Below are positions 1 to 64,000 of a stretch of DNA of 64,000 bases, one piece after another. Below the pieces are notes generated by a model. The model had not been told where the DNA came from and searched no databases. It saw only the letters and a program-made list of their open reading frames with translations. Each line of letters opens with the position of its first letter. Within the stretch, counting starts at the first letter, position 1. Origin of the DNA: Maritimibacter alkaliphilus (lineage in GTDB: Bacteria > Pseudomonadota > Alphaproteobacteria > Rhodobacterales > Rhodobacteraceae); assembly GCF_019801605.1 (NCBI RefSeq), contig NZ_JAHVIT010000003.1, positions 310,001 through 374,000 of the forward strand, read 5' to 3'. The translations under genes and the position numbers were made by a program.

Positions 1-479
1 ACTGCTTCGCGCTCAAGTGGATCAAGCAGCGGTCCCGCTGGCTGAAGGGGTACATGGTCACCTATCTCGTCCACATGCGCCGCCCGGGCAGGCTGCTGAA
101 GGACCTCGGCCTCTGGCGCTTTCTCGGCTTCAACGCGCATTTCGTCAGCGCGCTGTCGCAGTTCCTGCTGGCCCCGGTGTTCTGGTCGATGTGGCTGATC
201 CCCTTCGGCCTGCCCCACCCCCTGCTGGACATGACCTCACCGGCCCTCTTCCGGACCCTCGCGACGGTGTTCTTTGCAACCGAATGCGTCAATGTCGCGC
301 TCGGGATCATCGCCGTCTCGGGGCGGGAGCACCGGCACCTCATCCCCTGGGTGCCGAGCCTGATGCTCTATTTCCCGCTGGGATGCATCGCGGCCTACAA
401 GGCGCTCTTCGAACTGGTCGCCTGCCCGTTCTACTGGGACAAGACCCAGCACGGGCATTCCGCACCGGAGGCCGACTGA
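1..479 (+). CDS. Glycosyltransferase family 2, C-terminal part (partial at window edge)
   Basis: The frame is open from the first base (reading frame starts at base 3) and ends with TGA at 477-479, so only about 158 C-terminal residues are visible. The segment starts with a QRSRW motif (bases 27-41). This is the Q-x-x-R-W acceptor/product-binding signature of processive GT2 enzymes such as cellulose-synthase-like and N-acetylglucosaminyl transferases. It is followed by about three or four hydrophobic membrane spans (AHFVSALSQFLLAPVFWSMW, then CVNVALGIIAV and SLMLYFPLGCIAAYKALFELV). An integral membrane polysaccharide or glycolipid glycosyltransferase is likely. The catalytic N-terminal domain lies outside the window, so the sugar and product cannot be told. 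Confidence 0.8.
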   Translation, partial: CFALKWIKQRSRWLKGYMVTYLVHMRRPGRLLKDLGLWRFLGFNAHFVSALSQFLLAPVFWSMWLIPFGLPHPLLDMTSPALFRTLATVFFATECVNVALGIIAVSGREHRHLIPWVPSLMLYFPLGCIAAYKALFELVACPFYWDKTQHGHSAPEAD

Positions 480-484
480 GCGGA

Positions 485-1132
485 TCAGTTCCCGGTCGTG
501 CCGATCTCGCCGCTGTCGATCTTCAGACGGGTGATGAAGGCCTTGGAGATGTGATCGCGCAGCGCGGCGGAGGCCTTGGCCTCGTCCCGCTCCGAGATCG
601 CCTGCACGATGGCCTCATGCTCTGCCAGCGCGGTGGCATCGCGCCCCTCGGCGGCCAGCGAGGTGGTCGCCAGCAGGGCCATGGTCCGGTGCACGAGGTC
701 GAGCTGCTGCACGAGGTAGCGGTTGTGCGAGGCGAGGTGCAGCTGCTTGTGGAACCGCTTGTTGGCCCGCGACAGCGCCTTGGGATCGCCGATCAGGGTG
801 CGGTCCTCGTCGACCATGTCGAAGAGCACGCGGATTTCCTCGGGCGTGGCATGGCGCGCGGCGAGACCGGCGGCCAGCCCCTCGAGCTCGGCCCGCACGG
901 CATAGAGCTCGGCCAGCTGCGAATGATCCAGCGAGGCCACGATCAGCGAACGCCCGTCCCGGGTCAGCAGCGACTGGGTCTCAAGCCGTTGCAACGCCTC
1001 GCGGATCGGCGTGCGCGACACGCCGAAACGCTCGGCCAGCTCGCTTTCCACCAGCCGGTCGCCCGGGCGGTAGAGCCCCACGTCGATCGCCTCGAGGATG
1101 AGCGTATAGGCATCCTTCTGAGCCGGCTTCAT
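485..1132 (-). CDS. GntR family transcriptional regulator (FadR/VanR, FCD domain)
   Basis: A DNA-binding repressor or activator of 215 residues. The N-terminal winged helix-turn-helix is clear (YRPGDRLVESELAERFGV, then SRTPIREALQRLE). It is followed by an all-helical FCD effector domain with the usual Asp and His metal or ligand residues (HKQLHLASHNRYL and LAEHEAIVQAI). I chose the ATG at 1130-1132 because AGAGAG precedes it at a suitable distance. An in-frame ATG at 1160-1162 would add ten residues but has no ribosome binding site. The gene is divergent from the HAD gene and convergent with the GT2 fragment. The effector is unknown. Members of this group usually sense small organic acids. 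Confidence 0.85.
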   Translation of the reverse strand: MKPAQKDAYTLILEAIDVGLYRPGDRLVESELAERFGVSRTPIREALQRLETQSLLTRDGRSLIVASLDHSQLAELYAVRAELEGLAAGLAARHATPEEIRVLFDMVDEDRTLIGDPKALSRANKRFHKQLHLASHNRYLVQQLDLVHRTMALLATTSLAAEGRDATALAEHEAIVQAISERDEAKASAALRDHISKAFITRLKIDSGEIGTTGN

Positions 1133-1242
1133 GGGGCGTTTCTCTCTGATCGTTCCGTCCATCGGGGCACGTTAGTGCGCCGCTGCGTCAGGGGCAAGGC
1201 GGCAGCTTGTCCAGCCCCGCGCCCGGGCGTATGGTCCGGCCC

Positions 1243-1887
1243 ATGGCAAAAGATGCATTCACCCACGTCACGACCTGGGTTTTCGACCTCGACAACACGC
1301 TCTATCCCCCCGCCGCCCGGCTCTTTGACCAGATCTCGGCGCGGATGACGCAATACGTGATGGACGCGCTGAAGGTCGATGCCGCCGAGGCCGACCGGCT
1401 GCGCAAGCTCTACTGGCGCGAGCACGGCACCACGCTGGCCGGGCTGATGCGCCTGCATGACGTGGACCCCGGGCCCTACCTGACCCATGTGCACGAGATC
1501 GACATGAGCCACCTCGAGGTGGACGTGCAGCTGGCCGAGGGGATCCGCGCCCTGCCCGGCCGCAAGATCGTCTACACCAACGGCTGCGCGCCCTATGCCG
1601 AGCGGGTCATCGCGGCCCGCGGGCTGAACGGGCTTTTCGATGCGGTCTACGGCGTGGAACATGCCGATTTCCTGCCCAAGCCCGAGGCCGGCGCCTTTGC
1701 CAAGGTCTTCGAGCTGGACGGCGTTCAGACCGAGACGGCGGCGATGTTCGAGGACGATCCGCGCAACCTCGCCGTGCCCCACGGGCTGGGGATGCGCACA
1801 GTTTACGTGGCCGAGGAGCCGATGGAGGCGGAGCATATCCACTTCCACACCGATGACCTCGCCGGCTTCCTGCACCGGCTGACCTGA
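1243..1887 (+). CDS. HAD family hydrolase, pyrimidine 5'-nucleotidase type
   Basis: A cytosolic phosphatase of 214 residues in HAD subfamily IA, close to the SDT1/YjjG-like pyrimidine 5'-nucleotidases that dephosphorylate UMP or CMP. Motif I is FDLDNTLYP near residues 14-22, with the nucleophile Asp and the second Asp two residues later. Motif II is IVYTNG, motif III has the Lys in FLPKPEAGAF, and motif IV is MFEDDPRNL. I chose the ATG at 1243 (MAKDAFTHV) because it puts motif I at the usual distance from the N terminus. An upstream in-frame ATG at 1207 has no family support. It is transcribed divergently from the GntR gene, with 110 bp between the chosen starts. Confidence 0.85.
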   Translation: MAKDAFTHVTTWVFDLDNTLYPPAARLFDQISARMTQYVMDALKVDAAEADRLRKLYWREHGTTLAGLMRLHDVDPGPYLTHVHEIDMSHLEVDVQLAEGIRALPGRKIVYTNGCAPYAERVIAARGLNGLFDAVYGVEHADFLPKPEAGAFAKVFELDGVQTETAAMFEDDPRNLAVPHGLGMRTVYVAEEPMEAEHIHFHTDDLAGFLHRLT

Positions 1888-1914
1888 GCGGGCCGCGCGC
1901 CCCCGGTGATGTGA

Positions 1915-1947
1915 AAGGGCGGCCCGCGTCTCGCGCAGGCCGCCCTT
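1915..1947. terminator. Strong GC hairpin after the HAD gene
   Basis: Perfect ten-base arms AAGGGCGGCC (1915-1924) and GGCCGCCCTT (1938-1947) enclose a 13-base loop, followed by TCTCTTGT. It lies between convergent genes, 27 bp after the HAD stop codon, and fits an intrinsic terminator for that gene. Confidence 0.75.
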
Positions 1948-1992
1948 CTCTTGTCCCGTCGCCATTGCAAGGCGTCTTCCTCCCGGTCCTAC

Positions 1993-2037
1993 CCGTTTTC
2001 TTCGAAGAAAACGGACCGGAAAATGCGCATTTTCCGG
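1993..2037. repeat. Double-palindrome element, family A copy 1
   Basis: Two perfect 22-bp palindromes are separated by one A. The first (1993-2014) is CCGTTTTCTTC followed by its reverse complement. The second (2016-2037) is CCGGAAAATGC followed by its reverse complement. Copies recur at 37545-37589 (opposite orientation) and 53938-53982. This copy sits between the convergent HAD and methylmalonyl-CoA mutase genes, 38 bp from the mutase stop codon. Each half can form its own 10-11 bp hairpin in RNA, so a terminator or mRNA 3'-end role is possible. Confidence 0.85.
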
Positions 2038-2074
2038 ACAGGGCCGCCACTGGGGTAGCCCTGCCGGGCGAGGC

Positions 2075-4204
2075 TCAGCCGCGGGCTTCGCGGATCAGCT
2101 TCAGGATGTCCTGCGCCGCCTGCGGGATGTTGGTGCCGGGGCCGAAGATCGCCTTCACGCCGGCTTTCTTGAGGAAGTCGTAATCCTGCTGCGGGATCAC
2201 CCCACCGCAGATCACGAGGATATCCTCGGCGCCCTTCTCCTTCAGCGCGGCAATCAGCTGCGGAGCCAGCGTCTTGTGGCCAGCCGCCTGCGACGAGATG
2301 CCGACCACGTGCACGTCGTTGTCGATGGCATCCTGCGCGGCCTCGTCCGGGGTCTGGAACAGCGGGCCCACGTCCACGTCGAAACCGATGTCGGCAAAGG
2401 CCGTGGCGATGACCTTGGCCCCTCGGTCGTGGCCGTCCTGCCCCATCTTCACCACCAGCATCCGCGGGCGGCGGCCTTCGACCTCGGCGAAGTCCTCGAC
2501 CGCCTTCTGGATCGCGGCAAAGCCCTCGTCGCCCTCGTAGGCGGCCCCGTAAACCCCGGCGAGGGTCTTCACCTCGGCCCGGTGACGTCCGAATTCCTTC
2601 TCCATCGCCATGCTGATCTCTCCAACGGTGGCGCGGGCGCGCGCGGCCTCGACCGCGGCCTCCAGCAGGTTGCCTCCCTCGCGCGCGCGGCGCGTCAACT
2701 CGTCCAGCGCCGCATCGCAGGCCGCCTGATCGCGGGTGTCGCGGATCGAGGTCAGCCGGGCGATCTGGCTTTCGCGGACCTTCACGTTGTCCACGTCGAG
2801 GATGTCGATCGGGTCTTCCTTGTCCTTGCGGTACTTGTTGACCCCGACGATCACCTCCTGTCCCCGGTCGATCATCGCCTGCCGGGTCGCCGCGGTCTCC
2901 TCGATCCGCAGCTTGGGCATGCCCGAGGCCACGGCCTTGGTCATGCCGCCCATCTCCTCGACCTCCTGCATGAGGGCCCAGGCCTTCTCGATCAGCTCGG
3001 CGGTCAGGCTCTCGACGTAGTAGGAGCCTGCCAGCGGGTCGACCACGTTGGTGATCCCGGTCTCTTCCTGCAGGATAAGCTGGGTGTTCCGCGCGATCCG
3101 GGCCGAGAAGTCCGTCGGCAGGGCGATCGCCTCGTCCAGCGCGTTGGTGTGCAGCGACTGGGTGCCGCCGAGGACCGCCGACAGCGCCTCGTACGCCGTG
3201 CGGATGACGTTGTTGTAGGGGTCCTGCTCCTGCAAACTCACGCCCGAGGTCTGGCAGTGGGTGCGCAGCATCTTGGAGCGTTCGGACTTGGCGTCGAACT
3301 CCGTCATGACGCGGTGCCAGAGCGTCCGCGCGGCGCGCAGCTTGGCGGCCTCCATGAAGAAGTTCATGCCGATGGCGAAGAAGAACGACAGCCGGCCCGC
3401 GAACTTGTCCACGTCCATGCCGGCCTCGATCGCGGCCTTCACGTATTCGCGCCCGTCGGCCAGCGTGTAGGCCAGTTCCTGCACGAGGTTCGCGCCCGCT
3501 TCCTGCATGTGGTAGCCGGAAATCGAGATCGAGTTGAACCTGGGCATCTCGTTCGAGGTGTACTCGATGATGTCCGAGATGATCCGCATCGAGGGTTCGG
3601 GTGGATAGATGTAGGTGTTGCGGACCATGAACTCCTTGAGGATGTCGTTCTGGATCGTGCCCGCCAGCAGCGCCTTGTCGTGGCCCTGCTCCTCGCCGGT
3701 GACGATGAAGGAGGCCAGGATCGGGATCACCGCGCCGTTCATGGTCATCGAGACCGAGACCTGATCGAGCGGGATGCCGTCGAAGAGGATCTTCATGTCC
3801 TCGACACTGTCGATCGCCACGCCGGCCTTGCCCACGTCGCCCACCACGCGGGGGTGGTCGCTGTCATAGCCGCGGTGCGTCGCGAGGTCGAAGGCGACCG
3901 AGACGCCCTGCTGACCGGCGGCGAGGTTGCGGCGGTAGAAGGCGTTCGATTCCTCCGCGGTGGAGAAGCCCGCATATTGCCGGATCGTCCAGGGCCGGCC
4001 CGCGTACATCGTCGCCTTCACCCCGCGGGTGAAGGGGCCGAAGCCCGGCATCGTGCCCATATGCGGCAGCTCGGCCGTGTCCTCGGCGGTATAGATCGGC
4101 TGAACCGGAATTCCTTCCAGCGTGTCCCAGACGAGGCTGTCAGGGCTTTTGCCCTTCAGCTCCTTCTCGGCCAGGTTACGCCACGCGTCCTTCGTCTGTG
4201 CCAT
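2075..4204 (-). CDS. scpA: Methylmalonyl-CoA mutase, single-chain, cobalamin-dependent
   Basis: A cytosolic enzyme of 709 residues that interconverts (R)-methylmalonyl-CoA and succinyl-CoA, the last step of propionyl-CoA assimilation. The N-terminal TIM-barrel substrate domain runs from about residue 20 to 540 and includes the [20 protein letters not shown] region and the [15 protein letters not shown] segment. The C-terminal B12-binding domain has the D-x-H-x-x-G signature as DGHDRG, with the cobalt-ligating His at about 592. It is followed by the [10 protein letters not shown] and [10 protein letters not shown] segments. The start ([10 protein letters not shown]) has AGAGGAC upstream. The longer open frame above it is not coding. 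The start overlaps the 3' end of the upstream sulfotransferase-like gene by 29 bp. Confidence 0.97.
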
Positions 4205-5123
4205 GTGCTTGTCCTCTTGTCTCTCGCCGCGCGGCGGATGTTGTCCCCGCCTGCCGCGCCTCCTTCTGTCTGACCAGGAATGTCCCGGCCCAATCCTCCT
4301 GCACCAGCCGCGCAAGGCCGTCGGCCCCGGCGCGCAGCCAGTCGAGATCCTGCCTGTAGGCGGCCTCCAGCGCCGCCCGCTGGCTGTCGTCGAAGAGCCG
4401 CCAAGGCCCCTGCCCCCCGGGCAGCCGCGCCGGATCGGCACCGCGATCCCTCAGCGCGCCGCGCAGGGCGGGCAGGTCGGGGCGGCGGTGCAGCCACTCG
4501 CGCGCATGGGTCAGCGGCGGCAGCACGGCGTGGCCTGCCATGTGCCACAGGCGTGTTTCCGGCAGCCCGGCATAGGTCTCATGCGGCAGCACCAGCACCT
4601 CGGCCCCGCCAGCCGCCGCCGCGATATCCGTGATCACCGCGCGCCAGCCGCGCGGCTGGGTCACCAGCCGGTCCAGCAGGGCGGCGTCGGGCAGGCGGTG
4701 GCCCCGCATCACCGCGAAGGCGAGGCAGGATTCCCAGTACGGCGCCTGCGCCCGGATCGACAGCGCGATGCGCCGGGGCCGGCACCCGAAGGCGGCGACG
4801 TGGCGCGCGATCCGCTCGCCCGCGTCACGGTAGAGCGTGGCCTCGCGCAGGTTGGCGCGGGGCGCGCCCAGCATGTTCTCGTCCGAGACGATCAGCCACC
4901 GGACACCATCACGCCGCGCAGCCTCGAGGTTGAGGGCGATCCGCCCCCGCGCCCGCGCGGCCCCCGGCCCGCCGTTGACACCCGCCAGCAGCCCGCGCCG
5001 GGTCCGCGTCGGGCCCCAGACGCCGATGCCATGGCCCGCCAGCTGCGCGGCATTGCCTGCCAGATAGGCCTGAAACGTGGTGGAAGCGGTGCGATGCGCC
5101 CCCGCGTGCAGGATGATCTCCAT
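4176..5123 (-). CDS. Sulfotransferase-like protein of unknown substrate
   Basis: A protein of 315 residues. The N terminus [18 protein letters not shown] resembles the PAPS 5'-phosphosulfate loop of bacterial sulfotransferases (H-x-G-x-x-K/R-T-x-T/S-T). The later [15 protein letters not shown] segment resembles the 3'-phosphate-binding R/S region. The rest is not diagnostic, so the substrate cannot be named and the fold assignment is only moderately secure. The ATG at 5121-5123 has AGAGGA just upstream. The gene overlaps the start of methylmalonyl-CoA mutase by 29 bp and must be co-transcribed with it. It is divergent from the DUF4174 gene. It may equally be a lineage-specific hypothetical protein. 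Confidence 0.6.
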
Positions 5124-5292
5124 TCCTCTGCGCCCCTTCTGCTGCCGCGCCCGGAGGGCCACGATCCGTCCCCGCAACCCTGCGCGGGGAGACGTGAGAA
5201 GAGGCTTAACCTGCGGATTTGTCGCAATGTCACAAAGGATTTTCGTAGTATTTTCGTGGTCTGCGCTTATATCCGGACGGACAGGAGGGGCC

Positions 5293-5787
5293 ATGACATC
5301 AGTGAAGACATGCCTAAGCGCCCTGTTGCTCGTGCTTGCGCCGCTCGGTGCCGCCGCGCAGCAGGCGACCAGCGTTCCCGACGCGGCGGCGCCGGACGCG
5401 CCCGTGGAAACCCCAGTGGAAGAGAGCGTGTTCTGGACTGGCGAGACACCGGACCTCGACAGCTTCCTCTGGGAAAAACGCCCCGTGGTGGTCTTTGCCG
5501 ACACGCCCAATGACCCGCAGTACCGGCGCCAGATCGAGAACCTCCAAGAGCGCCCGGCCGAACTGCTGGACCGCGATGTCATCGTGCTGACCGATACCGA
5601 TCCCGCCGCCAGCGGCCCGCTGCGGCGCAAGCTGCGCCCGCGCGGGTTCAACGTGGTGCTGATCGACAAGAACGGGCAGGTCACGCTGCGCAAGCCGCAG
5701 CCGCTGACCGTGCGCGAGCTGTCCGCCACCATAGACAAGACACCGCTGCGGCGGCAGGAACTGCAGGAACGGCGGCTGCTGCAATAG
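5293..5787 (+). CDS. DUF4174 domain secreted protein
   Basis: A protein of 164 residues with a clear signal peptide (MTSVKTCLSALLLVLAPLG, cleaved near AAA-QQ). The mature chain has an acidic or proline-rich linker, then a thioredoxin-like DUF4174 domain (WEKRPVVVFADTPNDPQYRRQ, VIVLTDTDP and GFNVVLIDKNG). No CXXC is present, so redox activity is not implied. The start at 5293 has an almost ideal AGGAGGGG seven bases upstream. Longer in-frame starts to 5077 are spurious. It is divergent from the sulfotransferase-like gene and convergent with pccA. Confidence 0.85.
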   Translation: MTSVKTCLSALLLVLAPLGAAAQQATSVPDAAAPDAPVETPVEESVFWTGETPDLDSFLWEKRPVVVFADTPNDPQYRRQIENLQERPAELLDRDVIVLTDTDPAASGPLRRKLRPRGFNVVLIDKNGQVTLRKPQPLTVRELSATIDKTPLRRQELQERRLLQ

Positions 5788-5811
5788 GATTGCAGCGTCC
5801 CCGGACCCGCG

Positions 5812-5856
5812 AGTTCAGCACAGGCCAGTTCGGGACAAGCCAGTTCAGGACCGGCC
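5812..5856. repeat. Three-copy 15-bp tandem repeat
   Basis: Three imperfect head-to-tail 15-mers: AGTTCAGCACAGGCC, AGTTCGGGACAAGCC and AGTTCAGGACCGGCC, followed by a degenerate fourth. They lie 24 bp after the DUF4174 stop codon in the gap before convergent pccA. No gene overlaps them. Similar three-copy short arrays occur at 37487 and 59671. Confidence 0.8.
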
Positions 5857-5917
5857 ATTCCGGGCCGTCCGGCCCACGGGGCACGGGGCCCCGCAGGCGG
5901 TATGACGGCCCCGAAGA

Positions 5918-7963
5918 TCACTCGAATTCCATGATCACGTCGTCGACCGCGAGGCTTGCGCCCGCAGCGGCGTTGATCTTGGTCACCACGGCCTTCTTCT
6001 CGGCGCGCAGGATGTTCTCCATCTTCATCGCCTCGATGGTGCAGAGCGGCTGGCCTTCCTGCACCTCCTGCCCCTCTTCCACGTCGATCTTAACGACGAG
6101 GCCCGGCATCGGGCAGAGCAGCATCTTGGAGGTGTCGGGCGGCAGCTTCTCGGGCATCAGCCGGGCCAGTTCGGCCTGACGCGGCGTGCGCACGTGGACC
6201 TTCATGTCGGCCCCGCGCATCCGCACCGCGAACCCGCCCGAGATGTAGGAAACCTTCATCACCAGCGGCGCGCCTTCGACCGTCATTTCGGCCAGCTGGT
6301 CGCCCGGGGTCCAGTCGCCGGCCACCCGCAGCGCGGTGCCGTCGTCAAAGGTCACCGTCGCGCCGTCGGGCGAGGCATCGACCTTCACGTCGAAGCTGGC
6401 GCCCTGAAGCGCGACGTTCCAGTCGTCGCCCACCTGACGCTCGTGGTTGCCCATCCGGCCCGAGATGCGGGTCTTGCGGATTTCGGCCACGCGGTTCATC
6501 GCGGCACAGGCGGCGGCCACGCGCTTCAGCTCGGCCTCCGGCAGGGTCACGCCGTCGAAGCCCTCGGGGTATTCCTCGGCGATGAAGGCCGTGGTCATGT
6601 CGCCGGAGACGAACTTCGGATGGTCCATCACGGCGGCGAGGAACGGCAGGTTGTGCCCGATGCCCTCGACCTCGAACCGATCGAGCGCGATGCGCATCGC
6701 CTCGATCGCCGCCTCGCGGGTCGGCGCCCAGGTGCAGAGCTTGGCGATCATCGGGTCGTAGTACATCGAGATCTCGCCGCCTTCGTAGACGCCGGTGTCA
6801 TTGCGCACGGCCGTGTCGCCCGCGGGCGCATCGCCCTGCCACTTGCCGTTCACCAGGAGCGGGCCGGCGGCCTGCTCCTCGGGCGGACGGTAGCGGGTCA
6901 GGCGACCGATGGAGGGCAGGAAGTTGCGATAGGGGTCCTCGGCATAGAGCCGGTTCTCGATCGCCCAGCCGGTCAGGGTGACGTCGTCCTGCGTGATGCT
7001 CAGCGGCTCGCCGCCCGCGACGCGGATCATCTGCTCGACAAGGTCGACGCCGGTGATCAGCTCGGTCACGGGGTGTTCCACCTGAAGGCGGGTGTTCATC
7101 TCGAGGAAGTAGAAGTTCTTGGACCCGTCGACGATGAATTCGACCGTCCCGGCAGAGGCATAGCCCACGGCCTTGGCCAGTGCGACGGCCTGTTCGCCCA
7201 TCGCCTTGCGGGTCTCCTCGTCGAGGAAGGGAGAGGGTGCCTCTTCGACGACCTTCTGGTTCCGGCGCTGGATCGAGCATTCCCGCTCGCCCAGGTAGAT
7301 GCCGTTGCCATGGCTGTCGCAGAGCACCTGGATCTCGATGTGGCGCGGCTGGGTGACGAACTTCTCGATGAAGATCCGGTCATCGCCGAAGGAGTTCGCG
7401 GCCTCGTTCTTGGAGGACTGGAAGCCCTCGCGCGCCTCGGTGTCGTTCCACGCGATCCGCATGCCCTTGCCGCCGCCGCCGGCGGAGGCCTTGATCATCA
7501 CCGGATAGCCGATCTCGCCGGAGATCTTCACCGCCTCCTCGGCGTCCTCGATCAGCCCCATGTAGCCGGGCACGGTGGAGACACCGGCCTCCTGCGCGAT
7601 CTTCTTCGAGGTGATCTTGTCGCCCATGGCCTCGATGGCCTTGACCGGCGGGCCCACGAAGGCCACGCCCGCGGCCTCCAGCGCCTGCGCGAACTTGGGG
7701 TTCTCCGACAGGAAGCCGTAGCCCGGGTGCACCGCCTGCGCGCCGCTCTTCTTGATCGCCTCCATGATCTTGTCGATCACGATATAGGACTGGTTCGCCT
7801 GGGGCGGGCCGATGTGGATGGCTTCGTCGGCCATGGCAACGTGCAAGGCGTTGCGGTCGGCGTCGGAATAGACGGCCACGGTGCTGATGCCCATCTTGCG
7901 CGCGGTCTTGATGACGCGGCAGGCGATCTCGCCCCGGTTGGCGATCAGGATTTTGTCGAACAT
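5918..7963 (-). CDS. pccA: Propionyl-CoA carboxylase alpha subunit (biotin carboxylase and biotin carrier)
   Basis: A protein of 681 residues that carboxylates its own biotin with bicarbonate and ATP and hands the carboxyl group to PccB to make methylmalonyl-CoA. It has a biotin carboxylase N-terminal domain (MFDKILIANRGEIACRVIKT), an ATP-grasp domain with the glycine loop KASAGGGGKGMR, and the active-site EMNTRLQVEHPVTE. A BT bridging domain follows, then the C-terminal carrier domain. The biotinyl lysine is Lys647 in EAMKMEN, 35 residues from the C terminus as usual. The start MFDK is preceded by a GGAAGGGG tract, and an in-frame ATG two codons upstream is less likely. It forms a complex with the pccB product at 10412-11944. 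Confidence 0.97.
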   Translation of the reverse strand: MFDKILIANRGEIACRVIKTARKMGISTVAVYSDADRNALHVAMADEAIHIGPPQANQSYIVIDKIMEAIKKSGAQAVHPGYGFLSENPKFAQALEAAGVAFVGPPVKAIEAMGDKITSKKIAQEAGVSTVPGYMGLIEDAEEAVKISGEIGYPVMIKASAGGGGKGMRIAWNDTEAREGFQSSKNEAANSFGDDRIFIEKFVTQPRHIEIQVLCDSHGNGIYLGERECSIQRRNQKVVEEAPSPFLDEETRKAMGEQAVALAKAVGYASAGTVEFIVDGSKNFYFLEMNTRLQVEHPVTELITGVDLVEQMIRVAGGEPLSITQDDVTLTGWAIENRLYAEDPYRNFLPSIGRLTRYRPPEEQAAGPLLVNGKWQGDAPAGDTAVRNDTGVYEGGEISMYYDPMIAKLCTWAPTREAAIEAMRIALDRFEVEGIGHNLPFLAAVMDHPKFVSGDMTTAFIAEEYPEGFDGVTLPEAELKRVAAACAAMNRVAEIRKTRISGRMGNHERQVGDDWNVALQGASFDVKVDASPDGATVTFDDGTALRVAGDWTPGDQLAEMTVEGAPLVMKVSYISGGFAVRMRGADMKVHVRTPRQAELARLMPEKLPPDTSKMLLCPMPGLVVKIDVEEGQEVQEGQPLCTIEAMKMENILRAEKKAVVTKINAAAGASLAVDDVIMEFE

Positions 7964-8071
7964 GTCATGCCCCTTCCCGGTCTTGGTTCGTGTCCCGGCC
8001 CGGCGCCACTGCGCCCGGCGTGGTGTGTCCTGCCCTCCGGAGACCCGGCCAGCGGGCACCCGTTAGACGCG

Positions 8072-8105
8072 AAAACGCCACCGCGGCAGGCACCGCGATG
8101 GCGTT
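8072..8105 (-). terminator. Terminator of the glycine-zipper lipoprotein gene
   Basis: Read on the minus strand, arms AACGCCA-T-CGCGG and CCGCG-G-TGGCGTT form a 12-bp stem with one internal mismatch and a six-base loop, running into TTTT. It lies 50 bp after the lipoprotein stop codon and upstream of pccA, so pccA probably has its own promoter or relies on read-through. Confidence 0.75.
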
Positions 8106-8154
8106 CGGATTTTGTCGTGCAGGACCGGGTTCCGACCGGGGGGTCGGAGCGCGA

Positions 8155-8367
8155 TCAGTTGCAGCGATGCGGATACTGGTTGCAGTAGGCGACGTTGGCC
8201 GCAGCACCGACGAGGGCGCCGGTTGCCAGGCTGCCACCCGCGACGGCCGAGCCTGCACCGCCGACACCGGCGCCGAGGACGGCTTGTTCACCGAGCGTGT
8301 CGCCACAGGCTGCGAGGCCGCCCAGAAGCGCGGTTGCCAGGATCCATTTCTTGCTGTTCTTGAGCAT
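8155..8367 (-). CDS. Small glycine-zipper lipoprotein
   Basis: A protein of 70 residues. A lysine-rich start, hydrophobic stretch and lipobox LAAC (Cys21) mark a lipoprotein exported by Sec and processed by LspA. The mature part is a glycine-zipper-like segment (GAGVGGAGSAVAGGSLATGALVGAAANVAY) followed by a short cysteine- and histidine-containing tail. Similar small proteins of the group are usually membrane-inserting or of unknown role. GGTGAG precedes the ATG. It lies between pccA and the acidic-tail gene and is closed by its own terminator. Confidence 0.8.
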   Translation of the reverse strand: MLKNSKKWILATALLGGLAACGDTLGEQAVLGAGVGGAGSAVAGGSLATGALVGAAANVAYCNQYPHRCN

Positions 8368-8761
8368 CGTATCTCACCCCAAATGTTTGCGTATCTGGGG
8401 GATAGAACACGCGAACGTGCCGCCGGTTCCATAGCGTTGATCACGACGCGGCGGGAAACCGCCGCAGCCCGGCGGGCCACCGGCATGAAGCCGCCACGTG
8501 ACGTGGCAGGAGCGGAGTGCCCGCGCGAGATGTCCGGGAAAAAGGCGGGCGGCCGGTTGTTGGGGGAACCGGGCCGCCCATAAGGGGAAGGGTAACGGTA
8601 TAGACACGCCGCTGGACGCAGGTCCTGATCGGACAAGGAAAACCGCCCTGCAGCATTCTTGATGCTGCCCGTCAGAATCGCTCCCGCCAAGATTGAAATG
8701 CGGGGCGCAACTGCGTGGGCCATTCCTTGCCGGAAAAGGGGGGTCAGCGGCAGATTCACGC
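8368..8761. other. Gene-free gap with one terminator-like hairpin
   Basis: No convincing open frame is seen. The open frames here are high-GC shadows. The gap holds the promoter region of the glycine-zipper lipoprotein and a hairpin described at 8547-8579. Nothing else stands out. Confidence 0.5.
8547..8579 (-). terminator. Terminator-like hairpin downstream of the acidic-tail gene
   Basis: On the minus strand GGGCGGCC-CGGTT pairs with AACCG-GCCGCCC (one bulge) and is followed by GCCTTTTTCC, a U-rich tract in RNA. It lies about 180 bp after the acidic-tail gene stop codon, so the transcript would have a long 3' UTR. Confidence 0.6.
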
Positions 8762-9172
8762 CTATTCCTCCCCGTCTTCGTCGTCGCCCCAGTCGTCATC
8801 CTCCTCGTCGTCCCAGTCTTCGGCGTCATCCGCGAAGACATCGGGGAAGGACCGGCGCGCCACGGCTTCGTCGATGACGAGCAGCGCGTCGTAGCTCTTG
8901 GGATCGAAGGAATCCTCCACGGCCACGACCTCGCGGCCGAAGAGCCACGACAGGCGACCGGCGTCGAGGTTGCCGCGCTCGAAAGGCTCGGCGCCGAAAT
9001 GCTCCCAGAGCGCCGCCATGAAGCCTGCATCCGCACGGCGATCGGCGGCCTTGCGGTCGCGATACCGTTCCCGTTTGGTGATCGGGGTCACGCCCTTGGG
9101 GTTGGCGCGGCGGATGGTGAACTGGAAATCCGTACCGGGCAAACGGCCCGGGAAGCCACGATGCTTGATCAT
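8762..9172 (-). CDS. Conserved hypothetical protein with acidic C-terminal tail
   Basis: A protein of 136 residues that I do not recognise as a named family. The N-terminal half is basic (ITKRERYRDRKAADRRADAGF). The middle part has WEHFGAEPFERG and a SYDALLVIDEAVARRSFP segment. The last 25 residues are almost purely Asp/Glu with Trp (DAEDWDDEEDDDWGDDE). An ideal GGAGGTG precedes the ATG at 9170-9172. No signal peptide is seen, so it is probably cytosolic. It lies between pccB and pccA in the same orientation. Confidence 0.75.
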   Translation of the reverse strand: MIKHRGFPGRLPGTDFQFTIRRANPKGVTPITKRERYRDRKAADRRADAGFMAALWEHFGAEPFERGNLDAGRLSWLFGREVVAVEDSFDPKSYDALLVIDEAVARRSFPDVFADDAEDWDDEEDDDWGDDEDGEE

Positions 9173-9243
9173 GCTGCACCTCCAGACATCAGGAGGGCGG
9201 AGATCGGCAGACCGGAAACCAGTCGCGCACGGGCCTGCTTGAT

Positions 9244-9269
9244 CGGGTCCGGCCGCAGGGCCGGACCCG
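9244..9269. terminator. Perfect 11-bp hairpin between two small genes
   Basis: Arms CGGGTCCGGCC (9244-9254) and GGCCGGACCCG (9259-9269) with a four-base loop. It lies 18 bp past the 46-residue lipoprotein gene (minus strand). There is no U tract, so it may be an attenuating or stabilising stem-loop rather than a full terminator. Confidence 0.6.
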
Positions 9270-9286
9270 GTGTCTTCACACGCGGC

Positions 9287-9427
9287 TTACTTGTACTTGC
9301 CGGTATAGACGGGTTCCATCGAGATCGGCTCGGGCTGGACCACGACGTATTCTTCCTCCGGCTGGGCACAGGCGCCTGCGACGGCAACCAGACCGAGAAC
9401 GAGGATGCTCTTGATGCTCTTGGACAT
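9287..9427 (-). CDS. Very small lipoprotein, 46 residues
   Basis: The short sequence MSKSIKSILVLGLVAVAGAC is a typical lipoprotein signal with Cys20. It is followed by only 26 mature residues rich in Glu, Val and Pro (QPEEEYVVVQPEPISMEPV). GCAGGAGT lies seven bases upstream of the ATG at 9425-9427. The longer open frame upstream has no ribosome binding site. Function is unknown. It is co-oriented with pccB and pccA, and a stem-loop follows the stop codon. Confidence 0.75.
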   Translation of the reverse strand: MSKSIKSILVLGLVAVAGACAQPEEEYVVVQPEPISMEPVYTGKYK

Positions 9428-9644
9428 CCAATACTCCTGCTTCGTTGCTGGGGCGGGTAGTCCGCGGCCTCTGGGGCCCGGAACCCCGACCACGGGTTTG
9501 AGGTCACATGATCGCGACCTTCCGACAACATAGCGGAGTTCGGGCAAATTTCATATCCGGCACACAGCGTGCCTGCGGCCTGTGGTGGGAAAGCATCATC
9601 CCGCCGGGGGGCCCGGCAGGGTCTCTCAATATGTGGTGCGGTCA

Positions 9645-10046
9645 TCAGAACATCTCCCAGATGCAGCGGCCTTCTTCGAGGCGGAACGCCTCGAAATACT
9701 GCGTCACATCGGGCGCCGAAACACCGAAATCAACCGCGGCGGAAGCAAGCGAGATGATCGCCTGTCCGGGCTGGTCCCCCTGCCCCGCCGCCCAGGGCAG
9801 AACCTGCCCCTCGCAGAGCGCGGCAAAGTCGCCTTCGACCCGGTCATAGGCGGCATCGGTCAGCCCGTCCGCCACGTATCTGAACCGGACGACGCCCCCC
9901 TCCGAGGCGTCGTCCAGCCTGATCTCCTGCAGATGCAGGGTCAGACCGGAGGGAACGGTCGGGGCGTCCTCCTGCCCCGCGACCGGTGCCGTCGCCCAAA
10001 AGAGGGCCCCTCCGAGAACGGCAGATGTCATGACGGCCCTAAGCAT
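9645..10046 (-). CDS. DUF6497-like secreted protein
   Basis: A protein of 133 residues with a signal peptide (MLRAVMTSAVLGGALFWAT, cleavage near VAG-QE). The mature domain contains GLTLHLQEIRLDD, RFRYVADGL, a single cysteine in FAALCEGQVLPW, and the C-terminal GRCIWEMF, giving two conserved cysteines that could pair in the periplasm. I assign DUF6497 from memory of this family, which is common next to pccB in this group. Its function is unknown. The start overlaps the upstream gene stop codon by eight bases (ATGCTTAG), and GGGGAG precedes it, indicating translational coupling. Confidence 0.7.
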   Translation of the reverse strand: MLRAVMTSAVLGGALFWATAPVAGQEDAPTVPSGLTLHLQEIRLDDASEGGVVRFRYVADGLTDAAYDRVEGDFAALCEGQVLPWAAGQGDQPGQAIISLASAAVDFGVSAPDVTQYFEAFRLEEGRCIWEMF

Positions 10047-10407
10047 CGGACCGCTCCCCGTCACGGCGTCCACGACCGGCGTGGCGCACCCACCGCGCGC
10101 GATGCGCGGGGCTGGCCAGCAGCGCGGCAACCGCCTGCTCGGCCGCGGCGCGTCCGAACGCCCCGTCGACCCGCCCGCCGGCGGTGACCCGCAGGCCCTC
10201 GCCAGTATCCTCGACCCGCACCACCGGCGAAAAGCCGCGCAGATGCTGCAGCGCGCGCCACAGGTCCTGCCGGACCTGGTGCGCGATCGCGGTCTTCGAC
10301 CCGCCCGGCAGACGCGTTTCCGCCTGCAGGTCGAAGCGCGCGGGCAGTTGGCGCGCCAGTGTCAGCGCGCCGTCCTGCCGCAGGATATGCCAACGGGTCC
10401 GGGACAT
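10039..10407 (-). CDS. Conserved hypothetical protein downstream of pccB
   Basis: A protein of 122 residues (MSRTRWHILRQDGAL...). The visible pattern is a strand-rich N-terminal half (DLQAETRLPGGSKTAIAHQVRQDLWRALQHLRGFSPVVRVEDTGEGLRVTAGG) and a helical C-terminal part with AAEQAVAALLASPAHRARWVRHA. No signal peptide or known motif is seen. The ATG lies four bases after the pccB stop codon and its own stop codon overlaps the DUF6497 start, so it is translated as part of the pccB operon. A role linked to the carboxylase is inferred only from this position. Confidence 0.75.
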   Translation of the reverse strand: MSRTRWHILRQDGALTLARQLPARFDLQAETRLPGGSKTAIAHQVRQDLWRALQHLRGFSPVVRVEDTGEGLRVTAGGRVDGAFGRAAAEQAVAALLASPAHRARWVRHAGRGRRDGERSDA

Positions 10408-10411
10408 GGGA

Positions 10412-11944
10412 TCAGAGCGGGATGTTGTCGTGTTTCTTCCAGGGATTCTGCAGCTTCTTGCCACGCAGGCTGGCAAAGGCCCGCGCCACGCGCCGCCGGG
10501 TCGAGCGGGGCTGGATCACCTCGTCGATGAAGCCCTTCTCGGCCGCGACGAAGGGGTTGGCAAAGCGGTCTTCGTAGTCCTGCGTGCGGCGCGCGATCTT
10601 CTCGGCATCGCCCAGTTCGGAGCGATAGAGGATCTCGGTCGCGCCCTTGGCGCCCATCACCGCGATCTCGGCGGTGGGCCAGGCGTAGTTGAAATCGCCG
10701 CGCAGGTGCTTGGAGGCCATCACGTCATAGGCGCCGCCATAGGCCTTGCGGGTGATCACGGTCACCTTGGGCACCGTCGCCTCGCCATAGGCGAAGAGCA
10801 GCTTGGCCCCGTGCTTGATGACGCCGCCGTATTCCTGACCGGTGCCCGGCAGGAAGCCCGGCACGTCGACGAAGGTCAGGATCGGGATCTCGAAGGCATC
10901 GCAGAAGCGCACGAACCGTGCCGCCTTGCGGGAGCTGTCGATGTCGAGGCAGCCCGCGAGCACCATCGGCTGGTTGGCGACGATCCCCACCGTCTGACCT
11001 TCGAGGCGGATGAAGCCGGTGATGATGTTCTTGGCGTAGTCTTCCTGGATCTCGTAGAAATCGCCCTCGTCCGCGACCTTCAGGATCAGTTCCTTCATGT
11101 CGTAGGGGGTGTTGGCGTTGTCCGGGATCAGCGTGTCGAGGCTGGCCTCGATCCGGTCCACTTCATCGAAGAAGGGCCGCACCGGCGGCTTCTCGCGGTT
11201 GTTGAGCGGCAGGAAGTCCACGAGGCGGCGCACTTCTGCCAGCGCCTCGACGTCGTTCTCGAAGGCGCCGTCCGCGACCGAGGATTTCTTGGTGTGGGTC
11301 GACGCCCCGCCCAGTTCCTCGGCGGTGACGACCTCGTTGGTCACGGTCTTCACCACGTCGGGGCCGGTGACGAACATGTAGGAGCTGTCCTTCACCATGA
11401 AGATGAAGTCGGTCATGGCGGGCGAATAGACCGCGCCGCCGGCACAGGGGCCCATGATGACGGAAATCTGCGGCACCACGCCCGAGGCGAGCACGTTGCG
11501 CTGGAAGACCTCGGCATAGCCCGCGAGCGAGGCGACGCCTTCCTGGATGCGGGCCCCGCCCGAGTCGTTCAGGCCGATGACCGGCGCGCCGTTCTGCACG
11601 GCCATATCCATGATCTTGCAGATCTTCTGGGCGTGGGTTTCCGACAGCGACCCACCGAAGACGGTGAAATCCTGGCTGAAGACATAGACCATGCGGCCGT
11701 TGATCGTGCCCCAGCCGGTGATGACACCGTCGCCGTAGGGGCGATCCTTCTCCATGTCGAAGTCGGTGCAGCGATGGGCCACGAACATGTCGAATTCCTC
11801 GAAACTGTCCGCATCCAGCAGCAGCTCGATCCGCTCGCGCGCGGTCAGCTTGCCCTTGGCATGTTGCGCCGCGATGCGCCGTTCGCCGCCACCCAGCCGC
11901 GCAATCTTGCGGCGATCGTCGAGTTCCTGAAGAATATCCTTCAT
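10412..11944 (-). CDS. pccB: Propionyl-CoA carboxylase beta subunit (carboxyltransferase)
   Basis: A protein of 510 residues that transfers the carboxyl group from biotin on PccA to propionyl-CoA. Both crotonase-like carboxyltransferase halves are intact. The acyl-CoA-binding segment [17 protein letters not shown] is in the first half. In the second half, [18 protein letters not shown] and [19 protein letters not shown] form the biotin-side oxyanion region. The C terminus ends with the usual KKHDNIPL. The gene heads an operon with the 122-residue and DUF6497 genes. The upstream gap contains a cluster of TTTGCAAA-like boxes (12024-12071), which fits control by the PccR-type regulator at 13544. 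Confidence 0.97.
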
Positions 11945-12023
11945 GATGGGTCCCCATGGCTCTAGTGCGATTTTCCGGGACCATAGTGGAGCGGCGCGCG
12001 CGCTCAAAGAAGAATCCGGCATA

Positions 12024-12071
12024 TTTGCAAACCATTGGCAATGCGGCTTTTGCAAATTGCAAATATGCAAA
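12024..12071. promoter_or_regulatory. Cluster of TTTGCAAA-type boxes between pccB and the MFS gene
   Basis: Exact TTTGCAAA occurs at 12024-12031 and 12049-12056. Degenerate copies are TTGGCAAT (12035-12042), ATTGCAAA (12056-12063) and TATGCAAA (12064-12071). In Rhodobacter sphaeroides the ScfR protein PccR recognises TTTGCAAA repeats in front of pccB. The spacing here does not match an exact N4 pair. The boxes lie 80-127 bp upstream of the pccB start and 64-111 bp upstream of the divergent MFS start. Confidence 0.75.
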
Positions 12072-12134
12072 GTCGGCCCGTGCCCGCCCCTACAGGGGAT
12101 AGACAAGACGCCAGCCGCGCCATACGAGAATTGC

Positions 12135-13358
12135 ATGACAGACGCATCTAAATCGCGGTACCTCGACCGGCGTTCAGCGCCGCATATCTCGACCCTGATC
12201 CTGATGGCCGGGGCCTCGGCCATGGCGATCAACCTCTTCCTGCCGTCGCTGCCCGCGATGGCGGTGCATTTCGGGGCCGAGTATTCCGTGATGCAGCTGG
12301 CGGTGGCGCTCTTCCTCGCCACCAACGCGGTGATGCAGATCTTCATCGGCCCGCTTTCGGACAAGTTCGGGCGCCGCCCGGTGGCGCTTGGCGGGATCGC
12401 GCTCTTCTGCCTCGCGACGGCCGGCTGCCTTGCGGCGCCGAACATCACGGTCTTCCTGATCTTCCGCATGATGCAGGCCACCATCGCCGCCTCGCTGGTG
12501 CTGTCCCGCGCCGTGGTGGGCGACATCTACTCCCGCGACAAGGCCGCCTCGATGCTGGGCTATGTCACGATGGGCATGTCGCTGGTGCCGATGCTCTCGC
12601 CGATGATCGGCGGCTTCCTCGATCAGACCTTCGGCTGGCAGGCCTGTTTCTGGGCCCTGCTGCTGATGGGGCTGGGCCTCTTCACCGTGGTCTACCTCGA
12701 TCTCGGGGAGACCAAGGAAAGCAGCGGGCTGACCCTCGTCCAGCAGTTCCGCGAATACCCCGAACTGCTGACCTCGCCGCGGTTCTGGGGCTATTGCATG
12801 GCCTCCGCGCTCTCGGCCGGGGCCTTCTTCGCCTACCTCGGCGGCGCGCCCTACATCGGGACCGAGATGTATCACCTGACGCCCGCGGTCTTCGGCATGT
12901 TCACCGGGGCCCCGGCCATCGGCTACTTCGTCGGCAACTTCACCACCGCGCGGATGGCAGCGAAGGTGGGGGTGAACCTGCTGATCATCTGGGGCTCGGT
13001 CATCATGGCCTGCGGCCTTGCAGGGTCGATCCTGTTGCACGCGATCGGGCTGGGCGGGCCCTTCGTCTTCTTCGGGGCGATGATCTTCGTCGGCATGGGC
13101 AACGGGCTGACCATGCCCAATGCCACCTCCGGGATGCTCTCGGTCCGGCCGCACCTTGCAGGCACGGCCTCCGGCCTCGGCGGGACGATCATGATCGGCG
13201 GCGGCGCGATGCTCTCGATCCTCGCAGGCGTGCTGCTGCAGGGGGCCGAGGCGCCCTTCCCCCTGCTCTGGCTCCAGATGGGCTGTGGCCTCGCGGGGCT
13301 GGTGGCGATCTACCTCGTGATCCGGCGCGAAAAGAGCCTTGCCGCCGCCGGCCTGTGA
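12135..13358 (+). CDS. MFS exporter, Bcr/CflA family
   Basis: An inner-membrane proton-driven drug or metabolite exporter of 407 residues with about 12 membrane spans. MFS motif A is [15 protein letters not shown] after helix 2. The motif C-like stretch is in helix 5 ([23 protein letters not shown]), and Bcr/CflA sequence habits such as FLPSLPAMA in helix 1 are present. I chose the ATG at 12135 because [10 protein letters not shown] gives a normal short cytosolic N terminus. The earlier in-frame ATG at 11943 would run through the operator cluster. It is divergent from pccB with shared regulatory DNA. The natural substrate is unknown, and export of an acyl compound is only a guess from position. 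Confidence 0.85.
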
Positions 13359-13443
13359 CCGCGGCTACGACGGCAGCTACAACGGCGGGCGCGACAGCCA
13401 TTGCGACCGCAGGCAGGCCGTCAAAACAGCTTGTTAACCACAG

Positions 13444-13491
13444 TTTGCAAAGCTAGCGTCTCCGGCACCCGGGGCGCAGCAAATCTGCAAA
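13444..13491 (+). promoter_or_regulatory. TTTGCAAA-type boxes upstream of pccR
   Basis: An exact TTTGCAAA (13444-13451) and a degenerate TCTGCAAA (13484-13491) lie 53-100 bp upstream of the regulator start. They match the boxes in front of pccB, which fits autoregulation. The gap before them (13359-13443) otherwise holds a weak 12-bp periodic stretch. Confidence 0.6.
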
Positions 13492-13543
13492 GCCATCCCC
13501 GGACGACAGGACGCGGCACCACCCGCGGCGGAGGGGACAGGAC

Positions 13544-14941
13544 ATGGCGCAGAAACTCTATGCCGGGGCCAAGCTGCGCGAGACGCGGCAGCGGCTGGGG
13601 CTGACCCAGAAGGATTTCGCCGCCAAGCTCGGCGTCTCGCTGCCCTACCTGAACCAGATGGAGAACAACAACCGGCCCGTCAGCACCTCGGTCGTGCTGT
13701 CGCTGGCGCAGGAGTTCGGCTTCGACGTGACAGAGCTGTCGACCGGCGACAGCGAGCGGCTGGTCAGCGACATGCGCGAGGCCATGGCCGATCCCGTGCT
13801 GGCCGAGGTCGCCCCGCCGCTGGCGGACCTGCGGCTCACCGCATCCAACGCGCCCGCCCTCGCCCGGGCTTTCCTCGAACTGCACCGCGCCTATCGCCAG
13901 ACCCATGAACGCCTCGCCTCGCTGGACGAGGCGCTTGGCCGCGACGATGCCCGCAGCCAGACCTCGCCCTGGGACGAGGTGCGCGATTTCTTCCACTACT
14001 GCGACAACTACATCGACGCGGTGGACCGCGCGGCGGAACGCTTTGCCAACCCAACGGGGCCGGAACACAATATCCGCGTCCGCGCCGTCACCGCGCTTGG
14101 CGCGCGGGGCATCACGGTGGATTTCGCCGAAACGCCGGTGCTGCGCCGCTTCGACGCCGAGGCGGGCGTGCTGACCCTCTCGCACCGCGCAGCGCCCGAG
14201 ACCCAGACCTTCCAGCTGCTGTTGCAGGTGGCGCTGCTCGAACAGGACAAGCTGCTGGAGGCCACGCTGGACCTCGCCCGCTTCCAGTCCTCCGAAAGCC
14301 GCGCCATCGCCAAGATCGGGCTGGCGAACTACTTCGCCGGGGCGGCGCTGATGCCCTATACCGCCTTCCTCCACGCCGCGCAGGAGGTGCGCCACGACCT
14401 GGAGCTGCTGGCGACGCGCTTCGGGGCCTCCATCGAACAGGTGGCGCACCGGCTCTCAACGATGCAGCGGCCGGGGGCGAAGGGCATTCCCTTCTTCTTC
14501 GTGCGGGTCGATCAGGCGGGCACGATCACCAAGCGCCATTCGGCCACGCGGCTGCAGTTCGCGCGCTTCGGCGGGGCCTGCCCGCTCTGGAACGTGCACC
14601 GTGCCTTCGAGACGCCGGGCCGCTTCCTGCGCCAGCTGGCGGAGACGCCGGACGGGGTGCGTTACATCAACCTCGCGCGGGACGTTTCGAAATCGGGGGG
14701 GAGTTTCGGGGCACCGGTGCGCCGCTTCGCCATCGCGCTCGGCTGCGAGGTGGCCCATGCGCCGGCGCTCGTCTACGCGGATGACCTCGACCTGAACAAG
14801 CCCAAGGCCTTCGAACCGATCGGGATTTCCTGCCGGATCTGCGAGCGGGTGCAGTGCCACCAACGGTCGGTGCCGCCGCTGGAGCGGCGGCTGACCATTG
14901 ATGTGAACACGCGGGACGTGCTGCCCTACGACGTGGGCTGA
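13544..14941 (+). CDS. pccR: ScfR-family short-chain acyl-CoA regulator, PccR-like
   Basis: A transcription factor of 465 residues expected to sense propionyl-CoA metabolism and control pccB. The N-terminal XRE-type helix-turn-helix covers about residues 8-62 (LRETRQRLGLTQKDFAAKLG and then VSLPYLNQMENNNRPVST). The middle is the IrrE/DUF955-like domain (PVLRRFDAEAGVLTLS, ANYFAGAALMPY). The C-terminal DUF2083 domain carries the cysteine cluster Cys430-x2-Cys433-x4-Cys438 (CRICERVQC). An SD-like GGAGGGGACAGG precedes the ATG. Several ScfR paralogues control different acyl-CoA pathways. The nearby pccB and shared TTTGCAAA boxes favour PccR over RamB or MccR. Confidence 0.88.
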   Translation: MAQKLYAGAKLRETRQRLGLTQKDFAAKLGVSLPYLNQMENNNRPVSTSVVLSLAQEFGFDVTELSTGDSERLVSDMREAMADPVLAEVAPPLADLRLTASNAPALARAFLELHRAYRQTHERLASLDEALGRDDARSQTSPWDEVRDFFHYCDNYIDAVDRAAERFANPTGPEHNIRVRAVTALGARGITVDFAETPVLRRFDAEAGVLTLSHRAAPETQTFQLLLQVALLEQDKLLEATLDLARFQSSESRAIAKIGLANYFAGAALMPYTAFLHAAQEVRHDLELLATRFGASIEQVAHRLSTMQRPGAKGIPFFFVRVDQAGTITKRHSATRLQFARFGGACPLWNVHRAFETPGRFLRQLAETPDGVRYINLARDVSKSGGSFGAPVRRFAIALGCEVAHAPALVYADDLDLNKPKAFEPIGISCRICERVQCHQRSVPPLERRLTIDVNTRDVLPYDVG

Positions 14942-15193
14942 TCAGCCCGCGGGCTGGGCGGCCTTCAGCAGGGCGAAAAGCTCGTCCTTCAGGGCGCTGC
15001 GCTGCTTGCGCAACTCGATGATGGCGAGGTCATCCATCGGCGTCACGTTGGTTTCGGCCAGGTGAATCTTGTCGTTCGCCTCGGCGTATTCGGCCAGCAG
15101 CCGCGCGAAATGCGTGTCCTGCGTCTTCAGTGCCGTGATCGTGGCGGCATATTCCGGGAAGTCGTCATGAAGTTGGTGCGGAGCCTTGGACAT
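14942..15193 (-). CDS. YdcH/DUF465 family small protein
   Basis: A small helical protein of 83 residues. The pattern FPEYAATITALKTQDTHFAR with NDKIHLAETNV and DDLAIIELRKQRSALKDELF is typical of the YdcH family, which forms a helical hairpin of unknown cellular role. GGAAAGGGA precedes the ATG. Its stop codon abuts the pccR stop codon exactly (TGA followed by the complement of TGA). Confidence 0.85.
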   Translation of the reverse strand: MSKAPHQLHDDFPEYAATITALKTQDTHFARLLAEYAEANDKIHLAETNVTPMDDLAIIELRKQRSALKDELFALLKAAQPAG

Positions 15194-15319
15194 TGGCGTT
15201 CCCTTTCCTGTTGCTTTGAGGAGAGGCTAGACCCATGTCGCAGACCCTTCTTTGACAGGGATCAAGTCACGCCGCCACGCCCTGCGACAAAGCGGCCCGC
15301 CCCGTCGGGATGCGATCGC

Positions 15320-16282
15320 TCAGAGCTTGGTCGCGGGCGCGGGCGGGGTCACCCGGCGCTTCAGCCGGCTCTCGCGCCAGGTGATGAAGGATACCGCCGA
15401 GATGATCACCACACCGCCGAAGACCACCCAGGGGTCGATCGGCTCGCCAAAGACCAGCACGCCCAGCAGAACCGCCCAGACCAGCTGCAGGAAGGTGACC
15501 GGCTGGGTCACCGTGATCGGCGCCTCGCGGAAGGCCAGAGTCATCAGGTAGTGCCCGGCCGTCGCCACGCAGGCCACGAAGGCCAGGACCGCCCACTGCT
15601 CGCCCGTGGGCGCCTGCCAGACCGGGATCGCCGCCGGGGCCAGCCCGATGGTCACGGTCAGGGACATCAGCGCAACCACCGGCACGGGGCCGATATCGTC
15701 GGTCATCACCTTGGCGACCGAGTAGGAGACCGCGAAGAGCATCGCCGCCACCAGCATCGACAGGTGCCCGGTCCCGATCTCGCGCAGGCCGGGGCGCAGG
15801 ATGATGCAGGCCCCGATCAGCCCGACGACCACGGCCACGATCCGGCGGACGGCCAGCCGTTCGCCCATGAAGAGCGCGGCCCCGATGGTCACGAGGATCG
15901 GCGTCAGGTAGCCTAGCGCCGTCACGTCGGCCAGCGGGATGCGGGCCATGGAGTAGAACCACAGGATCACGCCCGCCGAATGCACCACACCGCGCAGCCC
16001 CGCCATGCCCCACTGGCGCCGGGTCAGCTGTTGCCGTGCCAGCACGTAGAGCGCCGGGATCGTCAGGATGATGCCGAAGGCGTAGCGGATGAAGGCGCCC
16101 TGAGCGGCCGGCAGGCCGGTCCCGATGTAGCGCACGCCCGCCGTCACACCGACGAAGAGCAACCCGGCCATGACCATGTAGGCCACGCCAAGGACCGGGC
16201 GCTGCTCCGGTTTCGCCTTCGGCGCCGGGGGCACGGGACTGACCGCTGCGCGGCGAGAGGTCTTTGACATGCGCATATCCAT
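15320..16282 (-). CDS. DMT superfamily transporter, EamA domains
   Basis: An inner-membrane protein of 320 residues with ten predicted spans in two EamA repeats (first repeat from LGVAYMVMAGLLFVGVTAGV, second from SMLVAAMLFAVSYSVAKVM). Sequence landmarks are the conserved TALGYLTPILVTIGAALFMGERL and QPVTFLQLVWAVLLGVLVFGE segments. Such carriers export amino acids, metabolites or carnitine-like compounds. The substrate cannot be inferred. The start is uncertain because three ATGs (16282, 16276, 16270) compete without a clear ribosome binding site. I used the first. The longer frame to 16489 is unlikely. Confidence 0.8.
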   Translation of the reverse strand: MDMRMSKTSRRAAVSPVPPAPKAKPEQRPVLGVAYMVMAGLLFVGVTAGVRYIGTGLPAAQGAFIRYAFGIILTIPALYVLARQQLTRRQWGMAGLRGVVHSAGVILWFYSMARIPLADVTALGYLTPILVTIGAALFMGERLAVRRIVAVVVGLIGACIILRPGLREIGTGHLSMLVAAMLFAVSYSVAKVMTDDIGPVPVVALMSLTVTIGLAPAAIPVWQAPTGEQWAVLAFVACVATAGHYLMTLAFREAPITVTQPVTFLQLVWAVLLGVLVFGEPIDPWVVFGGVVIISAVSFITWRESRLKRRVTPPAPATKL

Positions 16283-16397
16283 GACATCTGCATACAGTAA
16301 CGCCCGATTCCGACAACCCCCCAGAGTTGAAAATGAAACGGACGAAGCCAGATTGAAGTGCGGCCCGGGACACCGGCAAGGCCGCGAACGGGCGGGC

Positions 16398-16997
16398 TCA
16401 GAACTGCCCGCGCAGGAGGCTGAAGGCGACGCTCCACATGACCAGCCCCACGAGGACGTCGAGCACCCGCCACGCCACCGGCCGCGCAAAGAGCGGCGCC
16501 AGCAGGCGCGCGCCGTAACCCAGCGAGAAGAAGAAGACGAGCGAGGCGCTCATCCCGCCCGCGGCGAAGCCCAGCTTGTCATAGGGCGCCGAGACCGCGC
16601 CCATCAGCACCAGCGTATCGAGGTAGACATGCGGGTTGCCCCAGGTGAGCAGCAGGCAGGTGGCCAGCGCCCGGCCAAGGCTCTGCCCGCCCTGCCCCGC
16701 GGCCTCCAGCACCTCGCCGCCGCGCCACGCGTTGCGGAAGGCCATCGCACCGTAAACCAGCAGGAAGGCCGCCCCGCCCCATGTCATCACCGGCTCCAGC
16801 CAGACGACCCGGGCCGTCAGCGCGCCGAAGCCCGCCACGCCGGCGCCGATCAGCAGGGCATCGGAGAGGCTGCAGACAAGGCAGATCCAGAAGACATGCT
16901 CGCGCCGCAGCCCCTGCCGCAGCACGAAGGCGTTCTGCGCCCCGATCGCCACGATGAGCGAGAGGCCCAGCCCGAACCCTGCCAGATATGCCTGCAT
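16398..16997 (-). CDS. LysE/ArgO-type amino acid exporter
   Basis: An inner-membrane exporter of 199 residues with about six spans. The family signature near the N terminus is GLGLSLIVAIGAQNAFVLRQGLRR, followed by CSLSDALLIGAGVAG. The central TWGNPHVYLDTLVLMG segment is the diagnostic LysE/ArgO motif. It exports basic amino acids such as lysine or arginine in characterised members. The ATG at 16995-16997 is preceded by GGAGCAGG. It is divergent from the M20 hydrolase and 115 bp upstream of the EamA gene on the same strand. No adjacent LysG-type regulator is present. Confidence 0.88.
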   Translation of the reverse strand: MQAYLAGFGLGLSLIVAIGAQNAFVLRQGLRREHVFWICLVCSLSDALLIGAGVAGFGALTARVVWLEPVMTWGGAAFLLVYGAMAFRNAWRGGEVLEAAGQGGQSLGRALATCLLLTWGNPHVYLDTLVLMGAVSAPYDKLGFAAGGMSASLVFFFSLGYGARLLAPLFARPVAWRVLDVLVGLVMWSVAFSLLRGQF

Positions 16998-17276
16998 CCC
17001 TGCCTGCTCCTTGCGCACACCCGACCGCTGCCTGCGGCCCCGGAGGGCCTTCCTATCCCGCACGGTGGTGCGACCCAAGCCTTGTTTTTCAGGGCCCCAC
17101 CCGGAATGTGCCCCGGCGCATAGATCCGGGTCATGCGCCATATCGCCAGCTTTTATTGGTCAGCCTCCGCGCGGCGTGCTTCGCTCACCCGGAACCGACG
17201 CCTGCGGCCCGGGACCGGGCGCGCGGCCCATGGGCCCGGCAGGATCGACACAACAGAAAAACAGGGATCAAGACAG

Positions 17277-18521
17277 ATGGATGCAGCGCAGGACATGCGG
17301 CAGGGGATCGACGAGGCGCGGCTGTGGTCCGACCTGATGACCATGGGCGCCATCGGCGGCACGGCGGGTGGCGGCTCCATGCGGCCCGCGCTGTCGGATG
17401 CGGACCGGGAAGGCCGCGCGCTCTTCCGCCACTGGGCGCAGGAAGCGGGGCTGGAGCTGCGCACCGACCGGATCGGCAACATCTTCGCCCGCCGCCCGGG
17501 AACCGACCCGACGGCCAAGCCGGTGATGATCGGCAGCCACCTCGACACCCAGATGCCCGGCGGCAAGTTCGACGGCGTGCTGGGGGTTCTGGCCGGGCTG
17601 GAGGTCTGCCGCGCGCTGACCCGCGCCGGGGTCGAGACCACGCGCCCGATCGAGGTGGTGAACTGGACCAACGAGGAAGGCGCCCGCTTCCAGCCCGGCG
17701 TCATGGGCTCGGCCGTGCATGCCGGCACGCTGGCGCTGGAGGAGGCGCTGGCCCGCACCGACCCGCAGGGCCGCGTGCTGGGGGCGGAGCTTGAGCGCAC
17801 CGGTCAGGCAGGCGATGCCGCCGTGCCCGGCGACGCGCCCGAGGCCTATTACGAACTGCACATCGAACAGGGCCCCGAACTGGAGGCCGAGGGGCTGGAC
17901 GTGGCCATGGTCACCCGGTCCTCGGCCATGTGTTCCGGCTATGCCACGATCAACGGCCAGAACGGCCATACGCAGACGCTGGCCATGCCGCTGCGCCGCA
18001 ATGCCCTCGTCGCCGCCGCGCAGATGATCCTCGCCATCGAGGCGATCGGCGCCTCGGTCGCCCCCGAAGGCATGGTCAGCGCCTCGGTCGTCGAGAACTG
18101 GCCCAACAACCGGGTGAACATCCCGCATCTGACCAAGCTCAGCTGGGCCGTCGTCCACATGGACCCGGCGGGCCGCGACGAGATCGTGGCGCGGATCGAG
18201 GCCGAGGTCGCCCGGATCACCGCGGAGACCGGGCTCGACATCGCGCTGGAGCACAAGCACTACCGCGAGCCCTGCATCTTCGACGCCGACCTGATCGCGG
18301 CGGGCGCGGCGAAGGCGGCGGAGATGGGCCTTGCCTGCAAGACCATGCCCACGCTGACGGCCCATGACGCGCTGACCCTGTCGTCGCGCTGCCCCACGGC
18401 GCTGATCTTCGTGCCCTGCCGGGGTGGCGTCTCCCACAGCGAGGCGGAATGGTGCACGGCACAGCAGGCCGCCAAGGGGGCGGAGCTGCTTCTGGCGATG
18501 GTCCGCGACGCGGCCGCCTGA
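17277..18521 (+). CDS. M20 family amidohydrolase (hydantoinase/carbamoylase, allantoate amidohydrolase type)
   Basis: A binuclear metal enzyme of 414 residues that hydrolyses N-carbamoyl or related amide bonds. All metal ligands are present: His88 (SHLDT), Asp99 (GKFDG), Glu134 (NEEGARF), His195 (HIEQGP) and His387 (GGVSHSEAE). The bridging spacing 88-99-134 equals that of E. coli allantoate amidohydrolase. The dimer-domain motif usually written HAGTTPM is here HTQTLAM (231-237), keeping the His but not the Ala-Gly. That suggests a non-standard substrate. The ATG at 17277 gives the normal length. It starts a run of co-directional genes through 30379 and is followed by a LysR gene. Confidence 0.88.
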   Translation: MDAAQDMRQGIDEARLWSDLMTMGAIGGTAGGGSMRPALSDADREGRALFRHWAQEAGLELRTDRIGNIFARRPGTDPTAKPVMIGSHLDTQMPGGKFDGVLGVLAGLEVCRALTRAGVETTRPIEVVNWTNEEGARFQPGVMGSAVHAGTLALEEALARTDPQGRVLGAELERTGQAGDAAVPGDAPEAYYELHIEQGPELEAEGLDVAMVTRSSAMCSGYATINGQNGHTQTLAMPLRRNALVAAAQMILAIEAIGASVAPEGMVSASVVENWPNNRVNIPHLTKLSWAVVHMDPAGRDEIVARIEAEVARITAETGLDIALEHKHYREPCIFDADLIAAGAAKAAEMGLACKTMPTLTAHDALTLSSRCPTALIFVPCRGGVSHSEAEWCTAQQAAKGAELLLAMVRDAAA

Positions 18522-18540
18522 GCCCCGGCAGATGCCTCTG

Positions 18541-18564
18541 GATTGCCCGTTCCGACGGGCAATC
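18541..18564. terminator. Perfect ten-base hairpin after the M20 gene
   Basis: GATTGCCCGT (18541-18550) pairs exactly with ACGGGCAATC (18555-18564) around TCCG. It begins 20 bp after the stop codon. No long T tract follows, so termination is likely but may be partial. Confidence 0.6.
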
Positions 18565-18697
18565 CGCCTGAAATTCCCGCAGCCGCGACGCAGTTTGCCC
18601 GCGGCCCTCACAGGCGCTTGACCTTCAAGGCGGCGCCTGATCGGTGGACTTTCCCCCGGGGCGGCCCTAGGCTGAGACACCGGCCGGGCCACCTGAC

Positions 18698-19675
18698 ATG
18701 AGGATCATGATGCGGGACGTTGGGTTTTCCCACCTCGACTGGAATCTGCTGCGCACCTTCGTGACGATCGCGCAGTCGAATTCCATCACCGATGCCGCGC
18801 AGCGGCTGCACCTGACGCAGCCGGCAGTGTCTGTCAGCCTCAAACGGCTGGAAGAGCAGGTCGGCCACCGGCTCATCGAACGCTCCTCGACCATGTTCGA
18901 GCTGACCTCCGCCGGGCGCAGCCTGCTGGCCGAGGCGCTGGAGATCACCGCCGCGGTGTCGCGTCTGCCCGCCAGCCTCGGCGCCGCCGAGAAGGTGCTG
19001 ACCGGCGAGGCGACCATCGTGATGGCCTCGCACATCACCTGTGACGAGTTTGACGCCGGGCTGGAGGCCTTCCACCGCCGCCATCCGCAGGTCCGCCTGA
19101 CACTGCAGGTCGAAGCCTCCCGGGAGGCGCTTGCCATGGTGGCCGCGCGCAAGGCCGAGATGGCGATCTGCCTGATCGGCGAGCGCAACCCGCAGCTGGA
19201 GTACAACTTCCTGTTCCAGGAACACTTCGGCCTCTACTGCGGGCCGACGCACCCCTTCTATGGCCGCAGTGACCTGACCATGGCCGATCTGGCGGGGCAG
19301 GACAGCGTCGGCTACCTGACCGAGCGCAGCGATCAGGCGATGCGGGAACTGGCCGCGCTGCGCCTGCGCACCGGGCTGAACCCCGTGGTTGTGGGCACCT
19401 CCCACAACCTCGAAGAGGTCAAGCGCATGGTGATCGCGGGATTCGGCATCGGCCCCCTGCCCGTGCACTGCGTCGAAGCCGACGTTCTGGCCGGGCGACT
19501 CTGGCGCCTGCCGCCCTTCGAAAGCACCCCGCGGGCCGAGATCTACTTCGTCACCCATCCGCCGTCGCTGCGCAGTCGCATAGAAAATGAACTGCACCGC
19601 GCCTTCGCGGAACAGGCGGACAAGCGCCCGCCCGAGGCGCGCGTCTACGGACAGCACAGCCCGCTGCAGCGATAA
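18698..19675 (+). CDS. LysR family transcriptional regulator
   Basis: A regulator of 325 residues. The N-terminal winged helix-turn-helix is typical (WNLLRTFVTIAQSNSITDAA, QRLHLTQPAVSVSLKRLEEQ). The C-terminal periplasmic-binding-like effector domain starts near residue 105 (GEATIVMASHITCDEF). Three closely spaced ATGs (18698, 18707, 18710) could start it, and the sequence around GAGGATC may favour a later one. It is co-directional with and directly upstream of the ABC importer genes. A T-N11-A-like site lies in the gap before them, so it is the natural candidate regulator of the catabolic block. The effector is unknown. Confidence 0.88.
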   Translation: MRIMMRDVGFSHLDWNLLRTFVTIAQSNSITDAAQRLHLTQPAVSVSLKRLEEQVGHRLIERSSTMFELTSAGRSLLAEALEITAAVSRLPASLGAAEKVLTGEATIVMASHITCDEFDAGLEAFHRRHPQVRLTLQVEASREALAMVAARKAEMAICLIGERNPQLEYNFLFQEHFGLYCGPTHPFYGRSDLTMADLAGQDSVGYLTERSDQAMRELAALRLRTGLNPVVVGTSHNLEEVKRMVIAGFGIGPLPVHCVEADVLAGRLWRLPPFESTPRAEIYFVTHPPSLRSRIENELHRAFAEQADKRPPEARVYGQHSPLQR

Positions 19676-19701
19676 AATTCAGCATTGTAAGGGAATTATG
19701 A

Positions 19702-19727
19702 CGCCCCCGCGCCGCGGGCCGGGGGCG
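19702..19727. terminator. GC hairpin after the LysR gene
   Basis: CGCCCCCG (19702-19709) pairs with CGGGGGCG (19720-19727) 26 bp after the LysR stop codon. It could separate the regulator from the ABC importer transcript. No T tract is seen. Confidence 0.5.
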
Positions 19728-19780
19728 CATATCCCCGTGTCATGGGCCTGCATAGCAGGGGGTAATGCGATCTATTCGTG

Positions 19781-19798
19781 ATTATAATTCGACATAAT
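19781..19798 (+). promoter_or_regulatory. Candidate LysR-type operator before the ABC importer
   Basis: The AT-rich inverted repeat ATTAT-N8-ATAAT (19781-19798) contains T-N11-A spacing, the core of LysR-type sites. It stands out in an otherwise GC-rich 248-bp gap, 126-143 bp upstream of the binding-protein start codon. Confidence 0.45.
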
Positions 19799-19923
19799 GG
19801 AACGCGCTTCGCAGTCTTGAAAGTAGGACGACAGATGTCCTGAAACCTCTGGCGCCTCCCACCGGGACGCGCTCACCCAGACAAGGCCGGACACACGGCC
19901 ACTTCAACAGGAAGGTCTACAAG

Positions 19924-21492
19924 ATGCTTTCAACGACCGCGATGCGACGCGCGGCGATCGCTGCCGCTTGCTCGATTGCTGCCACCTCCGGCATGGCCCA
20001 GGAAACGCCCGTCAAGGGCGGCCGGCTTGACCTCGTGGTGCAGCCCGAACCCACCAGCCTGATGATCGGCATCACCACCAACGGGCCCAGCCTGCTGGTC
20101 GGCGGTTCGATCTACGAAGGCCTGCTGCGCTACGACGAGAACCTCGAGCCGATGCCCTCGCTGGCCAAGAGCTGGGAGATCTCCGAGGACGGCCTGACCT
20201 ACACGTTCCACCTGCAGGAAGGCGTGACCTTCTCCGACGGTGAGCCCTTCACCTCCAAAGATGTCGTCTTCACCATGAAGGACTTCCTCATGGAGACGAA
20301 GTCCAAGTGGCGCGCCATCATGGAGCCGGTCGCCGACGTGACCGCGCCCGACGACACGACCGTCGTCGTGACCATGAAAGAGCCCTTCGGCCCCTTCATC
20401 CGCTCGCTCAGCTACAACGTGGCCCCGATGGTCCCCGCCCACGTCTACGAGGGCACGGAATACGCGACCAACCCGGCCAACGACACCCCGATCGGCACCG
20501 GCCCCTACGTTCTGGCCGAGTGGAAGCGCGGCTCCTACATCGAGCTGGACGCGAACCCGAACTACTGGCGCGAGGGCCTGCCCTACCTTGATGACGTCGT
20601 CTATCACGTCGTGCCCGATGCCGCTTCGCGCGCCACGGCCTTCGAGACCCGCGTCGTCTCCGTGCTGCCCGGCGGCTCGGTCGAGAACTTCGACATCCCG
20701 CGTCTGGCCGCCGAAGAAGGCGTCTGCACCACCGAGAAGGGCTGGGAATACAACGCGCCCCTGTCGTGGATGTGGATCAACAACCGCACCGCACCGATGG
20801 ACAACAAGAAGTTCCGTCAGGCGATCATGTACGCGATGAACCGCGAGATGATGCTGAAGGTGCTGTGGAACGGCTATGGCAAGGTTGCCACCGGTCCGAT
20901 CACCTCGACCATCCCGTTCTACGACGCGGTCGAGCCGACCTACGAGTACAACCCCGAGAAGGCCAAGGAGCTGCTCGAAGAGATCGGCTACGACGGCAAG
21001 GAACTGCGCCTGCTGCCGCTGCCCTACGGCGAAACCTGGCAGCGTTGGGCCGAGGTCGTGAAACAGAACCTCAAGGCCGTCGGCATCCCGGTCGAGATCG
21101 AATCCACCGACGTTGCCGGCTGGAACCAGAAGACCTCGCAGTGGGACTATGACCTCGCCTTCACCTACCTCTACGAGAACGGTGACCCGGCGATCGGCGT
21201 GGCACGGAACTACATCTCCAGCCAGATCGCGCTCGGCAACCCGTTCAACAACGTCGAGGGCTACTCGAACCCGAAGGTTGACGAACTCTTTGCCAAGGCG
21301 GCCACCGCCCCCTCCGACGAGGAGCGTCAGGCAGCCTACACCGAGGTGCAGAAAATCCTGCAGGAAGACGTGCCGGTCGCATGGCTGACCGAGCTCAGCT
21401 TCCCGACCCTCTACGACTGCTCGGTGCAGGGCCTCGTCTCGACGGCCAACGGCATCGGCAACTCGCTCGGCGAGACCTGGATCAAGAAGTAA
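19924..21492 (+). CDS. ABC transporter periplasmic binding protein, peptide/nickel (SBP family 5)
   Basis: A periplasmic receptor of 522 residues. A signal peptide (about residues 1-25, ending SGMA-QE) precedes an SBP_bac_5 domain with the family motif block GGSIYEGLLRYDENLEPMPS, LAKSWEISEDGLTYTFHL and VTFSDGEPFTSKDVVFT. C-terminal landmarks are KFRQAIMYAMNREMM and NPEKAKELLEEIGYDG. These receptors bind di- or oligopeptides, glutathione, opines or other amide-like ligands, and the real ligand cannot be read from sequence. AGGAAGG lies nine bases upstream of the ATG. A large stem-loop follows the stop codon. Confidence 0.93.
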   Translation: MLSTTAMRRAAIAAACSIAATSGMAQETPVKGGRLDLVVQPEPTSLMIGITTNGPSLLVGGSIYEGLLRYDENLEPMPSLAKSWEISEDGLTYTFHLQEGVTFSDGEPFTSKDVVFTMKDFLMETKSKWRAIMEPVADVTAPDDTTVVVTMKEPFGPFIRSLSYNVAPMVPAHVYEGTEYATNPANDTPIGTGPYVLAEWKRGSYIELDANPNYWREGLPYLDDVVYHVVPDAASRATAFETRVVSVLPGGSVENFDIPRLAAEEGVCTTEKGWEYNAPLSWMWINNRTAPMDNKKFRQAIMYAMNREMMLKVLWNGYGKVATGPITSTIPFYDAVEPTYEYNPEKAKELLEEIGYDGKELRLLPLPYGETWQRWAEVVKQNLKAVGIPVEIESTDVAGWNQKTSQWDYDLAFTYLYENGDPAIGVARNYISSQIALGNPFNNVEGYSNPKVDELFAKAATAPSDEERQAAYTEVQKILQEDVPVAWLTELSFPTLYDCSVQGLVSTANGIGNSLGETWIKK

Positions 21493-21515
21493 CCCTTCCT
21501 GATCGTTTTCTCCCC

Positions 21516-21546
21516 AGCCGGGTGCGTGCCCTCCACGCATCCGGCT
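21516..21546 (+). promoter_or_regulatory. 13-bp intercistronic stem-loop after the binding-protein gene
   Basis: AGCCGGGTGCGTG (21516-21528) pairs with CACGCATCCGGCT (21534-21546), with one G-T wobble and a five-base loop. Such stem-loops after binding-protein genes commonly protect the upstream mRNA and lower permease expression. Confidence 0.7.
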
Positions 21547-21578
21547 CCCTCACTACCCCCGACCACGGGACCTGACCC

Positions 21579-22547
21579 ATGCTCCGATTCATCCTGGGAC
21601 GGATGGTCAAGATCGCTCTGATCCTCCTGGCCATTACCATCCTGAACTTCTGCCTGATTCACATGGCGCCGGGCGATCCCGCGCTTGTCATGGCCGGGGA
21701 AGCCGGCGATGCCGACCCGAAATTCATCGAAGACCTGCGCGCCCAATTCGGCCTCGACAAGCCGTTCATCGTGCAGCTCTGGACTTATGTCAGCCATTTC
21801 GCCACCGGCGACCTCGGCTTCTCCTATCGCCAGCAGATGCCGGTCAGCGAACTGATCCTCGACCGCCTGCCCGCGACCCTGCTGCTGTCGATCTCGGCCT
21901 TCCTGATCTCCCTCATCCTCGGCGTCGTGGCCGGCGTCATCGCCGCCGCCCGTCAGGGCAAGGCCTCCGACAGCATCATCTCGACCATCGCGCTGCTGTT
22001 CTACGCCACGCCGCTGTTCTGGATGGCGCTGATGGCGGTGCTGCTCTTCTCGGTCCAGCTGGGCTGGATGCCTGCCTTCGGCTACGAGACCGCGGCCTCC
22101 GACATGACGGGCCTTGCCCGGATGCTGGACATCGCGCACCACCTGATCCTGCCCTCGGTCGTGCTGGGGCTCTTCTTCATGGCGACCTACGTGCGGATCA
22201 CCCGCGCCTCCATGCTGGAAGTGAACCGCCTCGACTTCGTCAAGACGGCCCGCGCCAAGGGTCTGAAACCCTCGGTCATCCAGCGCCGCCACGTGCTGCG
22301 CAACGCGATCCTGCCCGTCGTCACCCTTGCCGGTCTTCATGCCGGCCAGCTTGTCGGCGGCGCGGTCCTGATCGAGACCGTCTTCGCATGGCCCGGCATC
22401 GGCCGGCTGATGTTCGAAGCGCTTCAGAGCCGTGACTACAACGTCCTGCTCGGCGTCTTCACCGTCTCGGCCGCGCTCGTGCTGATGTTCAACCTGATCA
22501 CGGACTTCACCTACCGTATCGTCGACCCGAGGATCCGCCTGAAATGA
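21579..22547 (+). CDS. ABC transporter permease, DppB/GsiC type
   Basis: An inner-membrane permease of 322 residues with six predicted spans. The N-terminal FILGRMVKIALILLAITILN is the standard first helix of DppB-like permeases. The large periplasmic loop has the APGDPA start motif. The cytoplasmic EAA loop is FVKTARAKGLKPSVIQRRHV. It pairs with the next gene, which overlaps it by four bases (ATGA), so the two are translationally coupled. Confidence 0.95.
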   Translation: MLRFILGRMVKIALILLAITILNFCLIHMAPGDPALVMAGEAGDADPKFIEDLRAQFGLDKPFIVQLWTYVSHFATGDLGFSYRQQMPVSELILDRLPATLLLSISAFLISLILGVVAGVIAAARQGKASDSIISTIALLFYATPLFWMALMAVLLFSVQLGWMPAFGYETAASDMTGLARMLDIAHHLILPSVVLGLFFMATYVRITRASMLEVNRLDFVKTARAKGLKPSVIQRRHVLRNAILPVVTLAGLHAGQLVGGAVLIETVFAWPGIGRLMFEALQSRDYNVLLGVFTVSAALVLMFNLITDFTYRIVDPRIRLK

Positions 22548-23383
22548 GCAACTTCTGGACAACCTTCAAAGGCAACAAGGGCGCCGTCGTCGGTCTCGTC
22601 ATCCTCGCGATCGTCCTGCTGGCCAGCATCTTTGCCCCGATGCTCTACACCACCTCGCCCTGGGACATGGTCAACATGCCCTTCATGGCGCCCGGCGTGG
22701 ACAGCTCCGTGCCGCTCGGCACCGATACGCTGGGCCGCGACATCGCCTCGGGCCTTGCCCACGGCGCCTACATCTCGCTGCTGGTCGGCTTCGTCTCGAC
22801 CATCGTCAGCCTCTGCATCGGCATCCCCCTGGGCGCCGCGGCAGGCTACTTCGGCGGCTGGGTGGATGACGTGCTGATGCGGATCACCGAGTTCTTCCAG
22901 GTGATCCCCTCCTTCGCCTTCGCCATCGTGCTGGTCGCGATCTTCGAGCCCTCGATCACCTCCATGATCGTTGCCATCGCCGTCGTCAGCTGGCCCCCCG
23001 TGGCCCGTCTGCTGCGCGGCGAGGTGATGTCGCTGAAACACCGCGAGTTCATCGAGGCGGCCGAGCTCTCGGGCCAGTCGGGCTTCACGATCATCACCCG
23101 CCAGATCCTGCCGAACACGATCTCTCCGGTGATCGTTCTGGCCTCGATGATGGTCGCCACTGCGATCCTGACCGAAAGCGCGCTCTCCTTCATGGGCCTT
23201 GGCGATCCGAACGTGATGAGCTGGGGCTACATCATCGGCGCTGGCCGGACCGTGCTGCAACAGGCGTGGTGGATCAGCTTCTTCCCCGGTGTTGCGATCC
23301 TGCTGACCGTGCTTGCCTTCAACCTGATCGGCGAGGGGCTGAACGACGCCCTGAACCCGCGCCTTGCCAAACGGAGGGGCTGA
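22544..23383 (+). CDS. ABC transporter permease, DppC/GsiD type
   Basis: The second permease, 279 residues, with six spans. Family markers are the periplasmic LGTDTLGRDIASGLAHGAYI motif of DppC proteins and the EAA loop REFIEAAELSGQSGFTIITR. It completes the membrane channel with the preceding gene. Its stop codon (23381-23383) lies one base from the ATPase start. Confidence 0.95.
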   Translation: MSNFWTTFKGNKGAVVGLVILAIVLLASIFAPMLYTTSPWDMVNMPFMAPGVDSSVPLGTDTLGRDIASGLAHGAYISLLVGFVSTIVSLCIGIPLGAAAGYFGGWVDDVLMRITEFFQVIPSFAFAIVLVAIFEPSITSMIVAIAVVSWPPVARLLRGEVMSLKHREFIEAAELSGQSGFTIITRQILPNTISPVIVLASMMVATAILTESALSFMGLGDPNVMSWGYIIGAGRTVLQQAWWISFFPGVAILLTVLAFNLIGEGLNDALNPRLAKRRG

Positions 23384-23384
23384 G

Positions 23385-24995
23385 ATGACCGATCCGATCG
23401 TTCGTATCGAAAACCTGAAGATCGCGCTGCCCGAAGGGGCGGACCGGCCCTACGCCGTGGACACCTGCAGCTTCGACCTCTTCCCCGGCAAGATCCTCTG
23501 CGTGGTGGGCGAATCCGGGTCGGGCAAGTCCATGTCGGCCAACGCGCTGATGGGCCTGCTGCCCGAGGGCGTCCATGTCTCCGACGGGCGTATCCGCCTG
23601 GGCGAGCGTGACCTTGTCGGGCTGACCGACGAGGAAATGCGCGACCTGCGCGGCCGCCGCGTCGCGATGATCTTCCAGGAGCCGCTGTCGGCCCTCAACC
23701 CGCTGATGCGGATCGAGGACCAGATCGCGGAGGTCTTCGAGGCCCACGGCCTGCTGAAACCGGCCGAGCGCAAGAAGCGCGCCGTGGAGCTGCTGACCGA
23801 AGTCGGGCTGCCCGATCCGGCCCGCGCCGCACGGGCCTATCCGCACCAGCTTTCGGGCGGGCAGCGGCAGCGTGTGGTCATCGCCATGGCGCTTGCGCTG
23901 GAGCCGGAAGTGCTGGTGGCGGACGAGCCGACCACCGCGCTCGACGTGACGACGCAGGCGCAGATCCTCGAACTGATCCGCACCCTGCAGGTCGAGCGGA
24001 ACATGGCCGTGATGTTCATCACCCATGACTTCGGCGTCGTGGCCGAGATCGCGGACCATGTCACCGTGATGCAGCTTGGCAAGATCGTCGAGGAAGGCCC
24101 CGCGGCCAAGGTGCTGTCGAACCCGCAGCACCCCTATACCCGCAAGCTGATCGACGCGATCCCCAAGCTGCGCGCCGGGCGCGCCGCCGCCCCCGCGCGC
24201 GAGCCGCTGATGGAAGTGAAGGGCGTCTCCAAGACCTACCGCTCCGGCGGCGGGCTGTTCCGCCCGGTGCGCGAAGTGCACGCCGTGAAGGACATCAACC
24301 TGACCATCGGCCGGGGCGAGACCATCGGCATCGTGGGCGAAAGCGGCTCGGGCAAGTCCTCCTTCGGGCGCTGCCTCGTGCGGCTTCAGGACACCGACGA
24401 GGGCCAGATCCTGCTGGGCGATCAGGACATCACCAAGGCGCAGGGCAAGGACCTTCAGGAACTGCGCGCCAAGGTCCAGATGATCTTCCAGGACCCCTAC
24501 AGCTCGCTCAATCCGCGCATCCGGGTGGGCCGCACCATCGCGGACGGCCCCATCGCCCACGGCACCCCCGTGGCGCAGGCCATGGCCGAGGCGGATGCCC
24601 TGCTGGAACGCGTGGGCCTGCCCGGCGCTGGCAAGCGCTATCCGCACGAGTTCTCGGGCGGTCAGCGGCAGCGGATCGGCATTGCCCGCGCGCTTGCGCT
24701 CAAGCCGCAGGTGATCGTCGCGGACGAGGCCGTCTCGGCGCTCGACGTGTCGATCCAGGCGCAGGTGCTGGAGCTTCTCGACGAACTCAAGCGCGAACTC
24801 GACCTCTCGCTGGTCTTCATCACCCACGACCTGCGCGTCGCAGCCCAGATCTGTGACCGCGTGATGGTGATGCAGAAGGGCGAATGCGTCGAGATCGGCC
24901 CGGGCTCGCAGGTCTTCGACAACCCCAGCCACCCCTACACCCGGTCCCTCATCGAGGCGATCCCGGGCAAGGACTGGGACGCCGAGGCGGCCTGA
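23385..24995 (+). CDS. Fused two-domain ABC transporter ATPase, GsiA-like
   Basis: A cytosolic protein of 536 residues in which DppD- and DppF-like ATPases are joined, as in GsiA. Each half has a Walker A motif GESGSGKS (residues 42-49 and about 319-326), an ABC signature SGGQRQR (near 156 and 422), and a Walker B with ADEPTTALD or ADEAVSALD. The oligopeptide-ABC C-terminal extension is visible as [15 protein letters not shown] and [22 protein letters not shown] precedes the ATG. It powers the importer made by the two permease genes. A nine-base hairpin lies downstream. Confidence 0.95.
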
Positions 24996-25025
24996 GGGCC
25001 GTCCCGCGACAGGTATATCAGCATA

Positions 25026-25048
25026 CCCCGCCCGCAGGACGGGCGGGG
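25026..25048 (+). promoter_or_regulatory. Nine-base hairpin between the importer and aminotransferase genes
   Basis: CCCCGCCCG (25026-25034) pairs perfectly with CGGGCGGGG (25040-25048) around CAGGA, 26 bp before the aminotransferase start. No T tract follows. It could set relative expression of transporter and enzyme genes. Confidence 0.6.
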
Positions 25049-25073
25049 ACACCACCAGTGAAGGAACTCTCCC

Positions 25074-26441
25074 ATGGATGCGAAGGTCAAACCCGCACCG
25101 AATTCGCCCGAGGCGCGCGACATCGCCTACCACATGCACCCCTCCGTCGACCTGAAGCGCTATGAGGACGAGGGCGGCCTGATCATCGAGAAGGGCAAGG
25201 GGATCTACGTCTACGACAACGCCGGCAACAAGTACATCGAAGGCCTTGCCGGGCTGTGGTCCGTGGCCGTGGGCTTCGACGAGGAACGCCTCGCCGACGT
25301 GGCCTACCAGCAGATGCGCAAGCTGCCCTACTACCACAACTTCAACTACAAGGCCGTGGGCCCCGCCGTGGACCTCGCCGAGAAGCTGGTGGAAATCTCG
25401 CCCGAGCACATCAAGAAGGTGCACTTCACCTCCTCCGGCTCGGAAGCGAACGACCTGATCGTCAAGATGATCTGGTACCGCTCGAACGCGCTGAACAAGC
25501 CCGAGAAGAAGAAGATCATCGGCCGCAAGAAGGCCTACCACGGCGTGACCATCGCAGCCGGTTCCGTCACCGGCCTCGCGCCGAACCACACCAGCTTCGA
25601 CCTGCCGCTGGATCGCATGATCCACACCGAAACCCCGGACTACCCCCGCGATCACCTCGAGGGCGAGACCGAGGAGCAGTTCTCGGCCCGCATGGCACAG
25701 GCGCTCGAAGACCTGATCCTCGCCGAAGGCCCCGAGACCATCGCCGCCATGTTCGGTGAGCCGGTCATGGGCGCGGGCGGCGTGATCGTTCCGCCGAAGG
25801 GCTACTGGGACGGCATCCAGGCCGTGTTGAAGAAATACGACATCCTGCTGGTGGCGGACGAGGTCATCTGCGGCTTTGGCCGGACCGGCAAGATGTTCGC
25901 CTGCGAGACCTACGGCATCAAGCCCGACGTCATCACCACCTCGAAGCAGCTGTCCTCCTCCTACATGCCGCTTTCGGCCATCCTGATGAGCCAGGAGTTC
26001 TACGCGCCGATCGCCGAGGAAAGCCACCGTCTGGGCGTCTTCGGCCATGGCTTCACCGCCTCGGGCCACCCCGTCGCCACCGCCGTGGGCCTCGAGAACG
26101 TCAAGATCATCGAAGAGCGGGACCTCGTCGGCAATGCCGCGCGGATGGAGAAACCCTTCCTCGCGCGTCTCAAGAAGCTGGAAGACCACGGCCAGACCCT
26201 CTGGTCGCGCGGCGTGGGCCTGATCGGCGCGATCGAGCTCAAGCCGGGCGAGAAGCCGGGCCTGATGGGGCCGAAGGCACAGGCACACCTGCTCAAGCAG
26301 GGCGTCATCTGCCGCGCCATCGGCGACGCGCTGTGCTTCTGCCCGCCGCTGATCATCACCGAAGAGCAGATCAACGTCATGTTCGACGCCGTCGAGCGCG
26401 CGCTGGACGATCTGGCCGCCGAGCTGGCTGAGGAGGCCTGA
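25074..26441 (+). CDS. Class III PLP-dependent aminotransferase (omega-transaminase type)
   Basis: A cytosolic enzyme of 455 residues. The PLP lysine is Lys291 (TTSKQLSSSYMPLSA), the pyridine-N Asp is Asp262 (VADEVICGFGRTG), and the phosphate-binding SSGSEAND is at 120-127. LWSVAVGF near residue 61-68 is typical of omega-amino acid or amine:pyruvate transaminases. The likely reaction is transfer of an amino group from an amine or omega-amino acid to pyruvate. A more exact substrate cannot be given. GAAGGA precedes the ATG. The amidase starts five bases after the stop codon, so these two enzymes are co-expressed. Confidence 0.9.
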   Translation: MDAKVKPAPNSPEARDIAYHMHPSVDLKRYEDEGGLIIEKGKGIYVYDNAGNKYIEGLAGLWSVAVGFDEERLADVAYQQMRKLPYYHNFNYKAVGPAVDLAEKLVEISPEHIKKVHFTSSGSEANDLIVKMIWYRSNALNKPEKKKIIGRKKAYHGVTIAAGSVTGLAPNHTSFDLPLDRMIHTETPDYPRDHLEGETEEQFSARMAQALEDLILAEGPETIAAMFGEPVMGAGGVIVPPKGYWDGIQAVLKKYDILLVADEVICGFGRTGKMFACETYGIKPDVITTSKQLSSSYMPLSAILMSQEFYAPIAEESHRLGVFGHGFTASGHPVATAVGLENVKIIEERDLVGNAARMEKPFLARLKKLEDHGQTLWSRGVGLIGAIELKPGEKPGLMGPKAQAHLLKQGVICRAIGDALCFCPPLIITEEQINVMFDAVERALDDLAAELAEEA

Positions 26442-26446
26442 GACCC

Positions 26447-27880
26447 ATGGCCGACGTGATGGAAAAGACCGATCTGGGCGAAATGAGCGCCACCGAGCTG
26501 ACCGCGGCCTATGCCGCGGGAACGGCCTCGCCGGTCGAGGCGGTGCAGGCGGCGCTGGCACGGATCGAGACGTTCGACGGGGCGGTCAACGCCTTCGTCA
26601 CCGTGGTTGCGGACGAGGCGATCGCCGAGGCCCGCGCCTCGGAGGCACGCTGGAAGGCGGGCAAGCCGCTGTCGCCCATCGACGGGGTGCCGGCGACGAT
26701 CAAGGAACTGACCCGCGTGAAGGGCATCCCCTTCCGCAAGGGTTCGATCCTCGGCGAGACGGACCCCTCCGAGACCGATCTGGAGATCGTGGTGAAACTG
26801 CGCGAGGCCGGCACGCCGATCCTCGGCACCACCACCTCGCCGGAATTCGGCTGGAAGGGTCTGACCCACGGTCCCGTGGGCGGCAACACCGTGAACCCCT
26901 GGGACACCACGCGCGCCTCGGGCGGTTCCTCGGGCGGTGCGGCCGTCGCGGCGGCGCTGAACATGGGCGTGCTGCACGAAGGCTCCGACGGGGCGGGCTC
27001 GATCCGCATTCCGTCGTCCTTCTGCGGCGTCTTCGGCATCAAGCCGACCTTCGGCTGGGTGCCCTCCACCGGCCCCACCGGCCTCGCTGAGCTGGCCCAC
27101 CGCGGCCCGCTGACCCGCAAGGTCGAGGACTCGGGCCTCTTCCTGAACGCGGTCGCCGGTCCCTCGGTCAACGCGCTCTACGGTCGCTCGCCCGCACAGG
27201 TGCCGGACTTTGCCGCGGCCTGCCGCAAGGGGCCCGAGGGCATCAAGGGCATGCGCATCGGCTATGCCCGCACGCTGGCCGGCGCACCGGTCGACCCGCA
27301 GGTCGCCGCTGCCGTGGACCGCGCGGCAGAGCGCATGGCTGCCATGGGCGCCATCGTCGAGGAGGCCGATCCCGGCTTCGCCTCGCCGCAGAAGGCGCTG
27401 CTGGACCTCTGGTACGCCGCGCAGGCCTGGGCCGTCGAACAGGCGAACCCGACGCCCGAGCAGCGCGAGAAGATGGACCCCGGTTTCCTCTCGATCACCG
27501 AGCAGGGGCGCCTGCTGTCGGCCCGCGATTTCATCTCCGCCGATCAGGTCCGCGCGCAGCTCAAGGTCACGATGGCGAAGTTCCACCAGACCTACGACGC
27601 GCTCATGCTGCCGACGATGCCGCTGGTGGCCTTCGAGGCCGGTGTGGACGTGCCGCGGGACTCGGGCATGACCGAGTGGACCGACTGGTCGCCCTTCACC
27701 TATCCGTTCAACATGACGGAGCAGCCCGCCGTGTCGGTGAACTGCGGCTTCGATGCCGACGGCCTGCCGATCGGCCTGCAGTTCGTGGGCCGCTGGTTCG
27801 AGGACGAGACCGTTCTGGCCCTCGCCGCCGCCTATCAGGCGATGCACCCCGAGGCCTTCCCCTCGGCCCCGCGCGACTAA
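26447..27880 (+). CDS. Amidase signature family hydrolase
   Basis: A Ser-cisSer-Lys amidase of 477 residues that hydrolyses a carboxamide or N-acyl amide. The triad is Lys86 (TIKELT), Ser161 (GGSSGG) and Ser185 (GAGSIRIPS). Spacings of 75 and 24 equal those of GatA. GatA function is excluded because gatB and gatC are absent and the length and neighbours differ. The DGAGS motif replaces the usual DTGGS, a conservative change. The ribosome binding site is GAGGAGG inside the aminotransferase 3' end. Together with the M20 hydrolase it is the obvious candidate for freeing an amine from the imported substrate. Confidence 0.9.
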   Translation: MADVMEKTDLGEMSATELTAAYAAGTASPVEAVQAALARIETFDGAVNAFVTVVADEAIAEARASEARWKAGKPLSPIDGVPATIKELTRVKGIPFRKGSILGETDPSETDLEIVVKLREAGTPILGTTTSPEFGWKGLTHGPVGGNTVNPWDTTRASGGSSGGAAVAAALNMGVLHEGSDGAGSIRIPSSFCGVFGIKPTFGWVPSTGPTGLAELAHRGPLTRKVEDSGLFLNAVAGPSVNALYGRSPAQVPDFAAACRKGPEGIKGMRIGYARTLAGAPVDPQVAAAVDRAAERMAAMGAIVEEADPGFASPQKALLDLWYAAQAWAVEQANPTPEQREKMDPGFLSITEQGRLLSARDFISADQVRAQLKVTMAKFHQTYDALMLPTMPLVAFEAGVDVPRDSGMTEWTDWSPFTYPFNMTEQPAVSVNCGFDADGLPIGLQFVGRWFEDETVLALAAAYQAMHPEAFPSAPRD

Positions 27881-27894
27881 GGCCCCAACGCAAC

Positions 27895-27922
27895 CGGCCG
27901 GGCCCTGCAACGGGCCCGGCCG
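27895..27922 (+). promoter_or_regulatory. 11-bp hairpin between amidase and kinase genes
   Basis: CGGCCGGGCCC (27895-27905) pairs perfectly with GGGCCCGGCCG (27912-27922) with loop TGCAAC. It lies within the 61-bp gap and 20 bp before the kinase start. There is no T tract, so a processing, stability or attenuation element is more likely than a terminator. Confidence 0.6.
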
Positions 27923-27941
27923 ACAGCGAAAGCAGAAGAGA

Positions 27942-29015
27942 ATGACTGAACGCGATGCAGCGTTGACCCGGGCGCTGGAGCTGGCCGGGCAAGGTGGTCT
28001 TGCCACCGATTTCACCCGTCTGACCGCCGAGGAGGCCGCAGGCATCTGCCGCGATCTCTACGGGTTGGAGGGCACGCTCGACCGGCTCGACACCGAGAAG
28101 GACGATACCTTCCGCCTGACCACGGATCAGGGCCGCTTCATCCTCAAGGTGGCCAATCCCGACGAGGCCGAGAGCGAGCTGGACCTGCAACTCGCCGCCC
28201 TGCGGCACCTCGAAGAGACCGGCTTCCCCATCGACGTGCCCCGCGCCGTACCGCTGCAAGCGGGCGGTTACATCGCGCGGCTTGCCGGTTCCGACCGGCT
28301 GGTGCGGATGATGACCTATGTCGAGGGCGAGATGGTCGAGGATGCCGGGCTGGACGCCAACCAGCGGTATCACTACGGCCGTGCCCTTGCCGAGCTGCGC
28401 CTGGCGCTCGCCGCCTTCTCGCATCCCGCGCAGGGCCGCGTGCTGGCCTGGGATGTGCGTCACGCGGGCATCCTGCGCCCGCTGCTGACCCAGATCGACA
28501 CCACGCCCGAGCGCGTCGCCCTGGCCGAGGCGGTCTTTGACCGGCTGGCCGCGCTGCAACCGCGCATCGACGCGCTGCCCCGGCAGGTGGTGCACAACGA
28601 TTTCCGCGGCAACAACCTCGTCGGCGATCCCGCCACGCCCGAGTTCATCACCGGCATCATCGACTTCGGCGACGTGGTGGAAACCGCGGTGGCCATCGAC
28701 CTCTCCACCGCCGTGATGAACCAGATGCTGCGGGATTTCCCGCCCGAGGCCGACATCTTCGCCCCCTCCCGCGCGGTGGTGGAGGGCTATGCTGCCCACG
28801 CCCCCATCGGCGAGGAAGAGCTGGCCATGGTGCCGCACCTCGTCATGGCCCGCGTGTTGCTGCGCGCGGTGATGAACGAATGGCGCGCCGCCCTGATGCC
28901 GAACAACCGCGAGTATATCCTGCGCAATTCCGGGCCCAGCTGGGGACAGCTGGCATGGTTCATCGCGCGCCCGGTCGAGGAGATCTCGGCCCTTCTCCTG
29001 CCCTGCCCCACCTGA
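27942..29015 (+). CDS. APH-fold phosphotransferase resembling hydroxylysine kinase
   Basis: A protein-kinase-like small-molecule kinase of 357 residues. The ATP lysine is Lys69 (FILKVAN), the catalytic loop is HNDFRGNN with Asp220, and the metal Asp is Asp241 (GIIDFGD). Features recalled from the hydroxylysine kinase (AGPHD1/HYKK) branch rather than antibiotic APHs are YGLEGTLDRL before the ATP loop, GFPIDVPR, RMMTYVEGE, and the C-terminal NREYILRNSGPSWGQL. The predicted reaction is O-phosphorylation of an amino alcohol. AGAAGAG precedes the ATG. It is followed after 11 bp by a phospho-lyase-like gene, the expected partner. The exact substrate (hydroxylysine, ethanolamine, aminopropanol or another) is not determined. 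Confidence 0.8.
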   Translation: MTERDAALTRALELAGQGGLATDFTRLTAEEAAGICRDLYGLEGTLDRLDTEKDDTFRLTTDQGRFILKVANPDEAESELDLQLAALRHLEETGFPIDVPRAVPLQAGGYIARLAGSDRLVRMMTYVEGEMVEDAGLDANQRYHYGRALAELRLALAAFSHPAQGRVLAWDVRHAGILRPLLTQIDTTPERVALAEAVFDRLAALQPRIDALPRQVVHNDFRGNNLVGDPATPEFITGIIDFGDVVETAVAIDLSTAVMNQMLRDFPPEADIFAPSRAVVEGYAAHAPIGEEELAMVPHLVMARVLLRAVMNEWRAALMPNNREYILRNSGPSWGQLAWFIARPVEEISALLLPCPT

Positions 29016-29026
29016 AGGACACAGCC

Positions 29027-30379
29027 ATGAACACCCAGAGCGCCCCCTCCGGCGGCAAGATGGTCAACAGCTTCGACCCCGGCACGACCCGCGACCTCGA
29101 CCCCGTCCTCGCGGACCGGATCGAGCGGCGGCAGCGTCTGCTGGGACCGGCCTATCGCCTGTTCTACAAGGAGCCGCTGACCGTGGCCCGGGGCGAGGGC
29201 GCGCTGCTCTTCGATCCCGAGGGCAACGATTACCTCGACGCCTACAACAACGTGGTGTCGCTGGGCCATTCGCACCCCCGCGTGGTGGAGGCGATCACCA
29301 AACAGCTGGGCGTGCTCTGCACCCATACCCGCTACGTGCAGGAAAGCATCCTGACGCTGGCCGAGACGATGCTGCCCTCCTTCGGCGGCACGATCGCGCG
29401 GGACGGGCACATGATGTTCACCTGCACCGGCTCCGAGGCGAATGACCTCGCCACGCGGATCGCGATGCACAAGACCGGCAAGCGCGGCGTGATCGTGACC
29501 GCCGAGGCCTATCACGGCAACTCGCACCTGACGGCGGGCTATTCTCCCTCGCTGGGGGGCAAGTCGCCGCTGGGAACCTGGGTGCGCCGCGTGGCCGGGC
29601 CGGACAGCTATCGCCATGACCCCGCCACGCTGGGACAGAAGATGGCGGCCGAGGTGAAGGCGCAGATCCTCGAACTGGAACGCCATGGCGACGGGATCGC
29701 CTGTTTCATTGCGGATGGGCTCTTCTCGTCGGACGGGATCTATTCCCATCCCACCGACCTGCTGGCCCCGGTGGCCGCGGTGGTGCGCGAACACGGCGGT
29801 CTCTACATCGCGGACGAGGTCCAGTCGGGCTTTGCCCGCTCGGGCGAGGCGATGTGGGGCTATCAGCGCCACGGGCTCGACCCCGATATCGTGACGATGG
29901 GCAAGCCCATGGGCAACGGCTACCCGGTGGCGGGCATGGCGATCCGGCACGAGGTGATCGAGGGCTTCGGCGCCGACACGCGCTACTTCAACACCTTCGG
30001 CGGCAACACCGTGGCAGTGGCCGCGGCGCAGGCGGTCTTCGACACGATCCGCGACGAGAAGTTGCAGGAGAACTCGCTGAAGATGGGCACGCTGATGCGC
30101 GAGGGGCTGGAGGCGATCGCCAAGAAGGACGGACGGATCGGCGATGTACGTGGGTCGGGCCTCTACGTGGCCTGCGAGTTCGTGACCGACCACGCGGCCA
30201 AGACGCCCGACGCGGCGACCGCCGGGGCCTGCGTCAACGGGATGCGCGAGGAACGGGTGCTGATCTCGGCCACGGGGCCGGATGCGAACATCCTCAAGAT
30301 CCGCCCGCCGCTGATCTTCACCGAGGCGCATGTCGACCGGTTGCTGAGCACGGTCGAGAAGGTCCTCGCCAAGATCTGA
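29027..30379 (+). CDS. Class III PLP enzyme of the AGXT2L/amino-alcohol phosphate phospho-lyase branch
   Basis: A protein of 450 residues. The fold is class III aminotransferase: GSEAND (135-140), Asp263 (IADEV) and PLP Lys293 (TMGKPMGNGYP). Segments match those I recall from AGXT2L1/2 phospho-lyases: RQRLLGPAYRLFYKEPL near the N terminus, GHSHPRVVEA, YFNTFGGN, RIGDVRGSGLYVACE and ISATGPDANILKIRPPL. Those enzymes eliminate phosphate and ammonia from phosphoethanolamine or 5-phosphohydroxylysine, giving an aldehyde. The directly upstream kinase supports this over transamination. GAAGGACA precedes the ATG. It ends the catabolic block before a strong bidirectional terminator. Confidence 0.8.
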   Translation: MNTQSAPSGGKMVNSFDPGTTRDLDPVLADRIERRQRLLGPAYRLFYKEPLTVARGEGALLFDPEGNDYLDAYNNVVSLGHSHPRVVEAITKQLGVLCTHTRYVQESILTLAETMLPSFGGTIARDGHMMFTCTGSEANDLATRIAMHKTGKRGVIVTAEAYHGNSHLTAGYSPSLGGKSPLGTWVRRVAGPDSYRHDPATLGQKMAAEVKAQILELERHGDGIACFIADGLFSSDGIYSHPTDLLAPVAAVVREHGGLYIADEVQSGFARSGEAMWGYQRHGLDPDIVTMGKPMGNGYPVAGMAIRHEVIEGFGADTRYFNTFGGNTVAVAAAQAVFDTIRDEKLQENSLKMGTLMREGLEAIAKKDGRIGDVRGSGLYVACEFVTDHAAKTPDAATAGACVNGMREERVLISATGPDANILKIRPPLIFTEAHVDRLLSTVEKVLAKI

Positions 30380-30436
30380 GGGGCCGTCCGCCGGCCCCCT
30401 CCCCAGCCGCTGCCCGTCGCGGTGGCGCTCAACGAG

Positions 30437-30464
30437 AAAGCCCCGGCACATGTGCCGGGGCTTT
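30437..30464. terminator. Perfect 28-bp palindromic bidirectional terminator
   Basis: AAAGCCCCGGCACA followed immediately by its reverse complement, ending CTTTCCTT. It lies between the convergent phospho-lyase and phytase-like genes and can serve both strands because each arm carries a terminal A or T tract. Confidence 0.85.
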
Positions 30465-30514
30465 CCTTATTGCCGGGCCCCACGTCGCAGGGCCCCGTCA
30501 TCGCGGGATTGGGC

Positions 30515-32680
30515 TCAGAACTTGCCGATCGACCAGAAGAAGGTCTCGCCCGAGCTGTCGTCCACGCCGTCGTTGTCGGTGGAGACGAAGACCTCGCCCG
30601 CCGCATCCACGGCCAGCCCCTCGACCTTGTCGACGACATAGCCGCCCCAGCCCTTCAGGTCGGGGATCAGGTCGCGGACCTCTTCCTTGCTGACCACGGG
30701 CAGTTCCCCGTCGAGCGGTGCAGGCACCATCTCGGCGGCGGGGATGCGGTAGATCTTCTTGGTCACGGCGGCGGCGCCGATCTGGTTGTCGCGCTCGACC
30801 ACGTAGAAGTAATCGCCGTGGGCCGTGATCTCGGACAGGCCGGTCCAGCCGGTCGCGGGGGCGGCCTTCTCGTAGAGCACGGCGCCCCACTCCCCGGTCT
30901 CGATGTTGTAGGAGACGAGCTTGACGTGGTTCTTCTCGTCATCGGCCCATTCGCGCTGCACGGCCATCCAGAGCGTGTCGCCGACGCGGGTCACCCCTTC
31001 GAAGCCGAAGCGCTTCTCCACCGCCAGCAGGCTGGCAGGCAGGGCGATCTCCTTCTTGATCTCGCCCTTGGCGTTCACGTTGTAGAGCGCATGGGGCACC
31101 AGACGGTCGGTGCGGCCCTCGGAGGCGACCCAGAAGCCGCCCTTGCCGTCCAGCGTGATGCCTTCCATGTCCAGCTTCTGCGCCGGTTGACCGCCGCGGG
31201 TGACGCGCAGCGCACGGGTGATCTTGGCGGGCGTCGACGTGGCGTCGATGGTGAAGATCGTGGGCTGGTAGCCATAGAAGCTGTCGTTCACGGCGTAGAG
31301 GATGCCGGGCTGCTCCGCGTCGCCCACCATGCCGGAGATCGCGCCCCAGCCGGTCAGCTCGTCCATGCCTTCCGAGGTCAGGGTCGGATAGGCCGCCGGT
31401 GCATCCTGATATTCGAAGAGCATGACATGGGCGCGCACGCCGCCATCCTCGATCAGGTCGCTCTCGTTGGCGGACACCAGCAGGTTGCGCGCAGGGATGG
31501 CGACGTAGCCTTCCGGCCCGATGCCCGAGGGCAGCACCTGCTTGAGCACCGGCGCGGCGGGATCGGTCACGTCGTAGACGCCGACGGCCGAACCGCGCTC
31601 GGAGCCCACGAAGACCATCGGCGTGCCGCCGAAGGTGGCGGTCTCGATGCTTTCGGGCTCCACGCCCTTGGCGTCGGAACGCTTGTCCGGGTAGTGACCG
31701 ATCATGATCAGCGCCTGCTCGAAGGAGGTGCCGGCTTCGTAGACCTCGGTGCCGTCCTTGGCAAAGATCGTCCAGCCGCGCGAGCCGCCGTCCATGTCGC
31801 CTTCGTTGGCGATGGCGAAGTGATCGTCGTCGATCCACTTCACCGCGTCGGGTTCGCGTTTGCGGCCCGGCTGGCTCTCGTCGAAGATCAGCGCGGCACG
31901 TTCGTCGGTGGCGTCGATGCCCTCGAGATCCACGGCCCCGGCAGAGAAATGCGACAGCACCTCACCGTCCTTCGAAACGATGACGAGGTGGTTGTTCTCC
32001 TGCAGCGTGATCACCGTCTCGCCGAGGCTGTTGATGTCGACGAACTCGGGCTCGGGGTCTTCGGGGGCGATCTCGGTCAGGCCGGTCAGGTCGACCTTGT
32101 TCAGCGTGTCGCAGGCGATCGCGCCGTCGGTCAGCTGGACCATGGCGAGGTAGCCCGCCGGCATCTGGCCCACGCGGCCGTCGCCGAGGTCTTCGTCGCG
32201 CTCGTTCTCGATGGCGACGGAGACGAAGCTGCCGTCCTTGGCCACGGCGACCGAATCGGGCTGACCGCCAAGGTCGCATTCCCCCAGAACCTCGCCGGTG
32301 GCGACGTTCAGCGCGACCAGCTTGCCCGAGGGATTGGTGAAGCTCTCGGAGGTGTTGACGCCGATGTAGGCGGTTTCACCGATGACACCGACCGAGGTCG
32401 GCTCGCCGCCCATCTCCACGTTGCCCATCGGCTGCGGATTGGCAGGATCGGTGATGTCGATCCGGCCCACGCTTTCCAGCGGGCTGTCGGTGTAGATCAG
32501 CGTCATGCCATCCGCGGTGGCGGCAATGATCTCGGCGCTGGTCTCGCGGGTGCGATCCTCACCCTCGGCCATGTTGTCCGGGGTCGCGAAGGAGGCGATG
32601 CGGTTGAAGTTCATCTCGGCCTGTGCCGCGCCTGCGCAGAGCGCGAGGACAGAGGCAGCCGTCAAAAGAGACTTGGACAT
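30515..32680 (-). CDS. Esterase-like activity of phytase family protein, secreted
   Basis: A protein of 721 residues with a signal peptide (MSKSLLTAASVLALCAGAAQ, cleaved at AQA-EM). The N-terminal two thirds are beta-propeller-like repeats (VGRIDITDPANPQPMGNVEM and SVGVIGETAYIGVNTS). The last third is the phytase-like/esterase-like domain with GMDELTGWGAISGM, LDMEGITLDGKGGFWVASEG and EGLAVDAAGEVFVSTDNDGV. Family members are periplasmic or extracellular, of uncertain enzymatic role, often linked to phosphate scavenging. GGGGAG precedes the ATG. A Pho-box-like direct repeat lies 55-83 bp upstream. Confidence 0.88.
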   Translation of the reverse strand: MSKSLLTAASVLALCAGAAQAEMNFNRIASFATPDNMAEGEDRTRETSAEIIAATADGMTLIYTDSPLESVGRIDITDPANPQPMGNVEMGGEPTSVGVIGETAYIGVNTSESFTNPSGKLVALNVATGEVLGECDLGGQPDSVAVAKDGSFVSVAIENERDEDLGDGRVGQMPAGYLAMVQLTDGAIACDTLNKVDLTGLTEIAPEDPEPEFVDINSLGETVITLQENNHLVIVSKDGEVLSHFSAGAVDLEGIDATDERAALIFDESQPGRKREPDAVKWIDDDHFAIANEGDMDGGSRGWTIFAKDGTEVYEAGTSFEQALIMIGHYPDKRSDAKGVEPESIETATFGGTPMVFVGSERGSAVGVYDVTDPAAPVLKQVLPSGIGPEGYVAIPARNLLVSANESDLIEDGGVRAHVMLFEYQDAPAAYPTLTSEGMDELTGWGAISGMVGDAEQPGILYAVNDSFYGYQPTIFTIDATSTPAKITRALRVTRGGQPAQKLDMEGITLDGKGGFWVASEGRTDRLVPHALYNVNAKGEIKKEIALPASLLAVEKRFGFEGVTRVGDTLWMAVQREWADDEKNHVKLVSYNIETGEWGAVLYEKAAPATGWTGLSEITAHGDYFYVVERDNQIGAAAVTKKIYRIPAAEMVPAPLDGELPVVSKEEVRDLIPDLKGWGGYVVDKVEGLAVDAAGEVFVSTDNDGVDDSSGETFFWSIGKF

Positions 32681-32734
32681 GGAAACTCCCCATAGGTTCT
32701 GCGGAAGGCACTGCGCCCTGATTGCAAAAGTTGG

Positions 32735-32763
32735 ATGACGGTTTCGTGACGACGCCGTGAAGT
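32735..32763 (-). promoter_or_regulatory. Pho-box-like direct repeats upstream of the phytase-like gene
   Basis: Three heptamers with an 11-bp period on the plus strand: ATGACGG (32735-32741), GTGACGA (32746-32752) and GTGAAGT (32757-32763). Read toward the gene, the best pair is TCGTCAC-GAAA-CCGTCAT, close to the alphaproteobacterial PhoB box CTGTCAT-N4-CTGTCAC. The position suits an activator site. Confidence 0.45.
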
Positions 32764-32878
32764 CCGGTGCGCCGGGGGGCGCGAGGCCATGGACGAAGCC
32801 GCGGCTTTGGGCCATGACTTTGGGGAAGGGCGCGGCTAAGGTGCCGTGGCAACGCCAAAAGAGCGTGAAAGGCAGGGC

Positions 32879-34615
32879 ATGACGGCATCGGAGACGAGGG
32901 AGGCGCGCGGCACGAGGCTGCTGAACCGGTTCCATGCCCGCCTGTCGGGTCTGGCCCGTCCCGCGACCGCCTTCACCTCCCAGCCCGAGCCCCGCACCAT
33001 CGGCTCCTTTGCCCGCGGACGGCAGCTGGTGGCGGGCAACTACCTCTTTGCCGGGCACCTCGTGGAGCAGAGCAGCGCGCCGCTCTGGGACCTGCCGGCG
33101 CCCGACCCGGCCTTCCTGAACGAGATCCACGGCTTCTCATGGCTCGACGACCTCGCCGCGGTGGGCGATCAGAGCACCCGCGCCAAGGCGCAGGAGTGGC
33201 TCTGGCTCTGGATCGACCGCTACGGGCGCGGCGGCGGGCCGGGCTGGACACCGGACCTCGCCGGTCGGCGGCTGATCCGCTGGATCAACCACGCGCTCTT
33301 CGTGATGCGCGGTCAGGACAAGGCGGCCTCGGACGCCTTCTTCCGCTCACTGGCGCGTCAGACGATCTTCCTCTCGCGCCGCTGGAAGGGCGCGGCCCCC
33401 GGCCTGCCCCGGTTCGAGGCGCTGACCGGCATGGTCTATGCCGGCCTCGCCCTGCAGGGGATGGAAAAGCATGTCGGCCCCGCCGCCCGCGCCCTGGCCC
33501 GGGAATGCGCCACCCAGATCGACGCGCAGGGCGGCCTGCCGACCCGCAACCCCGAGGAGCTGCTGGAGGTCTTCACGCTGCTGTCCTGGGCCGCCTCCGC
33601 GCTGACGGACACCGGGCAGACGCCCGGGCAGGAGCATCTGGGCGCGATCGAACGTATCGCCCCGACCCTGCGCACCCTGCGCCACGCGGACGGCAGCCTG
33701 GCCCGGTTCCACGGCGGCGGACGTGGCGCGGAGGGGCGGCTCGACCATGCGCTTGCGGCCTCGGGGGTGAAGACCCGGCACCCGGACGGGCTCTCGATGG
33801 GCTATGCCCGGCTCTCCGCCGGGCGCACCTCGGTCATCGTGGACGCCGCCGCCCCGCCCGAGGGCAAGGCCAGCATGAACGCCCATGCCTCGACCCTGGC
33901 CTTCGAATTGACCTCGGGCCGCCGTCCCGTGGTGGTGAACTGTGGCTCGGGCATCAGCTTCGGGCTGGACTGGCGCCGCGCCGGACGGGCCACGCCCTCG
34001 CATTCGACGCTGGCGCTGGAGGGTCTCTCCTCCGCCCGGCTGGGCCCGGCCACCGCCAAGGGCGAGCCGCTGATCGACGGGCCGAGGAAAGTGCCGATCC
34101 GCATGTCGCAGGCCCCCGACGGGCTGCGTTTCCAGGGCGGACACGACGGCTATCTGCGCAGCCACGGGCTGACCCACGCCCGCACGCTGGAGCTGACCTT
34201 CGACGGGCGCGGCATGGCGGGCGAGGACCTGATGCTGGCGATCGAGGACCGCGAGAAGAAGCGGTTCGACAAGGCGATGGATTCGTCCAGCCTCGCCGGA
34301 ATCCCCTACCAGATCCGTTTCCACCTGCATCCGGACGTCGAAGCGCAGATCGACATGGGGGGGGCTGCGGTCTCGCTGGCGCTGAAATCGGGGGAATTGT
34401 GGGTCTTCCGGCACGACGGCAAGGCCGAATTGCGCCTCGACCCCTCGGTTTATCTCGAAAAGAACCGTTTGAAGCCCCGCGCGACCAAACAAATCGTTCT
34501 ATCCTCCCGCGCGATGCTTTATGCGACCCGCATCCGCTGGTCGCTGGCCAAGGCGCAGGACACCCCTATATCCATCCGGGACCTGCACCGGGACGACGGC
34601 GACGCCGGAAGCTGA
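32879..34615 (+). CDS. Heparinase II/III family protein
   Basis: A protein of 578 residues. The N-terminal alpha/alpha-toroid-like half includes [28 protein letters not shown] and [14 protein letters not shown]. The C-terminal heparinase II/III beta-sandwich half includes [20 protein letters not shown], then NCGSG and the SHSTLALEG stretch. Members are polysaccharide lyase-like, but those beside purH in this group have no proven substrate. The ATG at 32879 follows AAAGGCAGG. An earlier in-frame ATG at 32846 is less likely. No signal peptide is obvious. It is divergent from the phytase-like gene and followed 23 bp later by purH. Confidence 0.8.
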
Positions 34616-34638
34616 CGCAACATAACTGGACCGACCCG

Positions 34639-36228
34639 ATGACCGACCTTTACCCCGTGCGCCGCGCGCTCCTTTCCGTATCCGACAAGACCGGACTGAT
34701 CGACCTGGCCCGCGAGCTGGCCGCGATGGACATCGAGCTTCTGTCCACCGGCGGCACGGCCAAGGCGATGCGCGCCGAGGGTCTGACGGTCAAGGACGTG
34801 TCCGAGATCACCAACTTCCCCGAGATGATGGACGGCCGCGTGAAGACGCTGCACCCCAACGTCCACGGCGGCCTGCTGGCCCTGCGCGATGACGAGGCGC
34901 ATGTGGCGGCCATGAACCAGCACGGGATCGAAGGCATCGACCTGCTGGTCGTGAACCTCTACCCGTTCGAGGAAACCGTCGCCAAGGGTGCCGACTACGA
35001 CACCTGCATCGAGAACATCGACATCGGCGGCCCCGCGATGATCCGCGCCGCGGCCAAGAACCACAAGTTCGTCAACGTCGTCACCGACGTCGAGGACTAC
35101 GCGACGCTGATCGAAGAGCTGAAGGCCAATGGCGGCAAGACCCGCCTCGGCTACCGCAAGCAGCTGGCGCTGACCGCCTACGCCCGCACCGGCGCCTATG
35201 ACGCCGCCGTTTCGACCTGGCTGGCAGGCGCGCTGGAGCAGACCTCGCCCCGCCGCCGCGCCTTTGCCGGCACGCTGGCGCAAAACCTGCGCTATGGCGA
35301 GAACCCGCACCAGCGCGCGGCCTTCTACACCGACGGCTCCAACCGTCCGGGCGTGGCGACCGCCAAGCAGCTGCAGGGCAAGGAACTGTCCTACAACAAC
35401 ATCAACGACACCGACGCGGCCTTTGAACTGGTGTCGGAATTCCTGCCCGAGAACGGCCCGGCCTGCGCGATCATCAAGCACGCCAACCCCTGCGGCGTCG
35501 CCAAGGCGGCCACGCTGAAGGAAGCCTACCAGCGGGCCTTCGACTGCGACCGCACCTCGGCCTTCGGCGGCATCATCGCGCTGAACCACCGCCTCGACCG
35601 CGAGACGGCGGAAGAGATCAGCCAGATCTTCACCGAGGTGGTCATCGCCCCCGGCGTCCATGACGACGCGCTGGACATCTTCGCCAAGAAGAAGAACCTG
35701 CGCCTGCTGGTCACCCCCGGCCTTGCCAACCCTGCCGAGGCCGCGCTGGCCTACAAGCAGGTGTCCGGCGGTCTGCTGGTGCAGGACAAGGACAACGGCT
35801 TCATCTCCGAGGACGACCTGAAGGTCGTGACCAAGCGCGCCCCCACCGATCAGGAAATGAAGGACCTGCTCTTCGCGTGGAAAGTCGCCAAGCACGTCAA
35901 GTCGAACGCGATCGTCTACGTCAAGGACGGCGCCACCGTGGGCGTGGGCGCGGGCCAGATGTCGCGCGTCGACAGCTGCCGCATCGCCGCCCGCAAGAGC
36001 CAGGACATGGCCGAGGCGCTGGAGCTTTCCACGCCGCTGACGCAGGGCTCGGTCGTGGCATCGGACGCCTTCTTCCCCTTCGCCGACGGCCTGCTGACCG
36101 CGGCCGAGGCCGGTGCCACTGCAGTGATCCAGCCCGGTGGCTCGATGCGCGATGACGAGGTGATCAAGGCCGCGGACGAGGCCGGCCTCGCCATGGTCAT
36201 GACCGGCATGCGCCACTTCCGGCACTGA
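34639..36228 (+). CDS. purH: Bifunctional AICAR formyltransferase/IMP cyclohydrolase
   Basis: A cytosolic enzyme of 529 residues that catalyses the last two steps of IMP synthesis. The N-terminal IMP cyclohydrolase (MGS-like) domain has [36 protein letters not shown] and YPFEETV. The C-terminal AICAR transformylase domain has the catalytic-region [20 protein letters not shown], and the end [14 protein letters not shown] with GMRHFRH. Length and motifs are normal. It is probably co-transcribed with the heparinase-like gene, has only a weak ribosome binding site, and is closed by a terminator. Confidence 0.98.
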
Positions 36229-36249
36229 TCCCGGACAAGATGAACACGC

Positions 36250-36281
36250 GGGGCGGCCTGTCTCGGGCCGCCCCGCCCTTT
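36250..36281 (+). terminator. Intrinsic terminator of purH
   Basis: GGGGCGGCC (36250-36258) pairs with GGCCGCCCC (36266-36274) with a seven-base loop, followed by GCCCTTTTC. It lies 22 bp after the stop codon. Confidence 0.85.
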
Positions 36282-36310
36282 TCAACGACAGCGAAAGAGG
36301 TCACGCCTCG

Positions 36311-36787
36311 ATGCGGATGCGCATTCTCTTCTGGTCGGCTTTCTGGACCTTCCTCATCGACCAGGTCAGCAAGTACGTGGTGGTGCACATGATGGACCTC
36401 CGGACCCTGGGCGAGATCGATGTTCTGCCGCCTCTGCTGAACTTCCGCATGGCGTGGAACTACGGCATCAACTTCGGCCTCTTTTCGCAGAGCGCCGACC
36501 TTGGCCGCTGGGTGCTGATCGGGCTGGCGCTGGTGATCTGCGTGGCGGTCTTCCTGTGGACCCGCAAGGAACGCCCGGGCCGCTGGGGCATGATCGCCGC
36601 CGGCCTGCTGATCGGCGGGGCGCTGGGGAATGTCGTCGACCGGCTGCTCTACGGCGCGGTGGCGGACTTCCTGAACATGTCCTGCTGCGGGATCGAGAAC
36701 CCCTATGCCTTCAACGTGGCCGACATCACGATCTTCATCGGCGCGCTGGCGCTGGTGCTGCTGCCGGCCCGGAAAAAGGGCGCGTGA
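36311..36787 (+). CDS. lspA: Lipoprotein signal peptidase (signal peptidase II)
   Basis: An inner-membrane aspartyl protease of 158 residues that removes signal peptides from prolipoproteins. Four spans are seen. The conserved Asn is Asn107 (GALGNVVDRL) and the catalytic aspartates are Asp119 (GAVADF) and Asp138 (FNVADITI). The spacings of 12 and 19 equal those of characterised LspA. AAAGAGG lies about 13 bases upstream of the ATG. The next gene encodes a DUF3035 lipoprotein, one of its likely substrates. Confidence 0.96.
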   Translation: MRMRILFWSAFWTFLIDQVSKYVVVHMMDLRTLGEIDVLPPLLNFRMAWNYGINFGLFSQSADLGRWVLIGLALVICVAVFLWTRKERPGRWGMIAAGLLIGGALGNVVDRLLYGAVADFLNMSCCGIENPYAFNVADITIFIGALALVLLPARKKGA

Positions 36788-36838
36788 CCTCGGTCGCGTG
36801 ATCCGTTACACAGGGCGAAAGTGAGCAAGGGGGACCCG

Positions 36839-37363
36839 ATGCACCTGACGCGCGGCATGCTTCTGATTTCGGTTCTGGCTCTCGCGGCCTGCTCCGGCAC
36901 GCCCGAGGGCGTGACCCAGCTGCGGTCCTTCAAGAACTCGTCGGACGGCCCCGAGGAATTCGCGATCCTGCCCGGCAAGGAACTGCAGCAGCCCGAGAGC
37001 TATGCCAGCCTGCCGACGCCGACCCCCGGCGGCAGCAATCGCACGGACCAGACCCCCAATGCCGACGCCGTGGCCGCCCTCGGCGGCAGCCGCGCCACGC
37101 TGGCCCAGCAGGGCGTGCCCTCGGACGAAGGCCAGCTCGTCGCGCATGCGACGCGCAACGGCGTGCAGCCGGACATCCGCCAGACACTGGCGCAGGAAGA
37201 CCAGGACTTCCGCAAGCGCAAACAGCGGTTCACCAAGATCCGCCTGTTCCACGTGGACCGCTATTACCAGGCCTACGGGGACGAGTCCCTGAACGGCCGT
37301 GGCACCGCGTGGCAATGGCGTACCGCCGGCGCGGAAACGCCCACCAGCCCGCCGGCCGAGTAA
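36839..37363 (+). CDS. DUF3035 lipoprotein
   Basis: A protein of 174 residues. The signal MHLTRGMLLISVLALAAC places the lipidated Cys at 18. The mature part is the DUF3035 region (PEEFAILPGKELQQPESYAS, DAVAALGG) with a charged C-terminal helix (QEDQDFRKRKQRFTKIRLF). Its function is unknown. In this bacterial group the gene regularly follows lspA and precedes the M16 peptidases, so an envelope role is likely. The ATG at 36839 follows AAGGGGG. Confidence 0.88.
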   Translation: MHLTRGMLLISVLALAACSGTPEGVTQLRSFKNSSDGPEEFAILPGKELQQPESYASLPTPTPGGSNRTDQTPNADAVAALGGSRATLAQQGVPSDEGQLVAHATRNGVQPDIRQTLAQEDQDFRKRKQRFTKIRLFHVDRYYQAYGDESLNGRGTAWQWRTAGAETPTSPPAE

Positions 37364-37486
37364 CCCCCGGCCGAGCCCCCATGACCGTGTGGTCCGGCGC
37401 AGTCTTCACCGTGGCAGCGTGAACCGGGCAGGTCCCGTGCAGGGCGCGCCTTGAAGCGCGCGCGCTTTCGCCGGGCAGACGGCAAC

Positions 37487-37531
37487 AGTCCAAGCCCCGA
37501 CAGCCCACGCCGAGACAGCCCAAGCCGAGAC
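37487..37531. repeat. Three-copy 15-bp tandem repeat
   Basis: Head-to-tail AGTCCAAGCCCCGAC, AGCCCACGCCGAGAC and AGCCCAAGCCGAGAC. It ends 13 bp before the double palindrome. Period and copy number match the array at 5812 although the sequence differs. Confidence 0.85.
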
Positions 37532-37544
37532 AGTGCGGCGCTCC

Positions 37545-37589
37545 CCGGAAAATTCGAATTTTCCGGTCCGTTTTCTTCGAAGAAAACGG
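37545..37589. repeat. Double-palindrome element, family A copy 2 (inverted)
   Basis: A palindrome with half CCGGAAAATTC (37545-37566), one T, then a palindrome with half CCGTTTTCTTC (37568-37589). The order is reversed relative to copy 1, so the whole unit lies in the opposite orientation. The first palindrome has centre TTCGAA instead of TGCGCA, a compensatory change that keeps perfect symmetry. Confidence 0.85.
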
Positions 37590-37640
37590 GCAGCGGTTCG
37601 GGCTGTGCGTGTCCGTGCGGGCCGGGGGCTCTCCTTGCGC

Positions 37641-37712
37641 GGCAGAGGGGGCACTGCCCCCGCCACGCCTGCGGCGTGTCCCCCCGGGATATTTGGGAAC
37701 AGTGGATGAAGG
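37641..37712. repeat. GC-rich intergenic element with GGGATATTT
   Basis: A stretch with GGGGGCACTGCCCCC (itself an inverted repeat), CGCCTGCGGCG, CCCCCCGGGATATTT and GATGAAGG. The same succession is found in reverse complement at 53751-53820 and partly at 59901-59925. Unit limits are approximate. Confidence 0.65.
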
Positions 37713-37815
37713 CGGCGGGGCGCCGGTCTCCGGCTGTCACATCCCCGTCAGGTGTCTTGCAGGGGTGGGCCACTGGCGTATCTTGCTGGGCGAGCCCATG
37801 GGGAAAGGAACTTTC

Positions 37816-39171
37816 ATGCAACGTGTAATCGGGCCCCTGCTGGCGCTGGGGCTGGGAGCCGCGCTTCCCGTTGCCGCCGGCGCGGCGGAACCGGGGCTGA
37901 ACGACCTGGTGACGGATTTCACCCTGTCGAACGGCATGGAGGTGGTGGTGATCGAGGATCACCGCGCGCCGGTGGTGCAGCAGATGGTCTGGTACCGCAA
38001 CGGCGCCGCCGACGAGACGCCCGGCGTCTCCGGCGTGGCGCATTTCCTGGAACACCTGATGTTCAAGGCCACCAAGACCATGGCCTCGGGCGAATTGTCC
38101 AAGACCGTGGCCGAGAACGGCGGGACCGACAATGCCTTCACCGGGCAGGACTACACCGCCTATTTCCAGCGCGTCGCCGCCGACCGGCTGGAACTGATGA
38201 TGAAGATGGAGAGTGACCGGATGGTCAACCTGAACCTCTCCGAGGACGACATCGCCACCGAGCGGCAGGTGATCATCGAGGAGCGCAACCAGCGCACCGA
38301 GAGCAACCCGCAGGCGCTCTACCGCGAGCAGGCGATGGCGGCGCAGTACCTGAACTCGCCCTACGGCATCCCGGTGATCGGCTGGCGTCACGAGATGGAG
38401 GCGCTGAGCCGGCAGGACGCGCTCGACTACTACAAGACCTACTACGCGCCGAACAACGCGATCCTCGTGGTGTCGGGCGACGTGACCCCCGAGGGCGTGA
38501 AGGAGCTGGCCGAAAAGTACTATGGCGTGCTGCCGGCCAATCCCGACCTGCCGGAGCGCATGCGCCCGCAGGAGCCGCCCCAGACCGCCGAGCGCCGCCT
38601 GACCTATCGCGACGCGCGCATCGCGCAGCCCTATGTCAGCCGCACCTACCTTGCCCCCGAGCGGGACGCGGGCGACCAGACCGAGGCCGCCGCGCTGACG
38701 CTGCTGGCGGAGCTTCTGGGCGGCGGGCAGACCTCCTACCTGACGCAAAAGCTGCAGTACGACAGCCAGACCGCGGTCTATGCCTCGGCCTACTACGACG
38801 GCACCTCGCTCGATGACACGCTCTTCGGGGTCTACATCGTACCCTCGCAGGGGGTCTCCCTCGAGGAGGGCGAGGCAGCGCTGGACCAGGCTTTGGCCGA
38901 TTTCATGGAAGACGGCGTCGACACCGAGGAACTGGACCGGATCAAGATGCAGATCCGCGCCTCCCAGATCTATGCCCGCGACGACGTGGATGCCCTCGCC
39001 CGGCGCTACGGATCGGCCCTGACGCAGGGGCTGACGGTGCAGGACGTGCAGGACTGGCCGCAGATCCTGCAGGACGTGACCGAGGACGACATCATGGCCG
39101 CCGCGCGGGAGGTCCTGAACCGGGATCGCGCCGTCACCGGCTGGCTGACCGGCGAGGAGGTGACCCAATGA
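37816..39171 (+). CDS. M16 family zinc metallopeptidase (catalytic subunit)
   Basis: A periplasmic or inner-membrane-attached protease of 451 residues with a signal peptide (MQRVIGPLLALGLGAALPVA, then AGAAE). The inverted zinc motif is HFLEH (His76, Glu79, His80) and the distal ligand is a Glu in VIIEERN (Glu155 or 156). The M16 C-terminal domain follows with LLAELLGGGQTSYLTQKL. It belongs to the two-subunit M16B group that needs the next gene product as non-catalytic partner. The ATG at 37816 has AAGGAA upstream. An in-frame ATG at 37798 would add six residues. Confidence 0.93.
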   Translation: MQRVIGPLLALGLGAALPVAAGAAEPGLNDLVTDFTLSNGMEVVVIEDHRAPVVQQMVWYRNGAADETPGVSGVAHFLEHLMFKATKTMASGELSKTVAENGGTDNAFTGQDYTAYFQRVAADRLELMMKMESDRMVNLNLSEDDIATERQVIIEERNQRTESNPQALYREQAMAAQYLNSPYGIPVIGWRHEMEALSRQDALDYYKTYYAPNNAILVVSGDVTPEGVKELAEKYYGVLPANPDLPERMRPQEPPQTAERRLTYRDARIAQPYVSRTYLAPERDAGDQTEAAALTLLAELLGGGQTSYLTQKLQYDSQTAVYASAYYDGTSLDDTLFGVYIVPSQGVSLEEGEAALDQALADFMEDGVDTEELDRIKMQIRASQIYARDDVDALARRYGSALTQGLTVQDVQDWPQILQDVTEDDIMAAAREVLNRDRAVTGWLTGEEVTQ

Positions 39172-40565
39172 CCATGCTGTTCCGCCTGATGGCCCCGATC
39201 GCCCTCTCGCTTGCGGCCCTGCCGCTGCGGGCCGAGGTGAACATCCAGGAGGTGACCTCGGACGGGGGCATCACCGCCTGGCTGGTGGAGGATCACTCGA
39301 TTCCCTTCACCGCGCTGGAGCTCCGCTTCCGGGGCGGCGCCTCGCTGGACGAACCCGGCAAGCGCGGCGCGACCTACCTGATGAGCGGCCTGCTCGAGGA
39401 AGGTTCCGGCGACATGGACGCGCAGGATTTCACCCGCGCGCGGGAGAACCTCGCCGCCTCCTTCAACTACGACGTGAGCGATGACACGCTCTCCGTCTCG
39501 GCCAAGTTCCTGACCGAGAACCGGGACGAGGCGATCGACCTGCTGCACCAGTCCCTGACCGAGCCGCGCTTCGACGAGGATGCGATCACCCGGGTGCGGG
39601 CGCAGGTGCTCTCGATCATCCGCTCCAACGCGCAGGACCCGAATGACATCGCCGGCGAGGCCTTTGCCCAGCAGACCTACGGGATGCACCCCTACGGCAC
39701 TGCCATGGAGGGGACCGAGGAGAGCGTCAGCGCCCTGACCCGCGAGGACCTGATCCATGCCCAGCACAATGCCCTCGCGCAGGACCGGCTCTATGTCGGT
39801 GCCGTGGGCGACATCACCCCGGACGAGCTGAAGACCCTGCTCGACGACTTGCTGGGGGATCTGCCCACCGCCGGCGCCCCCCTGCCCGGTCCGGCCAACC
39901 CGGCCTTCGACGGGCAGGTGCGTCAGGTGCCGTTCAACACGCCGCAGTCGGTCGTGCTCTTCGGCCAGCCCGGCATGGGGCAGGACGATCCGGACTTCTT
40001 CGCCGCCTACCTGTTGAACACGATCCTCGGCGGCGGCGGCTTCGAAAGCCGCCTGATGAAGGAGGTGCGCGTCAAGCGCGGCCTGACCTACGGCGTCTAC
40101 TCCTACCTCGTGGACCGCGACCAGGCGAAGGTCTGGATGGGCTCGCTCGCCTCCGCGAACAACCGCGTGGCCGAGGCCGTGGGCCTCGTGCGGGACGAGT
40201 GGCGCAAGGCCCGCGAGGAGGGCGTGACCGAGGAAGAGCTTTCCGCGGCCAAGAAGTACCTGACCGGCGCCTACCCGCTGCGCTTCGACGGCAACGGTCC
40301 GATCGCGAACATCCTCGTCGGCATGCAGATGTCGGGGATGCCGATCGACTACATCGCCACCCGCAACTCCAAGCTGGAGGCCGTGACGCTGGACGACGTG
40401 AACCGCGTGGCGCGCGAGCTGATGGACCCCGAGAAGCTGAGCTTCGTCGTGGTCGGCCAGCCCGAGGGGCTGGACGATGCGCCGGTGATCGCGCCCGCCA
40501 GTACCGATGCGGATGCAGAGACCGAAACCACGCCCGACGCAGTGCCGCTCGAAACCTCGAACTGA
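39168..40565 (+). CDS. M16 family peptidase-like partner lacking the zinc motif
   Basis: A protein of 465 residues with a signal peptide (LMAPIALSLAALPLRA). The H-x-x-E-H motif is replaced by YLMSGLLEEG, so it cannot bind zinc in the usual way. The C-terminal half keeps the substrate-binding R/Y pair region ILGGGGFESRLMKEVR, then KRGLTYGVYSY. Such subunits pair with an active M16 chain in a heterodimeric clamp. The start overlaps the preceding stop codon by four bases. The C terminus is an acidic and threonine-rich tail. Confidence 0.93.
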   Translation: MTMLFRLMAPIALSLAALPLRAEVNIQEVTSDGGITAWLVEDHSIPFTALELRFRGGASLDEPGKRGATYLMSGLLEEGSGDMDAQDFTRARENLAASFNYDVSDDTLSVSAKFLTENRDEAIDLLHQSLTEPRFDEDAITRVRAQVLSIIRSNAQDPNDIAGEAFAQQTYGMHPYGTAMEGTEESVSALTREDLIHAQHNALAQDRLYVGAVGDITPDELKTLLDDLLGDLPTAGAPLPGPANPAFDGQVRQVPFNTPQSVVLFGQPGMGQDDPDFFAAYLLNTILGGGGFESRLMKEVRVKRGLTYGVYSYLVDRDQAKVWMGSLASANNRVAEAVGLVRDEWRKAREEGVTEEELSAAKKYLTGAYPLRFDGNGPIANILVGMQMSGMPIDYIATRNSKLEAVTLDDVNRVARELMDPEKLSFVVVGQPEGLDDAPVIAPASTDADAETETTPDAVPLETSN

Positions 40566-40587
40566 GCGGCGGATCACGGGATCGGAC

Positions 40588-40620
40588 GGGGCCGCCGGAG
40601 CATTCGGCGGCCCCTTTTTC
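40588..40620 (+). terminator. Intrinsic terminator of the M16 operon
   Basis: GGGGCCGCCG (40588-40597) pairs with CGGCGGCCCC (40605-40614) with a seven-base loop and a TTTTT tract. Confidence 0.92.
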
Positions 40621-40777
40621 ATGGCCCTCCCCCTTGGGACGGACAGGCCGTGCCCGGCGCCGGTGACCGGCACGCCCCTGCGGCGCGGCAGGCTGCGAAG
40701 GGCGCTCTGACAGGGCCTCACGGCTACGCGATTTTTTGCCAATCGCCCTTTCGCCTGTGGCGGAATTCGAGCTAATA

Positions 40778-40795
40778 TTGCACTGTCGAGTGCAA
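40778..40795. promoter_or_regulatory. Inverted repeat upstream of the IalB-like gene
   Basis: TTGCACT-GTCG-AGTGCAA, seven-base perfect arms, 89-106 bp before the start codon, preceded by an AT-rich stretch that could be a -10 region (TAATAT). It could be an operator or a 5' UTR hairpin. Confidence 0.45.
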
Positions 40796-40883
40796 AATGG
40801 CCCGATGCCGGAACAGGCGGTTGAACGCGGGCGGGGCCGATTGAGGCGCCCTCAGGGGCAAGGACAGCTTGGAGGCTGGACAT

Positions 40884-41411
40884 ATGAAATCACGAATTGC
40901 GTTCGCCGTGGCCGGCTACATCGCCCTGGCCGCTTCGGGTGCAGTTGCGCAGCAGGTCAGCGACAATCAAGTCGCCGAGCGCACGGACTGGAGTGTCTTC
41001 GAAGGCAGCGAACCCCGCGAATGCTGGGCCGTTTCGGCGCCGAAGGAGACGGTGAACACCAAGGACGGCCGGACCGTCTCGGTGCGCCGCGGGGACATCC
41101 TGCTGATGGCCTTCTTCCGCCCCGGCGCGGAAGTGGCCGGCCAGATCACCTTCACCGGCGGCTACCCGTTCCGCGATGGTTCGACCGTGAACCTGAACGT
41201 CGACGGCACCGAGTTCGAGCTCTTCACCGAGGGCGAGTGGGCCTGGCCCGCCTCCCCCTCGGAGGACAGCAAGATCCTGACCGCGATGAAGCGTGGCTCC
41301 TCTGCCGTCGTCACCGGCGTTTCGGGCCGCGGCACCGCGACCAAGGACACCTTTTCGCTTCTGGGCTTCACCGCGATGGTCGAAGAAGCCGAGAAACGCT
41401 GCACCAACTGA
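40884..41411 (+). CDS. Invasion-associated locus B (IalB) family protein
   Basis: A secreted protein of 175 residues. The signal peptide MKSRIAFAVAGYIALAAS is cut near AVA-QQ. The mature domain has WSVFEGSEPRECWAVSAPK, then VSVRRGDILLMAFFRPGA and SAVVTGVSGRGTATKDTFS with LLGFTAMVEEAEKRC, typical of the IalB domain with its paired cysteines. In free-living bacteria it is an envelope protein of unknown function. GGAGG lies ten bases upstream of the ATG at 40884. Confidence 0.85.
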   Translation: MKSRIAFAVAGYIALAASGAVAQQVSDNQVAERTDWSVFEGSEPRECWAVSAPKETVNTKDGRTVSVRRGDILLMAFFRPGAEVAGQITFTGGYPFRDGSTVNLNVDGTEFELFTEGEWAWPASPSEDSKILTAMKRGSSAVVTGVSGRGTATKDTFSLLGFTAMVEEAEKRCTN

Positions 41412-41463
41412 TCCGGCCCGGGGCTTGCCCCGGCCACAGCAAACCGGGCCAGCACGGCCCCCG

Positions 41464-41495
41464 ACAGCGCCGCGCGAACGGCGCTGTTTCCTTTT
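41464..41495 (+). terminator. Terminator of the IalB-like gene
   Basis: ACAGCGCCG (41464-41472) pairs with CGGCGCTGT (41479-41487) and is followed by TTCCTTTT. Confidence 0.8.
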
Positions 41496-41582
41496 GCCCG
41501 CGAATCCGCTATTTATCTGCGCTTCGACGGGCCCTATATGCCCTATCGCCCTGATATCTGCCTGACAGACCGGACCTTTCCG

Positions 41583-42770
<1,188 letters not shown>

Positions 42771-42831
42771 CAGAACGGGCAAAACCGGTCAGAAAGGGAA
42801 CCGACGCAACGATCACGAGGTTGAGACACCG

Positions 42832-43812
42832 ATGACCGAGCGCACGACCCTGACCCGCTTTACCCCCCTTCCCCGGCCTCAGACGCCGGAGGGCGATCCG
42901 CGCCTCTGCGGCGTGGAGATCGAATTCACCGGCCTGACCGAGAGTGAGACCGCGCGCCTGCTGGCCCGCGAACTGGGTGGCAAGGCCCGCTGCACCGACG
43001 AGACCGACTGGGAAATCACCGGCTCCAAGCTGGGCAAGATCGAGATCTATCTCGACACCGCCCTGCGCAAGTCCGGCTCGCGCACCGTGCGGGTCGCCGG
43101 CATGGAACTTGGCCGCGAGGTGATCCCTGTCGAGATCGTGACCGAACCGCTGGACCTCGCCGGGCTGGAGGCGCTGGAGGCGCTGCGCGGCCCGATGCGC
43201 CGCGAGGGGGCGCAGGGCTCCTCGGCCCATGTCTTCTATGGCTTCGGGCTGCACCTGAATATCCAGATCGCCTCGGAGGATGCGGCGGGGATCACCCGGC
43301 CGCTGCTGGCCTATGCGCTGATCGAGGACTGGATGCGCCGCGCCCTGCCGATCGACGACAGCCGCAAGGTGCTGCCCTTCACCGCGCCCTATCCCACCCG
43401 CCTGGTGGCCGACCTTGCCCGCCTCGGGCCGGACGCCACGCCCGACAGGGTGCAGGGCACCTACCTCGAGCATCTGCAAAGCCGGAACTTCGGCCTCGAC
43501 ATGTTGCCGATCTTCGCGTGGCGCGATCCGCAGACGGTGGAGCGGGCGCTGGGGCCGGACCATGGCACCGGTGCGCGGCCTGCGTTCCACTTCCGCCTGC
43601 CCGATTGCCGGATCGACGATCCGCGCTGGTCCTTCGCGGATGAATGGAACCGCTGGCTGCTGGTGGAACGGATCGCCGAGGACACGGTCCTCCTCCAACG
43701 GCTGGCGAACGCGTGGCTCGGCAGCCACGGGCCGATCACGTTGAGCCGCCAGAACTGGGCCCGGCGCTGCGGCGCGCTGCTGCATGAAAGCGGGCTGGAG
43801 CTGCCGCGATGA
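42832..43812 (+). CDS. Amidoligase family protein (Amidoligase_2, glutamine-synthetase-like fold)
   Basis: A protein of 326 residues. The start GVEIEFTGL (Glu29, Glu31) is the metal-binding strand seen in amidoligases of the glutamine synthetase/COOH-NH2 ligase superfamily. Further markers are TDETDWEITGSKLGKIEIYL, a second acidic strand in VIPVEIVTEPLDL, and SSAHVFYGFGLHLNIQI, where the basic and His residues line the ATP site. The predicted reaction is ATP-dependent amide bond formation with an unknown amine and carboxylate. The next gene, a class I glutamine-amidotransferase-like hydrolase, overlaps it by four bases, a pairing noted for this family. Confidence 0.82.
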   Translation: MTERTTLTRFTPLPRPQTPEGDPRLCGVEIEFTGLTESETARLLARELGGKARCTDETDWEITGSKLGKIEIYLDTALRKSGSRTVRVAGMELGREVIPVEIVTEPLDLAGLEALEALRGPMRREGAQGSSAHVFYGFGLHLNIQIASEDAAGITRPLLAYALIEDWMRRALPIDDSRKVLPFTAPYPTRLVADLARLGPDATPDRVQGTYLEHLQSRNFGLDMLPIFAWRDPQTVERALGPDHGTGARPAFHFRLPDCRIDDPRWSFADEWNRWLLVERIAEDTVLLQRLANAWLGSHGPITLSRQNWARRCGALLHESGLELPR

Positions 43813-44555
43813 CCTCAACCGATGGGCGGCCCCTGATCGGGGTCACCACCTCCGCCCGGTCGGGCTGGCGGATCTTTCCGCTCGTGGCGCTGAACATCTG
43901 GCTGGCCGGCGGTCAGGCAGTCCGCTGGGGTGCGGGACGGCCCGCCCACGTGGGCCTCGTGGACGGGATCGTCATCGGGGGCGGCGACGATATCTCGCCC
44001 GATCTCTACGGCGGTGCCCTCGTGGCCTCGGCCCGCTTCGATGCCGCCCGCGATGCGCTGGAGCGGCGGCTGGTCGAGGAGGCACAGGCCGCGTTCAAGC
44101 CGGTGCTCGGCATCTGCCGGGGCAGCCAGATGCTGAACGTCGCCCTCGGCGGCACGCTGGAACAGGACGCCTATGGCCGCTACATGGACAGCCGCCACAT
44201 CCGCACCATCCTGCCCCGCAAGCGCGTGCAGATACAGCCCGACACGCAGCTGTCGCTGATCGCGGGCGAGGCACCGATGAAGGTCAACGCCCTGCACACG
44301 CAGGCGGTGGATTGCCTCGGCGAAGGGCTGCGCGTGGCGGCCCGGGACGAGGGCGGGATGATCCAGGCCATCGAACGGGCGGCGCCACCCTTCGCCGTGG
44401 GGGTGCAATGGCACCCGGAACATCTCTTCTACGCCAATCGTCAGCGTGCACTGTTCCGCGCGCTGGTGACCGCCGCCCGCACCGGCCGCGCCGCGCCCGA
44501 GGGCGAGCCGGGCGCGCAGCTCGACGCCGTGGCCGAGGCCCTGCGCCCGCTCTGA
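43809..44555 (+). CDS. Class I glutamine amidotransferase-like hydrolase (peptidase C26, PuuD-like)
   Basis: A protein of 248 residues. The triad is Cys103 (LGICRGSQML), His202 and Glu204 (VQWHPEHL). The oxyanion strand is VIGGGDDISP. This is the gamma-glutamyl-GABA hydrolase/PuuD-like group that cuts gamma-glutamyl amides. It starts four bases before the end of the amidoligase gene (ATGA), so the ligase and hydrolase are made together. No puu or other polyamine genes lie nearby, so a puuD name would be unjustified. Confidence 0.88.
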   Translation: MTSTDGRPLIGVTTSARSGWRIFPLVALNIWLAGGQAVRWGAGRPAHVGLVDGIVIGGGDDISPDLYGGALVASARFDAARDALERRLVEEAQAAFKPVLGICRGSQMLNVALGGTLEQDAYGRYMDSRHIRTILPRKRVQIQPDTQLSLIAGEAPMKVNALHTQAVDCLGEGLRVAARDEGGMIQAIERAAPPFAVGVQWHPEHLFYANRQRALFRALVTAARTGRAAPEGEPGAQLDAVAEALRPL

Positions 44556-44603
44556 GACTGTCGCATCGCGCCGGTCCGGAGCGTCAGGCCCCGGCGTGCC
44601 ATG

Positions 44604-45251
44604 TCAGTCGCGGGCGCCGAAGATGGCAGAGCCGACGCGCACATGGGTCGCGCCGAAGCTGATCGCCTTCTCGAAATCGCCGCTCATCCCCATGGAGAGA
44701 CCGGCCAGCCCGTTGCGTTCGGCGATCTTGGCCAGCAGGGCGAAGTGGAGCGCGGCCTCCTCCTCCACCGGGGGAATGCACATCAGGCCCTGCACCGGCA
44801 GGTCGAGCCCGCGGCACTCCGCCACGAAGGCATCGGCGTCGGCGGGAAGGATACCCGCCTTCTGCGGCTCCTCGCCAGTGTTCACCTGAATGTAGAGCTC
44901 GGGACAGCTGCCGATCTCCTGCGCCAGACGGGCCAGCGTCGTGGCCAGCTTGGGCCGGTCCACCGAATGGATCGCCTGCGCCAGTTCCATCGCCTGCCGC
45001 GCCTTGTTGGTCTGGAGCGGGCCGATGATGTGCAGCTCGATCCCGTCATAGGTCTCGCGGAACATCGGCCACTTGCCGGCAGCCTCCTGCACGCGGTTCT
45101 CGCCGAAGACCCTCTGGCCTTCCTTCAGAACCTCCTCGACGCGGTCGTCGGGCTGCATCTTGGACACGGCGATCAGGGTGACATCGCCCGCGGGGCGGCC
45201 GGCGTCGGCCTCGGCCTTGGCGATACGGGTGCGGATCTCGGACAGGGACAT
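44604..45251 (-). CDS. PLP homeostasis protein, YggS/PROSC family
   Basis: A cytosolic PLP-binding protein of 215 residues with an alanine racemase-like single TIM barrel. It buffers pyridoxal phosphate and amino acid pools and has no known enzymatic reaction. The PLP lysine is Lys31 (LIAVSKMQP). Family segments are GENRVQEAAGKW, then ELHIIGPLQTNKA, ELYIQVNTGEE, GLMCIPP and LSMGMSGDFEKAI with THVRVGSAIFG. It is convergent with the amidotransferase-like gene. Confidence 0.95.
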   Translation of the reverse strand: MSLSEIRTRIAKAEADAGRPAGDVTLIAVSKMQPDDRVEEVLKEGQRVFGENRVQEAAGKWPMFRETYDGIELHIIGPLQTNKARQAMELAQAIHSVDRPKLATTLARLAQEIGSCPELYIQVNTGEEPQKAGILPADADAFVAECRGLDLPVQGLMCIPPVEEEAALHFALLAKIAERNGLAGLSMGMSGDFEKAISFGATHVRVGSAIFGARD

Positions 45252-45382
45252 GGACGGGCCTCTTGCAGTTCTGCGCCAAGGAACAACATGGCGCCCGAAA
45301 TGAAAAGACCCGGAAACGAAAACACCCGGACGCGGGTCCGGGCGGCACGCCGGCGGAGAGGGCCGAGCGCGGAAAAGAAGAA

Positions 45383-45406
45383 GGGCGGTTCCTCGCGGAA
45401 CCGCCC
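45383..45406 (-). terminator. Terminator of the porin gene
   Basis: GGGCGGTTCC (45383-45392) and GGAACCGCCC (45397-45406) form a perfect ten-base stem with a four-base loop. On the minus strand the stem is followed by TTCTTCTTTTCC. Confidence 0.9.
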
Positions 45407-45436
45407 CCTTGTACCGAGTAACCCGGCTTCTAAGAA

Positions 45437-46309
45437 TTAGAAGCTGAAGGTCACGCCGAGGTCGGCCTCGGTGTAACGGTCGCCGAGCGAACGGCTGTAC
45501 TTGTCGAAGACGCCGGCCTTCAGAGCAGCGCCGCCGCCCAGGTCGTGTGCAACGTCTGCGCCGTATGCCCACTCTTCTGCGTCGTCGTCGTAGCCCAGGA
45601 AGCCACGGACTTTGGTTGCTGCGCCGACGTCGGTGCCGCCGTACACGGACCAGAAGCCGTAGTCGTCGTAGCCGGTGTAGCCAGCCGAGAAGTCAAACAT
45701 GCCGACGGTGCCGCCAGCAGTCAGGATCCACTCGGGTGCGCCCAGTGCGTCGTCGTAGTCCGACAGGCCCAGAGCGAAGGTGTAGCCGCCGGTTTCGTAC
45801 GAGATCACGCCGTCCACGTCGTCGGTGTTGACGTCGTAGGAGATGTGGCCGGTGAAGCCAGCCATCGAGTAGATCAGCGCAACGCCGGTGTTCGACGAAC
45901 CGCGCGAGGAGTACGCGCTGATGCCGGCCGGGCCTTCGAAGTTCTGCAGACCGATGGTGGTGTTGAACGATGCGCCGGGCATGTTGTCCATCGCCCAGTC
46001 AACGTTGCCAACCTGCAGGGTCAGGCCGCCGGTCTTGATGAACATCTGAGCCGCGTTTGCGGTCGAGTCCAGGGTCACGTCGCCCGATTCTTGCGAACGG
46101 ATACGCATCTTGCCGCCGAAGACCAGGCCGTTGTCGGCGGTGGTGGTGCCGGTGAAGGTCAGCTGGAAGCGCTGCTCGATGTAGGTCTCGTCAGCACGCG
46201 ACTCGTCGTAGACAACACCGAAACGGCCATAGCCTGCGATGCTGGTTTCTGCTGCGGCGGCGCCGGCGGTCAGGGCCAGGGCAGTCGACGCGAAGAGAAT
46301 CTTTTTCAT
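45437..46309 (-). CDS. Outer membrane porin
   Basis: A protein of 290 residues with a signal peptide (MKKILFASTALALTAGAAAA-ET) and a beta-barrel ending in Phe (ADLGVTFSF), the standard C-terminal signature for BAM insertion. Alternating aromatic and polar strands include ISYETGGYTFALGLSDYDD and GFWSVYGGTDVGAATKVRGF. It resembles the general diffusion porins of Rhodobacter and roseobacters. The codon use is slightly less GC-biased than that of its neighbours, as usual for very highly expressed genes. It has a strong terminator and a structured 5' leader. Confidence 0.93.
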   Translation of the reverse strand: MKKILFASTALALTAGAAAAETSIAGYGRFGVVYDESRADETYIEQRFQLTFTGTTTADNGLVFGGKMRIRSQESGDVTLDSTANAAQMFIKTGGLTLQVGNVDWAMDNMPGASFNTTIGLQNFEGPAGISAYSSRGSSNTGVALIYSMAGFTGHISYDVNTDDVDGVISYETGGYTFALGLSDYDDALGAPEWILTAGGTVGMFDFSAGYTGYDDYGFWSVYGGTDVGAATKVRGFLGYDDDAEEWAYGADVAHDLGGGAALKAGVFDKYSRSLGDRYTEADLGVTFSF

Positions 46310-46912
46310 GTGTTTCCCTCGGTTTCTCAGAGTGCCCCAATCGGAGAATCCGGATTGGGTATGCAGCGTCTTTCGCTCTTTTCACCCTTTCATTGCAAGT
46401 CCGCCGCCGAGGGGGGGACAAACCGGCGCCGCAATTGGTGCAAAGGTGCCACAGTTTCCGCAGCCCCCGGCCAGCGACGGCCTGCTCTGGGTCAGACGGG
46501 CGGACAGATGCAACGGCAGCCGCCGCGAGGATCAGGCAGGGCAGGCGGCAGGATGCGGACGCCGTGTGGCGCGGCGCACCGATGCGGCCCGCGCCCGCCC
46601 GGCCCGGATCGACGGGCGAAGAGGACCCGCCCAAGGCTGGCCGGGAGGGCCCCAGCTGGAGGGCCCCGGCTGGCGTCCACCCGGACCGGGTGCCCTGCCT
46701 GACTGGGCAGGCAAGCTGTCCCGCCGCCCGGATCGCATGGAGCGAGTCTATAGTAGCCGGGGCGCCGGCACAGGTTTCGGGATCGGCCACTGCCCCCTGC
46801 GGCGCAGCACCGGTCACGGCTGGTTCAGGGCCCGCGGCGGCGGGGGAAAGGCGCTTGCCCCGCGTTCCCGGCTTCGGTACATCGGTGCAGACGACTGGAA
46901 CGGGATCCTCGC
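46310..46912. other. Long gap between divergent porin and DUF3576 genes
   Basis: About 600 bp with no credible gene. The porin leader with a hairpin (46336-46359) and its promoter occupy the left end. From about 46480 to 46860 the DNA is very GC-rich and carries only shadow frames. No repeat or RNA gene is recognised. Confidence 0.6.
46336..46359 (-). promoter_or_regulatory. Hairpin in the porin 5' leader
   Basis: CCCAATC (46336-46342) and GATTGGG (46353-46359) form a seven-base stem 27-50 bp upstream of the porin start codon. It may stabilise the mRNA or be an sRNA target site. Confidence 0.4.
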
Positions 46913-47404
46913 ATGAACCTGACGCGCACCACCGCTGTTCTGGGCCTGACGGCCACGATTTTCCTGACGGGCTGTGGCGTTGGCAGCGCCCCGACCGCGG
47001 AGAACGACGCGACCATGGAGCGGATCCGCACCACCGGCGCCAACCCCGAAGGTCTGGGCGGCAGCACCATCTGGGATCTCTTCCGGCAGCGCGACGACGG
47101 CACCACCGTGGCGGTCAATCGCTACCTCTGGAATGCCTCCCTCGACGTGCTGAGCTTCCTGCCGGTCGAGTCCGTCGACCCCTTCACAGGGGTGATCACC
47201 ACCGGCTACGGCGTGCCCCCGGGCGGCGGTCAGGCCTACCGCGCGACGATCCTCGTCAGCGACCCGGCTCTCGAGGCGCGCTCGCTGCACGTGGCACTGA
47301 TGGATCGCTCCGGTCGGCAGGTCGCAACCTCCACGCAGCGTGCGGTCGAGGATGCGATCCTGACCCGCGCCCGCCAGCTGCGCGTTGCCGACGGCAAACG
47401 CTGA
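46913..47404 (+). CDS. DUF3576 lipoprotein
   Basis: A protein of 163 residues. The lipobox LTGC puts the lipidated cysteine at 21. The mature DUF3576 domain has STIWDLFRQRDDGTTVAVNR, then LDVLSFLPVESVDPFTGVIT and TGYGVPPG. It is probably attached to the outer membrane. It is often found just upstream of leuS-lptE in this bacterial group, and here a glycosyltransferase gene in the other orientation separates them. Confidence 0.88.
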   Translation: MNLTRTTAVLGLTATIFLTGCGVGSAPTAENDATMERIRTTGANPEGLGGSTIWDLFRQRDDGTTVAVNRYLWNASLDVLSFLPVESVDPFTGVITTGYGVPPGGGQAYRATILVSDPALEARSLHVALMDRSGRQVATSTQRAVEDAILTRARQLRVADGKR

Positions 47405-47434
47405 GCCGGCCCACCACGCCGCTCCGGACATGAC

Positions 47435-47459
47435 AAGGCGCCCCGCAGGGCGCCTTTTT
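47435..47459 (+). terminator. Terminator of the DUF3576 gene
   Basis: AAGGCGCCC (47435-47443) and GGGCGCCTT (47448-47456) with a CGCA loop, continuing into TTTTT. Confidence 0.9.
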
Positions 47460-47481
47460 CATGCCGTCTCCCCGCCCGGGT

Positions 47482-48726
47482 TCAGAGCGGATGCCCCGCC
47501 AATGTGGCCACCCAGTCCATCTGCCGCGGCAGGCCATGCCGCTTGAGGTCATAGCCGCCCACGACCACCTCGCGCGCCGCTGCCCCGAGCCTCTGGCGCA
47601 GGCCTTCGTCCTCCAGCAGCTCCTCCACCCGGTCCACCAGCCCGGCACCGTCGAAGAAGTCGACCAGCAGCCCGGTCTCGCCATCGGTCAGGACCTCCTG
47701 CACCGGCGCGGTCGCACTGGCCACGAGGGCGCCGCCGACGCTCATCGTCTCGAGCATCGACCAGCTGAGCACGAAGGGATAGGTCAGGTAGATATGCGCC
47801 CGGCTGAGCTGCAGCATCGCCACGAACCGGTCATAGGGAATGCGGCCGAGGAAATGCACCCGGGCCCAGTCGGCATCGGAGATCTGCCCGCGGACCTCGT
47901 CGATGTAGATCTGCTTCCACGTCTTGCCGGCGGGGGGCTGCGCGCCGTAGCTCACGCCGTCGCCGCCGACCACGAGGATCTCTGCCCCCGGGCGCCGCCG
48001 CAGAAGCTCCGGCAGGGCCCGCATGAAGACATGGTAGCCGCGGTAGGGCTCGAGGTTGCGGTTCACGAAGGTGATCACCTCGTCCTCGCGGCTCAGGACG
48101 CGGCCCCCCGGCAGGGTGAAGGTCGCGCCCGGTCGGGGCTGAAGGGCATCGGTGTCGATACCGTCATGGATCACGCTGATCTTGTCGCGGAATTCCGGCG
48201 GGAAGGTATCCGCCTGGAAGGCGGTCGGGCTGATGCCCGCATCGGCAAAGGGAAACTGCAGGTGATTGTTCAGGTTCTTCAGGCGCAGGCGCAGCTTGTC
48301 CGCCTCGGGGTCCTTGCTGGTGAACTCGGGATCGAACTGCGTGTGCGGATACTCGGCCAGGTGATAGAGCTCGCAGTAGAGCCCTAGTCGCGCGCCGGGC
48401 CAGACGTCCTTGAGGAACATCGACTCGCCCCAACCGGGATGGGCGAGGATCACATCGGGCGTATAGCCGGTCTCGCGCAGGGCACGGGCCGCGCGGAAAC
48501 AGGCCTCGCCCCGGGTCACCTTGCTGTCGAAATCCAGCACCCAGGGGTGGGTCTGCTGCTTCGCCTTCGTCCCGATCTTGTAGGGAATGACCCGGACACC
48601 GTTCCAGACCACCGGCTTCTCGACCCGCAGCGTGAGCGCCGTCACCTCGTGGCCGGCCCGCACCAGGGCCGGGGCGAGATGCTTGTACTGCCCCGGAAAG
48701 TTCTGGTGGATCACCAATATCTTCAT
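47482..48726 (-). CDS. Glycosyltransferase family 4
   Basis: A cytosolic or membrane-associated GT-B enzyme of 414 residues. The N-terminal acceptor domain starts [20 protein letters not shown]. The C-terminal donor domain has [20 protein letters not shown], then [20 protein letters not shown] and the sugar-nucleotide block [20 protein letters not shown] with PVQEVL, giving the paired glutamates. The sugar and acceptor are unknown, with polysaccharide or protein glycosylation both possible. The ATG at 48724-48726 gives a standard start. The gene runs against DUF3576 and is divergent from leuS. No other polysaccharide genes adjoin it. Confidence 0.9.
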
Positions 48727-48889
48727 TCTGCCCGCCCTTGCGCCGTTCCTGCCTCTGGTCCCCGTTATACCGGTCCGAGACCGCCGGGGAAGACCCGCCA
48801 ATGCCGCAATTCCACGGGATATCCTCTGGACCCGCCCGGCGCGGGCGCATATCACGCCTCCCAAGCATTCAAACCGCAGGGGACGCCGC

Positions 48890-51436
48890 ATGTCGCGCTA
48901 TTCCGCCGCCGAAATCGAAGCCAAGTGGCAAGAGGCCTGGGACAAGGCCGGCATCTTCCGCGCCGAAGTGGCGCAGGACAAACCGAAGTACTACGTGCTC
49001 GAGATGTTCCCCTACCCGTCGGGGCGCATCCACATGGGCCACGTGCGCAACTACACGATGGGCGACGTCGTGGCGCGCTACAAGTCCTCCACCGGGCACA
49101 ACGTGCTGCACCCAATGGGCTGGGACGCCTTCGGGATGCCCGCCGAGAACGCCGCAATGGCCTCGGGCGGTCACCCCAAGGAGTGGACCTACAACAACAT
49201 CGCCGACATGCGCGGCCAGATGAAGCCGCTGGGCCTGTCGATCGACTGGTCGCGTGAATTCGCCACCTGCGATCCGGAATACTACGGCCAGCAGCAGGCG
49301 CTGTTCCTCGACTTCCTCGACAAGGGCCTCGTCTACCGCAAGAACGCCGTGGTGAACTGGGATCCGGTCGACATGACCGTGCTGGCGAACGAGCAGGTCG
49401 AGAACGGGCGCGGCTGGCGCTCGGGCGCACTGGTCGAACGGCGCGAGCTGACCCAGTGGTTCTTCAAGATCTCCGACTTCTCCGAGGACCTTCTCGAGGC
49501 GCTCGACGGGCTCGACGACTGGCCCGCCAAGGTCAAGCTGATGCAGGCCAACTGGATCGGCAAGTCGCGCGGCCTGCAATTCTCCTTCGGCCTCGTCGAG
49601 GGCGAGGAAGAGCTCGGCCATGACCGGGTCGAGGTCTATACCACCCGTCCCGACACCCTGCTGGGCGCCTCCTTCGTCGGCATCTCGGCCGATCACCCGC
49701 TGGCCAAGGAACTGGCCGCGAAGGACGAGAAGATCGCCGCCTTCTGCGAGGAATGCCGCAAGGGCGGCACCACCGAAGAGGCGATCGAGACCGCCGAGAA
49801 GCTGGGCTATGACACCGGCCTCAAGGCCCGCCACCCCTTTGACAACGCATGGGAACTGCCGGTCTACATCGCGAACTTCATCCTGATGGACTACGGCACG
49901 GGCGCGATCTTCGGCTGCCCGGCCCATGACCCGCGCGACTACGAGTTCGCCTCGAAGTACGAGCTGCCCATCGTCACCACCTTCGAACCGGTCGAGGGCG
50001 AGTATCCGGCAGGCGAGGCCTTCGTGCCGCTGAAGTCCGAGAAGGTCCGCTACGTGCGCGGCTTCGCGGGCGAAGAGGTCCAGACCGGCGAACAGGGCGT
50101 CGATGCCGCCATCGACTTCTGCGAGGCCAACGGCGTGGGCCGCGGCGTGACCAAGTTCCGCCTGCGCGACTGGGGCCTCTCCCGTCAGCGCTACTGGGGC
50201 TGCCCGATCCCGGTCGTGCATTGCGCCGACTGCGGCGTGGTGCCCGAGAAGAAGGAAAACCTGCCGATCAGGCTGCCCGACGATGTCACCTTCGACACGC
50301 CCGGCAACCCGCTGGACCGGCACCCGACGTGGCGCGACTGCAGCTGCCCGACCTGCGGCAAGCCCGCCCGGCGCGAGACCGACACGATGGACACCTTCGT
50401 GGACAGCTCGTGGTACTACGCGCGCTTCACCTCGCCGCGCGCCGATGTGCCCATCGACATGACCGAGGCCGCCTACTGGATGAACGTCGACCAGTACATC
50501 GGCGGCATCGAGCACGCGATCCTGCACCTGCTCTACTCGCGCTTCTTCGCCCGGGCGATGCACATCTGCGGCCACCTGCCCTCCACCGCGCAGGAGCCGT
50601 TCAACGCGCTCTTCACGCAGGGCATGGTGACCCATGAGATCTACCAGACCAAGGACGCCAACGACCGCCCCGTCTATCACTTCCCCGAGGATGTGACCGA
50701 CGGCAAGCTGGCCGATGGCACCGAGGTGGAGATCATCCCCTCCGCCAAGATGTCGAAGTCGAAGAAGAACGTGGTCGACCCCGTCTCGATCATCTCTGCC
50801 TACGGCGCGGATACCGCGCGCTGGTTCGTGCTCTCCGACAGCCCGCCGGAACGGGACGTGGAATGGACCGCCGCCGGCGCCGAAGCCGCGCACCGGCACC
50901 TCTCGCGGGTCTACCGCATCGCGGCCGAGATCGACGCGGCGGCGCCTGCGGATGCGACCGAGGACGAGGCCTTGCTGCGCGAGATGCACAAGGCCGTGCG
51001 CGACGTGACGCTGGGGATCGAGAGCTTCGGCTTCAACGCCTCCATCGCGCGGCTCTATGCCTTCACCAACGCGCTCGGCAAGTCCAAGGCCGGGGGCGCG
51101 GCCAAGCGCGAGGCGGCGCTGGTTCTGGCCCAGCTGATGTCGCCGATGACCCCGCACCTCGCGGAAGAGGTCTGGTCCCTGCTGGGCGGCGAGGGCCTGA
51201 TCGCAGACGCGCCCTGGCCGCAGGCCGACGAGGCGATGCTGGTCGAGGACACGGTCACCCTGCCGATCCAGGTGAACGGCAAGCGCCGGGGCGAAATCAC
51301 CGTGCCGCGCGACATGCCGAAGGACGAGGTTGAAAAGCTGGCGATGTCCAGCAAAGCTGTGATCCGGACGCTGGACGGGGCCCAGCCCAAGAAGATCATC
51401 GTCGTCCCCGGACGGATCGTGAATGTCGTTGTCTGA
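48890..51436 (+). CDS. leuS: Leucyl-tRNA synthetase
   Basis: A class I synthetase of 848 residues. The HIGH motif is HMGH (48-51) in [19 protein letters not shown] is exact at 620-624. The CP1 editing domain between contains [15 protein letters not shown] and the [15 protein letters not shown] segment with the discriminating Asp. Zinc-like cysteines are in [15 protein letters not shown]. The C terminus has the tRNA-binding [14 protein letters not shown]. The start at 48890 is preceded by CAGGGGAC. Longer upstream frames are spurious. Its 3' end overlaps lptE by 14 bases. Confidence 0.98.
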
Positions 51437-51947
51437 CCGACGCCGGTTTCTGACCCTGCTCGCAGCCGCGGGCGCATCCGTGGGCGGCCTTGCCGCCTGC
51501 GGCTTCACCCCCGCCTATGCGCCGCAGGGCGGGGCCACCCGGCTGGTGAACCGGATGCAGATCGAGGCCCCGCGCGACGGCGACGCCTATGACGTCGTCA
51601 GCCACCTCGAGACGCTCTTCGGCCGGTCGGGCAACCCGGATTATTTCCTCGACCTGACCCTGCGGGTGGACGAGGAGCGCATGGCGATCACCGATTCGAA
51701 CATCGCGACCCGGATCAACGTGACCGGCGCGGCCATGTTCACCCTGACGGCCGTGGCCACGGGGGACGTGATCACCTCGGGCGAGGTCTCCAGCTTCACC
51801 GGCTATTCCGCCACCGGCTCCACCGTGGCGACGCAATCCGCCGCAATGGACGCCCGCGAACGGCTGATGACCATCCTCGCCGACCGGATCGCCACCCGGC
51901 TCTACGCCATCGCCCCCGATTTACCCGCCGACCCGTCGGCGGTCTGA
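51423..51947 (+). CDS. lptE: LPS assembly lipoprotein LptE
   Basis: An outer-membrane lipoprotein of 174 residues that forms the plug of the LptD translocon for lipopolysaccharide export. The signal contains [10 protein letters not shown], a twin-arginine-like motif, and lipobox LAAC with Cys26. The mature start [13 protein letters not shown] is typical. The domain includes [11 protein letters not shown] and [20 protein letters not shown]. It overlaps the leuS 3' end by 14 bases and is followed by holA after four bases. Confidence 0.92.
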
Positions 51948-51951
51948 GCCG

Positions 51952-52977
51952 ATGAAGCTCTCGCCTCGCGACGCCCCGCGCTACTTCGCCCGGCCCGATC
52001 CCGAGGCCACGGGCCTGCTGATCTACGGGCCCGACGCCATGCGCGTGGCCCTGAAGCGGCAGGAGGTCATCGCGGCCCTGATCGGCCCCGAGGGCGAGGC
52101 CGAGATGCGCCTGACCCGGATGCAGGGCGGCGACCTGCGCAAGGACCCGGCGCAGCTTATCGACGCGATCAAGGCGCAGGGGTTCTTCCCCGGCCCGCGC
52201 GTGGCCTTCGTGGAAGAGGCGAACGAGACCGCCGCCCCCGCGATCCTCACCGCGCTGGAGGACTGGCGCCCCGGCGACGCGCAGATCGTGATCACCGCCG
52301 GCCAGCTGAAGCCCACCTCCAAGATCCGCAAGGCCTTCGAAGGCCACCGCTCGGCCTATTGCGCCGCGATCTACGACAACCCGCCCACGCAGGAGGAGAT
52401 CGAGGCCGACCTGAAGCGCGCGGGCCTCAAGACCCTGCCGCCCGAGGCGTTGCGCGATCTTTCCGACCTCGCCAAGACGCTCGATCCCGGCGACTTCCGC
52501 CAGACGCTGGAGAAGCTCGCGCTCTACAAGTTCCGCGACGATACGCCGGTCACCGCGCAGGACATCGCCGAGGTCGCCCCGCGCTCGATCGAGGCCGCCC
52601 TCGATGATGCGCTCGACGTGGTGGCCGAGGGCCGAGCCAGGGACCTCGGCATGGTGCTGCGCCGCCTGCAGGGTCAGGGCGTGGCGCCGGTCACGCTCTG
52701 CATCGGGGCGATGCGCCATTTCCGCACGCTCTACACCGTCTCCTCCGCCCCCGGCGGCCCGCAGGAGGGCATCGGCCGGCTGCGCCCGCCGGTCTTCGGA
52801 CCGCGCCGCGACAAGGTGCTGCGACAGGCACAGGGCTGGGACCCGCAGCGCCTGGAACAGGCGATCACCCTGCTCACGGACACCGACCTCGCCCTGCGCT
52901 CCGCCGGGCAGAGCGCCCCGCAGCAGGCCCTCGTGGAACGTGCGCTGATCCGGCTCTCCATGCTGGCGCGCCGCTAG
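51952..52977 (+). CDS. holA: DNA polymerase III delta subunit
   Basis: The clamp-loader subunit that opens the beta clamp, 341 residues. The N-terminal domain has GLLIYGPDAMRVALKRQEVI, then RLTRMQGGDLRKDPAQLIDA and the hydrophobic beta-clamp contact region QGFFPGPRVAFVEEA. The C-terminal collar helices have ALDDALDVVAEGRARDLGM and CIGAMRHFRTLY. It is coupled to lptE in a leuS-lptE-holA run common in alphaproteobacteria. Confidence 0.95.
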   Translation: MKLSPRDAPRYFARPDPEATGLLIYGPDAMRVALKRQEVIAALIGPEGEAEMRLTRMQGGDLRKDPAQLIDAIKAQGFFPGPRVAFVEEANETAAPAILTALEDWRPGDAQIVITAGQLKPTSKIRKAFEGHRSAYCAAIYDNPPTQEEIEADLKRAGLKTLPPEALRDLSDLAKTLDPGDFRQTLEKLALYKFRDDTPVTAQDIAEVAPRSIEAALDDALDVVAEGRARDLGMVLRRLQGQGVAPVTLCIGAMRHFRTLYTVSSAPGGPQEGIGRLRPPVFGPRRDKVLRQAQGWDPQRLEQAITLLTDTDLALRSAGQSAPQQALVERALIRLSMLARR

Positions 52978-53070
52978 GGCACATCCGCCTCCCCTTTACG
53001 CGCTGCCGCTTTTCGGCTCTGCTGACGCCATGGGCCGGTGGAGGAGCCGTGCCCGAGGAGGAGGACAGAC

Positions 53071-53679
53071 ATGTACACGCTGATCGGCAGCCCGATGAAC
53101 CGCACCTTCCGCGTCCTGTGGGCGCTGGAGGAACTGGAGCAGCCCTACACCCGCCAGATCGAACAGCCGCGCTCCGCCGCGGTCTGTGCCCTCTCGCCCC
53201 TCGGCAAGGTGCCGATCCTTCTGGTGGATGACGAGCCGGTGACGGATTCCGTCGCAATCCTGACCTATCTCGCGGATCGCCACGGCGGCCTGACCCATCC
53301 GGCAGGCACGCTGGCCCGCGCCCGGCAGGACGCGCTGACCCACCAGGTGCTGGACGAGATCGAGGCGCTGATCTGGACCGCCGCCCGCCATACCTTCATC
53401 CTGCCCGAGGAGCGCCGCGTGCCCGACATCAAGCCCGCGCTGCGATGGGAGTACGAAAAGAACCTCACCAGCCTCGCCACGCGCCTCGCGGATCAGCCCT
53501 ACCTCGCGGGCGAGGAGATGACGGTGCCCGACATCCTGGCGCTGCATTGCCTGAACTGGGCCGCCGCCGCCCGCTTCCCGGAGCCGCCCGCGCCGCTGGC
53601 TGCCTATGCCGCCCGCCTGCGCGCCCGCCCCGGCTACAAGCGCGCGGTCACCTCGGAAAAGACGGCCCAGGCCGCCTGA
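53071..53679 (+). CDS. Glutathione S-transferase family protein
   Basis: A cytosolic protein of 202 residues. The thioredoxin-like N-terminal domain reads MYTLIGSPMNRTFRVLWALE, with Ser7 or Asn10 as possible glutathione-activating residues. It continues with the cis-Pro segment GKVPILLVDDE and TDSVAILTYLADRHG. The helical C-terminal domain has the N-capping box TVPDILALHCLNWA. The substrate is unknown. GAGGAGGAC precedes the ATG at 53071. Confidence 0.9.
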   Translation: MYTLIGSPMNRTFRVLWALEELEQPYTRQIEQPRSAAVCALSPLGKVPILLVDDEPVTDSVAILTYLADRHGGLTHPAGTLARARQDALTHQVLDEIEALIWTAARHTFILPEERRVPDIKPALRWEYEKNLTSLATRLADQPYLAGEEMTVPDILALHCLNWAAAARFPEPPAPLAAYAARLRARPGYKRAVTSEKTAQAA

Positions 53680-53719
53680 CCAGCGCCGCCTCCCCAGGCT
53701 AAGCACCGCCCCCATAAAG

Positions 53720-53751
53720 AAGGCCCCGCCGCATCACGCGCCGGGGCCCTT
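53720..53751 (+). terminator. Terminator of the GST gene
   Basis: AAGGCCCCG (53720-53728) pairs with CGGGGCC-CTT (53742-53751) with a 13-base loop and continues into CATTT. Confidence 0.7.
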
Positions 53752-53820
53752 CATTTCCGTTGCAGAAATATCCTCGGGGGGGCCGCGCCAGCGGCGGGGG
53801 GCAGACAGCCCCCCTCCAGC
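53751..53820. repeat. GC-rich intergenic element with GGATATTT (inverted)
   Basis: In reverse complement it reads GGGGGGCTGTCTGCCCCCC, CGCCGCTGGCGCGG, then GAGGATATTT and ATGAA. This is the same order of blocks as the element at 37641. Limits are approximate. Confidence 0.65.
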
Positions 53821-53852
53821 ATGTCCCCAAGCGCAAAGGCCCCGGCACCCAC

Positions 53853-53899
53853 CCAAGAATCTTCGAAAATTCTTGGGAAAATCCTTCGAAGAATTTTCC
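53853..53899. repeat. Double-palindrome element, family B copy 1
   Basis: A near-palindrome CCAAGAATCTTC with GAAAATTCTTGG (53853-53876, one mismatched pair), overlapping by one base a second one GGAAAATCCTTC with GAAGAATTTTCC (53876-53899, one mismatched pair). The same unit in perfect form is at 59733-59778. Confidence 0.8.
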
Positions 53900-53937
53900 G
53901 CGCCCGGCCGGAACGACCTGCAGCCCCTCGCCCCAGC

Positions 53938-53982
53938 CCGTTTTCTTGAAAGAAAACGGACCGGAAAATGTGCATTTTCCGG
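53938..53982. repeat. Double-palindrome element, family A copy 3
   Basis: The near-palindrome CCGTTTTCTTG with AAAGAAAACGG (53938-53959), one A, then CCGGAAAATGT with GCATTTTCCGG (53961-53982). Same orientation as copy 1. It ends nine bases before the stop codon of the convergent flavoprotein gene and lies 38 bp from family B copy 1. Confidence 0.85.
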
Positions 53983-53990
53983 ACTGGGCC

Positions 53991-55151
53991 TCAGGCGCAG
54001 GCGCGCGCTGCGGCCAGACCGGCCCAGCGGCCGGTCGCAAGGCAGGCGGTCAGCAGGTAGCCTCCGGTAGGGGCCTCCCAGTCCAGCATCTCGCCGCAGG
54101 CAAAGACGCCCGGCCGCGCCACGACGCCAAGCTCCGCATCCAGCCCCTCGAACCGCAGCCCGCCCGCGACGGAGATCGCCTCGTCCATCGGCCGCGGACC
54201 CACGAGCGGCAGGGGCAGCGCCTTGATCGCGGCCGCCACGTCCTCCGGCAGGGGACGTGCGCATTCCATCAGAAGCGCCCGTTTCGCCGGGTCGAACTTC
54301 AGCGCCTTTCGCAGGTGGCTGGCCAGTGAATCGCCGCGCCTGCGGCGTGACAGCCGGGCCCGCACCTCCTCGAGGCCCAGGTCGGGCGCGAGGTCCAGCA
54401 GCAGCGGCACGCCCTCCCTCAGACGGTCGGCCAGGGCATAGACCGCCCCGCCCTCGATGCCCCGGGCCGAGATCACGAATTCGCCACGGCTCACCCGGTC
54501 CCCGGCGCGCAGCGCCACGGCCTTCACCGGGCGGCCGAACTGGGGTGCCATCTTCTCGGTCCAGTCCACGAGGAAACCGCAGTTCGCCGGCTGGAAGGGA
54601 GCCACCGGCGCGACCCAGGCCGCCCAGCCCCCGTCGGAGCCGAGCCGCGCCCAGCTGGCCCCTCCGCAGGCCAGCACCACCGCGTCGGGCGTCACCTCCC
54701 GCGGGCCCTCGGGCGTGTCGAAGCGCAGCGCGCGCGGGCTGTCGCCCCAGCCGGTCCAGCGCCAGCGCCGGTGCAGCACCACCCCCAGCCCGTCGAGCCG
54801 CGCAAGCCAGGCCCGCAGCAGCGGCGAGGCCTTCATCACCTTCGGGAAGACCCGCCCGGTGGAGCCGGTGAAGAGCGCCTGTCCCAGCCCCTCTGCCCAG
54901 TCCTGCACGTCGCGCGGACCGAAGGCCTCCAGCATCGGGCGCAGCACGGGCGCCGCCCCGCCATAGGCCGCGAGGACCCGGTCGAAGGGTTCGTCCTTGG
55001 TCAGGTTCAGCCCGGACTTGCCGGCCATCAGGAACTTGCGCGCAGGCGAGGGCATCGCCTCGGCCAGCACGACCCGATGGCCCTGCCCCGCCGCGGCCTC
55101 TGCCGCCATCAGCCCCGCGGGGCCCGCACCGATCACCCAGATCTCAGCCAC
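53991..55151 (-). CDS. FAD-dependent flavoprotein, HI0933/TIGR03862 family
   Basis: A protein of 386 residues. The dinucleotide-binding motif GAGPAGLMAAEAAA is near residue 8-21, followed by the HI0933 signature ARKFLMAGKSGLNLT. It continues with VVLACGGASWARLGSDG and the C-terminal GGLRFEGLDAELG, GVFACGEMLDWEAPTGGYLL. It is an oxidoreductase of unknown substrate. I chose the GTG at 55149-55151 (VAEIWVIGAG) because GGAAAGG precedes it and it puts the FAD motif at the N terminus. ATGs further upstream would cross into the divergent HNH gene. Confidence 0.85.
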   Translation of the reverse strand: MAEIWVIGAGPAGLMAAEAAAGQGHRVVLAEAMPSPARKFLMAGKSGLNLTKDEPFDRVLAAYGGAAPVLRPMLEAFGPRDVQDWAEGLGQALFTGSTGRVFPKVMKASPLLRAWLARLDGLGVVLHRRWRWTGWGDSPRALRFDTPEGPREVTPDAVVLACGGASWARLGSDGGWAAWVAPVAPFQPANCGFLVDWTEKMAPQFGRPVKAVALRAGDRVSRGEFVISARGIEGGAVYALADRLREGVPLLLDLAPDLGLEEVRARLSRRRRGDSLASHLRKALKFDPAKRALLMECARPLPEDVAAAIKALPLPLVGPRPMDEAISVAGGLRFEGLDAELGVVARPGVFACGEMLDWEAPTGGYLLTACLATGRWAGLAAARACA

Positions 55152-55188
55152 GTCTTGCCTTTCCCGGCCCCTCGGCCAGATTAGCCCC

Positions 55189-55500
55189 ATGACGGAGGAC
55201 AGCGACGCCAGCCCGATCTGCCCGCTCTGCCTGCGGCCCATTCCGCCGCAGGCGCGCCAGAGCCTGCATCACCTCGTGCCGCGGCTGAAGGGCGGCACCC
55301 ACGGGCCCAAGGTGCTGCTGCACCAGATCTGTCACACGACGATCCACAAGACCTTCACCGAGGCCGAACTGGCCCGCGATCTGAACACGCCCGAGGCGCT
55401 GCGCGCCCATCCCGATCTGCAGGGGTTCCTGCGCTGGATCGCCAGGCGCCCGCCGGAGTTTCACGCCCGCACGGCCGGCCCGCGGAGGGGGCGCCGTTAG
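55189..55500 (+). CDS. Small HNH domain protein
   Basis: A protein of 103 residues that is a single HNH or zinc-finger module: Cys11-x2-Cys14 (CPLC), the SLHHLVPRLKGG strand with His27 and His28, and LLHQICHTTIHKTF with Cys48, His49 and His53. HNH proteins are nucleases, but in stand-alone form the target is unknown. The ATG at 55189 has no Shine-Dalgarno sequence (CAGATTAGCCCC precedes), so a weak or leaderless start is likely. The stop codon overlaps the convergent crotonase stop codon (TTAG, 55497-55500). Confidence 0.8.
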   Translation: MTEDSDASPICPLCLRPIPPQARQSLHHLVPRLKGGTHGPKVLLHQICHTTIHKTFTEAELARDLNTPEALRAHPDLQGFLRWIARRPPEFHARTAGPRRGRR

Positions 55501-56102
55501 CGGCACAGGGCCTTGATCCCGGCCGTGACCTTCGGATCGGCCGCCAGCACGTCCGCGGACATCTCCCGCGCCGCCGCCAGAACGTCACCCTCGACGATCC
55601 GGTCGATCAGCCCGAAGGCATAGGCCTCCTCCGCCGTCAGCTTCTGCGCGCCCATGAGGATCAGCTTGGTCCGCGCAGGCCCGATCAGCTGCGCCATACG
55701 GACCGGGTCCGAGGGCTGCGGCAGGAAGCCGAGCTTGATCGCGGGGTAGAAGACTTTCGCCCCCGGCACCGCGAGGCGCAGGTCGCAGGCCAGCGCCATC
55801 CCCATGGCCCCGCCCGCCAGCGTGCCGTTCAGCGCCGCGATGGTGAGGCCGGGCAGCGCCGCCACGGCACCCGAGAGACGCTCCCAGACCGGATCGGTCG
55901 CCAGCCCCGCACGGGCCTCGTCGAGGTCGGCGCCTGCGGAGAAGACCTTGCCCGTTCCGGTGATCACCAGCACCTGTGCCTCGGCCGCCGCGGTGGCGAT
56001 ATCCGCCAACTCGGTCAGCATCTCCCGCGTGAGGGAGTTTGCCTTCTCCGGCCGGTCGATGGTCAGGGTCCAGAAGCCGCCGTCCTTCTCAAGGCGGATC
56101 AT
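55497..56102 (-). CDS. Enoyl-CoA hydratase/isomerase family protein lacking both catalytic glutamates
   Basis: A crotonase-fold protein of 201 residues. The oxyanion-hole strands FSAGADLDEAR and LNGTLAGGAMGMALACD are present. The positions of the two hydratase glutamates are Gly101 (GGAMGM instead of GGGCEL) and Ala121 (YPAIKLG instead of QPEIxLG). Standard syn-hydration is therefore unlikely, and isomerase, dehalogenase, decarboxylase or hydrolase-type chemistry is possible. It is about 50 residues shorter than usual at the C terminus. Its start overlaps the SDR stop codon by four bases. Confidence 0.85.
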   Translation of the reverse strand: MIRLEKDGGFWTLTIDRPEKANSLTREMLTELADIATAAAEAQVLVITGTGKVFSAGADLDEARAGLATDPVWERLSGAVAALPGLTIAALNGTLAGGAMGMALACDLRLAVPGAKVFYPAIKLGFLPQPSDPVRMAQLIGPARTKLILMGAQKLTAEEAYAFGLIDRIVEGDVLAAAREMSADVLAADPKVTAGIKALCR

Positions 56103-56854
56103 GCGATGAGCCCCACGGTGCGGCGAACCTCCTCCTCCCGCAGGCTGATCTCCTCGCCGAGGTAACCATCGGCGGCGGGGGTGCACATCCACATCAGCGT
56201 CTTGGCGGGCCACTCGGGGGGCACGTGATCCTCCCAGTCGAGCTGGCTCACCGGGTTCACGCCGCTGGCCTTGATGTCGCGCTGCATCTGCGTCGCCACC
56301 GTGCCGGGCGAGAGGCCCATGATGCGCAGGCCCTTGTCCGCGTTTTCGAGGTGCGCCGCGCGGGTCAGCATCGCCGTGCCCGCCTTGGAGGTGCAATAGG
56401 CGCTCCAGCCTTCCAGCGGGCGGTGGGCCGCGCCGGAGCTGATGGTGATCACCGTGCCGCCGCCCTGCGCCAGCATCACCGGCATCGCCGCGCGCATCCC
56501 GTTGAAGACGCCCTTGGTGTTCACGTCGAGAACGTGGCCCCATTCCTCGGGGTCGGCCTCGATCAGCGGCGCGATGGGCTTCAGGGCCCCGGCGTTGTTG
56601 ATCAGGATGTCGAGCTTGCCGAAGGCCTGCAGGCAGGCGTTCACCGCGGCCTCGACCTCCCAGTAACGCGAGATGTCGCAGGGCACGGCGATGGCATCGG
56701 GGCCGATCTCGCCGGCGATCCGGGCGATCTCGTCCCGGCCCCGGGCCAGAAGGGCAACCTTGGCGCCGGCCTCGGCAAAGAGCCGGGCGGCGGCCTCGCC
56801 GATGCCACGGCTCGCACCGGTGATCATCATGACCTTGCCTTCGAACTGCGTCAT
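56099..56854 (-). CDS. Short-chain dehydrogenase/reductase (SDR)
   Basis: A cytosolic NAD(P)-dependent oxidoreductase of 251 residues. The cofactor motif is TGASRGIG (12-19). NNAG is at 86-89. The catalytic residues are Ser140, Tyr153 and Lys157 (YCTSK). ALLARGR after strand 2 suggests NADP preference. The unusual C-terminal half has PPEWPAKTLMWMCTPAADG. AAGGAGGAG precedes the ATG. It forms a two-gene operon with the crotonase-like gene, suggesting linked acyl-CoA or hydroxy-acid chemistry. Confidence 0.92.
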   Translation of the reverse strand: MTQFEGKVMMITGASRGIGEAAARLFAEAGAKVALLARGRDEIARIAGEIGPDAIAVPCDISRYWEVEAAVNACLQAFGKLDILINNAGALKPIAPLIEADPEEWGHVLDVNTKGVFNGMRAAMPVMLAQGGGTVITISSGAAHRPLEGWSAYCTSKAGTAMLTRAAHLENADKGLRIMGLSPGTVATQMQRDIKASGVNPVSQLDWEDHVPPEWPAKTLMWMCTPAADGYLGEEISLREEEVRRTVGLIA

Positions 56855-57528
56855 CTGCTCCTCCTTCGCGCTGCGGATCGGGTCTTTGGTAGCTTGGAGA
56901 GAAGGTAGGGTCCAGAGCCCGGGCGGCGAGGGGGATGTGGCGACGCGCCGGATGATCAAGGGCGCTGCAACGCGGGGGCGAGGGAGGGTCTGAGCGGGAA
57001 AGAGGACGCGGATGGGTCTGACGGTTCGCCGTCACGTCGCTCGACCTGCGTCCGCACACGCCACTCACGCGCATCTGCCCGGCGGGCAGCCGGGCGCCAC
57101 GGCCTCGGATGGCGCACACCCGACAGGTCCCTTCCATGCCCCTATCCGGCACCCACGCAGGGCAGCGCCGGCCCGCGGGGTGGCGCAATAGCGCCGGTCG
57201 TCATTGGTGCGCCATTGGTTCGAGCCCCAATGGCGACGGGGGGGCGGGACGGCGCTGCCCGGCCTATCGGCCCGGCGGGACATGTCGAGAGGATGGCGCC
57301 TAAGGTTCATCCAGAGGCAAGAGGCGCGCCGGGGCATTCACCAGCCATCCAGCAAGCAAACCGCGCGCCACCCCCCTCCTGCCCGGAACCGCCCCCCCCT
57401 GCCCGCTCTCACGGCACTCTCCCACAGCATCGCCCTAGAGACGCAGCGCCGCCGGACGCCCCTCCCTTGCCCGTCCACCGCGCATCCGGTAGGGGAAATC
57501 AATGCCGCAAGGCCGAAAGGACCCCCCT
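56855..57528. other. Long gene-free gap between SDR and pmbA
   Basis: About 670 bp without a convincing gene. It contains two hairpins close together (57182-57195 and 57210-57235), cytosine-rich stretches near 57360-57410 and the pmbA promoter. No tRNA or known RNA is recognised. Confidence 0.6.
57182..57235. other. Two adjacent stem-loops in the SDR-pmbA gap
   Basis: GGCGC-AATA-GCGCC (57182-57195), then CGCCATTGG (57210-57218) pairing perfectly with CCAATGGCG (57227-57235) around TTCGAGCC. ATTGGTGCG just before the second stem partly repeats its left arm. No T tract follows. A small RNA or attenuator is possible but unproved. Confidence 0.45.
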
Positions 57529-58875
57529 ATGACGCAAGCGCTTTCCGATCTCACGCAGGCCCTCCTCGCCGCGGCCAAGGCCGCGGGCGCCGATGCCGCC
57601 GACGCCATGGCGCGGTCCGGCACCGCCCTCGCCGTCGACATGCGGGGCGGTACGCTGGAACATGCCGAACGGTCGGAAGCCACCGAAATCGGCCTGCGCG
57701 TCCTGATCGGCCAGCGGCAGGCCTGCGTCTCGGCCTCGGACACGCGCCCCGACACGCTGGAGGCCATGGCCACCCGGGCCGTCGCCATGGCGAAGGAAGC
57801 CCCCGAGGACCCCTACGTCGGCCTCGCCGATCCCGACCAGCTGTCCGCCCGGCGCGACGCCGAAGGCCTCGAACTGGCCGATGATGCGCCTGAGCCCGCG
57901 CCCGAAACCCTTCAGGACGACGCCGCCCGGGCCGAGGCCGCCGCCATGGCCGTCGCGGGCGTCACCAAGATCGACAGTGCCTCCGCAGGCTATGGCCGGA
58001 CCGAGATTTTCATCGCCGCCAGCAACGGGTTCGCCGGGGGCTACAGCCGCACGCAGCGCTCGCTCTACTGCTCGGCCATCGCGGGCGACGGTGCGGGGAT
58101 GCAGCGCGACGGGGACGGCGACGGGCGGCTGATCCAGTCCGACCTGCGCAGCCCCGAGGACATCGGCCGCAGCGCCGGTGAACGCGCCGCCGCCATGCTG
58201 AATGCCCGCCGTCCCGCCACGGGCCGCTACCCCGTGCTCTACGACGAGCGCATCGCGGGCTCGCTCATCGCCCACCTGCTGGGCGCCGTGAACGGACAGG
58301 CCATCGCCCGCGGCGCCTCCTTCCTGCGCGATGCCCTCGGCGAAATCGTCCTGCCGGAGAGCCTGTCGCTGGTGGAAGACCCGCTGCGCAAGCGGACCTC
58401 CGGTTCGCGCCCCTTCGATGCCGAGGGGCTGCCCACGGCCCGGCGCACCATCGTCGAGAACGGCCGCCTGACCGGCTGGACGCTCGATCTGGCCACGGCG
58501 CGCAAGCTGGGCCTGTCCTCCACGGGCAACGCGGCGCGCGGCCTCTCGGCCCCGCCCTCGCCCAGCACGTGGAACGTGGAACTGACCCAGGGCAGCGTGA
58601 CCCGCGAAGACCTGATCCGGCAGATGGGCACCGGGCTGCTGGTGACCTCGATGATCGGCTCCACCATCAACGCCAACACGGGCGAATATTCCCGTGGCGC
58701 CTCTGGCTTCTGGATCGAGAACGGCGAGATCGCCTACCCGGTGCAGGAATGCACCATCGCGGGCAACCTGCGCGACATGCTCAAGCGGATCGTGCCGGCG
58801 AACGACGCGCGGGCGCACCTGTCGCGGGTCGTGCCCTCGCTGCTGGTCGAGGGGCTGACGATTGCAGGCACCTGA
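57529..58875 (+). CDS. pmbA: TldD/PmbA family protein (PmbA/TldE-type subunit)
   Basis: A protein of 448 residues. TldD/TldE form a heteromeric metalloprotease that trims unfolded or ribosomally made peptides. The active-site H-E-x-x-x-H of TldD is absent, as expected for the PmbA/TldE chain. Family segments are GIGLRVLIG-like EIGLRVLIGQRQACVSASDT, MATRAVAMAKEAPED, SGSRPFDAEGLPTARRTIVE and the C-terminal GEYSRGASGFWIENGEIAYP with VQECTIAGN. The ATG at 57529 follows GAAAGGA. The partner tldD is not in this window. Confidence 0.92.
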   Translation: MTQALSDLTQALLAAAKAAGADAADAMARSGTALAVDMRGGTLEHAERSEATEIGLRVLIGQRQACVSASDTRPDTLEAMATRAVAMAKEAPEDPYVGLADPDQLSARRDAEGLELADDAPEPAPETLQDDAARAEAAAMAVAGVTKIDSASAGYGRTEIFIAASNGFAGGYSRTQRSLYCSAIAGDGAGMQRDGDGDGRLIQSDLRSPEDIGRSAGERAAAMLNARRPATGRYPVLYDERIAGSLIAHLLGAVNGQAIARGASFLRDALGEIVLPESLSLVEDPLRKRTSGSRPFDAEGLPTARRTIVENGRLTGWTLDLATARKLGLSSTGNAARGLSAPPSPSTWNVELTQGSVTREDLIRQMGTGLLVTSMIGSTINANTGEYSRGASGFWIENGEIAYPVQECTIAGNLRDMLKRIVPANDARAHLSRVVPSLLVEGLTIAGT

Positions 58876-59662
58876 CCCCACCGCCCGGGATCTTGCCGAC
58901 CTGACCCTGCTGGCCGAGGCCGCGCGGGAGGCAGGCCGGGTGGCCCTGCAATACACCGGCCCCACGGCGCGGGCCTGGGACAAGCCCGGCAACCTCGGCC
59001 CCGTGACCGAGGCCGACATGGCCGTGAACGAGATGCTGGAGCGCGAGCTGCGCGGGGCGCGTCCCGACTACGGCTGGCTCTCGGAAGAGAGCACCGACAG
59101 CGAGGCGCGGCTGCACCGCGACCGCGTCTTCATCGTCGATCCGATCGACGGCACCCGCAGCTTCATCGAGGGCTCCGGCTCCTGGGCGCATTCGCTGGCG
59201 GTGGCGGAGCGTGGCGAGGTGGTGGCCGCCGTCGTCTACCTGCCAGTGAAGGGCAAGCTCTATGCCGCCGCCCGGGGCCAGGGTGCGCGGATCAACAACC
59301 GGCCGATGCGCGCCTCGGAGCGCGACTCGCTGGACGGGGCCACGCTGCTGGCCGCGAAACCGGCTTGGGATCCGCAGCACTGGCGCGGGGCCGTGCCGCA
59401 GTTGATCCGCCACTACCGGCCCTCGTTGGCCTACCGGCTGTCGCTGGTGGCCGAGGGACGCTTCGATGCGATGCTCACGCTGCGCGACAGCTGGGAATGG
59501 GACATCGCCGCGGGCGACCTGATCCTGCGCGAAGCCGGCGCCACCACCTCGGACCGGCGCGGCGGCACGCTGCGCTTCAACAATCCGCATCCGCAGGTGA
59601 AGGGCGTCGTGGCCTCCGCCCCCGGCCTGCACGCCGCCCTGCTGTCGGCGCTGACGCCCTGA
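58862..59662 (+). CDS. Inositol monophosphatase family protein (CysQ-like)
   Basis: A lithium-sensitive-type Mg-dependent phosphatase of 266 residues, acting on inositol phosphate, 3'-phosphoadenosine 5'-phosphate or similar. The metal site is Glu75 (LSEEST), Asp93 and Asp96 (DPIDGTRSF) and the distal Asp in SWEWDIAAGDLIL. The start appears to be TTG at 58862, overlapping the pmbA 3' end by 14 bases, with GAGGGG upstream. This implies translational coupling. No nearer ATG leaves the domain intact. The substrate is not fixed by sequence. Confidence 0.85.
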   Translation: MQAPDPTARDLADLTLLAEAAREAGRVALQYTGPTARAWDKPGNLGPVTEADMAVNEMLERELRGARPDYGWLSEESTDSEARLHRDRVFIVDPIDGTRSFIEGSGSWAHSLAVAERGEVVAAVVYLPVKGKLYAAARGQGARINNRPMRASERDSLDGATLLAAKPAWDPQHWRGAVPQLIRHYRPSLAYRLSLVAEGRFDAMLTLRDSWEWDIAAGDLILREAGATTSDRRGGTLRFNNPHPQVKGVVASAPGLHAALLSALTP

Positions 59663-59670
59663 CCGGCGAC

Positions 59671-59703
59671 TGACTGACGGCTGACTGACGGCTGACTGAC
59701 GGC
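59671..59703. repeat. Three exact copies of an 11-bp tandem repeat
   Basis: TGACTGACGGC three times in a row, starting nine bases after the IMPase stop codon and 30 bp before a double palindrome. It has the same architecture (short triplicate array next to a palindrome pair) as at 37487-37589. Confidence 0.9.
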
Positions 59704-59732
59704 GCCGGGGCGCGAGACGCCACTGCCCGCAG

Positions 59733-59778
59733 CCAAGAATTTTCGAAAATTCTTGGGAAAATTCTTCGAAGAATTTTC
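59733..59778. repeat. Double-palindrome element, family B copy 2
   Basis: A perfect palindrome with half CCAAGAATTTTC (59733-59756), directly followed by a perfect palindrome with half GAAAATTCTTC (59757-59778). The two share the same half-sites in swapped order, so alternative pairings between them are possible. It lies between the tandem IMPase and DUF4170 genes. Confidence 0.88.
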
Positions 59779-59900
59779 AGCGTCCGGGGCAAAGGACGTC
59801 CGCCCCCTGTTTCACACCCTGCCGCAACGGCAGCGCACGGGAAATTTCCCAAGAATCCCGCGCCTCTCGCCTGCGAAGGCCTCGGCGTGCCTTGCACCCC

Positions 59901-59930
59901 CGGCCCGGACGGATATTTTGACGCCAGAAG
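59901..59930. repeat. Partial GGATATTT element
   Basis: CGGCCCGGACGGATATTTTG with GCCAGAAG following. It resembles the right end of the elements at 37641 and 53751 but lacks their GC-rich inverted repeat. It ends about 85 bp before the DUF4170 start. Confidence 0.5.
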
Positions 59931-60016
59931 CGCCACGCGGGCGGGGAGGCCGCAGATCGCTTGATCCCGGGCCAGCCCCGCGCGGACTGCGCCTGCTCTG
60001 CCGGAAAGGAAGTGCC

Positions 60017-60262
60017 ATGACCCAACGCCTGCATCTGGTTTTCGGGGGCGAACTCGTCGACCCGTCGAAGAACGTCTTCAAGGACGTCGAGAACCTCCAC
60101 ATCGTCGGCATGTACCCGAACTACGCCGCCGCCTACGACGCCTGGAAGGCCGAGGCACAGCGCACGGTCGACGACGCCCACACCCGCTACTACATCGCCC
60201 ACCTGCACCGGCTGCGCGACGAGGAGATGGCTGCCTCTTCGACCGAAGAGCTGGGTAGCTGA
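60017..60262 (+). CDS. DUF4170 small protein
   Basis: A protein of 81 residues. The sequence HLVFGGELVDPSKNVFKDVE, HIVGMYPNYAAAYDAWKAEA and RYYIAHLHRLRDEE is characteristic of DUF4170, a small soluble domain of unknown function. GGAAAGGAAG precedes the ATG at 60017. It stands six bases upstream of the KDO-transferase-like gene, so it belongs to a lipid A/LPS operon with waaA and lpxK. Confidence 0.9.
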   Translation: MTQRLHLVFGGELVDPSKNVFKDVENLHIVGMYPNYAAAYDAWKAEAQRTVDDAHTRYYIAHLHRLRDEEMAASSTEELGS

Positions 60263-60268
60263 TCCAGC

Positions 60269-61486
60269 ATGAGCCGCTCCGTCAGTCTGGCTGCCTACAT
60301 GGCGCTGGCGGGGCGTGGCCTCCGCGAGGGCTACGATCCCGGTCCTGACCGGCCCGAGGGGCCTGTCATCTGGGGCCATGCCGCCCGCGGGCGCAGCCTG
60401 CCCGCGCTCGCGGAACTCGGCCAGCGCCTGATCGCACAGCGCCCGGACCTCTCGATGGTCCTTACCGCGGCCGAGGGCATCCGGCCCCCGGCCCGGCTCA
60501 AACCCGGGCTGATCTGGGCCCCCGCCCCGCCCGAGAACACCGAGGCGATCACCCGCTTCCTGAGCCACTGGCGCCCCAGTGTCGGGCTCTGGACCAGTGG
60601 CCACCTGCGGCCTGCGCTGATCACCCATGCCGGCAAGACCGGCCTGCCGCTGATCCTCGTGGATGCGGAGGAAGATGCCTTCGACGAGCTTCGCTGGCGC
60701 TGGCTTCCCGCCATGGGCCGCTCGGTCATGGCGCCGTTCCATGCCATGCTGACCGCCTCGGAGGGGGCTGCGCGGCGGCTGCGCCGGCTCGGCGTCGATC
60801 CGGCGCGGATCGCGATCACCGGCCCGATGCTGGAGGGCGGCACCGCCCTGCCCTGCGACATGGGCGAACGCGAGTCGCTGGCGCGCGAACTGGGCACCCG
60901 GCCGGTCTGGCTCGCCGCCCGCATCCAGCCGGACGAGCTGGAAACCGTGACCCGCGCCCACCGGCAGGCCAACCGCTATGCCCACCGCCTGCTGCTGATC
61001 GTCGTGCCCGACGACGAGGACGAGGGACCGGCGCTGGCGGCACAGCTGCGGCGCGAGGGCTGGCGCCTCGGGGTCTGGTCCGAGGGCGACGTGCTGCGCG
61101 AGGACACCCAGATCCTGCTGGCCGACACCCGGGGCGAGATGGGGCTCTGGTACCGGCTGGCGCCGATCACCTTCATGGGCTCCTCGCTGACGCCGGGCCA
61201 CGGCGGGCGCAACCCGTTCGAGCCCGCGGCGCTCGGCTCCGCCATCCTCTACGGCCCCAATGTCAGCCGACACCTCGACGCCTATTCCCGCCTGGCGCAG
61301 GCCATGGGCGCGCGCATCGTGCGCGACGCCGACACGCTCTCGGCCGCCGTCTCGCAGCTCACCGCGCCCGACCGGGCCGCGGCCATGGCCCATGCGGCCT
61401 GGACCGTGGCGACCGAGGGCGCCGAAGTCACCGACCGGGTCCTCGACCTGGTGCAGGACCTGATGGACCTGCGGCCGGAGGCATGA
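60269..61486 (+). CDS. KDO transferase (WaaA/KdtA) homologue with altered N-terminal active site
   Basis: A GT-B glycosyltransferase-like protein of 405 residues in the WaaA family, which adds 3-deoxy-manno-octulosonic acid to lipid IVA. The donor-binding C-terminal domain is well conserved ([40 protein letters not shown]). The N-terminal motif that normally reads H-A-A/S-S-V-G-E, carrying the catalytic Glu, is HAARGRS (37-43). The usual E-x-E-L-W-P stretch is LWTSGHLRP (107-115). Either this lineage uses other residues or this copy is non-canonical. No N-terminal membrane anchor is evident. It overlaps lpxK by four bases. Confidence 0.82.
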
Positions 61487-62484
61487 TGCACGCACCGCGT
61501 TTCTGGTTCACCCCACCCGCACGGCCCGACTGGCGCGCCCGCCTGCTGGCGCCGCTGGGACACCTCTATGCCGGGGCGACGGCGCGCCGCGTGGCGCAGG
61601 GGCCCGGCATCGCCCCGGGCGTGCCGGTGATCTGCATCGGCAACCTAAACGCGGGCGGCACCGGCAAGACCCCGACGGCCATCGACATGCTGATGCGCCT
61701 GCAGGCCCGCGGCATCCGCGCCCATGCGGTCAGCCGCGGCCATGGCGGCACCCTAGAAGGGCCGGTGCAGGTCGACCTGCAACGCCACAGCGCGGCAGAG
61801 ACCGGCGACGAGCCGCAGCTGCTGGCCGCCTTTGCCCCCACGTGGATCGCGAGGGACCGCGCCGCGGGTGCCGCCGCCGCCGTGGCAGAGGGCGCGCAGG
61901 CCATCGTGCAGGACGACGGGTTCCAGAATCCGACCCTGCACAAGGACCTCTCGATCATCGTGGTGGATGCCGCGCGCGGCTTCGGCAACGGGCGCTGCCT
62001 GCCGGCAGGCCCCCTGCGGGAGCCGGTGACCAAGGGCCTGGCCCGCGCCGACCTGCTGCTGTCGATCGGGCCCGATGCCGCGCAGGAGAGCTTTGCCCGG
62101 GACTGGGGCGGCAGCATTGCCCTGCCGCATCTGACCGGCGCCCTCGCCCCGCTGGAGACCGGCATGGACTGGGCCGGGCAGCGCGTCCTCGCCTTTGCGG
62201 GCATCGGCCATCCCGAGAAGTTCTTTGCCACGCTGCGCGCGCTCGGGGCCGATCTCGTGGCGACCCATGCGCTTGGCGACCACCAGGCCTTCGGGTCCGC
62301 GCTGCTGACCCGGCTGGAACGGGACGCCGCCCGCCTCGGGGCGCAGATGGTCACCACCGAGAAGGATGCCGTGCGTCTGCCCCCGGCCATGCGGTCGCAG
62401 GTGCTGTCGCTTCCGGTGCGGCTCAGCCTCGCGGATGACACTGCGCTGGAGGCCGCGCTCGACCGGATCTTCGCCGCCGGCTGA
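61483..62484 (+). CDS. lpxK: Tetraacyldisaccharide 4'-kinase
   Basis: An inner-membrane-associated kinase of 333 residues that phosphorylates the 4' position of the lipid A disaccharide to give lipid IVA. The P-loop is in [44 protein letters not shown], then [20 protein letters not shown] (the DDGFQ motif) and the C-terminal [11 protein letters not shown] are family hallmarks. The start overlaps the preceding stop codon (ATGATG). The product is the acceptor of the upstream KDO transferase family protein. Confidence 0.96.
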
Positions 62485-62618
62485 CCTGCCCGCCGCGAGG
62501 CAGGCCGGGCGGCAGGTGCTACCAGGGGGCCGCCGTCAGCGCCCCGGCAGGGTGCCCCGCTGCGGCGCATTCACCGGTCGCGGCAACGTCTGAATCTGAG
62601 GCTCAACCGGCGGCCAAA

Positions 62619-63464
62619 TCAGCGCCCCGGGATGCGCGACCGCTTGGTCCCGGCACCGTCCCAATTGTCCATCGCCTCCAGCGCCTCCTCGGCGGTCTCG
62701 ACGAAGCGGAAGAGCTTGAGATCCTCCTGCGAGATCGTGCCCGCATCGGCCAGCGCCTGCCAGTTCACCACCTCTTCCCAGAAGGAGCGCCCGAAGAGCA
62801 GCACCGGCACCTGTTCCATCCGCCCGGTCTGGATCAGCACGAGGCTCTCGAAGAGTTCGTCCAGCGTGCCGAATCCGCCGGGGAAGACGCAGATCGCCTT
62901 GGCGCGCATCAGGAAGTGCATCTTGCGGATGGCGAAGTAGTGGAAGTTGAACGTCAGCTCGGGCGTCACGTATTCGTTCGGCTCCTGCTCGTGCGGCAGC
63001 ACGATGGAGAGGCCGATGGAACAGCCCCCCGCCTCGGCGGCGCCGCGGTTGCCTGCCTCCATCACGCCCGGTCCGCCGCCGGTGCAGATCACGTCATGCT
63101 GGCAGCCGCCCGCCAGCGAGCGTTCCGTCACCATGCGGGCAAAGCGGCGCGCCTCCTCGTACTGGCCCGAAAGCTCCGCCAGCCGCGGGGTCCGGGCCTC
63201 GCCGGCCTTCTCGGGGCGCGGGATGCGGGCCCCGCCGAAGAGCACGATGGTCGATTCCACCTTTCGCTCGTCGAGGATCATCTGGGGTTTCAGCAGTTCC
63301 AGCTGCAGGCGCACGGGGCGCAGCTCGTCGCGCAGCAGGAAGTCCTCGTCGGCATAGGCCAGCCGGTAGGACGGGCTCCGGGTCTGCTCGGTGCCGCGTG
63401 CCTCCTGTGCGGCCTCGTAATCGGAACCGGCATCACGGAACCGGCTGTGGCGGTCGTCACTCAT
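62619..63464 (-). CDS. LOG family protein (TIGR00730-like)
   Basis: A Rossmann-fold cytosolic protein of 281 residues. The motifs GGGPGVMEAGNRGAAEAGG and FPGGFGTLDELFE are those of LOG/lysine-decarboxylase-like proteins, many of which are cytokinin-type nucleotide phosphoribohydrolases or nucleotide 5'-monophosphate nucleosidases. An extra N-terminal region of about 70 residues (DEDFLLRDELRPVRLQLELL) marks the longer bacterial group. Substrate not determined. The ATG at 63462-63464 is chosen, with AGGAGAGAG upstream. Confidence 0.88.
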   Translation of the reverse strand: MSDDRHSRFRDAGSDYEAAQEARGTEQTRSPSYRLAYADEDFLLRDELRPVRLQLELLKPQMILDERKVESTIVLFGGARIPRPEKAGEARTPRLAELSGQYEEARRFARMVTERSLAGGCQHDVICTGGGPGVMEAGNRGAAEAGGCSIGLSIVLPHEQEPNEYVTPELTFNFHYFAIRKMHFLMRAKAICVFPGGFGTLDELFESLVLIQTGRMEQVPVLLFGRSFWEEVVNWQALADAGTISQEDLKLFRFVETAEEALEAMDNWDGAGTKRSRIPGR

Positions 63465-63603
63465 CCGCTCTCTCCTTCTTTGCCTTCAACCTAGCCCGGC
63501 GCGGGACGCTCGGCCAGTTCCACCTGCTTTCCCCTGCGCAATTGCACCCTTCCCCCGATCTGCTATGACCGTCGCCAAGCAAAAGACATGCAGACGAGGA
63601 GCA

Positions 63604-64000
63604 CCATGGATACCAAGGGTCTGGAAACCGCCATCGAAGCCGCGTGGGACGCGCGCGACACGATCACCTCCGCCACCACCGGCGAAACCCGCGAGGCCAT
63701 CGAGGACACGCTGAACGCGCTCGACAGCGGTCAGCTCCGCGTGGCCGAGAAGCAGGCCGACGGCAACTGGCAGGTGAACCAGTGGGCCAAGAAGGCCGTG
63801 CTCCTCGGCTTCCGGATCAAGGACATGGAACTGCAGGACGGCGGCCCGCAGGGCTCCGGCTGGTGGGACAAGGTCGACAGCAAGTTCAAGGGCTGGGGCG
63901 ACAACCAGTGGAAGGCCGCGGGCTTCCGCGCCGTGCCCAACTGCGTCGTTCGCAAATCGGCTTACATCGCGCCCGGCGCGGTGCTGATGCCCTCCTTCGT
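63604..64000 (+). CDS. dapD: Tetrahydrodipicolinate N-succinyltransferase, N-terminal part (partial at window edge)
   Basis: An enzyme of the succinylase branch of lysine/diaminopimelate synthesis. The visible 132 residues include the N-terminal helical domain ([40 protein letters not shown]) and the family sequence [17 protein letters not shown]. The first hexapeptide turns of the left-handed beta helix are also present ([16 protein letters not shown]). ACGAGGAGCACC precedes the ATG at 63604. The gene runs off the end of the window. Confidence 0.95.

What the first reader, a model, noticed from the sequence alone, without database searches (positions are those of the whole stretch)
17277..30379. 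Candidate uncharacterised catabolic system for an amide- or peptide-bound amino alcohol
Eight co-directional genes plus a LysR regulator combine a peptide-type ABC importer, two amide hydrolases of unrelated families (M20 amidohydrolase and amidase signature), a class III transaminase, an APH-fold amino-alcohol kinase and an AGXT2L-type phospho-lyase. Each family is known, but I do not know a described pathway using this set. A coherent scheme is import, hydrolytic release of an amino alcohol or hydroxy amino acid, O-phosphorylation, and elimination of phosphate and ammonia to an aldehyde, with the transaminase handling a second amino group. The known kinase/phospho-lyase chemistries are ethanolamine phosphate, 5-hydroxylysine and 1-amino-2-propanol. 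The last would give propionaldehyde and could feed the propionyl-CoA genes at 2-15 kb.
Basis: partly seen in the sequence, partly recalled or inferred. Interest (0 to 1): 0.78.

Follow-up and report, generated by a model that had tools for sequence, protein, structure and literature searches.

The report
Conserved amide-bound amino-alcohol catabolic operon
A marine-type bacterium carries a ten-gene set, most of it also found in soil and plant bacteria, that looks built to import a masked amino alcohol, unmask it and break it down with a kinase and a phosphate-removing enzyme; the exact compound is not yet known.

Summary
Ten co-directional genes at 17277-30379 encode an M20 amidohydrolase, a LysR regulator, an Opp-type importer, a class III transaminase, an amidase, an APH-fold kinase and a phospho-lyase; catalytic motifs are intact. 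The block is not a chance neighbourhood. Of 24 genomes with an amidase orthologue (61-98% identical), 22 have the kinase/phospho-lyase pair directly after the amidase, one has it beside the M20 gene, and one keeps a lone kinase and a phospho-lyase elsewhere. Trees show that the pair of Pseudooceanicola/Thioclava and the pair of the rhizobial-type operons have separate origins, so the pair was recruited or swapped into the same operon; this supports a working kinase-then-lyase step. His favoured product, propionaldehyde from 1-amino-2-propanol, is not: the propionyl-CoA genes are not conserved neighbours. Related clusters put the transporter or the pair beside an HDAC-fold (acetylpolyamine-type) deacylase, an agmatinase-type ureohydrolase or a basic-amino-acid importer, which favours a masked hydroxy-diamine or hydroxy basic amino acid, with ethanolamine amides as main rival. 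Substrate unproven; new variant of a known kind.

The parts
17277..18521 (+). M20-family Zn amidohydrolase, hydantoinase/carbamoylase branch
   Evidence: TIGR01879 341.9 bits (cut-off 204); GSHLDT, NEEG, HIEQG and SHSE motifs present; orthologue in 12 of 24 relative loci plus a partial one at the edge of L111
18698..19675 (+). LysR-type regulator; most rhizobial copies have a GntR/FCD regulator instead
   Evidence: PF00126 and PF03466; LysR orthologue in L100-L102 and L126; GntR/FCD gene in 18 of 24 loci
19924..21492 (+). periplasmic solute-binding protein, SBP_bac_5 (Opp/Dpp/Nik class)
   Evidence: PF00496 311.8 bits; model pLDDT 82.6; SBP_bac_5-type fold matches, best 5isu (CtaP)
21579..22547 (+). 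ABC permease, DppB/OppB type
   Evidence: PF00528 and PF19300
22544..23383 (+). ABC permease, DppC/OppC type, overlaps the previous gene by 4 bases
   Evidence: PF00528 and PF12911; spacing
23364..24995 (+). fused DppD-DppF type ATPase (true start may be the ATG at 23385)
   Evidence: two ABC_tran stretches; two Walker A motifs
25074..26441 (+). class III omega-transaminase
   Evidence: NF004767 705.5 bits (cut-off 517); best solved relative 5ghf, E 5.5e-179; TSKQL motif with the presumed PLP lysine
26447..27880 (+). amidase-signature hydrolase
   Evidence: PF01425 312.5 bits; NF004815 555.1 bits (cut-off 506); TIKE, GGSSGG and GSDGAGSIR motifs
27942..29015 (+). APH-fold small-molecule kinase, likely amino-alcohol O-kinase
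   Evidence: PF01636 101.1 bits; HNDFRGNN and IIDFG motifs; relatives lie within 0.7 kb of a lyase in 18 of 18 loci L035-L052
29027..30379 (+). AGXT2L-type PLP phospho-lyase, likely removing phosphate and ammonia
   Evidence: 5g4i 337.6 bits and 6tor 292.0 against 169.4 for the best transaminase; TMGKPMGNG motif; tree

Best explanation
A catabolic operon, patchily spread across distant bacteria, for an N-masked vicinal amino alcohol. The Opp-type transporter imports a small amide-like compound. The amidase, and perhaps the M20 enzyme in a second step, removes the acyl or carbamoyl-type mask. The omega-transaminase takes off a far amino group. The APH-fold kinase phosphorylates the hydroxyl next to the remaining primary amine, and the PLP lyase expels phosphate and ammonia, leaving an aldehyde on the carbon that bore the amine. 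Shown here: gene content, catalytic motifs, family placement, conservation, and separate origins of the kinase/lyase pairs in the same operon. Inferred: order of steps, substrates, product. The most likely substrate class is a masked hydroxylated diamine or basic amino acid (2-hydroxyputrescine, 4-amino-3-hydroxybutyrate or hydroxylysine type), because related clusters put the same transporter family or the same enzyme pair beside an HDAC-fold (acetylpolyamine-type) deacylase, an agmatinase-type ureohydrolase or a lysine/arginine/ornithine-type importer.
For: Operon found in 24 genomes of six families and in identical order on a Thioclava plasmid. Kinase and lyase of the Pseudooceanicola/Thioclava operons and of the rhizobial-type operons are separate groups; one common clade is rejected (AU p 4.4e-10 for the lyase, 0.0056 for the kinase; quick trees). 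P. endophyticus keeps a rhizobial-type kinase by its cluster (59% identity, inside that group), and the rhizobial-type pair also occurs in the rhodobacterium Falsirhodobacter (L121), which fits a swap inside the operon. SBP relatives (50-63% in the searches that found them) sit with HDAC-fold deacylases and, in varying sets, TA, M20 and a GhrA-like dehydrogenase; in a Comamonadaceae plasmid HDAC, kinase and lyase are consecutive. An agmatinase-type gene (TIGR01230 204, cut-off 174.3) directly precedes the pair in G090. The rhizobial-type lyases group with a Klebsiella plasmid lyase that lies near a lysine/arginine/ornithine-type SBP. An SSADH-like aldehyde dehydrogenase lies directly upstream of the operon in Winslowiella. 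The 14 lyases aligned share an arginine (R319) that neither A1RDF1 nor human ETNPPL has at that place, which would suit an anionic substrate.
Against: No substrate evidence exists. The solute-binding protein is at most 27% identical to the 50 structure matches listed. Many kinase/lyase pairs have other neighbours (xanthine/uracil permease, carboxyltransferase-type protein, MFS, pirin). An amidase at 48% identity occurs without the pair. No aldehyde dehydrogenase was recognised among the ten genes of the block. The transaminase is missing upstream of the amidase in 2 of 24 loci; M20 was seen complete in 12 of 24, with L111 partial. The GhrA-like dehydrogenase of 9 of 24 loci has no place in the scheme. 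The SSADH-like protein scores below the curated SSADH cut-offs (470.9 against 646.35). R319 was seen on an alignment only; as far as I recall human PHYKPL also lacks it, so it does not point to hydroxylysine.
Confidence: 0.55

Rival explanations
1. Same chemistry, but the amino alcohol is ethanolamine, taken up as an N-(2-hydroxyethyl) amide such as HEHEAA, a plant-associated ethanolamine derivative, or another N-acylethanolamine; the lyase makes acetaldehyde.
For: The closest solved lyases are named phospholyase and ethanolamine-phosphate phospho-lyase (activity of A1RDF1 on phosphoethanolamine recalled). An Opp-class SBP, AapF, binds HEHEAA (7kz9); passages describe HEHEAA as a plant compound that a Pseudomonas endophyte senses. 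Many carriers belong to rhizosphere or plant genera by name.
Against: AapF is one of many about equally distant SBP matches (24%, rank 10 and 14). Ethanolamine gives no work to the transaminase and does not explain the agmatinase or HDAC-fold neighbours. All 14 aligned kinase-paired lyases carry R319 and a CxGSE motif where A1RDF1 and ETNPPL read NSGSE.
Confidence: 0.2
2. The amino alcohol is 1-amino-2-propanol and the propionaldehyde made feeds the propionyl-CoA genes at 2-15 kb.
For: Known kinase/lyase chemistry (recalled); methylmalonyl-CoA mutase and propionyl-CoA carboxylase genes are in the window.
Against: No window gene outside the block was found in the 24 relative loci searched (best 94 bits), and an ScfR-type regulator lies near those genes. 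The described 1-amino-2-propanol cluster is a microcompartment locus with a dehydrogenase and a GabP permease (passages), a different gene set.
Confidence: 0.04
3. The conserved unit is the transporter, transaminase, amidase and M20; the kinase/lyase pair is an incidental passenger serving another pathway.
For: Pairs occur without this operon in many genomes; in L101 the pair is divergent from the operon and in L102 only a lone kinase remains.
Against: Pair present in the cluster in 23 of 24 genomes, with separate origins. Three clusters with an HDAC-fold deacylase and a related transporter also carry a lyase next to a kinase or annotated phosphotransferase (L085, L130, L133).
Confidence: 0.12
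4. The kinase inactivates an antibiotic-like amino compound and the class III protein is an ordinary transaminase, so the block is a scavenging and detoxification unit.
For: APH fold; one weak match to an aminoglycoside phosphotransferase model (19.1 bits).
Against: The class III protein matches phospho-lyases far better than transaminases; kinase relatives lie by a lyase in 18 of 18 loci L035-L052 and a fused family exists (NF004799; frames of about 1000 aa).
Confidence: 0.05

Closest known systems
AGXT2L family: human ethanolamine-phosphate phospho-lyase (6tor), bacterial A1RDF1 (5g4i; that name recalled), and hydroxylysine kinase with phosphohydroxylysine phospho-lyase (recalled)
   Same: Kinase-then-lyase logic (recalled); sequence match 292-338 bits; PLP-lysine motif GKPMGNG
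   Different: Here coupled to an importer, two amide hydrolases and an omega-transaminase; shared R319 and CxGSE differ from both solved enzymes
[quoted passage not shown]
   Same: Class III fold, elimination on a vicinal amino alcohol (passages of PMC8154272)
   Different: No kinase step; phosphonate gene neighbourhood; our lyase scores 174.4 bits against its cut-off of 525
HDAC-fold (acetylpolyamine-amidohydrolase-like) deacylase clusters with a related Opp transporter
   Same: Related transporter (50-63%), and in varying sets TA, M20, GhrA-like dehydrogenase; some carry kinase and lyase
   Different: HDAC-fold deacylase in place of the amidase; often a class II aldolase; I know of no characterisation of these either
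AapF/PipR HEHEAA uptake in Pseudomonas
   Same: Opp-class SBP for an ethanolamine amide (passages)
   Different: 24% identity; signalling system with peptidases and a LuxR; no kinase or lyase mentioned in the passages read
Omega-transaminases 5ghf and 6g4b group (6-aminohexanoate-type role recalled)
   Same: E 5.5e-179 and 1.7e-151 to the transaminase
   Different: Natural substrate of ours unknown

Membership tests
AGXT2L-type phospho-lyase | closer to phospho-lyases than to transaminases | tested here: met
   337.6 and 292.0 bits against 169.4
AGXT2L-type phospho-lyase | phosphate elimination activity | not testable with these tools
   needs enzyme assay
AGXT2L-type phospho-lyase | paired with an APH-fold kinase | tested here: met
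   18 of 18 loci L035-L052 (chosen by kinase hits); 23 of 24 amidase-cluster loci
N-carbamoyl amino acid hydrolase (M20 branch) | family score over cut-off and metal-site motifs | tested here: met
   TIGR01879 341.9 over 204; motifs
N-carbamoyl amino acid hydrolase (M20 branch) | equivalog-level score for one substrate | tested here: not met
   all equivalog cut-offs listed are missed, e.g. ErtE 275.4 of 520
PbfA | NF049939 cut-off | tested here: not met
   174.4 of 525
Hydroxylysine degradation system | kinase and lyase specific for 5-hydroxylysine | not testable with these tools
   no specificity model; only a lysine/arginine/ornithine-type SBP near a distant pair
1-amino-2-propanol route into propionyl-CoA | conserved linkage to propionyl-CoA genes | tested here: not met
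   no hit above 94 bits for outside genes in 24 loci of limited flank
AapF/HEHEAA importer | orthology of the SBP | tested here: not met
   24% identity, no better than other Opp-class SBPs

The most novel reading that the evidence does not exclude
A widespread, undescribed pathway by which plant- and coast-associated bacteria eat N-acylated hydroxy-diamines (for example hydroxycinnamoyl or acetyl 2-hydroxyputrescine/hydroxyagmatine), in which one end is removed by transamination and the amino-alcohol end by phosphorylation and phosphate-ammonia elimination to succinate semialdehyde or aminobutanal; different unmasking enzymes (amidase, HDAC-fold deacylase, agmatinase) are plugged onto one kinase/lyase core that was itself swapped within the operon.
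Probability: 0.2. Interest if true: 0.75.

Novelty: new variant of a known kind. Interest (0 to 1): 0.52.

Why it matters
Relatives of the kinase occur in 44 of 198 genomes sampled from the window's family, yet my paper searches found no study of what such kinase/phospho-lyase pairs do in bacteria. This operon gives a defined set of partner genes across six bacterial families, so the substrate can be found by testing few compound classes. If it is a hydroxy-diamine amide, it would be a new link between plant defence-type amides and bacterial nitrogen metabolism.

Tried and rejected
Propionyl-CoA link: no conserved neighbour. Amidase alone as marker: at 32-50% identity it is a broad family and a Tistrella copy at 48% has a different transporter and no annotated kinase or lyase within 9 kb, so I used it as diagnostic only at about 60% and more. 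L101 first looked like a cluster without the pair; the pair lay just outside the fetched stretch. L102 remains a real exception. Where the L101 pair belongs is unresolved: the lyase is rejected from the window group (p 0.015) but not from the rhizobial one (0.49), the kinase from neither (0.41, 0.16); so I do not claim a third independent origin. HEHEAA import as a direct reading of the structure match was rejected as the main explanation because Opp-class SBPs match about equally. In the kinase alignment the L038 row was in a wrong frame and was ignored. Rows dropped from the trees: L089 and L042 (duplicates), L110 and L112 (short contigs), and also L050 and L052 (long branches). An NGR234 plasmid stretch and the amidase loci (L136-L146) were fetched and not used; the Paraburkholderia stretch had no annotation and was read by family search only. 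Paper searches (ten, open-licence library only) found no description of this gene set; subscription papers are mostly not covered.
Full report
What is there. The window block 17277-30379 holds ten + strand genes: M20 amidohydrolase, LysR, SBP_bac_5, two permeases, a fused double ATPase, class III transaminase, amidase, APH-fold kinase and a phospho-lyase. Gaps from the transporter on are short: SBP-permB 86, permB-permC -4, permC-ATPase -20, ATPase-TA 78, TA-amidase 5, amidase-kinase 61, kinase-lyase 11 bases. Expected motifs are present in M20, kinase, transaminase, amidase, ATPase and lyase; which residues are catalytic is recalled family knowledge.

The lyase is not an ordinary transaminase by sequence. 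It matches the solved phospholyase 5g4i (337.6 bits) and human ethanolamine-phosphate phospho-lyase 6tor (292.0), against 169.4 for the best transaminase. The neighbouring transaminase is of another branch, with NF004767 at 705.5 bits and 5ghf as best solved relative.

Who has it. The window genome is a Pseudooceanicola relative: its cluster proteins are 95-99% identical to those of P. nanhaiensis. In the genus, 4 of 22 genomes have a lyase at E 1e-60 or better. G208 has the whole operon at 95-99%, and P. endophyticus has the operon without its lyase (L102). Among 198 genomes of the family, the best amidase outside the window genome is 43% identical, so the operon is rare in that sample. A single scan of about 85,000 species genomes with the amidase returned 25 loci; one (29%, L124) was dropped. 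The 24 kept belong to Paracoccaceae (Pseudooceanicola, Acidimangrovimonas, Falsirhodobacter), Rhizobiaceae, Stappiaceae, Aurantimonadaceae, Methylobacteriaceae and Erwiniaceae (Winslowiella), two without a family name. The scan finds close relatives only and these are not independent. A Thioclava plasmid has the same ten genes in the same order.

Conservation. Kinase and lyase directly follow the amidase in 22 of 24 loci. In Acidimangrovimonas (L101) the pair is divergent, next to M20, just outside the first fetched stretch. In P. endophyticus (L102) a lone kinase lies by the cluster, and its genome has one lyase elsewhere, 64% like the window's. The transaminase precedes the amidase in 22 of 24; L121 has one elsewhere in the locus, L122 none found. 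M20 is complete in the held sequence of 12 of 24 and partial in L111; a GntR/FCD regulator is in 18 and a GhrA-like 2-hydroxyacid dehydrogenase in 9. Two of the 24 loci (L110, L112) are short contigs that cut the operon.

The pair has separate origins. Outside the pair, window and rhizobial-type proteins are about 60-75% alike; kinase and lyase are only 32-38% and 48-53%. In trees of 51 lyases and 51 kinases the three Pseudooceanicola/Thioclava rows and the 19 rhizobial-type rows are separate groups, and holding all 22 together is rejected (lyase p 4.4e-10, kinase p 0.0056; quick trees). The lone kinase of P. endophyticus falls inside the rhizobial-type group, 59% identical to a member, and Falsirhodobacter, a rhodobacterium, has the rhizobial-type pair. 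The simplest reading is a swap of the pair inside the operon. A swap for the same two families argues that both enzymes are needed. Placement of the Acidimangrovimonas pair is unresolved.

What the pair and the transporter keep company with elsewhere. Relatives of the solute-binding protein in Rhodobacteraceae-type genomes and on plasmids (50-63%) sit with an HDAC-fold deacylase, and often with M20 or ArgE-type hydrolases, a GhrA-like dehydrogenase, a class II aldolase and a class III transaminase. Exceptions: no such deacylase is annotated near the relatives on the Neorhizobium and K84 plasmids (the K84 one is 45%), nor was one found in the short locus L087. Three of the HDAC loci also hold a lyase next to a kinase or annotated phosphotransferase (L085, L130, L133), and in L130 HDAC, kinase and lyase are consecutive. 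Nearer to the window pair, G090 has an agmatinase-type gene directly before it, and the window genome carries a second pair (51/65%) with M81, M20_dimer and another Opp transporter. The closest outside relative of the rhizobial-type lyases in the tree is on a Klebsiella plasmid, near a SBP related to histidine and lysine/arginine/ornithine binding proteins. Many other pairs have uninformative neighbours.

How it most likely works. Import; removal of an acyl or carbamoyl-type mask; transamination of a far amine; phosphorylation of the hydroxyl beside the free amine; elimination of phosphate and ammonia to an aldehyde. The elimination mechanism follows from the AGXT2L enzymes (recalled; general account in passages of PMC8154272). 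The masks implied by the neighbours (amide, acetyl-type, guanidine) would all free a primary amine, which a PLP lyase needs. An omega-transaminase plus these neighbours fits a diamine or basic amino acid better than ethanolamine. An aldehyde dehydrogenase of the SSADH-like group lies directly upstream of the Winslowiella operon, which fits an aldehyde product, though it misses the curated cut-offs.

Against a firm substrate. The SBP model (pLDDT 82.6) matches Opp-class SBPs about equally, at 27% identity or less in the 50 rows listed; one of them, AapF, binds the ethanolamine amide HEHEAA, so ethanolamine amides stay a serious rival. The kinase-paired lyases aligned here share R319 and a CxGSE motif that the two solved phospho-lyases lack; this may mean another substrate, but it is not a test. 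The aminopropanol/propionyl-CoA idea found no support.

Novelty. Each enzyme family is known; the operon as a unit was not found in ten searches of an open-licence paper library. I rate it a new variant of a known kind: a kinase/phospho-lyase amino-alcohol pathway coupled to amide import and unmasking.

Noticed in passing
G000:C2:1513001-1533000 (L035), outside the window: Second kinase/lyase pair of the same genome (51% and 65% identical) with an M20_dimer enzyme, an M81 (MlrC-type) protein and another Opp transporter; similar in G208 (L090), and a similar set with gamma-glutamyltransferase on a Thioclava plasmid (L127).
   Followed up: partly
L036:8320-11787: Agmatinase-type ureohydrolase, kinase and lyase in a row in a genome of the same family (G090).
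   Followed up: partly
L125 (NZ_LR890628.1 67440-96462): Klebsiella plasmid module: basic-amino-acid ABC importer, GntR regulator, kinase, lyase, EamA exporter among IS elements; 39 of 296 plasmid records with a kinase match are Klebsiella. Possibly hydroxylysine use; untested.
   Followed up: partly
L080-L086, L088, L099, L130-L133: HDAC-fold deacylase clusters with an Opp transporter, often with class II aldolase, M20/ArgE-type hydrolase and GhrA-like dehydrogenase, recurrent in rhodobacterial genomes and on Azospirillum, Nitratireductor, Paracoccus and Comamonadaceae plasmids.
   Followed up: partly
window 2075-14941: Methylmalonyl-CoA mutase, propionyl-CoA carboxylase alpha and an ScfR-type short-chain acyl-CoA regulator; looks like ordinary propionate metabolism.
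   Followed up: partly
window 15320-17000 (-): EamA and LysE exporter genes just upstream of the block, divergent from it; might export amino acids made in excess. No close match in the relative loci searched.
   Followed up: no
window 30377-30410: GC-rich inverted repeat directly after the lyase stop codon (GGGGCCG...CGGCCCC) without an obvious T run; a possible end of the transcript.
   Followed up: no
L102:17154-18383 (-): Lone rhizobial-type kinase beside the cluster of P. endophyticus, next to a LuxR-type gene, without its lyase.
   Followed up: partly
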